Assembly: GCA_921293015.1 (NCBI GenBank)
Contig: OV121092.1
Span: forward strand, 37,145,764-37,209,763
DNA length: 64,000 nucleotides
Reading direction: 5' to 3'
Source of the DNA: Phorcus lineatus
Lineage: Eukaryota; Mollusca; Gastropoda; Trochida; Trochidae
Made by a program: the position numbers and the translations under genes. Below the pieces are notes generated by a model. That model saw nothing but the letters and a program-made list of their open reading frames with translations, was not told the DNA's origin and searched no databases. Positions 1 to 64,000 of the stretch are shown here, piece after piece; position 1 is the stretch's first letter, and the number at the start of each line of letters is the position of its first letter.

Positions 1-208
1 CTTAAAAATGCATATTTCTAAACCAAACATTCATCAAATGTACACCACATTGTGTTCTATCGATTGAGCAATACCAATTTCATGTCCGATTCTTGGTTTG
101 GGCTCCAGATTCGAGCTTAAACAGGTACAGATAGCTGATTTTGACCAAATTCGCGGGAAAAGACTGAGTCCAAGATATGCATATTGTTGTAGCGAGCGCG
201 ATAACTTT
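1..208. repeat. Reference satellite monomer (type A)
   Basis: First full unit, used as the coordinate frame for all monomer positions given here. It has 39 G and 41 C in 208 bases and eight CpGs, at p61, p87, p112, p152, p154, p193, p197 and p199. Expected CpG count from base composition is about 7.7, so the unit is not CpG-depleted. It contains two copies of the palindrome ATGCAT (p8-13 and p177-182), a TGTACA palindrome at p39-44 and ATCGAT at p59-64. Its type A markers are ATACC at p71-75, A at p82, GGGCTCC, CGCGGG and CCAAGAT. 208 bp is close to one nucleosome plus linker. The phase is arbitrary: no natural start of the monomer can be deduced. Confidence 0.95.
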
Positions 209-1248
209 CTTAAAAATGCATATTTCTAAACCAAACTTTCATCAAATGTACATCACATTGTGTTCTATCGATTGAGCAAGACCAATTTCCTGTCCGGTTC
301 TTGGTTTGGCCTCAAGTTTCGAGCTTAAACAGGTACATATAGCTGATTTTGACCAAATTTGCGAAAAAAGACTGAGTCCAATATATGCATATTGTTGTAG
401 CGAGCGCGATAACTTTCTTAAAAATGCATACTTCTAAACCAAACTTTCATCAAATGTACATCACATTGTGTTCTATCGATTGAGCAATACCAATTTCCTG
501 TCAGAGTCTTGGTTTGGGCTCAAGATTCGAGCTTAAACAGGTACAGATAGCTGATTTTGAACAAATTCGCGGAAAAAGACTGAGTCCAATATATGCATAT
601 TGTTGTAGCGAGCACGATAACTTTCTTAAAAATGCATATTTCTAAACCAAACTTTCATCAAATGTACACCACATTGTGTTCTATCGATTGAGCAATACCA
701 ATTTCATGTCCGATTCTTGGTTTGGGCTCCAGATTCGAGCTTAAACAGGTACATATAGCTGATTTTGACCAAATTTGCGAAAAAAGACTGAGTCCAATAT
801 ATGCATATTGTTGTAGCGAGCACGATAACTTTCTTAAAAATGCATATTTCTAAACCAAACTTTCATCAAATGTACATCACATTGTGTTCTATCGATTGAG
901 CAATACCAATTTCCTGTCTGATTCTTGGTTTGGGCTCCAGATTCGAGCTTAAACAGGTACAGATAGCTGATTTTGAACAAATTCGCGGAAAAAGACTGAG
1001 TCAAATATATGCATATTGTTGTAGCGAGCGCGATAACTTTCTTAAAAATGCATAATTCTAAACCAAACTTTCATCAAATGTACACCACATTGTGTTCTAT
1101 CGATTGAGTAATACCAATTTCCTGTCCGATTCTTGGTTTGGCCTCCAGATTCGAGCTTAAACAGGTACAGATAGCTGATTTTGACCAAATTCGCGGGAAA
1201 AGACTGAGTCCAATATATGCATTTTGTTGTAGCGAGCACGATAACTTT
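1..1248. repeat. Segmental repeat copy 1 (A-B-C-A-D-E), partner at 7,280
   Basis: Six consecutive monomers follow the order A (with A at p29), B (TATAG and TTTGCG variant), C (with C at p15), A (TATAG variant), D (TCAAATAT at p170-177), E (A at p15, ATTTTG near p183). The same order and the same private markers recur at 7,280-8,527, an offset of 7,279 bp, which is 35 monomers less the one-base deletion near 1,871. The few differences include TCAGAGTC here against TCCGAGTC there, and GGGCTCC against GGCCTCC in the D unit. The left edge is set by the window, so the repeat may extend further left. Confidence 0.85.
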
Positions 1249-3327
1249 CTTAAAAATGCATATTTCTAAACCAAACTTTCATCAAATGTACACCACATTG
1301 TGTTCTATCGATTGAGCAATAGCAATTTCATGTCCGATTCTTGGTTTGGCCTCCAGATTCGAGCTTAAACAGGTACAGATAGCTGATTTTGACCAAATTC
1401 GCGGAAAAAGACTGAGTCCAATATATGCATATTGTTGTAGCGAGCGCGATAACTTTCTTAAAAATGCATATTTCTAAACCAAACTTTCATCAAATGTACA
1501 TCACATTGTGTTCTATCGATTGAGCAAGACCAATTTCCTGTCCGGTTCTTGGTTTGGCCTCCAGATTCGAGCTTAAACAGGTACAGATAGCTGATTTTGA
1601 CCAAATTCGCGGGAAAAGACTGAGTCCAAGATATGCATATTGTTGTAGCGAGCGCGATAACTTTCTTAAAAATGCATATTTCTAAACCAAACTTTCATCA
1701 AATGTACATCACATTGTGTTCTATCGATTGAGAAAGACCAATTTCCTGTCCGATTCTTGGTTTGGCCTCCAGATTCGAGCTTAAACAGGTACAGATAGCT
1801 GATTTTGAACAAATTCGCGGAAAAAGACTGAGTCCAATATATGCATATTGTTGTAGCGAGCACGATAACTTCTTAAAAATGCATATTTCTAAACCAAACT
1901 TTCATCAAATGTACACCACATTGTGTTCTATCGATTGAGCAATACCAATTTCATGTCCGATTCTTGGTTTGGGCTCCAGATTCGAGCTTAAACAGGTACA
2001 GATAGCTGATTTTGACCAAATTCGCGGGAAAAGACTGAGTCCAATATATGCATATTGTTGTAGCGAGCACGATAACTTTCTTAAAAATGCATATTTCTAA
2101 ACCAAACTTTCATCAAATGTACACCACATTGTGTTCTATCGATTGAGCAATAGCAATTTCATGTCCGATTCTTGGTTTGGCCTCCAGATTCGAGCTTAAA
2201 CAGGTACAGATAGCTGATTTTGACCAAATTCGCGGAAAAAGACTGAGTCCAATATATGCATATTGTTGTAGCGAGCGCGATAACTTTCTTAAAAATGCAT
2301 ATTTCTAAACCAAACTTTCATCAAATGTACATCACATTGTGTTCTATCGATTGAGCAATACCAATTTCCTGTCCGATTCTTGGTTTGGCCTCCAGATTCG
2401 AGCTTAAACAGGTACAGATAGCTGATTTTGAACAAATTCGCGGAAAAAGACTGAGTCCAATATATGCATATTGTTGTAGCGAGCACGATAACTTTCTTAA
2501 AAATGCATATTTCTAAACCAAACTTTCATCAAATGTACACCACATTGTGTTCTATCGATTGAGCAATAGCAATTTCATGTCCGATTCTTGGTTTGGGCTC
2601 CAGATTCGAGCTTAAACAGGTACAGATAGCTGATTTTGACCAAATTCGCGGGAAAAGACTGAGTCCAAGATATGCATATTGTTGTAGCGAGCGCGATAAC
2701 TTTCTTAAAAATGCATATTTCTAAACCAAACTTTCATCAAATGTACATCACATTGTGTTCTATCGATTGAGAAAGACCAATTTCCTGTCCGGTTCTTGGT
2801 TTGGCCTCAAGTTTCGAGCTTAAACAGGTACATATAGCTGATTTTGACCAAATTTGCGAAAAAAGACTGAGTCCAATATATGCATATTGTTGTAGCGAGC
2901 GCGATAACTTTCTTAAAAATGCATATTTCTAAACCAAACTTTCATCAAATGTACATCACATTGTGTTCTATCGATTGAGCAATACCAATTTCCTGTCTGA
3001 TTCTTGGTTTGGCCTCCAGATTCGAGCTTAAACAGGTACAGATAGCTGATTTTGAACAAATTCGCGGAAAAAGACTGAGTCCAATATATGCATATTGTTG
3101 TAGCGAGCACGATAACTTTCTTAAAAATGCATATTTCTAAACCAAACTTTCATCAAATGTACATCACATTGTGTTCTATCGATTGAGCAATACCAATTTC
3201 CTGTCTGATTCTTGGTTTGGCCTCCAGATTCGAGCTTAAACAGGTACAGATAGCTGATTTTGAACAAATTCGCGGAAAAAGACTGAGTCCAATATATGCA
3301 TATTGTTGTAGCGAGCGCGATAACTTT
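1249..3327. repeat. Mixed satellite monomers F', B, K, A, D
   Basis: Ten monomers without a clean internal period: F', B with GGCCTCCAG, a GAAAGACC hybrid, A, F', K, F, B with GAAAGACC, D, D. The hybrid unit at 1,665 carries the B-like left half (GAAAGACC) and a K-like right half (CCGATT, CTCCAG, GAAC). It ends with a one-base deletion at about 1,871 (ATAACTTCTT in place of ATAACTTTCTT), which shifts the register of all later units by one. The four-unit string K-F-B-D at 2,288-3,119 returns at 4,576-5,407, an offset of 2,288 bp (11 monomers). Confidence 0.8.
1866..1876. other. One-base deletion shifting the repeat register
   Basis: The monomer junction reads AACTTCTTAA where nearly all others read AACTTTCTTAA. 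The affected unit is 207 bp. From here on, unit starts are one base earlier than a strict 208 grid from base 1. Confidence 0.9.
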
Positions 3328-4783
3328 CTTAAAAATGCATAATTCTAAACCAAACTTTCATCAAATGTACACCACATTGTGTTCTATCGATTGAGTAATA
3401 CCAATTTCCTGTCCGATTCTTGGTTTGGCCTCCAGATTCGAGCTTAAACAGGTACAGATAGCTGATTTTGACCAAATTCGCGGAAAAAGACTGAGTCCAA
3501 TATATGCATTTTGTTGTAGCGAGCACGATAACTTTCTTAAAAATGCATAATTCTAAACCAAACTTTCATCAAATGTACACCACATTGTGTTCTATCGATT
3601 GAGTAATACCAATTTCCTGTCCGATTCTTGGTTTAGCCTCCAGATTCGAGCTTAAACAGGTACAGATAGCTGATTTTGACCAAATTCGCGGGAAAAGACT
3701 GAGTCCAATATATGCATATTGTTGTAGCGAGCGCGATAACTTTCTTAAAAATGCATATTTCTAAACCAAACTTTCATCAAATGTACATCACATTGTGTTC
3801 TATCGATTGAGCAATACCAATTTCCTGTCCGATTCTTGGTTTGGCCTCCAGATTCGAGCTTAAACAGGTACAGATAGCTGATTTTGAACAAATTCGCGGA
3901 AAAAGACTGAGTCCAATATATGCATATTGTTGTAGCGAGCACGATAACTTTCTTAAAAATGCATATTTCTAAACCAAACTTTCATCAAATGTACACCACA
4001 TTGTGTTCTATCGATTAAGCAATACCAATTTCATGTCCGATTCTTGGTTTGGCCTCCAGATTCGAGCTTAAACAGGTACAGATAGCTGATTTTGAACAAA
4101 TTCGCGGAAAAAGACTGAGTCCAATATATGCATATTGTTGTAGCGAGCGCGATAACTTTCTTAAAAATGCATAATTCTAAACCAAACTTTCATCAAATGT
4201 ACACCACATTGTGTTCTATCGATTGAGTAATACCAATTTCCTGTCCGATTCTTGGTTTGGCCTCCAGATTCGAGCTTAAACAGGTACAGATAGCTGATTT
4301 TGACCAAATTCGCGGAAAAAGACTGAGTCCAATATATGCATTTTGTTGTAGCGAGCACGATAACTTTCTTAAAAATGCATAATTCTAAACCAAACTTTCA
4401 TCAAATGTACACCACATTGTGTTCTATCGATTGAGTAATACCAATTTCCTGTCCGATTCTTGGTTTAGCCTCCAGATTCGAGCTTAAACAGGTACAGATA
4501 GCTGATTTTGACCAAATTCGCGGGAAAAGACTGAGTCCAATATATGCATATTGTTGTAGCGAGCGCGATAACTTTCTTAAAAATGCATATTTCTAAACCA
4601 AACTTTCATCAAATGTACATCACATTGTGTTCTATCGATTGAGCAATACCAATTTCCTGTCCGATTCTTGGTTTGGCCTCCAGATTCGAGCTTAAACAGG
4701 TACAGATAGCTGATTTTGAACAAATTCGCGGAAAAAGACTGAGTCCAATATATGCATATTGTTGTAGCGAGCACGATAACTTT
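3328..4783. repeat. 832-bp tetramer HOR, E-E'-K units
   Basis: Monomers run E, E', K, A-like and then E, E', K, a period of four units (832 bp). E' is a variant of E with GGTTTAGCC in place of GGTTTGGCC; it occurs at 3,536, 4,368 and 6,032 and marks these copies as related. Both copies of E carry A at p15 and ATTTTG near p183. The A-like unit at 3,952 is itself unusual (GATTAAGC near p62 and a GAAC right half). Confidence 0.8.
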
Positions 4784-6239
4784 CTTAAAAATGCATATTT
4801 CTAAACCAAACTTTCATCAAATGTACACCACATTGTGTTCTATCGATTGAGCAATAGCAATTTCATGTCCGATTCTTGGTTTGGGCTCCAGATTCGAGCT
4901 TAAACAGGTACAGATAGCTGATTTTGACCAAATTCGCGGGAAAAGACTGAGTCCAAGATATGCATATTGTTGTAGCGAGCGCGATAACTTTCTTAAAAAT
5001 GCATATTTCTAAACCAAACTTTCATCAAATGTACATCACATTGTGTTCTATCGATTGAGAAAGACCAATTTCCTGTCCGGTTCTTGGTTTGGCCTCAAGT
5101 TTCGAGCTTAAACAGGTACATATAGCTGATTTTGACCAAATTTGCGAAAAAAGACTGAGTCCAATATATGCATATTGTTGTAGCGAGCGCGATAACTTTC
5201 TTAAAAATGCATATTTCTAAACCAAACTTTCATCAAATGTACATCACATTGTGTTCTATCGATTGAGCAATACCAATTTCCTGTCTGATTCTTGGTTTGG
5301 CCTCCAGATTCGAGCTTAAACAGGTACAGATAGCTGATTTTGAACAAATTCGCGGAAAAAGACTGAGTCCAATATATGCATATTGTTGTAGCGAGCACGA
5401 TAACTTTCTTAAAAATGCATATTTCTAAACCAAACTTTCATCAAATGTACACCACATTGTGTTCTATCGATTGAGCAATACCAATTTCATGTCCGATTCT
5501 TGGTTTGGGCTCCAGATTCGAGCTTAAACAGGTACATATAGCTGATTTTGACCAAATTTGCGAAAAAAGACTGAGTCCAATATATGCATATTGTTGTAGC
5601 GAGCACGATAACTTTCTTAAAAATGCATATTTCTAAACCAAACTTTCATCAAATGTACATCACATTGTGTTCTATCGATAGAGCAATACCAATTTCCTGT
5701 CTGATTCTTGGTTTGGCCTCCAGATTCGAGCTTAAACAGGTACAGATAGCTGATTTTGAACAAATTCGCGGAAAAAGACTGAGTCCAATATATGCATATT
5801 GTTGTAGCGAGCGCGATAACTTTCTTAAAAATGCATAATTCTAAACCAAACTTTCATCAAATGTACACCACATTGTGTTCTATCGATTGAGTAATACCAA
5901 TTTCCTGTCCGATTCTTGGTTTGGCCTCCAGATTCGAGCTTAAACAGGTACAGATAGCTGATTTTGACCAAATTCGCGGAAAAAGACTGAGTCCAATATA
6001 TGCATTTTGTTGTAGCGAGCACGATAACTTTCTTAAAAATGCATAATTCTAAACCAAACTTTCATCAAATGTACACCACATTGTGTTCTATCGATTGAGT
6101 AATACCAATTTCCTGTCCGATTCTTGGTTTAGCCTCCAGATTCGAGCTTAAACAGGTACAGATAGCTGATTTTGACCAAATTCGCGGGAAAAGACTGAGT
6201 CCAATATATGCATTTTGTTGTAGCGAGCACGATAACTTT
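4784..6239. repeat. Mixed monomers F, B, D, A, D, E, E'
   Basis: Seven monomers. The leading F-B-D string completes the repeat of 2,288-3,119, including the distinctive GAAAGACC B variant. The D unit at 5,616 has GATAGAGC in place of GATTGAGC; this removes the usual plus-strand TGA and opens a longer chance reading frame. The closing E-E' pair (5,824 and 6,032) echoes the tetramer block just upstream, but here both units have ATTTTG and GCACG at the right end. Confidence 0.75.
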
Positions 6240-7279
6240 CTTAAAAATGCATATTTCTAAACCAAATTTTCATCAAATGTACACCACATTGTGTTCTATC
6301 GATTGAGCAATAGCAATTTCATGTCCGATTCTTGGTTTGGCCTCCAGATTCGAGCTTAAACAGGTACAGATAGCTGATTTTGACCAAATTCGCGGAAAAA
6401 GACTGAGTCCAAGATATGCATATTGTTGTAGCGAGCGCGATAACTTTCTTAAAAATGCATATTTCTAAACCAAACTTTCATCAAATGTACATCACATTGT
6501 GTTCTATCGATTGAGCAAGACCAATTTCCTGTCCGGTTCTTGGTTTGGCCTCAAGTTTCGAGCTTAAACAGGTACATATAGCTGATTTTGACCAAATTTG
6601 CGAAAAAAGACTGAGTCCAATATATGCATATTGTTGTAGCGAGCGCGATAACTTTCTTAAAAATGCATATTTCTAAACCAAACTTTCATCAAATGTACAC
6701 CACATTGTGTTCTATCGATTGAGCAATAGCAATTTCATGTCCGATTCTTGGTTTGGCCTCCAGATTCGAGCTTAAACAGGTACAGATAGCTGATTTTGAC
6801 CAAATTCGCGGAAAAAGACTGAGTCCAAGATATGCATATTGTTGTAGCGAGCGCGATAACTTTCTTAAAAATGCATATTTCTAAACCAAACTTTCATCAA
6901 ATGTACATCACATTGTGTTCTATCGATTGAGCAAGACCAATTTCCTGTCCGGTTCTTGGTTTGGCCTCAAGTTTCGAGCTTAAACAGGTACAGATAGCTG
7001 ATTTTGACCAAATTCGCGGAAAAAGACTGAGTCCAATATATGCATATTGTTGTAGCGAGCGCGATAACTTTCTTAAAAATGCATATTTCTAAACCAAACT
7101 TTCATCAAATGTACATCACATTGTGTTCTATCGATTGAGCAATACCAATTTCCTGTCCGATTCTTGGTTTGGCCTCCAGATTCGAGCTTAAACAGGTACA
7201 GATAGCTGATTTTGAACAAATTCGCGGAAAAAGACTGAGTCCAATATATGCATATTGTTGTAGCGAGCACGATAACTTT
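6240..7279. repeat. 416-bp dimer HOR F'-B (two copies) plus K
   Basis: F' and B alternate twice (6,240, 6,448, 6,656, 6,864), a 416-bp dimer. Both F' units have CCAAGATATG near p171, which links them. The two B units differ in the right half: the first has TATAG with TTTGCG, the second has CAGATAG with TTCGCGG. A K unit at 7,072 follows. The F'-B-K string returns at 35,776, 36,816, 59,906 and, with D in place of K, 62,194. Confidence 0.8.
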
Positions 7280-8527
7280 CTTAAAAATGCATATTTCTAA
7301 ACCAAACATTCATCAAATGTACACCACATTGTGTTCTATCGATTGAGCAATACCAATTTCATGTCCGATTCTTGGTTTGGGCTCCAGATTCGAGCTTAAA
7401 CAGGTACAGATAGCTGATTTTGACCAAATTCGCGGGAAAAGACTGAGTCCAAGATATGCATATTGTTGTAGCGAGCGCGATAACTTTCTTAAAAATGCAT
7501 ATTTCTAAACCAAACTTTCATCAAATGTACATCACATTGTGTTCTATCGATTGAGCAAGACCAATTTCCTGTCCGGTTCTTGGTTTGGCCTCAAGTTTCG
7601 AGCTTAAACAGGTACATATAGCTGATTTTGACCAAATTTGCGAAAAAAGACTGAGTCCAATATATGCATATTGTTGTAGCGAGCGCGATAACTTTCTTAA
7701 AAATGCATACTTCTAAACCAAACTTTCATCAAATGTACATCACATTGTGTTCTATCGATTGAGCAATACCAATTTCCTGTCCGAGTCTTGGTTTGGGCTC
7801 AAGATTCGAGCTTAAACAGGTACAGATAGCTGATTTTGAACAAATTCGCGGAAAAAGACTGAGTCCAATATATGCATATTGTTGTAGCGAGCACGATAAC
7901 TTTCTTAAAAATGCATATTTCTAAACCAAACTTTCATCAAATGTACACCACATTGTGTTCTATCGATTGAGCAATACCAATTTCATGTCCGATTCTTGGT
8001 TTGGGCTCCAGATTCGAGCTTAAACAGGTACATATAGCTGATTTTGACCAAATTTGCGAAAAAAGACTGAGTCCAATATATGCATATTGTTGTAGCGAGC
8101 ACGATAACTTTCTTAAAAATGCATATTTCTAAACCAAACTTTCATCAAATGTACATCACATTGTGTTCTATCGATTGAGCAATACCAATTTCCTGTCTGA
8201 TTCTTGGTTTGGCCTCCAGATTCGAGCTTAAACAGGTACAGATAGCTGATTTTGAACAAATTCGCGGAAAAAGACTGAGTCAAATATATGCATATTTTTG
8301 TAGCGAGCGCGATAACTTTCTTAAAAATGCATAATTCTAAACCAAACTTTCATCAAATGTACACCACATTGTGTTCTATCGATTGAGTAATACCAATTTC
8401 CTGTCCGATTCTTGGTTTGGCCTCCAGATTCGAGCTTAAACAGGTACAGATAGCTGATTTTGACCAAATTCGCGGGAAAAGACTGAGTCCAATATATGCA
8501 TTTTGTTGTAGCGAGCACGATAACTTT
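7280..8527. repeat. Segmental repeat copy 2 (A-B-C-A-D-E)
   Basis: Partner of the first six monomers of the window at an offset of 7,279 bp. All diagnostic features recur in order: A at p29 in the first unit, C at p15 in the C unit, TCAAATAT in the D unit, and A at p15 with CGCGGG and ATTTTG in the E unit. One private change is ATATTTTTG in place of ATATTGTTG near 8,291. The closing D-E pair (8,112-8,527) is repeated at once at 8,736-9,151. Confidence 0.85.
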
Positions 8528-9359
8528 CTTAAAAATGCATATTTCTAAACCAAACTTTCATCAAATGTACACCACATTGTGTTCTATCGATTGAGCAATA
8601 GCAATTTCATGTCCGATTCTTGGTTTGGGCTCCAGATTCGAGCTTAAACAGGTACATATAGCTGATTTTGACCAAATTTGCGAAAAAAGACTGAGTCCAA
8701 TATATGCATATTGTTGTAGCGAGCACGATAACTTTCTTAAAAATGCATATTTCTAAACCAAACTTTCATCAAATGTACATCACATTGTGTTCTATCGATT
8801 GAGCAATACCAATTTCCTGTCTGATTCTTGGTTTGGCCTCCAGATTCGAGCTTAAACAGGTACAGATAGCTGATTTTGAACAAATTCGCGGAAAAAGACT
8901 GAGTCAAATATATGCATATTGTTGTAGCGAGCGCGATAACTTTCTTAAAAATGCATAATTCTAAACCAAACTTTCATCAAATGTACACCACATTGTGTTC
9001 TATCGATTGAGTAATACCAATTTCCTGTCCGATTCTTGGTTTGGCCTCCAGATTCGAGCTTAAACAGGTACAGATAGCTGATTTTGACCAAATTCGCGGG
9101 AAAAGACTGAGTCCAATATATGCATTTTGTTGTAGCGAGCACGATAACTTTCTTAAAAATGCATATTTCTAAACCAAACTTTCATCAAATGTACACCACA
9201 TTGTGTTCTATCGATTGAGCAATAGCAATTTCATGTCCGATTCTTGGTTTGGCCTCCAGATTCGAGCTTAAACAGGTACAGATAGCTGATTTTGACCAAA
9301 TTCGCGGAAAAAGACTGAGTCCAATATATGCATATTGTTGTAGCGAGCGCGATAACTTT
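8112..9359. repeat. 624-bp trimer HOR D-E-F (two copies)
   Basis: D (TCAAATAT variant), E (A at p15, CGCGGG, ATTTTG), F occurs at 8,112-8,735 and again at 8,736-9,359. The third monomer differs between copies: GGGCTCC with the TATAG/TTTGCG right half in the first, GGCCTCC with CAGATAG/TTCGCGG in the second. The first two units of the first copy also belong to the longer A-B-C-A-D-E segmental repeat, so the trimer looks like a later local duplication of its right end. Confidence 0.75.
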
Positions 9360-9567
9360 CTTAAAAATGCATATTTCTAAACCAAACTTTCATCAAATGT
9401 ACATCACATTGTGTTCTATCGATTGAGCAAGACCAATTTCCTGTCCGGTTCTTGGTTTGGCCTCAAGTTTCGAGCTTAAACAGGTACATATAGCTGATTT
9501 TGACCAAATTTGCGAAAAAAGACTGAGTCCAATATATGCATATTGTTGTAGCGAGCGCGATAACTTT
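9360..9567. repeat. Single B-type satellite monomer
   Basis: A B unit with AGACC, CCGGTT, CTCAAGTTT and the linked TATAG/TTTGCG right half. It separates the D-E-F trimers from the tetramer array that begins at the next unit. Confidence 0.75.
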
Positions 9568-12479
9568 CTTAAAAATGCATATTTCTAAACCAAACTTTCA
9601 TCTAATGTACACCACATTGTGTTCTATCGATTGAGCAATAGCAATTTCATGTCCGATTCTTGGTTTGGCCTCCAGATTCGAGCTTAAACAGGTACAGATA
9701 GCTGATTTTGACCAAATTCGCGGAAAAAGACTGAGTCCAAGATATGCATATTGTTGTAGCGAGCGCGATAACTTTCTTAAAAATGCATATTTCTAAACCA
9801 AACTTTCATCAAATGTACATCACATTGTGTTCTATCGATTGAGCAAGACCAATTTCCTGTCCGGTTCTTGGTTTGGCCTCAAGTTTCGAGCTTAAACAGG
9901 TACAGATAGCTGATTTTGACCAAATTCGCGGAAAAAGACTGAGTCCAATATATGCATATTGTTGTAGCGAGCGCGATAACTTTCTTAAAAATGCATATTT
10001 CTAAACCAAACTTTCATCAAATGTACATCACATTGTGTTCTATCGATTGAGTAATACCAATTTCCTGTCCGATTCTTGGTTTGGCCTCCAGATTCGAGCT
10101 TAAACAGGTACAGATAGCTGATTTTGACCAAATTCGCGGGAAAAGACTGAGTCCAATATATGCATTTTGTTGTAGCGAGCACGATAACTTTCTTAAAAAT
10201 GCATATTTCTAAACCAAACTTTCATCAAATGTACACCACATTGTGTTCTATCGATTGAGCAATAGCAATTTCATGTCCGATTCTTGGTTTGGCCTCAAGT
10301 TTCGAGCTTAAACAGGTACAGATAGCTGATTTTGACCAAATTCGCGGAAAAAGACTGAGTCCAATATATGCATATTGTTGTAGCGAGCGCGATAACTTTC
10401 TTAAAAATGCATATTTCTAAACCAAACTTTCATCTAATGTACACCACATTGTGTTCTATCGATTGAGCAATAGCAATTTCATGTCCGATTCTTGGTTTGG
10501 CCTCCAGATTCGAGCTTAAACAGGTACAGATAGCTGATTTTGACCAAATTCGCGGAAAAAGACTGAGTCCAAGATATGCATATTGTTGTAGCGAGCGCGA
10601 TAACTTTCTTAAAAATGCATATTTCTAAACCAAACTTTCATCAAATGTACACCACATTGTGTTCTATCGATTGAGCAAGACCAATTTCCTGTCCGGTTCT
10701 TGGTTTGGCCTCAAGTTTCGAGCTTAAACAGGTACAGATAGCTGATTTTGACCAAATTCGCGGAAAAAGACTGAGTCCAATATATGCATATTGTTGTAGC
10801 GAGCGCGATAACTTTCTTAAAAATGCATATTTCTAAACCAAACTTTCATCAAATGTACATCACATTGTGTTCTATCGATTGAGTAATACCAATTTCCTGT
10901 CCGATTCTTGGTTTGGCCTCCAGATTCGAGCTTAAACAGGTACAGATAGCTGATTTTGACCAAATTCGCGGGAAAAGACTGAGTCCAATATATGCATTTT
11001 GTTGTAGCGAGCACGATAACTTTCTTAAAAATGCATATTTCTAAACCAAACTTTCATCAAATGTACACCACATTGTGTTCTATCGATTGAGCAATAGCAA
11101 TTTCATGTCCGATTCTTGGTTTGGCCTCAAGTTTCGAGCTTAAACAGGTACAGATAGCTGATTTTGACCAAATTCGCGGAAAAAGACTGAGTCCAATATA
11201 TGCATATTGTTGTAGCGAGCGCGATAACTTTCTTAAAAATGCATATTTCTAAACCAAACTTTCATCTAATGTACACCACATTGTGTTCTATCGATTGAGC
11301 AATAGCAATTTCATGTCCGATTCTTGGTTTGGCCTCCAGATTCGAGCTTAAACAGGTACAGATAGCTGATTTTGACCAAATTCGCGGAAAAAGACTGAGT
11401 CCAAGATATGCATATTGTTGTAGCGAGCGCGATAACTTTCTTAAAAATGCATATTTCTAAACCAAACTTTCATCAAATGTACACCACATTGTGTTCTATC
11501 GATTGAGCAAGACCAATTTCCTGTCCGGTTCTTGGTTTGGCCTCAAGTTTCGAGCTTAAACAGGTACAGATAGCTGATTTTGACCAAATTCGCGGAAAAA
11601 GACTGAGTCCAATATATGCATATTGTTGTAGCGAGCGCGATAACTTTCTTAAAAATGCATATTTCTAAACCAAACTTTCATCAAATGTACATCACATTGT
11701 GTTCTATCGATTGAGCAATACCAATTTCCTGTCCGATTCTTGGTTTGGCCTCCAGATTCGAGCTTAAACAGGTACAGATAGCTGATTTTGAACAAATTCG
11801 CGGAAAAAGACTGAGTCCAATATATGCATATTGTTGTAGCGAGCACGATAACTTTCTTAAAAATGCATATTTCTAAACCAAACTTTCATCAAATGTACAC
11901 CACATTGTGTTCTATCGATTGAGCAATACCAATTTCATGTCCGATTCTTGGTTTGGGCTCCAGATTCGAGCTTAAACAGGTACAGATAGCTGATTTTGAC
12001 CAAATTCGCGGAAAAAGACTGAGTCCAAGATATGCATATTGTTGTAGCGAGCGCGATAACTTTCTTAAAAATGCATATTTCTAAACCAAACTTTCATCTA
12101 ATGTACACCACATTGTGTTCTATCGATTGAGCAATAGCAATTTCATGTCCGATTCTTGGTTTGGCCTCCAGATTCGAGCTTAAACAGGTACAGATAGCTG
12201 ATTTTGACCAAATTCGCGGAAAAAGACTGAGTCCAAGATATGCATATTGTTGTAGCGAGCGCGATAACTTTCTTAAAAATGCATATTTCTAAACCAAACT
12301 TTCATCAAATGTACATCACATTGTGTTCTATCGATTGAGCAAGACCAATTTCCTGTCCGGTTCTTGGTTTGGCCTCAAGTTTCGAGCTTAAACAGGTACA
12401 GATAGCTGATTTTGAACAAATTCGCGGAAAAAGACTGAGTCCAATATATGCATATTGTTGTAGCGAGCACGATAACTTT
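9568..12479. repeat. 832-bp tetramer HOR led by the TCTAATG F' monomer
   Basis: A private T at p36 (TCTAATG in place of TCAAATG) marks F' units at 9,568, 10,400, 11,232 and 12,064, exactly 832 bp apart. The first two tetramers are F', B, E, F with CTCAAGTTT. The third is F', B, K, A. The fourth starts F' and then passes into a B/K hybrid at 12,272, with a B left half and a GAAC/GCACG right half. The E units here carry T at p15 yet keep the E markers GAGTAA and ATTTTG, so they look like recombinants of E with a T-p15 unit. B units at 10,608 and 11,440 have C at p45, unlike most B. Confidence 0.88.
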
Positions 12480-15420
12480 CTTAAAAATGCATATTTCTAA
12501 ACCAAACTTTCATCAAATGTACACCACATTGTGTTCTATCGATTGAGCAATACCAATTTCATGTCCGATTCTTGGTTTGGGCTCCAGATTCGAGCTTAAA
12601 CAGGTACAGATAGCTGATTTTGACCAAATTCGCGGGAAAAGACTGAGTCCAAGATATGCATATTGTTGTAGCGAGCGCGATAACTTTCTTAAAAATGCAT
12701 ATTTCTAAACCAAACTTTCATCAAATGTACACCACATTGTGTTCTATCGATTGAGCAACAGCAATTTCCTGTCCGATTCTTGGTTTGGGCTCCGGATTCG
12801 AGCTTAAACAGGTACAGATAGCTGATTTTGAACAAATTCGCGGAAAAAGACTGAGTCCAATATATGCATATTGTTGTAGCGAGCGCGATAACTTTCTTAA
12901 AAATGCATATTTCTAAACCAAACTTTCATCAAATGTACATCACATTGTGTTCTATCAATTGAGCAATACCAATTTCCTGTCCGATTCTTGGTTTGGCCTC
13001 CAGATTCGAGCTTAAACAGGTACAGATAGCTGATTTTGACCAAATTCGCGGAAAAAGACTGAGTCCAATATATGCATATTGTTGTAGCGAGCGCGATAAC
13101 TTTCTTAAAAATGCATATTTCTAAACCAAACTTTTATCAAATGTACATCACATTGTGTTCTATCGATTGAGCAATACCAATTTCCTGTCCGATTCTTGGT
13201 TTGGGCTCCAGATTTGAGCTTAAACAGGTACAGATAGCTGATTTTGACCAAATTCGCGGAAAAAGACTGAGTCCAATATATGCATATTGTTGTAGCGAGC
13301 GCGATAACTTTCTTAAAAATGCATATTTCTAAACCAAACTTTCATCAAATGTACATCACATTGTGTTCTATCGATTGAGCAATACCAATTTCCTGTCTGA
13401 TTCTTGGTTTGGCCTCCAGATTCGAGCTTAAACAAGTACAGATAGCTGATTTTGAACAAATTCGCGGAAAAAGACTGAGTCCAATATATGCATATTGTTG
13501 TAGCGAGCACGATAACTTTCTTAAAAATGCATATTTCTAAACCAAACTTTCATCAAATGTACACCACATTGTGTTCTATCGATTGAGCAATACCAATTTC
13601 ATGTCCGATTCTTGGTTTGGCCTCCAGATTCGAGCTTAAACAGGTACATATAGCTGATTTTGACCAAATTTGCGAAAAAAGACTGAGTCCAATATATGCA
13701 TATTGTTGTAGCGAGCACGATAACTTTCTTAAAAATGCATATTTCTAAACCAAACTTTAATCAAATGTACATCACATTGTGTTCTATAGATTGAGCAATA
13801 CCAATTTCCTGTCTGATTCTTGGTTTGGCCTCCAGATTCGAGCTTAAACAGGTACAGATAGCTGATTTTGAACAAATTCGCGGAAAAAGACTGAGTCCAA
13901 TATATGCATATTGTTGTAGCGAGCGCGATAACTTTCTTAAAAATGCATAATTCTTAACCAAACTTTCATCAAATGTACACCACATTGTGTTCTATCGATT
14001 GAGTAATACCAATTTCCTGTCCGATTCTTGGTTTGGCCTCAAGTTTCGAGCTTAAACAGGTACAGATAGCTGATTTTGACCAAATTCGCGGAAAAAGACT
14101 GAGTCCAATATATGCATATTGTTGTAGCGAGCACGATAACTTTCTTAAAAATGCATATTTCTAAACCAAACTTTCATCAAATGTACATCACATTGTGTTC
14201 TATCGATTGAGCAATAGCAATTTCATGTCCGATTCTTGGTTTGGCCTCCAGATTCGAGCTTAAACAGGTACAGATAGCTGATTTTGACCAAATTCGCGGA
14301 AAAAGACTGAGTCCAAGATATGCATATTGTTGTAGCGAGCGCGATAACTTTCTTAAAAATGCATATTTCTAAACCAAACTTTCATCAAATGTACATCACA
14401 TTGTGTTTTATCGATTGAGCAAGACCAATTTCCTGTCCGGTTCTTGGTTTGGCCTCAAGTTTCGAGCTTAAACAGGTACAGATAGCTGATTTTGACCAAA
14501 TTCGCGGGAAAAGACTGAGTCCAATATATGCATATTGTTGTAGCGAGCGCGATAACTTTCTTAAAAATGCATATTTCTAAACCAAACTTTCATCAAATGT
14601 ACATCACATTGTGTTCTATCGATTGAGCAATACCAATTTCCTGTCCGATTCTTGGTTTGGGCTCAAGATTCGAGCTTAAACAGGTACAGATAGCTGATTT
14701 TGAACAAATTCGCGGAAAAAGACTGAGTCCAATATATGCATATTGTTGTAGCGAGCACGATAACTTTCTTAAAAATGCATATTTCTAAACCAAACTTTCA
14801 TCAAATGTACACCACATTGTGTTCTATCGATTGAGCAATACCAATTTCATGTCCGATTCTTGGTTTGGGCTCCAGATTCGAGCTTAAACAGGTACAGATA
14901 GCTGATTTTGACCAAATTCGCGGGAAAAGACTGAGTCCAAGATATGCATATTGTTGTAGCGAGCGCGATAACTTTCTTAAAAATGCATATTTCTAAACCA
15001 AACTTTCATCAAATGTACATCACATTGTGTTCTATCGATTGAGCAATACCAATTTCCTGTCCGAGTCTTGGTTTGGGCTCAAGATTCGAGCTTAAACAGG
15101 TACAGATAGCTGATTTTGAACAAACTCGCGGAAAAAGACTGAGTCCAATATATGCATATTGTTGTAGCGAGCACGATAACTTTCTTAAAAATGCATATTT
15201 CTAAACCAAACTTTCATCAAATGTACACCACATTGTGTTCTATCGATTGAGCAACAGCAATTTCCTGTCCGATTCTTGGTTTGGGCTCCAGATTTGAGCT
15301 TAAACAGGTACAGATAGCTGATTTTGACCAAATTCGCGGGAAAAGACTGAGTCCAATATATGCATATTGTTGTAGCGAGCGCGATAACTTTCTTAAAAAT
15401 GCATATTTCTAAACCAAACA
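12385..15420. repeat. ~3-kb segment, copy 1 of 3
   Basis: Order from 12,480: A, G (CTCCGG), H, K (TTTATC, ATTTGAG), D, A with GGCCTCC and TATAG, D (TTAATC, TATAGATT), E (CTTAACC), F', B (TTTTATCG), K, A, C (AAACTCGCG), G (ATTTGAG). The same string with the same rare changes is found 8,112 bp later and again 11,232 bp later. Only a few substitutions separate the copies, for example AACAAGTAC here near 13,431 against AACAGGTAC in copy 2, and ATATTG against ATTTTG in the E unit. The left edge is in the right half of the hybrid at 12,272. The right edge shared with copy 2 is within the first 30 bases of the unit at 15,392. Confidence 0.9.
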
Positions 15421-16847
15421 TTCATCAAATGTACACCACATTGTGTTCTATCGATTGAGCAACAGCAATTTCCTGTCCGATTCTTGGTTTGGGCTCCAGA
15501 TTCGAGCTTAAACAGGTACAGATAGCTGATTTTGAACAAATTCGCGGAAAATGACTGAGTCCAATATATGCATATTGTTGTAGCAAACGCGATAACTTTC
15601 TTAAAAATGCATACTTCTAAACCAAACTTTCATCAAATGTACATCACATTGTGTTCTATCGATTGAGCAATACCAATTTCCTGTCCGAGTCTTGGTTTGG
15701 GCTCAAGATTCGAGCTTAAACAGGTACAGATAGCTGATTTTGAACAAATTCGCGGAAAAAGACTGAGTCCAATATATGCATATTGTTGTAGCGAGCACGA
15801 TAACTTTCTTAAAAATGCATATTTCTAAACCAAACTTTCATCAAATGTACACCACATTGTGTTCTATCGATTGAGCAATACCAATTTCATGTCCTATTAT
15901 TGGTTTGGGCTCAAGATTCGAGCTTAAACAGGTACAGATAGCTGATTTTGACCAAATTCGCGGAAAAAGACTGAGTCCAATATATGCATATTGTTGTAGC
16001 GAGCACGATAACTTTCTTAAAAATGCATATTTCTAAACCAAACTTTCATCAAATGTACACCACATTGTGTTCTATCGATTGAGCAATAGCAATTTCATGT
16101 CCGATTCTTGGTTTGGGCTCCAGATTCGAGCTTAAACAGGTACAGATAGCTGATTTTGACCAAATTCGCGGGAAAAGACTGAGTCCAATATATGCATATT
16201 GTTGTAGCGAGCGCGATAACTTTCTTAAAAATGCATATTTCTAAACCAAACATTCATCAAATGTACACCACATTGTGTTCTATCGATTGAGCAACAGCAA
16301 TTTCCTGTCCGATTCTTGGTTTGGCCTCCAGATTCGAGCTTAAACAGGTACAGATAGCTGATTTTGACCAAATTCGCGGAAAAAGACTGAGTCCAATATA
16401 TGCATATGGTTGTAGCGAGCGCGATAACTTTCTTAAAAATGCATATTTCTAAACCAAACTTTCATCAAATGTACACCACATTGTGTTCTATCGATTGAGC
16501 AACAGCAATTTCCTGTCCGATTCTTGGTTTGGCCTCCAGATTCGAGCTTAAACAGGTACAGATAGCTGATTTTGACCAAATTCGCGGAAAAAGACTGAGT
16601 CCAATATATGCATATGGTTGTAGCGAGCGCGATAACTTTCTTAAAAATGCATATTTCTAAACCAAACTTTCATCAAATGTACATCACATTGTGTTCTATC
16701 AATTGAGCAATACCAATTTCCTGTCCGATTCTTGGTTTGGCCTCCAGATTCGAGCTTAAACAGGTACAGATAGCTGATTTTGAACAAATTCGCGGAAAAA
16801 GACTGAGTCCAATATATGCATATTGTTGTAGCGAGCGTGATAACTTT
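15392..16847. repeat. G*-C-J-F-G-G-H run of the nine-monomer HOR family
   Basis: Seven units: G* at 15,392 (A at p29, GAAAATGAC, AGCAAACG), C (C at p15), J, F (CGCGGG), two G units with GGCCTCC and ATATGGTTG, and H with GAAC. This is the core order of the 1,872-bp HOR with one G unit duplicated. The same run, including the paired ATATGG units, is repeated at 26,624-28,079, offset 11,232 bp. Confidence 0.85.
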
Positions 16848-18095
16848 CTTAAAAATGCATATTTCTAAACCAAACTTTCATCAAATGTACATCACATTGT
16901 GTTCTATCAATTGAGCAATACCAATTTCCTGTCCGATTCTTGGTTTGGCCTCCAGATTCGAGCTTAAACAGGTACAGATAGCTGATTTTGACCAAATTCG
17001 CGGAAAAAGACTGAGTCCAATATATGCATATTGTTGTAGCGAGCGTGATAACTTTCTTAAAAATGCATATTTCTAAACCAAACTTTCATCAAATGTACAT
17101 CACATTGTGTTCTAACAATTGAGCAATACCAATTTCCTGTCCGATTCTTGGTTTGGCCTCCAGATTCGAGCTTAAACAGGTACAGATAGCTGATTTTAAC
17201 CAAATTCGCGGAAAAAGACTGAGTCCAATATATGCATATTGTTGTAGCGAGCGCTATAACTTTCTTAAAAATGCATATTTCTAAACCAAACTTTCATCAA
17301 ATGTACATCACATTGTGTTCTATCAATTGAGCAATACCAATTTCCTGTCCGATTCTTGGTTTGGCCTCCAGATTCGAGCTTAAACAGGTACAGATAGCTG
17401 ATTTTGACCAAATTCGCGGAAAAAGACTGAGTCCAATATATGCATATTGTTGTAGCGAGCGTGATAACTTTCTTAAAAATGCATATTTCTAAACCAAACT
17501 TTCATCAAATGTACATCACATTGTGTTCTAACAATTGAGCAATACCAATTTCCTGTCCGATTCTTGGTTTGGCCTCCAGATTCGAGCTTAAACAGGTACA
17601 GATAGCTGATTTTAACCAAATTCGCGGAAAAAGACTGAGTCCAATATATGCATATTGTTGTAGCGAGCGCTATAACTTTCTTAAAAATGCATATTTCTAA
17701 ACCAAACTTTCATCAAATGTACATCACATTGTGTTCTATCAATTGAGCAATACCAATTTCCTGTCCGATTCTTGGTTTGGCCTCCAGATTCGAGCTTAAA
17801 CAGGTACAGATAGCTGATTTTGACCAAATTCGCGGAAAAAGACTGAGTCCAATATATGCATATTGTTGTAGCGAGCGTGATAACTTTCTTAAAAATGCAT
17901 ATTTCTAAACCAAACTTTCATCAAATGTACATCACATTGTGTTCTAACAATTGAGCAATACCAATTTCCTGTCCGATTCTTGGTTTGGCCTCCAGATTCG
18001 AGCTTAAACAGGTACAGATAGCTGATTTTAACCAAATTCGCGGAAAAAGACTGAGTCCAATATATGCATATTGTTGTAGCGAGCGCTATAACTTT
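16848..18095. repeat. 416-bp dimer HOR H-I (three copies)
   Basis: H (ATCAAT, GCGTG) and I (AACAAT, TTTTAACC, GCGCTAT) alternate three times at 16,848, 17,264 and 17,680. By eye the dimers look identical, so the expansion is probably recent. The related run at 28,080-28,911 has two dimers, with ATCGAT in the second H. Confidence 0.9.
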
Positions 18096-19967
18096 CTTAA
18101 AAATGCATATTTCTAAACCAAACTTTCATCAAATGTACACCACATTGTGTTCTATCGATTGAGTAATACCAATTTCCTGTCCGATTCTTGGTTTGGCCTC
18201 CAGATTCGAGCTTAAACAGGTACAGATAGCTGATTTTGACCAAATTCGCGGAAAAAGACTGAGTCCAATATATGCATTTTGTTGTAGCGAGCACGATAAC
18301 TTTCTTAAAAATGCATATTTCTAAACCAAACTTTCATCAAATGTACACCACATTGTGTTCTATCGATTGAGCAACAGCAATTTCATGTCCGATTCTTGGT
18401 TTGGGCTCCAGATTCGAGCTTAAACAGGTACAGATAGCTGATTTTGACCAAATTCGCGGGAAAAGACTGAGTCCAATATATGCATATTGTTGTAGCGAGC
18501 GCGATAACTTTCTTAAAAATGCATATTTCTAAACCAAACATTCATCAAATGTACACCACATTGTGTTCTATCGATTGAGCAACAGCAATTTCCTGTCCGA
18601 TTCTTGGTTTGGGCTCCAGATTCGAGCTTAAACAGGTACAGATAGCTGATTTTGAACAAATTCGCGGAAAATGACTGAGTCCAATATATGCATATTGTTG
18701 TAGCAAACGCGATAACTTTCTTAAAAATGCATACTTCTAAACCAAACTTTCATCAAATGTACATCACATTGTGTTCTATCGATTGAGCAATACCAATTTC
18801 CTGTCCGAGTCTTGGTTTGGGCTCAAGATTCGAGCTTAAACAGGTACAGATAGCTGATTTTGAACAAATTCGCGGAAAAAGACTGAGTCCAATATATGCA
18901 TATTGTTGTAGCGAGCACGATAACTTTCTTAAAAATGCATATTTCTAAACCAAACTTTCATCAAATGTACACCACATTGTGTTCTATCGATTGAGCAATA
19001 CCAATTTCATGTCCTATTATTGGTTTGGGCTCAAGATTCGAGCTTAAACAGGTACAGATAGCTGATTTTGACCAAATTCGCGGAAAAAGACTGAGTCCAA
19101 TATATGCATATTGTTGTAGCGAGCACGATAACTTTCTTAAAAATGCATATTTCTAAACCAAACTTTCATCAAATGTACACCACATTGTGTTCTATCGATT
19201 GAGCAATAGCAATTTCATGTCCGATTCTTGGTTTGGGCTCCAGATTCGAGCTTAAACAGGTACAGATAGCTGATTTTGACCAAATTCGCGGGAAAAGACT
19301 GAGTCCAATATATGCATATTGTTGTAGCGAGCGCGATAACTTTCTTAAAAATGCATATTTCTAAACCAAACATTCATCAAATGTACACCACATTGTGTTC
19401 TATCGATTGAGCAACAGCAATTTCCTGTCCGATTCTTGGTTTGGCCTCCAGATTCGAGCTTAAACAGGTACAGATAGCTGATTTTGACCAAATTCGCGGA
19501 AAAAGACTGAGTCCAATATATGCATATTGTTGTAGCGAGCGCGATAACTTTCTTAAAAATGCATATTTCTAAACCAAACTTTCATCAAATGTACATCACA
19601 TTGTGTTCTATCAATTGAGCAATACCAATTTCCTGTCCGATTCTTGGTTTGGCCTCCAGATTCGAGCTTAAACAGGTACAGATAGCTGATTTTGACCAAA
19701 TTCGCGGAAAAAGACTGAGTCCAATATATGCATATTGTTGTAGCGAGCGTGATAACTTTCTTAAAAATGCATATTTCTAAACCAAACTTTCATCAAATGT
19801 ACATCACATTGTGTTCTAACAATTGAGCAATACCAATTTCCTGTCCGATTCTTGGTTTGGCCTCCAGATTCGAGCTTAAACAGGTACAGATAGCTGATTT
19901 TAACCAAATTCGCGGAAAAAGACTGAGTCCAATATATGCATATTGTTGTAGCGAGCGCGATAACTTT
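18096..19967. repeat. Nine-monomer HOR unit, 1,872 bp (E-G-G*-C-J-F-G-H-I)
   Basis: Reading order: E (T at p15 in this copy, ATTTTG, GCACG), G with p82 A and CGCGGG, G* (A at p29, GAAAATGAC, AGCAAACG), C (C at p15, GAGTC), J (CCTATTATTGG), F with CGCGGG, G with A at p29 and GGCCTCC, H with GCGTG, I with TTTTAACC. The same order recurs at 28,912, 31,824 and 33,696. Here E has T at p15, while the other E copies have A; the left edge of this E may be a crossover with the H-I dimers before it. Confidence 0.9.
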
Positions 19968-20591
19968 CTTAAAAATGCATAATTCTAAACCAAACTTTCA
20001 TCAAATGTACACCACATTGTGTTCTATCGATTGAGTAATACCAATTTCCTGTCCGATTCTTGGTTTGGCCTCCAGATTCGAGCTTAAACAGGTACAGATA
20101 GCTGATTTTGACCAAATTCGCGGAAAAAGACTGAGTCCAAGATATGCATATTGTTGTAGCGAGCGCGATAACTTTCTTAAAAATGCATATTTCTAAACCA
20201 AACTTTCATCAAATGTACATCACATTGTGTTCTATCGATTGAGCAAGACCAATTTCCTGTCCGGTTCTTGGTTTGGCCTCAAGTTTCGAGCTTAAACAGG
20301 TACAGATAGCTGATTTTGACCAAATTCGCGGAAAAAGACTGAGTCCAATATATGCATATTGTTGTAGCGAGCGCGATAACTTTCTTAAAAATGCATATTT
20401 CTAAACCAAACTTTCATCAAATGTACATCACATTGTGTTCTATCGATTGAGCAATACCAATTTCCTGTCCGATTCTTGGTTTGGCCTCCAGATTCGAGCT
20501 TAAACAGGTACAGATAGCTGATTTTGAACAAATTCGCGGAAAAAGACTGAGTCCAATATATGCATATTGTTGTAGCGAGCACGATAACTTT
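19968..20591. repeat. E-B-K bridge between HOR domains
   Basis: Three units: an E with A at p15 but CCAAGAT/GCGCG at the right end, a B with CAGATAG, and a K with GAAC/GCACG. The E unit is a hybrid, with an E left side and a right end typical of F' units in F'-B-K strings. This marks the switch from the nine-monomer HOR to copy 2 of the 3-kb segment. The right half of the K unit already matches the hybrid at 12,272. Confidence 0.8.
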
Positions 20592-23532
20592 CTTAAAAAT
20601 GCATATTTCTAAACCAAACTTTCATCAAATGTACACCACATTGTGTTCTATCGATTGAGCAATACCAATTTCATGTCCGATTCTTGGTTTGGGCTCCAGA
20701 TTCGAGCTTAAACAGGTACAGATAGCTGATTTTGACCAAATTCGCGGGAAAAGACTGAGTCCAAGATATGCATATTGTTGTAGCGAGCGCGATAACTTTC
20801 TTAAAAATGCATATTTCTAAACCAAACTTTCATCAAATGTACACCACATTGTGTTCTATCGATTGAGCAACAGCAATTTCCTGTCCGATTCTTGGTTTGG
20901 GCTCCGGATTCGAGCTTAAACAGGTACAGATAGCTGATTTTGAACAAATTCGCGGAAAAAGACTGAGTCCAATATATGCATATTGTTGTAGCGAGCGCGA
21001 TAACTTTCTTAAAAATGCATATTTCTAAACCAAACTTTCATCAAATGTACATCACATTGTGTTCTATCAATTGAGCAATACCAATTTCCTGTCCGATTCT
21101 TGGTTTGGCCTCCAGATTCGAGCTTAAACAGGTACAGATAGCTGATTTTGACCAAATTCGCGGAAAAAGACTGAGTCCAATATATGCATATTGTTGTAGC
21201 GAGCGCGATAACTTTCTTAAAAATGCATATTTCTAAACCAAACTTTTATCAAATGTACATCACATTGTGTTCTATCGATTGAGCAATACCAATTTCCTGT
21301 CCGATTCTTGGTTTGGGCTCCAGATTTGAGCTTAAACAGGTACAGATAGCTGATTTTGACCAAATTCGCGGAAAAAGACTGAGTCCAATATATGCATATT
21401 GTTGTAGCGAGCGCGATAACTTTCTTAAAAATGCATATTTCTAAACCAAACTTTCATCAAATGTACATCACATTGTGTTCTATCGATTGAGCAATACCAA
21501 TTTCCTGTCTGATTCTTGGTTTGGCCTCCAGATTCGAGCTTAAACAGGTACAGATAGCTGATTTTGAACAAATTCGCGGAAAAAGACTGAGTCCAATATA
21601 TGCATATTGTTGTAGCGAGCACGATAACTTTCTTAAAAATGCATATTTCTAAACCAAACTTTCATCAAATGTACACCACATTGTGTTCTATCGATTGAGC
21701 AATACCAATTTCATGTCCGATTCTTGGTTTGGCCTCCAGATTCGAGCTTAAACAGGTACATATAGCTGATTTTGACCAAATTTGCGAAAAAAGACTGAGT
21801 CCAATATATGCATATTGTTGTAGCGAGCACGATAACTTTCTTAAAAATGCATATTTCTAAACCAAACTTTAATCAAATGTACATCACATTGTGTTCTATA
21901 GATTGAGCAATACCAATTTCCTGTCTGATTCTTGGTTTGGCCTCCAGATTCGAGCTTAAACAGGTACAGATAGCTGATTTTGAACAAATTCGCGGAAAAA
22001 GACTGAGTCCAATATATGCATATTGTTGTAGCGAGCGCGATAACTTTCTTAAAAATGCATAATTCTTAACCAAACTTTCATCAAATGTACACCACATTGT
22101 GTTCTATCGATTGAGTAATACCAATTTCCTGTCCGATTCTTGGTTTGGCCTCAAGTTTCGAGCTTAAACAGGTACAGATAGCTGATTTTGACCAAATTCG
22201 CGGAAAAAGACTGAGTCCAATATATGCATTTTGTTGTAGCGAGCACGATAACTTTCTTAAAAATGCATATTTCTAAACCAAACTTTCATCAAATGTACAT
22301 CACATTGTGTTCTATCGATTGAGCAATAGCAATTTCATGTCCGATTCTTGGTTTGGCCTCCAGATTCGAGCTTAAACAGGTACAGATAGCTGATTTTGAC
22401 CAAATTCGCGGAAAAAGACTGAGTCCAAGATATGCATATTGTTGTAGCGAGCGCGATAACTTTCTTAAAAATGCATATTTCTAAACCAAACTTTCATCAA
22501 ATGTACATCACATTGTGTTTTATCGATTGAGCAAGACCAATTTCCTGTCCGGTTCTTGGTTTGGCCTCAAGTTTCGAGCTTAAACAGGTACAGATAGCTG
22601 ATTTTGACCAAATTCGCGGGAAAAGACTGAGTCCAATATATGCATATTGTTGTAGCGAGCGCGATAACTTTCTTAAAAATGCATATTTCTAAACCAAACT
22701 TTCATCAAATGTACATCACATTGTGTTCTATCGATTGAGCAATACCAATTTCCTGTCCGGTTCTTGGTTTGGGCTCAAGATTCGAGCTTAAACAGGTACA
22801 GATAGCTGATTTTGAACAAATTCGCGGAAAAAGACTGAGTCCAATATATGCATATTGTTGTAGCGAGCACGATAACTTTCTTAAAAATGCATATTTCTAA
22901 ACCAAACTTTCATCAAATGTACACCACATTGTGTTCTATCGATTGAGCAATACCAATTTCATGTCCGATTCTTGGTTTGGGCTCCAGATTCGAGCTTAAA
23001 CAGGTACAGATAGCTGATTTTGACCAAATTCGCGGGAAAAGACTGAGTCCAAGATATGCATATTGTTGTAGCGAGCGCGATAACTTTCTTAAAAATGCAT
23101 ATTTCTAAACCAAACTTTCATCAAATGTACATCACATTGTGTTCTATCGATTGAGCAATACCAATTTCCTGTCCGAGTCTTGGTTTGGGCTCAAGATTCG
23201 AGCTTAAACAGGTACAGATAGCTGATTTTGAACAAACTCGCGGAAAAAGACTGAGTCCAATATATGCATATTGTTGTAGCGAGCACGATAACTTTCTTAA
23301 AAATGCATATTTCTAAACCAAACTTTCATCAAATGTACACCACATTGTGTTCTATCGATTGAGCAACAGCAATTTCCTGTCCGATTCTTGGTTTGGGCTC
23401 CAGATTTGAGCTTAAACAGGTACAGATAGCTGATTTTGACCAAATTCGCGGGAAAAGACTGAGTCCAATATATGCATATTGTTGTAGCGAGCGCGATAAC
23501 TTTCTTAAAAATGCATATTTCTAAACCAAACA
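20497..23532. repeat. ~3-kb segment, copy 2 of 3
   Basis: Matches 12,385-15,420 at an offset of 8,112 bp (39 monomers), with the same rare markers in the same order: CTCCGG, TTTATC, ATTTGAG, TTAATC with TATAGATT, CTTAACC, TTTTATCG, AAACTCGCG. Differences I noticed are AACAGGTAC, ATTTTG in the E unit, and CCGGTT in the K-like unit near 22,757. The match ends abruptly after the A at p29 of the unit at 23,504, where the sequence switches to a D monomer. That switch is a visible recombination junction. Confidence 0.9.
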
Positions 23533-23919
23533 TTCATCAAATGTACATCACATTGTGTTCTATCGATTGAGCAATACCAATTTCCTGTCTGATTCTTGGT
23601 TTGGCCTCCAGATTCGAGCTTAAACAGGTACAGATAGCTGATTTTGAACAAATTCGCGGAAAAAGACTGAGTCCAATATATGCATATTGTTGTAGCGAGC
23701 ACGATAACTTTCTTAAAAATGCATATTTCTAAACCAAACTTTCATCAAATGTACACCACATTGTGTTCTATCGATTGAGCAATACCAATTTCATGTCCGA
23801 TTCTTGGTTTGGCCTCCAGATTCGAGCTTAAACAGGTACATATAGCTGATTTTGACCAAATTTGCGAAAAAAGACTGAGTCCAAGATATGCATATTGTTG
23901 TAGCGAGCGCGATAACTTT
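23504..23919. repeat. Recombinant two-monomer junction (G/D and A/A hybrids)
   Basis: The unit at 23,504 starts like G* (A at p29, AAACATTC) but from p45 on is type D (TACATC, CTGATT, GAAC, GCACG). The next unit at 23,712 begins as the GGCCTCC/TATAG/TTTGCG form of A and ends CCAAGAT/GCGCG, as in the A unit that leads the 3-kb segment. Two switches in 400 bp are consistent with the crossover that produced the tandem 3,120-bp spacing between copies 2 and 3. Confidence 0.8.
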
Positions 23920-26900
23920 CTTAAAAATGCATATTTCTAAACCAAACTTTCATCAAATGTACACCACATTGTGTTCTATCGATTGAGCAACAGCAATTTC
24001 CTGTCCGATTCTTGGTTTGGGCTCCGGATTCGAGCTTAAACAGGTACAGATAGCTGATTTTGAACAAATTCGCGGAAAAAGACTGAGTCCAATATATGCA
24101 TATTGTTGTAGCGAGCGCGATAACTTTCTTAAAAATGCATATTTCTAAACCAAACTTTCATCAAATGTACATCACATTGTGTTCTATCAATTGAGCAATA
24201 CCAATTTCCTGTCCGATTCTTGGTTTGGCCTCCAGATTCGAGCTTAAACAGGTACAGATAGCTGATTTTGACCAAATTCGCGGAAAAAGACTGAGTCCAA
24301 TATATGCATATTGTTGTAGCGAGCGCGATAACTTTCTTAAAAATGCATATTTCTAAACCAAACTTTTATCAAATGTACATCACATTGTGTTCTATCGATT
24401 GAGCAATACCAATTTCCTGTCCGATTCTTGGTTTGGGCTCCAGATTTGAGCTTAAACAGGTACAGATAGCTGATTTTGACCAAATTCGCGGAAAAAGACT
24501 GAGTCCAATATATGCATATTGTTGTAGCGAGCGCGATAACTTTCTTAAAAATGCATATTTCTAAACCAAACTTTCATCAAATGTACATCACATTGTGTTC
24601 TATCGATTGAGCAATACCAATTTCCTGTCTGATTCTTGGTTTGGCCTCCAGATTCGAGCTTAAACAGGTACAGATAGCTGATTTTGAACAAATTCGCGGA
24701 AAAAGACTGAGTCCAATATATGCATATTGTTGTAGCGAGCACGATAACTTTCTTAAAAATGCATATTTCTAAACCAAACTTTCATCAAATGTACACCACA
24801 TTGTGTTCTATCGATTGAGCAATACCAATTTCATGTCCGATTCTTGGTTTGGCCTCCAGATTCGAGCTTAAACAGGTACATATAGCTGATTTTGACCAAA
24901 TTTGCGAAAAAAGACTGAGTCCAATATATGCATATTGTTGTAGCGAGCACGATAACTTTCTTAAAAATGCATATTTCTAAACCAAACTTTAATCAAATGT
25001 ACATCACATTGTGTTCTATAGATTGAGCAATACCAATTTCCTGTCTGATTCTTGGTTTGGCCTCCAGATTCGAGCTTAAACAGGTACAGATAGCTGATTT
25101 TGAACAAATTCGCGGAAAAAGACTGAGTCCAATATATGCATATTGTTGTAGCGAGCGCGATAACTTTCTTAAAAATGCATAATTCTTAACCAAACTTTCA
25201 TCAAATGTACACCACATTGTGTTCTATCGATTGAGTAATACCAATTTCCTGTCCGATTCTTGGTTTGGCCTCAAGTTTCGAGCTTAAACAGGTACAGATA
25301 GCTGATTTTGACCAAATTCGCGGAAAAAGACTGAGTCCAATATATGCATTTTGTTGTAGCGAGCACGATAACTTTCTTAAAAATGCATATTTCTAAACCA
25401 AACTTTCATCAAATGTACATCACATTGTGTTCTATCGATTGAGCAATAGCAATTTCATGTCCGATTCTTGGTTTGGCCTCCAGATTCGAGCTTAAACAGG
25501 TACAGATAGCTGATTTTGACCAAATTCGCGGAAAAAGACTGAGTCCAAGATATGCATATTGTTGTAGCGAGCGCGATAACTTTCTTAAAAATGCATATTT
25601 CTAAACCAAACTTTCATCAAATGTACATCACATTGTGTTTTATCGATTGAGCAAGACCAATTTCCTGTCCGGTTCTTGGTTTGGCCTCAAGTTTCGAGCT
25701 TAAACAGGTACAGATAGCTGATTTTGACCAAATTCGCGGGAAAAGACTGAGTCAAATATATGCATATTGTTGTAGCGAGCGCGATAACTTTCTTAAAAAT
25801 GCATATTTCTAAACCAAACTTTCATCAAATGTACATCACATTGTGTTCTATCGATTGAGCAATACCAATTTCCTGTCCGATTCTTGGTTTGGGCTCAAGA
25901 TTCGAGCTTAAACAGGTACAGATAGCTGATTTTGAACAAATTCGCGGAAAAAGACTGAGTCCAATATATGCATATTGTTGTAGCGAGCACGATAACTTTC
26001 TTAAAAATGCATATTTCTAAACCAAACTTTCATCAAATGTACACCACATTGTGTTCTATCGATTGAGCAATACCAATTTCATGTCCGATTCTTGGTTTGG
26101 GCTCCAGATTCGAGCTTAAACAGGTACAGATAGCTGATTTTGACCAAATTCGCGGGAAAAGACTGAGTCCAAGATATGCATATTGTTGTAGCGAGCGCGA
26201 TAACTTTCTTAAAAATGCATATTTCTAAACCAAACTTTCATCAAATGTACATCACATTGTGTTCTATCGATTGAGCAATACCAATTTCCTGTCCGAGTCT
26301 TGGTTTGGGCTCAAGATTCGAGCTTAAACAGGTACAGATAGCTGATTTTGAACAAACTCGCGGAAAAAGACTGAGTCCAATATATGCATATTGTTGTAGC
26401 GAGCACGATAACTTTCTTAAAAATGCATATTTCTAAACCAAACTTTCATCAAATGTACACCACATTGTGTTCTATCGATTGAGCAACAGCAATTTCCTGT
26501 CCGATTCTTGGTTTGGGCTCCAGATTTGAGCTTAAACAGGTACAGATAGCTGATTTTGACCAAATTCGCGGGAAAAGACTGAGTCCAATATATGCATATT
26601 GTTGTAGCGAGCGCGATAACTTTCTTAAAAATGCATATTTCTAAACCAAACATTCATCAAATGTACACCACATTGTGTTCTATCGATTGAGCAACAGCAA
26701 TTTCCTGTCCGATTCTTGGTTTGGGCTCCAGATTCGAGCTTAAACAGGTACAGATAGCTGATTTTGAACAAATTCGCGGAAAATGACTGAGTCCAATATA
26801 TGCATATTGTTGTAGCAAACGCGATAACTTTCTTAAAAATGCATACTTCTAAACCAAACTTTCATCAAATGTACATCACATTGTGTTCTATCGATTGAGC

Positions 26901-28911
26901 AATACCAATTTCCTGTCCGAGTCTTGGTTTGGGCTCAAGATTCGAGCTTAAACAGGTACAGATAGCTGATTTTGAACAAATTCGCGGAAAAAGACTGAGT
27001 CCAATATATGCATATTGTTGTAGCGAGCACGATAACTTTCTTAAAAATGCATATTTCTAAACCAAACTTTCATCAAATGTACACCACATTGTGTTCTATC
27101 GATTGAGCAATACCAATTTCATGTCCTATTATTGGTTTGGGCTCAAGATTCGAGCTTAAACAGGTACAGATAGCTGATTTTGACCAAATTCGCGGAAAAA
27201 GACTGAGTCCAATATATGCATATTGTTGTAGCGAGCACGATAACTTTCTTAAAAATGCATATTTCTAAACCAAACTTTCATCAAATGTACACCACATTGT
27301 GTTCTATCGATTGAGCAATAGCAATTTCATGTCCGATTCTTGGTTTGGGCTCCAGATTCGAGCTTAAACAGGTACAGATAGCTGATTTTGACCAAATTCG
27401 CGGGAAAAGACTGAGTCCAATATATGCATATTGTTGTAGCGAGCGCGATAACTTTCTTAAAAATGCATATTTCTAAACCAAACATTCATCAAATGTACAC
27501 CACATTGTGTTCTATCGATTGAGCAACAGCAATTTCCTGTCCGATTCTTGGTTTGGCCTCCAGATTCGAGCTTAAACAGGTACAGATAGCTGATTTTGAC
27601 CAAATTCGCGGAAAAAGACTGAGTCCAATATATGCATATGGTTGTAGCGAGCGCGATAACTTTCTTAAAAATGCATATTTCTAAACCAAACTTTCATCAA
27701 ATGTACACCACATTGTGTTCTATCGATTGAGCAACAGCAATTTCCTGTCCGATTCTTGGTTTGGCCTCCAGATTCGAGCTTAAACAGGTACAGATAGCTG
27801 ATTTTGACCAAATTCGCGGAAAAAGACTGAGTCCAATATATGCATATGGTTGTAGCGAGCGCGATAACTTTCTTAAAAATGCATATTTCTAAACCAAACT
27901 TTCATCAAATGTACATCACATTGTGTTCTATCAATTGAGCAATACCAATTTCCTGTCCGATTCTTGGTTTGGCCTCCAGATTCGAGCTTAAACAGGTACA
28001 GATAGCTGATTTTGAACAAATTCGCGGAAAAAGACTGAGTCCAATATATGCATATTGTTGTAGCGAGCGTGATAACTTTCTTAAAAATGCATATTTCTAA
28101 ACCAAACTTTCATCAAATGTACATCACATTGTGTTCTATCAATTGAGCAATACCAATTTCCTGTCCGATTCTTGGTTTGGCCTCCAGATTCGAGCTTAAA
28201 CAGGTACAGATAGCTGATTTTGACCAAATTCGCGGAAAAAGACTGAGTCCAATATATGCATATTGTTGTAGCGAGCGTGATAACTTTCTTAAAAATGCAT
28301 ATTTCTAAACCAAACTTTCATCAAATGTACATCACATTGTGTTCTAACAATTGAGCAATACCAATTTCCTGTCCGATTCTTGGTTTGGCCTCCAGATTCG
28401 AGCTTAAACAGGTACAGATAGCTGATTTTAACCAAATTCGCGGAAAAAGACTGAGTCCAATATATGCATATTGTTGTAGCGAGCGCTATAACTTTCTTAA
28501 AAATGCATATTTCTAAACCAAACTTTCATCAAATGTACATCACATTGTGTTCTATCGATTGAGCAATACCAATTTCCTGTCCGATTCTTGGTTTGGCCTC
28601 CAGATTCGAGCTTAAACAGGTACAGATAGCTGATTTTGACCAAATTCGCGGAAAAAGACTGAGTCCAATATATGCATATTGTTGTAGCGAGCGTGATAAC
28701 TTTCTTAAAAATGCATATTTCTAAACCAAACTTTCATCAAATGTACATCACATTGTGTTCTAACAATTGAGCAATACCAATTTCCTGTCCGATTCTTGGT
28801 TTGGCCTCCAGATTCGAGCTTAAACAGGTACAGATAGCTGATTTTAACCAAATTCGCGGAAAAAGACTGAGTCCAATATATGCATATTGTTGTAGCGAGC
28901 GCTATAACTTT
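23880..28911. repeat. ~5-kb segment, copy 3 (matches 12.65-17.68 kb)
   Basis: From the right end of the unit at 23,712 the order is that of copy 1 at an offset of 11,232 bp (54 monomers). The match continues past the end of copy 2, through G*, C, J, F, G, G, H and two H-I dimers, to 28,911. It is also 3,120 bp (15 monomers) after copy 2 for the part they share. Small differences include GTCAAATATA near 25,753 and ATCGAT in place of ATCAAT near 28,555. This is the longest internal match in the window. Confidence 0.88.
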
Positions 28912-31823
28912 CTTAAAAATGCATAATTCTAAACCAAACTTTCATCAAATGTACACCACATTGTGTTCTATCGATTGAGTAATACCAATTTCCTGTCCGA
29001 TTCTTGGTTTGGCCTCCAGATTCGAGCTTAAACAGGTACAGATAGCTGATTTTGACCAAATTCGCGGAAAAAGACTGAGTCCAATATATGCATTTTGTTG
29101 TAGCGAGCACGATAACTTTCTTAAAAATGCATATTTCTAAACCAAACTTTCATCAAATGTACACCACATTGTGTTCTATCGATTGAGCAACAGCAATTTC
29201 ATGTCCGATTCTTGGTTTGGGCTCCAGATTCGAGCTTAAACAGGTACAGATAGCTGATTTTGACCAAATTCGCGGGAAAAGACTGAGTCCAATATATGCA
29301 TATTGTTGTAGCGAGCGCGATAACTTTCTTAAAAATGCATATTTCTAAACCAAACATTCATCAAATGTACACCACATTGTGTTCTATCGATTGAGCAACA
29401 GCAATTTCCTGTCCGATTCTTGGTTTGGGCTCCAGATTCGAGCTTAAACAGGTACAGATAGCTGATTTTGAACAAATTCGCGGAAAATGACTGAGTCCAA
29501 TATATGCATATTGTTGTAGCAAACGCGATAACTTTCTTAAAAATGCATACTTCTAAACCAAACTTTCATCAAATGTACATCACATTGTGTTCTATCGATT
29601 GAGCAATACCAATTTCCTGTCCGAGTCTTGGTTTGGGCTCAAGATTCGAGCTTAAACAGGTACAGATAGCTGATTTTGAACAAATTCGCGGAAAAAGACT
29701 GAGTCCAATATATGCATATTGTTGTAGCGAGCACGATAACTTTCTTAAAAATGCATATTTCTAAACCAAACTTTCATCAAATGTACACCACATTGTGTTC
29801 TATCGATTGAGCAATACCAATTTCATGTCCTATTATTGGTTTGGGCTCAAGATTCGAGCTTAAACAGGTACAGATAGCTGATTTTGACCAAATTCGCGGA
29901 AAAAGACTGAGTCCAATATATGCATATTGTTGTAGCGAGCACGATAACTTTCTTAAAAATGCATATTTCTAAACCAAACTTTCATCAAATGTACACCACA
30001 TTGTGTTCTATCGATTGAGCAATAGCAATTTCATGTCCGATTCTTGGTTTGGGCTCCAGATTCGAGCTTAAACAGGTACAGATAGCTGATTTTGACCAAA
30101 TTCGCGGGAAAAGACTGAGTCCAATATATGCATATTGTTGTAGCGAGCGCGATAACTTTCTTAAAAATGCATATTTCTAAACCAAACATTCATCAAATGT
30201 ACACCACATTGTGTTCTATCGATTGAGCAACAGCAATTTCCTGTCCGATTCTTGGTTTGGCCTCCAGATTCGAGCTTAAACAGGTACAGATAGCTGATTT
30301 TGACCAAATTCGCGGAAAAAGACTGAGTCCAATATATGCATATTGTTGTAGCGAGCGCGATAACTTTCTTAAAAATGCATATTTCTAAACCAAACTTTCA
30401 TCAAATGTACATCACATTGTGTTCTATCAATTGAGCAATACCAATTTCCTGTCCGATTCTTGGTTTGGCCTCCAGATTCGAGCTTAAACAGGTACAGATA
30501 GCTGATTTTGACCAAATTCGCGGAAAAAGACTGAGTCCAATATATGCATATTGTTGTAGCGAGCGTGATAACTTTCTTAAAAATGCATATTTCTAAACCA
30601 AACTTTCATCAAATGTACATCACATTGTGTTCTAACAATTGAGCAATACCAATTTCCTGTCCGGTTCTTGGTTTGGCCTCAAGTTTCGAGCTTAAACAGG
30701 TACAGATAGCTGATTTTGACCAAATTCGCGGAAAAAGACTGAGTCCAATATATGCATATGGTTGTAGCGAGCGCGATAACTTTCTTAAAAATGCATATTT
30801 CTAAACCAAACTTTCATCAAATGTACATCACATTGTGTTCTATCAATTGAGCAATACCAATTTCCTGTCCGATTCTTGGTTTGGCCTCCAGATTCGAGCT
30901 TAAACAGGTACAGATAGCTGATTTTGAACAAATTCGCGGAAAAAGACTGAGTCCAATATATGCATATTGTTGTAGCGAGCGTGATAACTTTCTTAAAAAT
31001 GCATATTTCTAAACCAAACTTTCATCAAATGTACATCACATTGTGTTCTATCGATTGAGCAAGACCAATTTCCTGTCCGGTTCTTGGTTTGGCCTCAAGT
31101 TTCGAGCTTAAACAGGTACAGATAGCTGATTTTGACCAAATTCGCGGAAAAAGACTGAGTCCAATATATGCATATGGTTGTAGCGAGCGCGATAACTTTC
31201 TTAAAAATGCATATTTCTAAACCAAACTTTCATCAAATGTACATCACATTGTGTTCTATCAATTGAGCAATACCAATTTCCTGTCCGATTCTTGGTTTGG
31301 CCTCCAGATTCGAGCTTAAACAGGTACAGATAGCTGATTTTGAACAAATTCGCGGAAAAAGACTGAGTCCAATATATGCATATTGTTGTAGCGAGCGTGA
31401 TAACTTTCTTAAAAATGCATATTTCTAAACCAAACTTTCATCAAATGTACATCACATTGTGTTCTATCAATTGAGCAATACCAATTTCCTGTCCGATTCT
31501 TGGTTTGGCCTCCAGATTCGAGCTTAAACAGGTACAGATAGCTGATTTTGACCAAATTCGCGGAAAAAGACTGAGTCCAATATATGCATATTGTTGTAGC
31601 GAGCGTGATAACTTTCTTAAAAATGCATATTTCTAAACCAAACTTTCATCAAATGTACATCACATTGTGTTCTAACAATTGAGCAATACCAATTTCCTGT
31701 CCGATTCTTGGTTTGGCCTCCAGATTCGAGCTTAAACAGGTACAGATAGCTGATTTTAACCAAATTCGCGGAAAAAGACTGAGTCCAATATATGCATATT
31801 GTTGTAGCGAGCGCTATAACTTT
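28912..31823. repeat. Expanded 14-monomer HOR unit, 2,912 bp
   Basis: Starts with the standard E-G-G*-C-J-F-G-H. At 30,576 a hybrid unit follows: an I left part (AACAAT) joined to a B right part (CCGGTT, CTCAAGTTT, ATATGGTTG). After it come H (GAAC), B (ATATGG), H (GAAC), H and I. The pairs at 30,576-30,991 and 30,992-31,407 form a local 416-bp duplication. The unit equals the nine-monomer HOR with five extra monomers in its H-I part. Confidence 0.88.
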
Positions 31824-33695
31824 CTTAAAAATGCATAATTCTAAACCAAACTTTCATCAAATGTACACCACATTGTGTTCTATCGATTGAGTAATACCAA
31901 TTTCCTGTCCGATTCTTGGTTTGGCCTCCAGATTCGAGCTTAAACAGGTACAGATAGCTGATTTTGACCAAATTCGCGGAAAAAGACTGAGTCCAATATA
32001 TGCATTTTGTTGTAGCGAGCACGATAACTTTCTTAAAAATGCATATTTCTAAACCAAACTTTCATCAAATGTACACCACATTGTGTTCTATCGATTGAGC
32101 AACAGCAATTTCATGTCCGATTCTTGGTTTGGGCTCCAGATTCGAGCTTAAACAGGTACAGATAGCTGATTTTGACCAAATTCGCGGGAAAAGACTGAGT
32201 CCAATATATGCATATTGTTGTAGCGAGCGCGATAACTTTCTTAAAAATGCATATTTCTAAACCAAACATTCATCAAATGTACACCACATTGTGTTCTATC
32301 GATTGAGCAACAGCAATTTCCTGTCCGATTCTTGGTTTGGGCTCCAGATTCGAGCTTAAACAGGTACAGATAGCTGATTTTGAACAAATTCGCGGAAAAT
32401 GACTGAGTCCAATATATGCATATTGTTGTAGCAAACGCGATAACTTTCTTAAAAATGCATACTTCTAAACCAAACTTTCATCAAATGTACATCACATTGT
32501 GTTCTATCGATTGAGCAATACCAATTTCCTGTCCGAGTCTTGGTTTGGGCTCAAGATTCGAGCTTAAACAGGTACAGATAGCTGATTTTGAACAAATTCG
32601 CGGAAAAAGACTGAGTCCAATATATGCATATTGTTGTAGCGAGCACGATAACTTTCTTAAAAATGCATATTTCTAAACCAAACTTTCATCAAATGTACAC
32701 CACATTGTGTTCTATCGATTGAGCAATACCAATTTCATGTCCTATTATTGGTTTGGGCTCCAGATTCGAGCTTAAACAGGTACAGATAGCTGATTTTGAC
32801 CAAATTCGCGGAAAAAGACTGAGTCCAATATATGCATATTGTTGTAGCGAGCACGATAACTTTCTTAAAAATGCATATTTCTAAACCAAACTTTCATCAA
32901 ATGTACACCACATTGTGTTCTATCGATTGAGCAATAGCAATTTCATGTCCGATTCTTGGTTTGGGCTCCAGATTCGAGCTTAAACAGGTACAGATAGCTG
33001 ATTTTGACCAAATTCGCGGGAAAAGACTGAGTCCAATATATGCATATTGTTGTAGCGAGCGCGATAACTTTCTTAAAAATGCATATTTCTAAACCAAACA
33101 TTCATCAAATGTACACCACATTGTGTTCTATCGATTGAGCAACAGCAATTTCCTGTCCGATTCTTGGTTTGGCCTCCAGATTCGAGCTTAAACAGGTACA
33201 GATAGCTGATTTTGACCAAATTCGCGGAAAAAGACTGAGTCCAATATATGCATATTGTTGTAGCGAGCGTGATAACTTTCTTAAAAATGCATATTTCTAA
33301 ACCAAACTTTCATCAAATGTACATCACATTGTGTTCTAACAATTGAGCAATACCAATTTCCTGTCCGATTCTTGGTTTGGCCTCCAGATTCGAGCTTAAA
33401 CAGGTACAGATAGCTGATTTTGACCAAATTCGCGGAAAAAGACTGAGTCCAATATATGCATATTGTTGTAGCGAGCGTGATAACTTTCTTAAAAATGCAT
33501 ATTTCTAAACCAAACTTTCATCAAATGTACATCACATTGTGTTCTAACAATTGAGCAATACCAATTTCCTGTCCGATTCTTGGTTTGGCCTCCAGATTCG
33601 AGCTTAAACAGGTACAGATAGCTGATTTTAACCAAATTCGCGGAAAAAGACTGAGTCCAATATATGCATATTGTTGTAGCGAGCGCTATAACTTT
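31824..33695. repeat. Nine-monomer HOR unit, 1,872 bp
   Basis: E (A at p15, ATTTTG), G with p82 A, G*, C, J, F, G with A at p29, I, I. Two details set it apart: J has GGGCTCCAG where the earlier HOR copies have GGGCTCAAG, and the H position is held by an AACAAT (I-like) unit, so the end reads G(GCGTG)-I-I. The J change is shared with the next unit, which suggests the two are a direct tandem duplication. Confidence 0.88.
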
Positions 33696-35567
33696 CTTAA
33701 AAATGCATAATTCTAAACCAAACTTTCATCAAATGTACACCACATTGTGTTCTATCGATTGAGTAATACCAATTTCCTGTCCGATTCTTGGTTTGGCCTC
33801 CAGATTCGAGCTTAAACAGGTACAGATAGCTGATTTTGACCAAATTCGCGGAAAAAGACTGAGTCCAATATATGCATTTTGTTGTAGCGAGCACGATAAC
33901 TTTCTTAAAAATGCATATTTCTAAACCAAACTTTCATCAAATGTACACCACATTGTGTTCTATCGATTGAGCAACAGCAATTTCATGTCCGATTCTTGGT
34001 TTGGGCTCCAGATTCGAGCTTAAACAGGTACAGATAGCTGATTTTGACCAAATTCGCGGGAAAAGACTGAGTCCAATATATGCATATTGTTGTAGCGAGC
34101 GCGATAACTTTCTTAAAAATGCATATTTCTAAACCAAACATTCATCAAATGTACACCACATTGTGTTCTATCGATTGAGCAACAGCAATTTCCTGTCCGA
34201 TTCTTGGTTTGGGCTCCAGATTCGAGCTTAAACAGGTACAGATAGCTGATTTTGAACAAATTCGCGGAAAATGACTGAGTCCAATATATGCATATTGTTG
34301 TAGCAAACGCGATAACTTTCTTAAAAATGCATACTTCTAAACCAAACTTTCATCAAATGTACATCACATTGTGTTCTATCGATTGAGCAATACCAATTTC
34401 CTGTCCGAGTCTTGGTTTGGGCTCAAGATTCGAGCTTAAACAGGTACAGATAGCTGATTTTGAACAAATTCGCGGAAAAAGACTGAGTCCAATATATGCA
34501 TATTGTTGTAGCGAGCACGATAACTTTCTTAAAAATGCATATTTCTAAACCAAACTTTCATCAAATGTACACCACATTGTGTTCTATCGATTGAGCAATA
34601 CCAATTTCATGTCCTATTATTGGTTTGGGCTCCAGATTCGAGCTTAAACAGGTACAGATAGCTGATTTTGACCAAATTCGCGGAAAAAGACTGAGTCCAA
34701 TATATGCATATTGTTGTAGCGAGCACGATAACTTTCTTAAAAATGCATATTTCTAAACCAAACTTTCATCAAATGTACACCACATTGTGTTCTATCGATT
34801 GAGCAATAGCAATTTCATGTCCGATTCTTGGTTTGGGCTCCAGATTCGAGCTTAAACAGGTACAGATAGCTGATTTTGACCAAATTCGCGGGAAAAGACT
34901 GAGTCCAATATATGCATATTGTTGTAGCGAGCGCGATAACTTTCTTAAAAATGCATATTTCTAAACCAAACATTCATCAAATGTACACCACATTGTGTTC
35001 TATCGATTGAGCAACAGCAATTTCCTGTCCGATTCTTGGTTTGGCCTCCAGATTCGAGCTTAAACAGGTACAGATAGCTGATTTTGACCAAATTCGCGGA
35101 AAAAGACTGAGTCCAATATATGCATATTGTTGTAGCGAGCGCGATAACTTTCTTAAAAATGCATATTTCTAAACCAAACTTTCATCAAATGTACATCACA
35201 TTGTGTTCTATCAATTGAGCAATACCAATTTCCTGTCCGATTCTTGGTTTGGCCTCCAGATTCGAGCTTAAACAGGTACAGATAGCTGATTTTGACCAAA
35301 TTCGCGGAAAAAGACTGAGTCCAATATATGCATATTGTTGTAGCGAGCGTGATAACTTTCTTAAAAATGCATATTTCTAAACCAAACTTTCATCAAATGT
35401 ACATCACATTGTGTTCTAACAATTGAGCAATACCAATTTCCTGTCCGATTCTTGGTTTGGCCTCCAGATTCGAGCTTAAACAGGTACAGATAGCTGATTT
35501 TAACCAAATTCGCGGAAAAAGACTGAGTCCAATATATGCATATTGTTGTAGCGAGCGCGATAACTTT
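33696..35567. repeat. Nine-monomer HOR unit, 1,872 bp
   Basis: Standard order E-G-G*-C-J-F-G-H-I in a unit directly abutting the previous HOR copy. J again has GGGCTCCAG. The H position is a true H (ATCAAT, GCGTG) and the I unit ends GCGCGATA, not GCGCTATA. After it the array returns to E at 35,568, but the next units are F' and B, so the nine-monomer pattern ends here. Confidence 0.9.
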
Positions 35568-38500
35568 CTTAAAAATGCATAATTCTAAACCAAACTTTCA
35601 TCAAATGTACACCACATTGTGTTCTATCGATTGAGTAATACCAATTTCCTGTCCGATTCTTGGTTTGGCCTCCAGATTCGAGCTTAAACAGGTACAGATA
35701 GCTGATTTTGACCAAATTCGCGGAAAAAGACTGAGTCCAATATATGCATTTTGTTGTAGCGAGCACGATAACTTTCTTAAAAATGCATATTTCTAAACCA
35801 AACTTTCATCAAATGTACACCACATTGTGTTCTATCGATTGAGCAATAGCAATTTCATGTCCGATTCTTGGTTTGGCCTCCAGATTCGAGCTTAAACAGG
35901 TACAGATAGCTGATTTTGACCAAATTCGCGGAAAAAGACTGAGTCCAAGATATGCATATTGTTGTAGCGAGCGCGATAACTTTCTTAAAAATGCATATTT
36001 CTAAACCAAACTTTCATCAAATGTACATCACATTGTGTTCTATCGATTGAGCAAGACCAATTTCCTGTCCGGTTCTTGGTTTGGCCTCAAGTTTCGAGCT
36101 TAAACAGGTACAGATAGCTGATTTTGACCAAATTCGCGGAAAAAGACTGAGTCCAATATATGCATATTGTTGTAGCGAGCGCGATAACTTTCTTAAAAAT
36201 GCATATTTCTAAACCAAACTTTCATCAAATGTACACCACATTGTGTTCTATCGATTGAGCAATAGCAATTTCATGTCCTATTATTGGTTTGGGCTCAAGA
36301 TTCGAGCTTAAACAGGTACAGATAGCTGATTTTGACCAAATTCGCGGAAAAAGACTGAGTCCAATATATGCATATTGTTGTAGCGAGCACGATAACTTTC
36401 TTAAAAATGCATATTTCTAAACCAAACTTTCATCAAATGTACACCACATTGTGTTCTATCGATTGAGCAATAGCAATTTCTTGTCCGATTCTTGGTTTGG
36501 GCTCCAGATTCGAGCTTAAACAGGTACAGATAGCTGATTTTGACCAAATTCGCGGGAAAAGACTGAGTCCAATATATGCATATTGTTGTAGCGAGCGCGA
36601 TAACTTTCTTAAAAATGCATATTTCTAAACCAAACATTCATCAAATGTACACCACATTGTGTTCTATCGATTGAGCAACAGCAATTTCATGTCCGATTCT
36701 TGGTTTGGGCTCCAGATTCGAGCTTAAACAGGTACAGATAGCTGATTTTGACCAAATTCGCGGGAAAAGACTGAGTCCAATATATGCATATTGTTGTAGC
36801 GAGCGCGATAACTTTCTTAAAAATGCATATTTCTAAACCAAACTTTCATCAAATGTACACCACATTGTGTTCTATCGATTGAGCAATAGCAATTTCATGT
36901 CCGATTCTTGGTTTGGCCTCCAGATTCGAGCTTAAACAGGTACAGATAGCTGATTTTGACCAAATTCGCGGAAAAAGACTGAGTCCAAGATATGCATATT
37001 GTTGTAGCGAGCGCGATAACTTTCTTAAAAATGCATATTTCTAAACCAAACATTCATCAAATGTACATCACATTGTGTTCTATCGATTGAGCAAGACCAA
37101 TTTCCTGTCCGGTTCTTGGTTTGGCCTCAAGTTTCGAGCTTAAACAGGTACAGATAGCTGATTTTGACCAAATTCGCGGAAAAAGACTGAGTCCAATATA
37201 TGCATATTGTTGTAGCGAGCGCGATAACTTTCTTAAAAATGCATATTTCTAAACCAAACTTTCATCAAATGTACATCACATTGTGTTCTAACAATTGAGC
37301 AATACCAATTTCCTGTCCGATTCTTGGTTTGGCCTCCAGATTCGAGCTTAAACAGGTACAGATAGCTGATTTTGAACAAATTCGCGGAAAAAGACTGAGT
37401 CCAATATATGCATATTGTTGTAGCGAGCACGATAACTTTCTTAAAAATGCATATTTCTAAACCAAACTTTCATCAAATGTACACCACATTGTGTTCTATC
37501 GATTGAGCAATACCAATTTCATGTCCGATTCTTGGTTTGGGCTCCAGATTCGAGCTTAAACAGGTACAGATAGCTGATTTTGACCAAATTCGCGGGAAAA
37601 GACTGAGTCCAAGATATGCATATTGTTGTAGCGAGCGCGATAACTTTCTTAAAAATGCATATTTCTAAACCAAACGTTCATCAAATGTACATCACATTGT
37701 GTTCTATCGATTGAGCAAGACCAATTTCCTGTCCGGTTCTTGGTTTGGCCTCAAGTTTCGAGCTTAAACAGGTACATATAGCTGATTTTGACCAAATTTG
37801 CGAAAAAAGACTGAGTCCAATATATGCATATTGTTGTAGCGAGCGCGATAACTTTCTTAAAAATGCATACTTCTAAACCAAACTTTCATCAAATGTACAT
37901 CACATTGTGTTCTATCGATTGAGCAATACCAATTTCCTGTCCGAGTCTTGGTTTGGGCTCAAGATTCGAGCTTAAACAGGTACAGATAGCTGATTTTGAA
38001 CAAATTCGCGGAAAAAGACTGAGTCCAATATATGCATATTGTTGTAGCGAGCACGATAACTTTCTTAAAAATGCATATTTCTAAACCAAACTTTCATCAA
38101 ATGTACACCACATTGTGTTCTATCGATTGAGCAATAGCAATTTCATGTCCTATTATTGGTTTGGGCTCAAGATTCGAGCTTAAACAGGTACAGATAGCTG
38201 ATTTTGACCAAATTCGCGGAAAAAAACTGAGTCCAATATATGCATATTGTTGTAGCGAGCACGATAACTTTCTTAAAAATGCATATTTCTAAACCAAACT
38301 TTCATCAAATGTACACCACATTGTGTTCTATCGATTGAGCAATAGCAATTTCATGTCCGATTCTTGGTTTGGGCTCCAGATTCGAGCTTAAACAGGTACA
38401 GATAGCTGATTTTGACCAAATTCGCGGGAAAAGACTGAGTCCAATATATGCATATTGTTGTAGCGAGCGCGATAACTTTCTTAAAATTGCATATTTCTAA

Positions 38501-38687
38501 ACCAAACATTCATCAAATGTACACCACATTGTGTTCTATCGATTGAGCAACAGCAATTTCCTGTCCGATTCTTGGTTTGGGCTCCAGATTCGAGCTTAAA
38601 CAGGTACAGATAGCTGATTTTGACCAAATTCGCGGAAAAAGACTGAGTCCAATATATGCATATTGTTGTAGCGAGCGCGATAACTTT
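35568..38687. repeat. Mixed domain with two F'-B strings and C-J'-F-G
   Basis: Units in order: E, F' (CCAAGAT), B, J' (ATAGC with CCTATTATTGG), F (TTCTTGTCC), G with p82 A, F' (CCAAGAT), B with A at p29, a K carrying AACAAT, A, B with G at p29 (AAACGTTC), C (C at p15), J' (GAAAAAAACTGAG), F, G (AAAATTGCAT). The part from 36,816 resembles 58,658-60,945 in content and order. The K/I hybrid at 37,232 joins an I-type p60-62 to a GAAC/GCACG right end. Confidence 0.78.
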
Positions 38688-40559
38688 CTTAAAAATGCAT
38701 ATTTCTAAACCAAACTTTCATCAAATGTACATCACATTGTGTTCTATCAATTGAGCAATACCAATTTCCTGTCCGATTCTTGGTTTGGCCTCCAGATTCG
38801 AGCTTAAACAGGTACAGATAGCTGATTTTGACCAAATTCGCGGAAAAAGACTGAGTCCAATATATGCATATTGTTGTAGCGAGCGTGATAACTTTCTTAA
38901 AAATGCATATTTCTAAACCAAACTTTCATCAAATGTACATCACATTGTGTTCTAACAATTGAGCAATACCAATTTCCTGTCCGATTCTTGGTTTGGCCTC
39001 CAGATTCGAGCTTAAACAGGTACAGATAGCTGATTTTGAACAAATTCGCGGGAAAAGTCTGAGTCCAATATATGCATATTGTTGTAGCGAGCACGATAAC
39101 TTTCTTAAAAATGCATATTTCTAAACCAAACTTTCATCAAATGTACATCACATTGTGTTCTATCGATTGAGCAATACCAATTTCCTGTCCGGTTCTTGGT
39201 TTGGCCTCAAGTTTCGAGCTTAATTAGGTACAGATAGCTGATTTTGACCAAATTCGCGGAAAAAGACTGAGTCCAATATATGCATATTGTTGTAGCGAGC
39301 GCGATAACTTTCTTAAAAATGCATATTTCTAAACCAAACTTTCATCAAATGTACATCACATTGTGTTCTATCGATTGAGCAAGACCAATTTCCTGTCCGG
39401 TTCTTGGTTTGGCCTCAAGTTTCGAGCTTAAACAGGTACAGATAGCTGATTTTGACCAAATTCGCGGAAAAAGACTGAGTCCAATATATGCATATTGTTG
39501 TAGCGAGCGCGATAACTTTCTTAAAAATGCATATTTCTAAACCAAACTTTCATCAAATGTACATCACATTGTGTTCTATCAATTGAGCAATACCAATTTC
39601 CTGTCCGATTCTTGGTTTGGCCTCCAGATTCGAGCTTAAACAGGTACAGATAGCTGATTTTGACCAAATTCGCGGGAAAAGTCTGAGTCCAATATATGCA
39701 TATTGTTGTAGCGAGCACGATAACTTTCTTAAAAATGCATATTTCTAAACCAAACTTTCATCAAATGTACATCACATTGTGTTCTATCAATTGAGCAATA
39801 CCAATTTCCTGTCCGATTCTTGGTTTGGCCTCCAGATTCGAGCTTAAACAGGTACAGATAGCTGATTTTGACCAAATTCGCGGAAAAAGACTGAGTCCAA
39901 TATATGCATATTGTTGTAGCGAGCGTGATAACTTTCTTAAAAATGCATATTTCTAAACCAAACTTTCATCAAATGTACATCACATTGTGTTCTAACAATT
40001 GAGCAATACCAATTTCCTGTCCGATTCTTGGTTTGGCCTCCAGATTCGAGCTTAAACAGGTACAGATAGCTGATTTTGAACAAATTCGCGGGAAAAGTCT
40101 GAGTCCAATATATGCATATTGTTGTAGCGAGCACGATAACTTTCTTAAAAATGCATATTTCTAAACCAAACTTTCATCAAATGTACATCACATTGTGTTC
40201 TATCGATTGAGCAATACCAATTTCCTGTCCGGTTCTTGGTTTGGCCTCAAGTTTCGAGCTTAATTAGGTACAGATAGCTGATTTTGACCAAATTCGCGGA
40301 AAAAGACTGAGTCCAATATATGCATATTGTTGTAGCGAGCGCGATAACTTTCTTAAAAATGCATATTTCTAAACCAAACTTTCATCAAATGTACATCACA
40401 TTGTGTTCTATCGATTGAGCAAGACCAATTTCCTGTCCGGTTCTTGGTTTGGCCTCAAGTTTCGAGCTTAAACAGGTACAGATAGCTGATTTTGACCAAA
40501 TTCGCGGAAAAAGACTGAGTCCAATATATGCATATTGTTGTAGCGAGCGCGATAACTTT
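38688..40559. repeat. 1,040-bp five-monomer tandem duplication
   Basis: H, I (AAAAGTCTGAG), B-like with TTAATTAGG, B, H (AAAAGTCTGAG) at 38,688-39,727 is followed by H, I, B-like with TTAATTAGG, B at 39,728-40,559. The TTAATTAGG change in place of TTAAACAGG (near 39,223 and 40,263) appears nowhere else that I noticed and is spaced exactly 1,040 bp apart. The second copy gives way to the next domain after four of its five units. Confidence 0.9.
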
Positions 40560-43500
40560 CTTAAAAATGCATATTTCTAAACCAAACTTTCATCAAATGT
40601 ACATCACATTGTGTTCTATCGATTGAGCAATAGCAATTTCCTGTCCGGTTCTTGGTTTGGCCTCAAGTTTCGAGCTTAAACAGGTACAGATAGCTGATTT
40701 TGACCAAATTCGCGGAAAAAGACTGAGTCCAATATATGCATATTGTTGTAGCGAGCGTGATAACTTTCTTAAAAATGCATATTTCTAAACCAAACTTTCA
40801 TCAAATGTACATCACATTGTGTTCTAACAATTGAGCAATACCAATTTCCTGTCCGATTCTTGGTTTGGCCTCCAGATTCGAGCTTAAACAGGTACAGATA
40901 GCTGATTTTGACCAAATTTGCGAAAAAAGACTGAGTCCAATATATGCATATTGTTGTAGCGAGCGCGATAACTTTCTTAAAAATGCATATTTCTAAACCA
41001 ATCTTTCATCAAATGTACATCACATTGTGTTCTATCGATTGAGCAATAGCAATTTCATGTCCGATTCTTGGTTTGGGCTCCAGATTCGAGCTTAAACAGG
41101 TACAGATAGCTGATTTTGACCAAATTCGCGGAAAAAGACTGAGTCCAATATATGCATATTGTTGTAGCGAGCGCGATAACTTTCTTAAAAATGCATATTT
41201 CTAAACCAAACTTTCATCAAATGTACATCACATTGTGTTCTATCGATTGAGCAATAGCAATTTCCTGTCCGATTCTTGGTTTGGGCTCCAGATTCGAGCT
41301 TAAACAGGTACAGATAGCTGATTTTGACCAAATTCGCGGAAAAAGACTGAGTCCAATATATGCATATTGTTGTAGCGAGCGCGATAACTTTCTTAAAAAT
41401 GCATATTTCTAAACCAAACTTTCATCAAATGTACATCACATTGTGTTCTATCGATTGAGCAATACCAATTTCCTGTCTGATTCTTGGTTTGGCCTCCAGA
41501 TTCGAGCTTAAACAGGTACAGATAGCTGATTTTGAACAAATTCGCGGAAAAAGACTGAGTCCAATATATGCATATTGTTGTAGCGAGCACGATAACTTTC
41601 TTAAAAATGCATATTTCTAAACCAAACTTTCATCAAATGTACACCACATTGTGTTCTATCGATTGAGCAATAGCAATTTCATGTCCGATTCTTGGTTTGG
41701 CCTCCAGATTCGAGCTTAAACAGGTACAGATAGCTGATTTTGACCAAATTCGCGGGAAAAGACTGAGTCCAATATATGCATATTGTTGTAGCGAGCGCGA
41801 TAACTTTCTTAAAAATGCATATTTCTAAACCAAACATTCATCAAATGTACACCACATTGTGTTCTATCGATTGAGCAACAGCAATTTCCTGTCCGATTCT
41901 TGGTTTGGGCTCCAGATTCGAGCTTAAACAGGTACAGATAGCTGATTTTGACCAAATTCGCGGAAAAAGACTGAGTCCAATATATGCATATTGTTGTAGC
42001 GAGCGCGATAACTTTCTTAAAAATGCATATTTCTAAACCAAACTTTCATCAAATGTACATCACATTGTGTTCTATCAATTGAGCAATACCAATTTCCTGT
42101 CCGATTCTTGGTTTGGCCTCCAGATTCGAGCTTAAACAGGTACAGATAGCTGATTTTGACCAAATTCGCGGAAAAAGACTGAGTCCAATATATGCATATT
42201 GTTGTAGCGAGCGTGATAACTTTCTTAAAAATGCATATTTCTAAACCAAACTTTCATCAAATGTACATCACATTGTGTTCTAACAATTGAGCAATACCAA
42301 TTTCCTGTCCGATTCTTGGTTTGGCCTCCAGAGTCGAGCTTAAACAGGTACAGATAGCTGATTTTGAACAAATTCGCGGAAAAAGTCTGAGTCCAATATA
42401 TGCATATTGTTGTAGCGAGCGCGATAACTTTCTTAAAAATGCATATTTCTAAACCAAACTTTCATCAAATGTACATCACATTGTGTTCTATCGATTGAGC
42501 AAGACCAATTTCCTGTCCGGTTCTTGGTTTGGCCTCAAGTTTCGAGCTTAAACAGGTTAGAGATAGCTGATTTTGACCAAATTCGCGGAAAAAGACTGAG
42601 TCCAATATATGCATATTGTTGTAGCGAGCGCGATAACTTTCTTAAAAATGCATATTTCTAAACCAATCTTTCATCAAATGTACATCACATTGTGTTCTAT
42701 CGATTGAGCAATAGCAATTTCCTGTCCGGTTCTTGGTTTGGCCTCAAGTTTCGAGCTTAAACAGGTACAGATAGCTGATTTTGACCAAATTCGCGGAAAA
42801 AGACTGAGTCCAATATATGCATATTGTTGTAGCGAGCGTGATAACTTTCTTAAAAATGCATATTTCTAAACCAAACTTTCATCAAATGTACATCACATTG
42901 TGTTCTAACAATTGAGCAATACCAATTTCCTGTCCGATTCTTGGTTTGGCCTCCAGATTCGAGCTTAAACAGGTACAGATAGCTGATTTTGACCAAATTT
43001 GCGAAAAAAGACTGAGTCCAATATATGCATATTGTTGTAGCGAGCGCGATAACTTTTTTAAAAATGCATATTTCTAAACCAATCTTTCATCAAATGTACA
43101 TCACATTGTGTTCTATCGATTGAGCAATAGCAATTTCATGTCCGATTCTTGGTTTGGGCTCCAGATTCGAGCTTAAACAGGTACAGATAGCTGATTTTGA
43201 CCAAATTCGCGGAAAAAGACTGAGTCCAATATATGCATATTGTTGTAGCGAGCGCGATAACTTTCTTAAAAATGCATATTTCTAAACCAAACTTTCATCA
43301 AATGTACATCACATTGTGTTCTATCGATTGAGCAATAGCAATTTCCTGTCCGATTCTTGGTTTGGGCTCCAGATTCGAGCTTAAACAGGTACAGATAGCT
43401 GATTTTGACCAAATTCGCGGAAAAAGACTGAGTCCAATATATGCATATTGTTGTAGCGAGCGCGATAACTTTCTTAAAAATGCATATTTCTAAACCAAAC

Positions 43501-44512
43501 TTTCATCAAATGTACATCACATTGTGTTCTATCGATTGAGCAATACCAATTTCCTGTCTGATTCTTGGTTTGGCCTCCAGATTCGAGCTTAAACAGGTAC
43601 AGATAGCTGATTTTGAACAAATTCGCGGAAAAAGACTGAGTCCAATATATGCATATTGTTGTAGCGAGCGCGATAACTTTCTTAAAAATGCATATTTCTA
43701 AACCAAACTTTCATCAAATGTACACCACATTGTGTTCTATCGATTGAGCAATAGCAATTTCATGTCCGATTCTTGGTTTGGCCTCCAGATTCGAGCTTAA
43801 ACAGGTACAGATAGCTGATTTTGACCAAATTCGCGGGAAAAGACTGAGTCCAATATATGCATATTGTTGTAGCGAGCGCGATAACTTTCTTAAAAATGCA
43901 TATTTGTAAACCAAACATTCATCAAATATACACCACATTGTGTTCTATCGATTGAGCAACAGCAATTTCCTGTCCGATTCTTGGTTTGGGCTCCAGATTC
44001 GAGCTTAAACAGGTACAGATAGCTGATTTTGACCAAATTCGCGGAAAAAGACTGAGTCCAATATATGCATATTGTTGTAGCGAGCGCGATAACTTTCTTA
44101 AAAATGCATATTTCTAAACCAAACTTTCATCAAATGTACATCACATTGTGTTCTATCAATTGAGCAATACCAATTTCCTGTCCGATTCTTGGTTTGGCCT
44201 CCAGATTCGAGCTTAAACAGGTACAGATAGCTGATTTTGACCAAATTCGCGGAAAAAGACTGAGTCCAATATATGCATATTGTTGTAGCGAGCGTGATAA
44301 CTTTCTTAAAAATGCATATTTCTAAACCAAACTTTCATCAAATGTACATCACATTGTGTTCTAACAATTGAGCAATACCAATTTCCTGTCCGATTCTTGG
44401 TTTGGCCTCCAGAGTCGAGCTTAAACAGGTACAGATAGCTGATTTTGAACAAATTCGCGGAAAAAGTCTGAGTCCAATATATGCATATTGTTGTAGCGAG
44501 CACGATAACTTT
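40352..44512. repeat. ~2,080-bp ten-monomer tandem duplication
   Basis: Ten units at 40,352-42,431 (B, B with ATAGC and GCGTG, I with TTTGCG, F with AATCTTTC, G-like with ATAGC, D, F' with CGCGGG, G with A at p29, H, I with GAGTCGAG) recur at 42,432-44,512. The offset is 2,080 bp, becoming 2,081 after the one-base insertion in the second copy (AACAGGTTAGAGATAG near 42,557). Shared private markers are AATCTTTC, GAGTCGAG, AAAAGTCTGAG and the I-with-TTTGCG combination. The second copy has several extra changes of its own, such as TTTGTAAACC and AAATATACACC near 43,905-43,930. Confidence 0.88.
42551..42566. other. One-base insertion in a B monomer
   Basis: AGGTTAGAGATAG stands in place of AGGTACAGATAG, giving a 209-bp unit. 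It is private to the second copy of the ten-monomer duplication, so it arose after that duplication. Confidence 0.9.
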
Positions 44513-45136
44513 CTTAAAAATGCATATTTCTAAACCAAACTTTCATCAAATGTACATCACATTGTGTTCTATCGATTGAGCAATACCAATTTCCTGTCCG
44601 GTTCTTGGTTTGGCCTCAAGTTTCGAGCTTAAACAGGTACAGATAGCTGATTTTGACCAAATTCGCGGAAAAAGACTGAGTCCAATATATGCATATTGTT
44701 GTAGCGAGCGCGATAACTTTCTTAAAAATGCATATTTCTAAACCAAACTTTCATCAAATGTACATCACATTGTGTTCTATCGATTGAGCAAGACCAATTT
44801 CCTGTCCGGTTCTTGGTTTGGCCTCAAGTTTCGAGCTTAAACAGGTACAGATAGCTGATTTTGACCAAATTCGCGGAAAAAGACTGAGTCCAATATATGC
44901 ATATTGTTGTAGCGAGCGCGATAACTTTCTTAAAAATGCATATTTCTAAACCAAACTTTCATCAAATGTACATCACATTGTGTTCTATCGATTGAGCAAT
45001 ACCAATTTCCTGTCCGATTCTTGGTTTGGGCTCCAGATTCGAGCTTAAACAGGTACAGATAGCTGATTTTGACCAAATTCGCGGAAAAAGACTGAGTCCA
45101 ATATATGCATATTGTTGTAGCGAGCGCGATAACTTT
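44513..45136. repeat. B-B-K bridge monomers
   Basis: Three units: a B with ATACC, a B with AGACC, and a K with GGGCTCC and GCGCG. They join the ten-monomer duplication to the D-rich domain. No unit here carries a marker seen only in this place. Confidence 0.75.
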
Positions 45137-45158
45137 CTTAAAAATGCATATTTCTAAA

Positions 45159-45172
45159 CCAAACTTCATCAA
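45159..45172. other. One-base deletion at the start of the D-rich domain
   Basis: AAACTTCATC replaces AAACTTTCATC, giving a 207-bp unit. It lies in the first unit of the D-rich domain, itself a D/B hybrid. Confidence 0.9.
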
Positions 45173-47007
45173 ATGTACATCACATTGTGTTCTATCGATT
45201 GAGCAATACCAATTTCCTGTCTGATTCTTGGTTTGGCCTCAAGTTTCGAGCTTAAACAGGTACAGATAGCTGATTTTGAACAAATTCGCGGAAAAAGACT
45301 GAGTCCAATATATGCATATTGTTGTAGCGAGCACGATAACTTTCTTAAAAATGCATATTTCTAAACCAAACTTTCATCAAATGTACACCACATTGTGTTC
45401 TATCGATTGAGCAATACCAATTTCATGTCCGATTCTTGGTTTGGGCTCCAGATTCGAGCTTAAACAGGTACATATAGCTGATTTTGACCAAATTTGCGAA
45501 AAAAGACTGAGTCCAATATATGCATATTGTTGTAGCGAGCACGATAACTTTCTTAAAAATGCATATTTCTAAACCAAACTTTCATCAAATGTACATCACA
45601 TTGTGTTCTATCGATTGAGCAATACCAATTTCCTGTCTGATTCTTGGTTTGGCCTCCAGATTCGAGCTTAAACAGGTACAGATAGCTGATTTTGAACAAA
45701 TTCGCGGAAAAAGACTGAGTCCAATATATGCATATTGTTGTAGCGAGCGCGATAACTTTCTTAAAAATGCATATTTCTAAACCAAACTTTCATCAAATGT
45801 ACATCACATTGTGTTCTATCGATTGAGCAATAGCAATTTCCTGTCTGATTCTTGGTTTGGCCTCCAGATTCGAGCTTAAACAGGTACAGATAGCTGATTT
45901 TGAACAAATTCGCGGAAAAAGACTGAGTCCAATATATGCATATTGTTGTAGCGAGCGCGATAACTTTCTTAAAAATGCATATTTCTAAACCAAACTTTCA
46001 TCAAATGTACATCACATTGTGTTCTATCGATTGAGCAATACCAATTTCCTGTCTGATTCTTGGTTTGGCCTCCAGATTCGAGCTTAAACAGGTACAGATA
46101 GCTGATTTTGAACAAATTCGCGGAAAAAGACTGAGTCCAATATATGCATATTGTTGTAGCGAGCGCGATAACTTTCTTAAAAATGCATATTTCTAAACCA
46201 AACTTTCATCAAATGTACATCACATTGTGTTCTATCGATTGAGCAATACCAATTTCCTGTCTGATTCTTGGTTTGGCCTCCAGATTCGAGCTTAAACAGG
46301 TACAGATAGCTGATTTTGAACAAATTCGCGGAAAAAGACTGAGTCCAATATATGCATATTGTTGTAGCGAGCACGATAACTTTCTTAAAAATGCATATTT
46401 CTAAACCAAACTTTCATCAAATGTACACCACATTGTGTTCTATCGATTGAGCAATAGCAATTTCATGTCCGATTCTTGGTTTGGGCTCCAGATTCGAGCT
46501 TAAACAGGTACATATAGCTGATTTTGACCAAATTTGCGAAAAAAGACTGAGTCCAATATATGCATATTGTTGTAGCGAGCACGATAACTTTCTTAAAAAT
46601 GCATATTTCTAAACCAAACTTTCATCAAATGTACATCACATTGTGTTCTATCGATTGAGCAATACCAATTTCCTGTCTGATTCTTGGTTTGGCCTCCAGA
46701 TTCGAGCTTAAACAGGTACAGATAGCTGATTTTGAACAAATTCGCGGAAAAAGACTGAGTCCAATATATGCATATTGTTGTAGCGAGCGCGATAACTTTC
46801 TTAAAAATGCATATTTCTAAACCAAACTTTCATCAAATGTACATCACATTGTGTTCTATCGATTGAGCAATACCAATTTCCTGTCTGATTCTTGGTTTGG
46901 CCTCCAGATTCGAGCTTAAACAGGTACAGATAGCTGATTTTGAACAAATTCGCGGAAAAAGACTGAGTCCAATATATGCATATTGTTGTAGCGAGCGCGA
47001 TAACTTT

Positions 47008-50000
47008 CTTAAAAATTCATATTTCTAAACCAAACTTTCATCAAATGTACATCACATTGTGTTCTATCGATTGAGCAATTCCAATTTCCTGTCTGATTGT
47101 TGGTTTGGCCTCCAGATTCGAGCTTAAACAGGTACAGATAGCTGATTTTGAACAAATTCGCGGAAAAAGACTGAGTCCAATATATGCATATTGTTGTAGC
47201 GAGCACGATAACTTTCTTAAAAATGCATATTTCTAAACCAAACTTTCATCAAATGTACACCACATTGTGTTCTATCGATTGAGCAATAGCAATTTCCTGT
47301 CCGATTCTTGGTTTGGGCTCCAGATTCGAGCTTAAACAGGTACATATAGCTGATTTTGAACAAATTTGCGAAAAAAGACTGAGTCCAATATATGCATATT
47401 GTTGTAGCGAGCACGATAACTTTCTTAAAAATGCATATTTCTAAACCAAACTTTCATCAAATGTACATCACATTGTGTTCTATCGATTGAGCAATACCAA
47501 TTTCCTGTCTGATTCTTGGTTTGGCCTCCAGATTCGAGCTTAAACAGGTACAGATAGCTGATTTTGAACAAATTCGCGGAAAAAGACTGAGTCCAATATA
47601 TGCATATTGTTGTAGCGAGCGCGATAACTTTCTTAAAAATGCATATTTCTAAACCAAACTTTCATCAAATGTACATCACATTGTGTTCTATCGATTGAGC
47701 AATACCAATTTCCTGTCTGATTCTTGGTTTGGCCTCCAGATTCGAGCTTAAACAGGTACAGATAGCTGATTTTGAACAAATTCGCGGAAAAAGACTGAGT
47801 CCAATATATGCATATTGTTGTAGCGAGCGCGATAACTTTCTTAAAAATGCATATTTCTAAACCAAACTTTCATCAAATGTACATCACATTGTGTTCTATC
47901 GATTGAGCAATACCAATTTCCTGTCTGATTCTTGGTTTGGCCTCCAGATTCGAGCTTAAACAGGTACAGATAGCTGATTTTGAACAAATTCGCGGAAAAA
48001 GACTGAGTCCAATATATGCATATTGTTGTAGCGAGCACGATAACTTTCTTAAAAATGCATATTTCTAAACCAAACTTTCATCAAATGTACACCACATTGT
48101 GTTCTATCGATTGAGCAATAGCAATTTCATGTCCGATTCTTGGTTTGGGCTCCAGATTCGAGCTTAAACAGGTACATATAGCTGATTTTGACCAAATTTG
48201 CGAAAAAAGACTGAGTCCAATATATGCATATTGTTGTAGCGAGCACGATAACTTTCTTAAAAATGCATATTTCTAAACCAAACTTTCATCAAATGTACAT
48301 CACATTGTGTTCTATCGATTGAGCAATACCAATTTCCTGTCTGATTCTTGGTTTGGCCTCCAGATTCGAGCTTAAACAGGTACAGATAGCTGATTTTGAA
48401 CAAATTCGCGGAAAAAGACTGAGTCCAATATATGCATATTGTTGTAGCGAGCGCGATAACTTTCTTAAAAATGCATATTTCTAAACCAAACTTTCATCAA
48501 ATGTACATCACATTGTGTTCTATCGATTGAGCAATACCAATTTCCTGTCTGATTCTTGGTTTGGCCTCCAGATTCGAGCTTAAACAGGTACAGATAGCTG
48601 ATTTTGAACAAATTCGCGGAAAAAGACTGAGTCCAATATATGCATATTGTTGTAGCGAGCACGATAACTTTCTTAAAAATGCATATTTCTAAACCAAACT
48701 TTCATCAAATGTACACCACATTGTGTTCTATCGATTGAGCAATACCAATTTCATGTCCGATTCTTGGTTTGGGCTCCAGATTCGAGCTTAAACAGGTACA
48801 TATAGCTGATTTTGACCAAATTTGCGAAAAAAGACTGAGTCCAATATATGCATATTGTTGTAGCGAGCACGATAACTTTCTTAAAAATGCATATTTCTAA
48901 ACCAAACTTTCATCAAATGTACATCACATTGTGTTCTATCGATTGAGCAATACCAATTTCCTGTCTGATTCTTGGTTTGGCCTCCAGATTCGAGCTTAAA
49001 CAGGTACAGATAGCTGATTTTGAACAAATTCGCGGAAAAAGACTGAGTCCAATATATGCATATTGTTGTAGCGAGCGCGATAACTTTCTTAAAAATGCAT
49101 ATTTCTAAACCAAACTTTCATCAAATGTACATCACATTGTGTTCTATCGATTGAGCAATACCAATTTCCTGTCTGATTCTTGGTTTGGCCTCCAGATTCG
49201 AGCTTAAACAGGTACAGATAGCTGATTTTGAACAAATTCGCGGAAAAAGACTGAGTCCAATATATGCATATTGTTGTAGCGAGCGCGATAACTTTCTTAA
49301 AAATGCATATTTCTAAACCAAACTTTCATCAAATGTACATCACATTGTGTTCTATCGATTGAGCAATACCAATTTCCTGTCTGATTCTTGGTTTGGCCTC
49401 CAGATTCGAGCTTAAACAGGTACAGATAGCTGATTTTGAACAAATTCGCGGAAAAAGACTGAGTCCAATATATGCATATTGTTGTAGCGAGCACGATAAC
49501 TTTCTTAAAAATGCATATTTCTAAACCAAACTTTCATCAAATGTACACCACATTGTGTTCTATCGATTGAGCAATACCAATTTCATGTCCGATTCTTGGT
49601 TTGGGCTCCAGATTCGAGCTTAAACAGGTACATATAGCTGATTTTGACCAAATTTGCGAAAAAAGACTGAGTCCAATATATGCATATTGTTGTAGCGAGC
49701 GCGATAACTTTCTTAAAAATGCATATTTCTAAACCAAACTTTCATCAAATGTACATCACATTGTGTTCTATCGATTGAGCAATTCCAATTTCCTGTCTGA
49801 TTGTTGGTTTGGCCTCCAGATTCGAGCTTAAACAGGTACAGATAGCTGATTTTGAACAAATTCGCGGAAAAAGACTGAGTCCAATATATGCATATTGTTG
49901 TAGCGAGCACGATAACTTTCTTAAAAATGCATATTTCTAAACCAAACTTTCATCAAATGTACACCACATTGTGTTCTATCGATTGAGCAATAGCAATTTC

Positions 50001-50959
50001 CTGTCCGATTCTTGGTTTGGGCTCCAGATTCGAGCTTAAACAGGTACATATAGCTGATTTTGAACAAATTTGCGAAAAAAGACTGAGTCCAATATATGCA
50101 TATTGTTGTAGCGAGCACGATAACTTTCTTAAAAATGCATATTTCTAAACCAAACTTTCATCAAATGTACATCACATTGTGTTCTATCGATTGAGCAATA
50201 CCAATTTCCTGTCTGATTCTTGGTTTGGCCTCCAGATTCGAGCTTAAACAGGTACAGATAGCTGATTTTGAACAAATTCGCGGAAAAAGACTGAGTCCAA
50301 TATATGCATATTGTTGTAGCGAGCGCGATAACTTTCTTAAAAATGCATATTTCTAAACCAAACTTTCATCAAATGTACATCACATTGTGTTCTATCGATT
50401 GAGCAATACCAATTTCCTGTCTGATTCTTGGTTTGGCCTCCAGATTCGAGCTTAAACAGGTACAGATAGCTGATTTTGAACAAATTCGCGGAAAAAGACT
50501 GAGTCCAATATATGCATATTGTTGTAGCGAGCGCGATAACTTTCTTAAAAATGCATATTTCTAAACCAAACTTTCATCAAATGTACATCACATTGTGTTC
50601 TATCGATTGAGCAATACCAATTTCCTGTCTGATTCTTGGTTTGGCCTCCAGATTCGAGCTTAAACAGGTACAGATAGCTGATTTTGAACAAATTCGCGGA
50701 AAAAGACTGAGTCCAATATATGCATATTGTTGTAGCGAGCACGATAACTTTCTTAAAAATGCATATTTCTAAACCAAACTTTCATCAAATGTACACCACA
50801 TTGTGTTCTATCGATTGAGCAATACCAATTTCATGTCCGATTCTTGGTTTGGGCTCCAGATTCGAGCTTAAACAGGTACATATAGCTGATTTTGACCAAA
50901 TTTGCGAAAAAAGACTGAGTCCAATATATGCATATTGTTGTAGCGAGCACGATAACTTT
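47008..50959. repeat. 2,704-bp duplication within the D-rich domain
   Basis: The D unit at 47,008 has CAATTCC and GATTGTTGG. It is followed at 47,216 by a spacer with ATAGC, CCTG and an unusual GAACAAATTTGCG combination. Both recur at 49,712 and 49,920, 2,704 bp (13 monomers) later, along with the following D-D-D units. The D unit at 51,584 shares GATTGTTGG but not CAATTCC, and its following spacer has GACC, so it is a more distant relative. AAAATTCAT near 47,013 is private to the first copy. Confidence 0.82.
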
Positions 50960-53039
50960 CTTAAAAATGCATATTTCTAAACCAAACTTTCATCAAATGT
51001 ACATCACATTGTGTTCTATCGATTGAGCAATACCAATTTCCTGTCTGATTCTTGGTTTGGCCTCCAGATTCGAGCTTAAACAGGTACAGATAGCTGATTT
51101 TGAACAAATTCGCGGAAAAAGACTGAGTCCAATATATGCATATTGTTGTAGCGAGCACGATAACTTTCTTAAAAATGCATATTTCTAAACCAAACTTTCA
51201 TCAAATGTACACCACATTGTGTTCTATCGATTGAGCAATACCAATTTCATGTCCGATTCTTGGTTTGGGCTCCAGATTCGAGCTTAAACAGGTACATATA
51301 GCTGATTTTGACCAAATTTGCGAAAAAAGACTGAGTCCAATATATGCATATTGTTGTAGCGAGCACGATAACTTTCTTAAAAATGCATATTTCTAAACCA
51401 AACTTTCATCAAATGTACATCACATTGTGTTCTATCGATTGAGCAATACCAATTTCCTGTCTGATTCTTGGTTTGGCCTCCAGATTCGAGCTTAAACAGG
51501 TACAGATAGCTGATTTTGAACAAATTCGCGGAAAAAGACTGAGTCCAATATATGCATATTGTTGTAGCGAGCGCGATAACTTTCTTAAAAATGCATATTT
51601 CTAAACCAAACTTTCATCAAATGTACATCACATTGTGTTCTATCGATTGAGCAATACCAATTTCCTGTCTGATTGTTGGTTTGGCCTCCAGATTCGAGCT
51701 TAAACAGGTACAGATAGCTGATTTTGAACAAATTCGCGGAAAAAGACTGAGTCCAATATATGCATATTGTTGTAGCGAGCACGATAACTTTCTTAAAAAT
51801 GCATATTTCTAAACCAAACTTTCATCAAATGTACACCACATTGTGTTCTATCGATTGAGCAATAGCAATTTCCTGTCCGATTCTTGGTTTGGGCTCCAGA
51901 TTCGAGCTTAAACAGGTACATATAGCTGATTTTGACCAAATTTGCGAAAAAAGACTGAGTCCAATATATGCATATTGTTGTAGCGAGCACGATAACTTTC
52001 TTAAAAATGCATATTTCTAAACCAAACTTTCATCAAATGTACATCACATTGTGTTCTATCGATTGAGCAATACCAATTTCCTGTCTGATTCTTGGTTTGG
52101 CCTCCAGATTCGAGCTTAAACAGGTACAGATAGCTGATTTTGAACAAATTCGCGGAAAAAGACTGAGTCCAATATATGCATATTGTTGTAGCGAGCGCGA
52201 TAACTTTCTTAAAAATGCATATTTCTAAACCAAACTTTCATCAAATGTACATCACATTGTGTTCTATCGATTGAGCAATACCAATTTCCTGTCTGATTCT
52301 TGGTTTGGCCTCCAGATTCGAGCTTAAACAGGTACAGATAGCTGATTTTGAACAAATTCGCGGAAAAAGACTGAGTCCAATATATGCATATTGTTGTAGC
52401 GAGCACGATAACTTTCTTAAAAATGCATATTTCTAAACCAAACTTTCATCAAATGTACACCACATTGTGTTCTATCGATTGAGCAATACCAATTTCATGT
52501 CCGATTCTTGGTTTGGGCTCCAGATTCGAGCTTAAACAGGTACATATAGCTGATTTTGACCAAATTTGCGAAAAAAGACTGAGTCCAATATATGCATATT
52601 GTTGTAGCGAGCACGATAACTTTCTTAAAAATGCATATTTCTAAACCAAACTTTCATCAAATGTACATCACATTGTGTTCTATCGATTGAGCAATACCAA
52701 TTTCCTGTCTGGTTCTTGGTTTGGCCTCCAGATTCGAGCTTAAACAGGTACAGATAGCTGATTTTGAACAAATTCGCGGAAAAAGACTGAGTCCAATATA
52801 TGCATATTGTTGTAGCGAGCGCGATAACTTTCTTAAAAATGCATATTTCTAAACCAAACTTTCATCAAATGTACATCACATTGTGTTCTATCGATTGAGC
52901 AATAGCAATTTCCTGTCCGATTCTTGGTTTGGGCTCCAGATTCGAGCTTAAACAGGTACATATAGCTGATTTTGACCAAATTTGCGAAAAAAGACTGAGT
53001 CCAATATATGCATATTGTTGTAGCGAGCACGATAACTTT

Positions 53040-55744
53040 CTTAAAAATGCATATTTCTAAACCAAACTTTCATCAAATGTACATCACATTGTGTTCTATC
53101 GATTGAGCAATACCAATTTCCTGTCTGATTCTTGGTTTGGCCTCCAGATTCGAGCTTAAACAGGTACAGATAGCTGATTTTGAACAAATTCGCGGAAAAA
53201 GACTGAGTCCAATATATGCATATTGTTGTAGCGAGCGCGATAACTTTCTTAAAAATGCATATTTCTAAACCAAACTTTCATCAAATGTACATCACATTGT
53301 GTTCTATCGATTGAGCAATACCAATTTCCTGTCTGATTCTTGGTTTGGCCTCCAGATTCGAGCTTAAACAGGTACAGATAGCTGATTTTGAACAAATTCG
53401 CGGAAAAAGACTGAGTCCAATATATGCATATTGTTGTAGCGAGCACGATAACTTTCTTAAAAATGCATATTTCTAAACCAAACTTTCATCAAATGTACAC
53501 CACATTGTGTTCTATCGATTGAGCAATACCAATTTCATGTCCGATTCTTGGTTTGGGCTCCAGATTCGAGCTTAAACAGGTACATATAGCTGATTTTGAC
53601 CAAATTTGCGAAAAAAGACTGAGTCCAATATATGCATATTGTTGTAGCGAGCACGATAACTTTCTTAAAAATGCATATTTCTAAACCAAACTTTCATCAA
53701 ATGTACATCACATTGTGTTCTATCGATTGAGCAATACCAATTTCCTGTCTGATTCTTGGTTTGGCCTCCAGATTCGAGCTTAAACAGGTACAGATAGCTG
53801 ATTTTGAACAAATTCGCGGAAAAAGACTGAGTCCAATATATGCATATTGTTGTAGCGAGCGCGATAACTTTCTTAAAAATGCATATTTCTAAACCAAACT
53901 TTCATCAAATGTACATCACATTGTGTTCTATCGATTGAGCAATACCAATTTCCTGTCTGATTCTTGGTTTGGCCTCCAGATTCGAGCTTAAACAGGTACA
54001 GATAGCTGATTTTGAACAAATTCGCGGAAAAAGACTGAGTCCAATATATGCATATTGTTGTAGCGAGCACGATAACTTTCTTAAAAATGCATATTTCTAA
54101 ACCAAACTTTCATCAAATGTACACCACATTGTGTTCTATCGATTGAGCAATACCAATTTCATGTCCGATTCTTGGTTTGGGCTCCAGATTCGAGCTTAAA
54201 CAGGTACATATAGCTGATTTTTAACCAAATTTGCGAAAAAAGACTGAGTCCAATATATGCATATTGTTGTAGCGAGCACGATAACTTTCTTAAAAATGCA
54301 TATTTCTAAACCAAACTTTCATCAAATGTACATCACATTGTGTTCTATCGATTGAGCAATACCAATTTCCTGTCCGAGTCTTGGTTTGGGCTCAAGATTC
54401 GAGCTTAAACAGGTACAGATAGCTGATTTTGAACAAATTCGCGGAAAAAGACTGAGTCCAATATATGCATATTGTTGTAGCGAGCACGATAACTTTCTTA
54501 AAAATGCATATTTCTAAACCAAACTTTCATCAAATGTACACCACATTGTGTTCTATCGATTGAGCAATACCAATTTCATGTCCTATTATTGGTTTGGGCT
54601 CAAGATTCGAGCTTAAACAGGTACAGATAGCTGATTTTGACCAAATTCGCGGAAAAAGACTGAGTCCAATATATGCATATTGTTGTAGCGAGCACGATAA
54701 CTTTCTTAAAAATGCATATTTCTAAACCAAACTTTCATCAAATGTACACCACATTGTGTTCTATCGATTGAGCAATAGCAATTTCATGTCCGATTCTTGG
54801 TTTGGGCTCCAGATTCGAGCTTAAACAGGTACAGATAGCTGATTTTGACCAAATTCGCGGGAAAAGACTGAGTCCAATATATGCATATTGTTGTAGCGAG
54901 CGCGATAACTTTCTTAAAAATGCATATTTCTAAACCAAACATTCATCAAATGTACACCACATTGTGTTCTATCGATTGAGCAACAGCAATTTCCTGTCCG
55001 ATTCTTGGTTTGGCCTCCAGATTCGAGCTTAAACAGGTACAGATAGCTGATTTTGACCACATTCGCGGAAAAAGACTGAGTCCAATATATGCATATTGTT
55101 GTAGCGAGCGTGATAACTTTCTTAAAAATGCATATTTCTAAACCAAACTTTCATCAAATGTACATCACATTGTGTTCTAACAATTTTGCAATACCAATTT
55201 CCTGTCCGATTCTTGGTTTGGCCTCCAGATTCGAGCTTAAACAGGTACAGATAGCTGATTTTGACCAAATTCGCGGAAAAAGACTGAGTCCAATATATGC
55301 ATATTGTTGTAGCGAGCGCGATAACTTTCTTAAAAATGCATAATTCTAAACCAAACTTTCATCAAATGTACACCACATTGTGTTCTATCGATTGAGTAAT
55401 ACCAATTTCCTGTCCGATTCTTGGTTTGGCCTCCAGATTCGAGCTTAAACAGGTACAGATAGCTGATTTTGACCAAATTCGCGGAAAAAGACTGAGTCCA
55501 ATATATGCATATTGTTGTAGCGAGCGTGATAACTTTCTTAAAAATGCATATTTCTAAACCAAACTTTCATCAAATGTACACCACATTGTGTTCTATCGAT
55601 TGAGCAATAGCAATTTCATGTCCGATTCTTGGTTTGGGCTCCAGATTCGAGCTTAAACAGGTACATATAGCTGATTTTGACCAAATTTGCGAAAAAAGAC
55701 TGAGTCCAATATATGCATATTGTTGTAGCGAGCACGATAACTTT
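53040..55744. repeat. 2,705-bp 13-monomer tandem repeat, copy 1
   Basis: Units: D, D, A, D, D, A with a one-base insertion (GATTTTTAACC), C with T at p15, J, F with CGCGGG, G with GACCACATTCG, I with AACAATTTTGC, E with GCGTG, then an F. The first twelve recur 2,705 bp later. The unit is a fusion of the D-D-A domain on the left with a C-J-F-G-I-E string of the nine-monomer family on the right. The last unit (55,537) differs from its counterpart in copy 2. The insertion makes the period 2,705, not 2,704. Confidence 0.9.
54216..54230. other. One-base insertion shared by two HOR copies (first)
   Basis: GATTTTTAACC replaces GATTTTGACC, giving a 209-bp unit. The same event is seen near 56,922, so it predates the 2,705-bp duplication and is a good marker for it. 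Confidence 0.9.
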
Positions 55745-58241
55745 CTTAAAAATGCATATTTCTAAACCAAACTTTCATCAAATGTACATCACATTGTGTT
55801 CTATCGATTGAGCAATACCAATTTCCTGTCTGATTCTTGGTTTGGCCTCCAGATTCGAGCTTAAACAGGTACAGATAGCTGATTTTGAACAAATTCGCGG
55901 AAAAAGACTGAGTCCAATATATGCATATTGTTGTAGCGAGCGCGATAACTTTCTTAAAAATGCATATTTCTAAACCAAACTTTCATCAAATGTACATCAC
56001 ATTGTGTTCTATCGATTGAGCAATACCAATTTCCTGTCTGATTCTTGGTTTGGCCTCCAGATTCGAGCTTAAACAGGTACAGATAGCTGATTTTGAACAA
56101 ATTCGCGGAAAAAGACTGAGTCCAATATATGCATATTGTTGTAGCGAGCACGATAACTTTCTTAAAAATGCATATTTCTAAACCAAACTTTCATCAAATG
56201 TACACCACATTGTGTTCTATCGATTGAGCAATACCAATTTCATGTCCGATTCTTGGTTTGGGCTCCAGATTCGAGCTTAAACAGGTACATATAGCTGATT
56301 TTGACCAAATTTGCGAAAAAAGACTGAGTCCAATATATGCATATTGTTGTAGCGAGCACGATAACTTTCTTAAAAATGCATATTTCTAAACCAAACTTTC
56401 ATCAAATGTACATCACATTGTGTTCTATCGATTGAGCAATACCAATTTCCTGTCTGATTCTTGGTTTGGCCTCCAGATTCGAGCTTAAACAGGTACAGAT
56501 AGCTGATTTTGAACAAATTCGCGGAAAAAGACTGAGTCCAATATATGCATATTGTTGTAGCGAGCGCGATAACTTTCTTAAAAATGCATATTTCTAAACC
56601 AAACTTTCATCAAATGTACATCACATTGTGTTCTATCGATTGAGCAATACCAATTTCCTGTCTGATTCTTGGTTTGGCCTCCAGATTCGAGCTTAAACAG
56701 GTACAGATAGCTGATTTTGAACAAATTCGCGGAAAAAGACTGAGTCCAATATATGCATATTGTTGTAGCGAGCACGATAACTTTCTTAAAAATGCATATT
56801 TCTAAACCAAACTTTCATCAAATGTACACCACATTGTGTTCTATCGATTGAGCAATACCAATTTCATGTCCGATTCTTGGTTTGGGCTCCAGATTCGAGC
56901 TTAAACAGGTACATATAGCTGATTTTTAACCAAATTTGCGAAAAAAGACTGAGTCCAATATATGCATATTGTTGTAGCGAGCACGATAACTTTCTTAAAA
57001 ATGCATATTTCTAAACCAAACTTTCATCAAATGTACATCACATTGTGTTCTATCGATTGAGCAATACCAATTTCCTGTCCGAGTCTTGGTTTGGGCTCAA
57101 GATTCGAGCTTAAACAGGTACAGATAGCTGATTTTGAACAAATTCGCGGAAAAAGACTGAGTCCAATATATGCATATTGTTGTAGCGAGCACGATAACTT
57201 TCTTAAAAATGCATATTTCTAAACCAAACTTTCATCAAATGTACACCACATTGTGTTCTATCGATTGAGCAATACCAATTTCATGTCCTATTATTGGTTT
57301 GGGCTCAAGATTCGAGCTTAAACAGGTACAGATAGCTGATTTTGACCAAATTCGCGGAAAAAGACTGAGTCCAATATATGCATATTGTTGTAGCGAGCAC
57401 GATAACTTTCTTAAAAATGCATATTTCTAAACCAAACTTTCATCAAATGTACACCACATTGTGTTCTATCGATTGAGCAATAGCAATTTCATGTCCGATT
57501 CTTGGTTTGGGCTCCAGATTCGAGCTTAAACAGGTACAGATAGCTGATTTTGACCAAATTCGCGGGAAAAGACTGAGTCCAATATATGCATATTGTTGTA
57601 GCGAGCGCGATAACTTTCTTAAAAATGCATATTTCTAAACCAAACATTCATCAAATGTACACCACATTGTGTTCTATCGATTGAGCAACAGCAATTTCCT
57701 GTCCGATTCTTGGTTTGGCCTCCAGATTCGAGCTTAAACAGGTACAGATAGCTGATTTTGACCACATTCGCGGAAAAAGACTGAGTCCAATATATGCATA
57801 TTGTTGTAGCGAGCGTGATAACTTTCTTAAAAATGCATATTTCTAAACCAAACTTTCATCAAATGTACATCACATTGTGTTCTAACAATTTTGCAATACC
57901 AATTTCCTGTCCGATTCTTGGTTTGTCCTCCAGATTCGAGCTTAAACAGGTACAGATAGCTGATTTTGACCAAATTCGCGGAAAAAGACTGAGTCCAATA
58001 TATGCATATTGTTGTAGCGAGCGCGATAACTTTCTTAAAAATGCATAATTCTAAACCAAACTTTCATCAAATGTACACCACATTGTGTTCTATCGATTGA
58101 GTAATACCAATTTCCTGTCCGATTCTTGGTTTGGCCTCCAGATTCGAGCTTAAACAGGTACAGATAGCTGATTTTGACCAAATTCGCGGAAAAAGACTGA
58201 GTCCAATATATGCATATTGTTGTAGCGAGCGTGATAACTTT
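55745..58241. repeat. 2,705-bp 13-monomer tandem repeat, copy 2 (12 units)
   Basis: Repeats 53,040-55,536 including three rare changes: the extra T in GATTTTTAACC (near 56,922), GACCACATTCG (near 57,765) and AACAATTTTGC (near 57,887). One difference is GTTTGTCCTCC near 57,923 where copy 1 has GTTTGGCCTCC. The loss of TGA in AACAATTTTGC opens a chance plus-strand frame in both copies. The thirteenth unit is an I, not the F of copy 1. Confidence 0.9.
56921..56935. other. One-base insertion shared by two HOR copies (second)
   Basis: Identical GATTTTTAACC change in the matching unit of copy 2 of the 2,705-bp repeat. It is the fifth and last indel I found in the window. Confidence 0.9.
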
Positions 58242-61200
58242 CTTAAAAATGCATATTTCTAAACCAAACTTTCATCAAATGTACATCACATTGTGTTCTA
58301 ACAATTGAGCAATACCAATTTCCTGTCCGATTCTTGGTTTGGCCTCCAGATTCGAGCTTAAACAGGTACAGATAGCTGATTTTGACCAAATTCGCGGAAA
58401 AAGACTGAGTCCAATATATGCATATTGTTGTAGCGAGCGCGAGAACTTTCTTAAAAATGCATAATTCTAAACCAAACTTTCATCAAATGTACACCACATT
58501 GTGTTCTATCGATTGAGTAATACCAATTTCCTGTCCGATTCTTGGTTTGGCCTCCAGATTCGAGCTTAAACAGGTACAGATAGCTGATTTTGACCAAATT
58601 CGCGGAAAAAGACTGAGTCCAATATATGCATTTTGTTGTAGCGAGCACGATAACTTTCTTAAAAATGCATATTTCTAAACCAAACTTTCATCAAATGTAC
58701 ACCACATTGTGTTCTATCGATTGAGCAATACCAATTTCATGTCCGATTCTTGGTTTGGGCTCCAGATTCGAGCTTAAACAGGTACAGATAGCTGATTTTG
58801 ACCAAATTCGCGGGAAAAGACTGAGTCCAAGATATGCATATTGTTGTAGCGAGCGCGATAACTTTCTTAAAAATGCATATTTCTAAACCAAACTTTCATC
58901 AAATGTACATCACATTGTGTTCTATCGATTGAGCAATACCAATTTCCTGTCCTATTATTGGTTTGGCCTCAAGTTTCGAGCTTAAACAGGTACAGATAGC
59001 TGATTTTGAACAAATTTGCGAAAAAAGACTGAGTCCAATATATGCATATTGTTGTAGCGAGCGCGATAACTTTCTTAAAAATGCATACTTCTAAACCAAA
59101 CTTTCATCAAATGTACATCACATTGTGTTCTATCGATTGAGCAATACCAATTTCCTGTCTGAGTCTTGGTTTGGGCTCAAGATTCGAGCTTAAACAGGTA
59201 CAGATAGCTGATTTTGAACAAATTCGCGGAAAAAGACTGAGTCCAATATATGCATTTTGTTGTAGCGAGCACGATAACTTTCTTAAAAATGCATATTTCT
59301 AAACCAAACTTTCATCAAATGTACACCACATTGTGTTCTATCGATTGAGCAATAGCAATTTCATGTCCTATTATTGGTTTGGGCTCAAGATTCGAGCTTA
59401 AACAGGTACAGATAGCTGATTTTGACCAAATTCGCGGAAAAAGACTGAGTCCAATATATGCATATTGTTGTAGCGAGCACGATAACTTTCTTAAAAATGC
59501 ATATTTCTAAACCAAACTTTCATCAAATGTACACCACATTGTGTTCTATCGATTGAGCAATAGCAATTTCATGTCCGATTCTTGGTTTGGGCTCCAGATT
59601 CGAGCTTAAACAGGTACAGATAGCTGATTTTGACCAAATTCGCGGGAAAAGACTGAGTCCAATATATGCATATTGTTGTAGCGAGCGCGATAACTTTCTT
59701 AAAAATGCATATTTCTAAACCAAACATTCATCAAATGTACACCACATTGTGTTCTATCGATTGAGCAACAGCAATTTCCTGTCCGATTCTTGGTTTGGGC
59801 TCCAGATTCGAGCTTAAACAGGTACAGATAGCTGATTTTGACCAAATTCGCGGAAAAAGACTGAGTCCAATATATGCATATTGTTGTAGCGAGCGCGATA
59901 ACTTTCTTAAAAATGCATATTTCTAAACCAAACTTTCATCAAATGTACACCACATTGTGTTCTATCGATTGAGCAATAGCAATTTCATGTCCGATTCTTG
60001 GTTTGGCCTCCAGATTCGAGCTTAAACAGGTACAGATAGCTGATTTTGACCAAATTCGCGGAAAAAGACTGAGTCCAAGATATGCATATTGTTGTAGCGA
60101 GCGCGATAACTTTCTTAAAAATGCATATTTCTAAACCAAACTTTCATCAAATGTACATCACATTGTGTTCTATCGATTGAGCAAGACCAATTTCCTGTCC
60201 GGTTCTTGGTTTGGCCTCAAGTTTCGAGCTTAAACAGGTACAGATAGCTGATTTTGACCAAATTCGCGGAAAAAGACTGAGTCCAATATATGCATATTGT
60301 TGTAGCGAGCGCGATAACTTTCTTAAAAATGCATATTTCTAAACCAAACTTTCATCAAATGTACATCACATTGTGTTCTATCGATTGAGCAATACCAATT
60401 TCCTGTCCGATTCTTGGTTTGGCCTCCAGATTCGAGCTTAAACAGGTACAGATAGCTGATTTTGAACAAATTCGCGGAAAAAGACTGAGTCCAATATATG
60501 CATATTGTTGTAGCGAGCACGATAACTTTCTTAAAAATGCATATTTCTAAACCAAACTTTCATCAAATGTACACCACATTGTGTTCTATCGATTGAGCAA
60601 TACCAATTTCATGTCCGATTCTTGGTTTGGGCTCCAGATTCGAGCTTAAACAGGTACAGATAGCTGATTTTGACCAAATTCGCGGGAAAAGACTGAGTCC
60701 AATATATGCATATTGTTGTAGCGAGCGCGATAACTTTCTTAAAAATGCATACTTCTAAACCAAACTTTCATCAAATGTACATCACATTGTGTTCTATCGA
60801 TTGAGCAATACCAATTTCCTGTCCGAGTCTTGGTTTGGGCTCAAGATTCGAGCTTAAACAGGTACAGATAGCTGATTTTGAACAAATTCGCGGAAAAAGA
60901 CTGAGTCCAATATATGCATATTGTTGTAGCGAGCACGATAACTTTCTTAAAAATGCATATTTCTAAACCAAACTTTCATCAAATGTACACCACATTGTGT
61001 TCTATCGATTGAGCAATAGCAATTTCATGTCCGATTCTTGGTTTGGGCTCCAGATTCGAGCTTAAACAGGTACAGATAGCTGATTTTGACCAAATTCGCG
61101 GGAAAAGACTGAGTCCAATATATGCATATTGTTGTAGCGAGCGCGATAACTTTCTTAAAAATGCATATTTCTAAACCAAACATTCATCAAATGTACACCA

Positions 61201-63857
61201 CATTGTGTTCTATCGATTGAGCAACAGCAATTTCCTGTCCGATTCTTGGTTTGGGCTCCAGATTCGAGCTTAAACAGGTACAGATAGCTGATTTTGACCA
61301 AATTCGCGGAAAAAGACTGAGTCCAATATATGCATATTGTTGTAGCGAGCGCGATAACTTTCTTAAAAATGCATATTTCTAAACCAAACTTTCATCAAAT
61401 GTACATCACATTGTGTTCTATCAATTGAGCAATACCAATTTCATGTCCTATTATTGGTTTGGGCTCCAGATTCGAGCTTAAACAGGTACAGATAGCTGAT
61501 TTTGACCAAATTCGCGGAAAAAGACTGAGTCCAATATATGCATATTGTTGTAGCGAGCACGATAACTTTCTTAAAAATGCATATTTCTAAACCAAACTTT
61601 CATCAAATGTACACCACATTGTGTTCTATCGATTGAGCAATAGCAATTTCATGTCCGATTCTTGGTTTGGGCTCCAGATTCGAGCTTAAACAGGTACAGA
61701 TAGCTGATTTTGACCAAATTCGCGGAAAAAGACTGAGTCCAATATATGCATATTGTTGTAGCGAGCGCGATAACTTTCTTAAAAATGCATATTTCTAAAC
61801 CAAACTTTCATCAAATGTACATCACATTGTGTTCTATCAATTGAGCAATACCAATTTCATGTCCTATTATTGGTTTGGGCTCAAGATTCGAGCTTAAACA
61901 GGTACAGATAGCTGATTTTGACCAAATTCGCGGAAAAAGACTGAGTCCAATATATGCATATTGTTGTAGCGAGCACGATAACTTTCTTAAAAATGCATAT
62001 TTCTAAACCAAACTTTCATCAAATGTACACCACATTGTGTTCTATCGATTGAGCAATAGCAATTTCATGTCCGATTCTTGGTTTGGGCTCCAGATTCGAG
62101 CTTAAACAGGTACAGATAGCTGATTTTGACCAAATTCGCGGGAAAAGACTGAGTCCAATATATGCATATTGTTGTAGCGAGCGCGATAACTTTCTTAAAA
62201 ATGCATATTTCTAAACCAAACATTCATCAAATGTACACCACATTGTGTTCTATCGATTGAGCAATAGCAATTTCATGTCCGATTCTTGGTTTGGCCTCCA
62301 GATTCGAGCTTAAACAGGTACAGATAGCTGATTTTGACCAAATTCGCGGAAAAAGACTGAGTCCAAGATATGCATATTGTTGTAGCGAGCGCGATAACTT
62401 TCTTAAAAATGCATATTTCTAAACCAAACTTTCATCAAATGTACATCACATTGTGTTCTATCGATTGAGCAAGACCAATTTCCTGTCCGGTTCTTGGTTT
62501 GGCCTCAAGTTTCGAGCTTAAACAGGTACAGATAGCTGATTTTGACCAAATTCGCGGAAAAAGACTGAGTCCAATATATGCATATTGTTGTAGCGAGCGC
62601 GATAACTTTCTTAAAAATGCATATTTCTAAACCAAACTTTCATCAAATGTACATCACATTGTGTTCTATCGATTGAGCAATACCAATTTCCTGTCTGATT
62701 CTTGGTTTGGCCTCCAGATTCGAGCTTAAACAGGTACAGATAGCTGATTTTGAACAAATTCGCGGAAAAAGACTGAGTCCAATATATGCATATTGTTGTA
62801 GCGAGCGCGATAACTTTCTTAAAAATGCATATTTCTAAACCAAACTTTCATCAAATGTACACCACATTGTGTTCTATCGATTGAGCAATACCAATTTCAT
62901 GTCCGATTCTTGGTTTGGGCTCCAGATTCGAGCTTAAACAGGTACAGATAGCTGATTTTGACCAAATTCGCGGGAAAAGACTGAGTCCAATATATGCATA
63001 TTGTTGTAGCGAGCGCGATAACTTTCTTAAAAATGCATACTTCTAAACCAAACTTTCATCAAATGTACATCACATTGTGTTCTATCGATTGAGCAATACC
63101 AATTTCCTGTCCGAGTCTTGGTTTGGGCTCAAGATTCGAGCTTAAACAGGTACAGATAGCTGATTTTGAACAAATTCGCGGAAAAAGACTGAGTCCAATA
63201 TATGCATATTGTTGTAGCGAGCACGATAACTTTCTTAAAAATGCATATTTCTAAACCAAACTTTCATCAAATGTACACCACATTGTGTTCTATCGATTGA
63301 GCAATAGCAATTTCATGTCGTATTATTGGTTTGGCCTCCAGATTCGAGCTTAAACAGGTACAGATAGCTGATTTTGACCAAATTCGCGGAAAAAGACTGA
63401 GTCCAATATATGCATATTGTTGTAGCGAGCACGATAACTTTCTTAAAAATGCATATTTCTAAACCAAACTTTCATCAAATGTACACCACATTGTGTTCTA
63501 TCAATTGAGCAATACCAATTTCCTGTCCGATTCTTGGTTTGGCCTCCAGATTCGAGCTTAAACAGGTACAGATAGCTGATTTTGACCAAATTCGCGGAAA
63601 AAGACTGAGTCCAATATATGCATATTGTTGTAGCGAGCGTGATAACTTTCTTAAAAATGCATATTTCTAAACCAAACTTTCATCAAATGTACATCACATT
63701 GTGTTCTAACAATTGAGCAATACCAATTTCCTGTCCGATTCTTGGTTTGGCCTCCAGATTCGAGCTTAAACAGGTACAGATAGCTGATTTTGACCAAATT
63801 CACGGGAAAAGTCTGAGTCCAATATATGCATATTGTTGTAGCGAGCACGATAACTTT
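58242..63857. repeat. Mixed domain with C-J-F-G and F'-B-K-A-C strings
   Basis: Units: I, E (GAGAACTTT at its left edge near 58,442), A, a K/J/B hybrid at 58,866, C, J', F, G, F', B, K, A, C, F, G, an H/J hybrid at 61,362, F, an H/J hybrid at 61,778, F, F' with A at p29, B, D, A, C, J' (TGTCGTATTATT), H with C at p45, I (CACGGG, AAAGTCTG). The string F'-B-K-A-C at 59,906-60,945 returns as F'-B-D-A-C at 62,194-63,233, offset 2,288 bp (11 monomers). The H/J-F pairs at 61,362 and 61,778 form a 416-bp dimer. Confidence 0.78.
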
Positions 63858-64000
63858 CTTAAAAATGCATATTTCTAAACCAAACTTTCATCAAATGTAC
63901 ATCACATTGTGTTCTATCGATTGAGCAATACCAATTTCCTGTCCGGTTCTTGGTTTGGCCTCAAGTTTCGAGCTTAAACAGGTACAGATAGCTGATTTTG
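63858..64000. repeat. Partial satellite monomer at the window edge (143 bp)
   Basis: First 143 bases of a B-like unit (T at p45, ATACC, CCGGTT, CTCAAGTTT) cut by the end of the window. The I unit with AAAGTCTG followed by this B-like unit repeats the order seen at 38,896-39,311 and 39,936-40,351, though the B-like unit here has TTAAACAGG, not TTAATTAGG. The array clearly continues past the window. Confidence 0.95.

What the first reader, a model, noticed from the sequence alone, without database searches (positions are those of the whole stretch)
15392..35567. Nine-monomer HOR (1,872 bp) tracked by a private marker monomer
The G* unit, with GAAAATGAC and AGCAAACG, occurs six times: at 15,392, 18,512, 26,624, 29,328, 32,240 and 34,112. 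Spacings are 15, 39, 13, 14 and 9 monomers, all whole multiples of 208. The shared flanking order E-G-G*-C-J-F-G-H-I shows a real higher-order unit whose length varies mainly by gain or loss of H-I or B-H pairs.
Basis: seen in the sequence. Interest (0 to 1): 0.7.

Follow-up and report, generated by a model that had tools for sequence, protein, structure and literature searches.

The report
Nested duplications in topshell satellite DNA
The window is part of a megabase-scale, probably centromeric, tandem repeat of a sea snail; the marked unit follows blocks that were copied in irregular sizes, not a regular nine-unit repeat, and a near-identical copy of most of the window lies about 470,000 bases away in the assembly.

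Summary
The marker is real. The G* unit occurs six times at exactly the stated places, spaced 15, 39, 13, 14 and 9 monomers. Genome-wide its 45-mer has nine exact places, all on one chromosome. The nine-monomer (1,872 bp) HOR is not supported: within the finding's span 16% of unit pairs at lag 9 are near-identical, but only 4%, 7%, 8% and 2% at lags 18, 27, 36 and 45, and only about six units (offsets -1 to +4) are shared by all six copies. The window is an irregular, nested patchwork of multi-monomer block duplications.

The host is very probably the topshell Phorcus lineatus, chromosome 12. Samples put the 208-bp array at 1.53 Mb or more, with an inverted stretch and one inserted element. 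New here: about 55 kb of the window is collinear with a segment 468-473 kb upstream. There 197 of 239 units pair with 0.10% difference, broken by 14 whole-monomer gaps. Sparser samples suggest a duplication of 150 kb or more. A centromere is likely but untested; a haplotypic assembly duplication is not excluded.

The parts
1..64000 (+). 208-bp satellite array filling the whole window, 307 complete head-to-tail units
   Evidence: lag-208 identity 0.954
15392..15599 (+). G* marker unit, copy 1
18512..18719 (+). G* marker unit, copy 2
26624..26831 (+). G* marker unit, copy 3
29328..29535 (+). G* marker unit, copy 4
32240..32447 (+). G* marker unit, copy 5
34112..34319 (+). G* marker unit, copy 6
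15184..16431 (+). six-unit core (offsets -1 to +4) shared by all six copies; the other five begin 208 bp before each G* and run 1,248 bp
12688..17679 (+). 24-unit block, first copy of the lag-54 duplication (second copy 23,920-28,911), 99.92%
12480..15391 (+). 14-unit block, first copy of the lag-39 duplication (second copy from 20,592), 99.90%
17264..19759 (+). 12-unit block, first copy of the lag-52 duplication (second copy from 28,080), 99.92%
31408..33903 (+). 12-unit block of the one lag-9 duplication among the 45 best blocks (second copy 33,280-35,775), 99.84%; the main basis of the nine-monomer reading
53040..55536 (+). 12-unit block of a lag-13 duplication outside the finding (second copy from 55,745), 99.96%
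7072..61985 (+). stretch collinear with C19:36,685,091-36,734,806 (468-473 kb upstream); 197 of 239 upstream units paired at 0.10% difference, 14 whole-monomer gaps

Best explanation
This is part of the 208-bp satellite array of one chromosome of (very probably) Phorcus lineatus, chromosome 12, and most likely of its centromere. Shown in the assembly: no fixed higher-order period in the window; blocks of a few to about two dozen units are duplicated, overlapping and nested, at lags from 2 to 90 units; and most of the window has a second collinear copy 468-473 kb away that differs mainly by whole-monomer gains or losses. G* is one mutated unit carried along as a passenger. Inferred: the steps arise by out-of-register exchange or repair between sister chromatids (unequal exchange or break-induced replication), which tends to keep the phase because any unit can pair with any other; the array serves as platform for the kinetochore or its heterochromatin, and the exact higher-order pattern is a by-product and not itself the function.
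For: Marker and spacings. Core of about six units. Block table, best 44 against 4-7 for shuffled order. No regular period: in the span the near-identical fraction is 0.16 at lag 9 (87 pairs) but 0.04, 0.07, 0.08 and 0.02 at lags 18, 27, 36 and 45; lag 15 gives 0.23 (81 pairs), lag 52 0.30 (44), lag 54 0.29 (42) and lag 66 0.40 (30). Upstream copy: gapped alignment score 480 against 9, 12 and 7 in three shuffles. Further collinear sample pairs at about the same offset (467.5, 471.5, 475.0 and 489.6 kb). Six of the 14 gaps have a near-identical adjacent block of the same size, as tandem gain or loss predicts. The satellite is found from C19:36.375 to 37.905 Mb on a 47.87-Mb chromosome, and again on C11 with its own subfamily. 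Host assembly. Both mechanisms are described in the review PMC8997354 (passages read).
Against: No CENP-A, methylation, Hi-C or FISH data were available, so the centromere is inferred from size, monomer length and A+T content (63% in the window). The recalled CENP-B box is missed by 3 of its 9 fixed bases at best. For 8 of the 14 gaps no near-identical adjacent block of the same size was found, and three of the six that pass are single-unit gaps, where the criterion is weak. Of 39 substitutions between the two copies 26 are at sites where both letters occur at least four times in the window, so conversion or imperfect pairing of units contributes. Over the whole window lag 9 (0.124) is close to the best lags (0.134 at 15, 0.133 at 13). 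The list of chromosomes carrying the satellite is incomplete.
Confidence: 0.8

Rival explanations
1. A true nine-monomer (1,872 bp) HOR is the unit of the array, blurred by gain and loss of two-unit pairs.
For: One 12-unit block repeats at lag 9 at 99.84%. In the span lag 9 stands above its neighbours (0.16 against 0.00, 0.01, 0.00 and 0.02 at lags 6, 7, 8 and 10), and over the whole window it is the third best lag (0.124, behind 15 and 13). A D-K pair does vary in number.
Against: Multiples of 9 show no excess in the span (0.04, 0.07, 0.08 and 0.02 at 18, 27, 36 and 45). The six copies share only about six units. The upstream copy has G* at spacings 12 and 17, not 9.
Confidence: 0.07
2. The copy 468-473 kb upstream is an assembly artefact: two haplotypes of one array placed one after the other in the same scaffold. 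The local nested blocks would remain real.
For: The genome note reports 225 corrected joins and 83 removed haplotypic duplications, contig N50 4.9 Mb and 32-fold HiFi (PMC10444997, first of three parts read). High base identity with many copy-number differences is also what two alleles of a satellite array would show.
Against: The paired units differ by only 0.10%, low for two alleles of a broadcast-spawning marine snail (recalled expectation, not tested). The assembly was curated for such duplications, QV 56.5. None of the 57 loci fetched (292,368 bases) holds an N, but most of the stretch between the two copies was not read, so contig gaps there are not excluded.
Confidence: 0.25
3. The array is pericentromeric or interstitial heterochromatin and the active centromere lies elsewhere.
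For: No functional data. The satellite was located here on two contigs only; the listed places of the 32-mer open with C11, so if the list is in contig order the contigs before it lack that exact word.
Against: Megabase size, A+T-rich, nucleosome-scale unit, and only one insertion met in the samples of the array. None of the 7 samples outside it on chromosome 12 holds this satellite; other satellites were not looked for.
Confidence: 0.2

Closest known systems
Irregular, local-nested higher-order repeats of centromeric satellites (human CEN9, CEN13 and CEN18 in the HiCAT paper PMC10053651: passages, and section 9; the likeness to Arabidopsis CEN178 HORs is recalled)
   Same: Blocks of several monomers duplicated at high identity, nested and of varying size, within one chromosome's array.
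   Different: The human arrays described there have a canonical pattern in which subunits are amplified; here no dominant pattern was found in the 307 units. The satellite sequence was not compared with theirs; the host is unrelated.
Human alpha-satellite canonical HORs (recalled)
   Same: Monomer order is informative, and marker units track copies.
   Different: No repeat of one fixed multi-monomer unit over the window.
PcH-Sat of the limpet Patella caerulea (PMC11121367, passages incl. from the abstract)
   Same: Gastropod, AT-rich, monomer of similar length class (179 bp); its authors are inclined to call it centromeric.
   Different: Different length; sequences were not compared here, and the passages I saw give no long-range order of units.

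Membership tests
Satellite DNA (tandem array) | Long head-to-tail array of similar units | tested here: met
   307 units in the window; every sample from C19:36.375 to 37.905 Mb is satellite, apart from one 5.1-kb insertion
Canonical higher-order repeat (HOR) array | One fixed number of monomers per unit, repeated in tandem, with copies far more alike than the monomers within a unit | tested here: not met
   No dominant lag; lag 9 near-identical fraction 0.16 in the span and 0.12 over the window, multiples of 9 at 0.02-0.08 in the span. Tested for the window only, not the whole array
Canonical higher-order repeat (HOR) array | Same-position monomers group in a tree across copies | tested here: inconclusive
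   Met for offsets 0 to +4 and weakly for -1; not met for the other 16 of 22 offsets tested
Irregular or local-nested HORs | Multi-monomer blocks duplicated at near identity with varying block size and spacing | tested here: met
   45 best blocks listed, lags 2-90, best score 44 against 4-7 in 20 order shuffles
Functional centromere | CENP-A chromatin | not testable with these tools
   no chromatin data
Functional centromere | One large array per chromosome | tested here: inconclusive
   One array found on C19 and one on C11, by sampling only
CENP-B-type satellite | CENP-B box (recalled 17-bp consensus, 9 fixed bases) | tested here: not met
   best 3 mismatches on either strand of the consensus unit; single variant units were not scanned

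The most novel reading that the evidence does not exclude
A centromere-scale array in a gastropod carries a very recent long-range duplication (55 kb read through, 150 kb or more by sparse samples), about 470 kb apart. Over 197 paired units its two copies differ by 41 base differences (39 substitutions and two one-base length changes, 0.10%) but by 14 whole-monomer gaps. Block gain and loss would then run at about one event per three point changes. The pair is a natural clock for centromere restructuring within one chromosome, and it orders events: the 38- and 15-unit expansions around G* are absent from the upstream copy.
Probability: 0.6. Interest if true: 0.5.

Novelty: new member of a known kind. 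Interest (0 to 1): 0.33.

Why it matters
Long-range monomer order in mollusc satellites seems little described: among the papers listed by my searches (listings only, capped at 5-30 rows) one is a gastropod satellite paper with monomer data (PMC11121367) and none is on Phorcus satellites. If the long-range duplication is real and not haplotypic, the two copies let one count block gains and losses against point mutations within one chromosome, which bears on how centromere arrays expand. The nine-monomer HOR itself should not be carried forward.

Tried and rejected
Rejected: a nine-monomer period. Rejected: dispersal of G* over chromosomes (its exact 45-mer has nine places, all on C19; variants with mismatches were not searched). 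Rejected: a period near 11,648 bp (56 units) suggested by the raw lag profile. That profile is shaped by one-base phase slips; counted by unit, lag 56 has only 4% near-identical pairs over the window. Led nowhere: Rfam on the window (0 matches), a 10-bp AA/TT/TA periodicity of the consensus (none), the CENP-B box, a tRNA search on the mitochondrial piece (0, bacterial code). A second marker test returned nothing because I gave it wrong columns; the type-based test in the same call is the one used. In one search one printed D/W identity (95.1) is wrong because units of 207 or 209 bp were scored as full mismatches; replace it. The 0.10% difference is somewhat favoured by the scoring, since units with more than two differences are penalised; 42 of 239 upstream units were left unpaired. 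One search failed (nothing to read).

Not answered: whether the inserted element's junction (sent three times) or sample L015 (sent seven times) recurs elsewhere, always busy; and the 18S search (not repeated).
Full report
What was checked. The two marker words of the finding occur six times each, on the + strand only, at the stated places. Cutting the window at CTTAAAAATGCATA gives 307 complete units; of the 307 distances between successive starts 302 are 208, three 209 and two 207. The alignment has 210 columns, 142 of them invariant, and 122 distinct units. On the 37 columns with at least four minor letters there are 104 types; G* is one type with six members, units 74, 89, 128, 141, 155 and 164, with three changes no other window unit has. 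The marker and its spacings are right.

Is it a nine-monomer HOR? Aligned on G*, the six copies are near-identical at offsets -1 to +4, mixed at -4 to -2 and +5 to +7, and not closer than random sets (p above 0.05) at the 21 offsets tested beyond that. A FastTree tree of all 307 units groups offsets 0 to +4 in clades of 6, 10, 11, 12 and 10 leaves (support missing or low for most of them; many units are identical) and offset -1 in one of 32. The other 16 of 22 offsets tested need clades of 162-268 leaves; for 300 random sets of six the smallest was 119, the 5th percentile 188 and the median 257, so offsets -4, -2, +6 and +7 (162-186) are slightly better than most random sets and the rest are not. 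In the finding's span (units 74-169) pairs with at most one difference make up 16% at lag 9, 11% at 13, 15% at 14, 23% at 15, 30% at 52, 29% at 54 and 40% at 66, but 4%, 7%, 8% and 2% at lags 18, 27, 36 and 45. A regular HOR would give nearly 100% at one lag and its multiples. Over the whole window the best lags are 15, 13 and 9 (0.134, 0.133, 0.124), so lag 9 is one of several weak short lags.

The raw base-by-base lag profile (lags below 12,000) falls smoothly from 208, has no peak at 1,872 and rises again near 11,648. Both the fall and the rise come mainly from the five one-base length changes, because the unit-by-unit profile is nearly flat and lag 56 is poor (0.04).

What is there instead. 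Ungapped block search finds 24 units repeated at lag 54 (99.92%), 14 at lag 39, 13 at lag 15, 12 at lags 52, 13 and 9, and smaller ones; the 45 best were listed, with lags from 2 to 90. The best score is 44, against 4-7 in 20 shuffles of unit order. The blocks overlap and nest. G* copies 1 and 3 lie in the lag-54 pair, copies 2 and 4 in the lag-52 pair, and copies 5 and 6 in the lag-9 pair.

Surroundings. The window is C19:37,145,764-37,209,763 of a 957.8-Mb genome of 74 contigs. Samples show the satellite at every place tested from C19:36.375 to 37.905 Mb, apart from one insertion, and at none of 35.0, 36.0, 36.3, 36.325, 36.350, 38.0 and 39.0 Mb. It lies on the minus strand in the five samples from 37.400 to 37.504 Mb and on the plus strand in the rest, apart from two minus matches in L041. 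The insertion, about 5.1 kb at 37,298,407-37,303,500, has inverted ends of about 54 bp (85% alike) and a 1,203-residue open frame; a 776-residue piece of it has an OTU-protease match just over Pfam's cut-off (23.7 against 23.3 bits). C11 holds another array, from 8,402,827 to between 8.802 and 9.000 Mb. Of 60 pieces cut from four C11 samples (50 of 208, 9 of 209 and one uncut stretch of 1,650 bp) none equals a unit of the C19 samples, and the consensus of the 208-bp units differs from that of C19 at five sites. A conserved 32-mer has 7,611 plus and 3,606 minus exact places genome-wide and none for the reversed control. C19 between its empty samples can hold at most about 7,900 units and C11 about 2,900, fewer than the 11,217 places, so further copies probably lie elsewhere (inference).

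Host. The mitochondrial contig (19,115 bp) has COX1 with 13 TGA read through. The assembly span, the mitochondrial length and the sizes of C19 (47.87 Mb) and C11 (58.70 Mb) agree with Phorcus lineatus chromosomes 12 and 6 in the genome note PMC10444997, of which I read the first of three parts. That note gives 957,853,961 bp in 78 scaffolds against 957,807,699 bp in 74 contigs here, so the copy held is nearly but not exactly that set. The gene order ND3-ND2-COX1-COX2, which I read by eye and hold from recall to be gastropod-like, agrees; it was not tested.

A second copy of the window. The G* 45-mer has nine exact places in the genome, all on C19: the six of the window and three at 36.692-36.698 Mb. 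Reading 36,685,000-36,734,999 and aligning it unit by unit to the window pairs 197 of its 239 units with window units 34-297 in order. There are 41 differences (0.10%; 39 substitutions and two one-base length changes) and 14 whole-monomer gaps, two of which adjoin and may be one event. The score is 480 against 9, 12 and 7 with shuffled units. Of the 39 substitutions 26 are at sites where both letters occur at least four times in the window, and in 10 one letter occurs at most once. The upstream copy has three G* units at spacings 12 and 17 and lacks the window's 38- and 15-unit extra blocks. So those expansions arose after the split, or were lost upstream.

How far the second copy reaches. Other samples pair at about the same offset: L009 with the window (467.5 kb, score 30.4), L056 with L016 (489.6, 28.2), L008 with L057 (471.5, 21.0) and L056 with L015 (475.0, 12.6). 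This suggests a duplicated tract of at least 36.632-36.782 and 37.104-37.272 Mb; its ends were not found. The outer limits rest on weaker evidence than the 55-kb core: pairs at other offsets score up to 16.4 (upstream copy with L056, 72.8 kb) and 15.4 (L056 with the window, 404 kb), and many others 6-11.

How it most likely works. Shown: changes come mostly in whole monomers, and blocks overlap and nest. Six of the 14 gaps have a near-identical adjacent block of the same size, three of them single units where this says little; eight do not. Inferred: out-of-register exchange or repair between sister chromatids, by unequal exchange or break-induced replication, both described for satellite centromeres in PMC8997354 (passages read). 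The array is probably the chromosome's centromere, on the grounds of size, A+T content and unit length. This was not tested, and no close CENP-B box was found in the consensus.

Limits. The 470-kb copy could be two haplotypes laid end to end; reads were not available to decide. None of the 57 loci fetched (292,368 bases) contains an N, but most of the array was not read. Several genome searches did not complete by the machine. Literature: HiCAT, PMC10053651 (passages; section 9), describes local-nested HORs in human centromeres; the Arabidopsis comparison is recalled.

Noticed in passing
C19:37,298,407-37,303,500 (L029 8408-10000 with L017 1-3500): A 5.1-kb element inserted in the satellite, with inverted ends of about 54 bp and a 1,203-residue open frame whose tested piece has a match to OTU-type cysteine protease just over Pfam's cut-off; it looks like a DNA transposon.
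   Followed up: partly
C19 between 37.380 and 37.550 Mb (L031, L032, L033, L034, L019): A stretch of the array in inverted orientation; break points were not located.
   Followed up: partly
window units at 1,665 (207 bp), 42,432 (209), 45,137 (207), 54,080 (209) and 56,785 (209): Five one-base length changes shift the phase of the array and shape the raw lag profile.
   Followed up: partly
C11:8,402,827 onward (L044-L047): A second array of the same family with its own subfamily; 9 of 60 pieces cut are 209 bp.
   Followed up: partly
L037 (C19:37,650,000) and L005 (C19:36,500,000): Locally very homogeneous stretches (89% of 18 and 93% of 15 units have an exact duplicate in the same sample), a possible sign of very recent expansion.
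   Followed up: no
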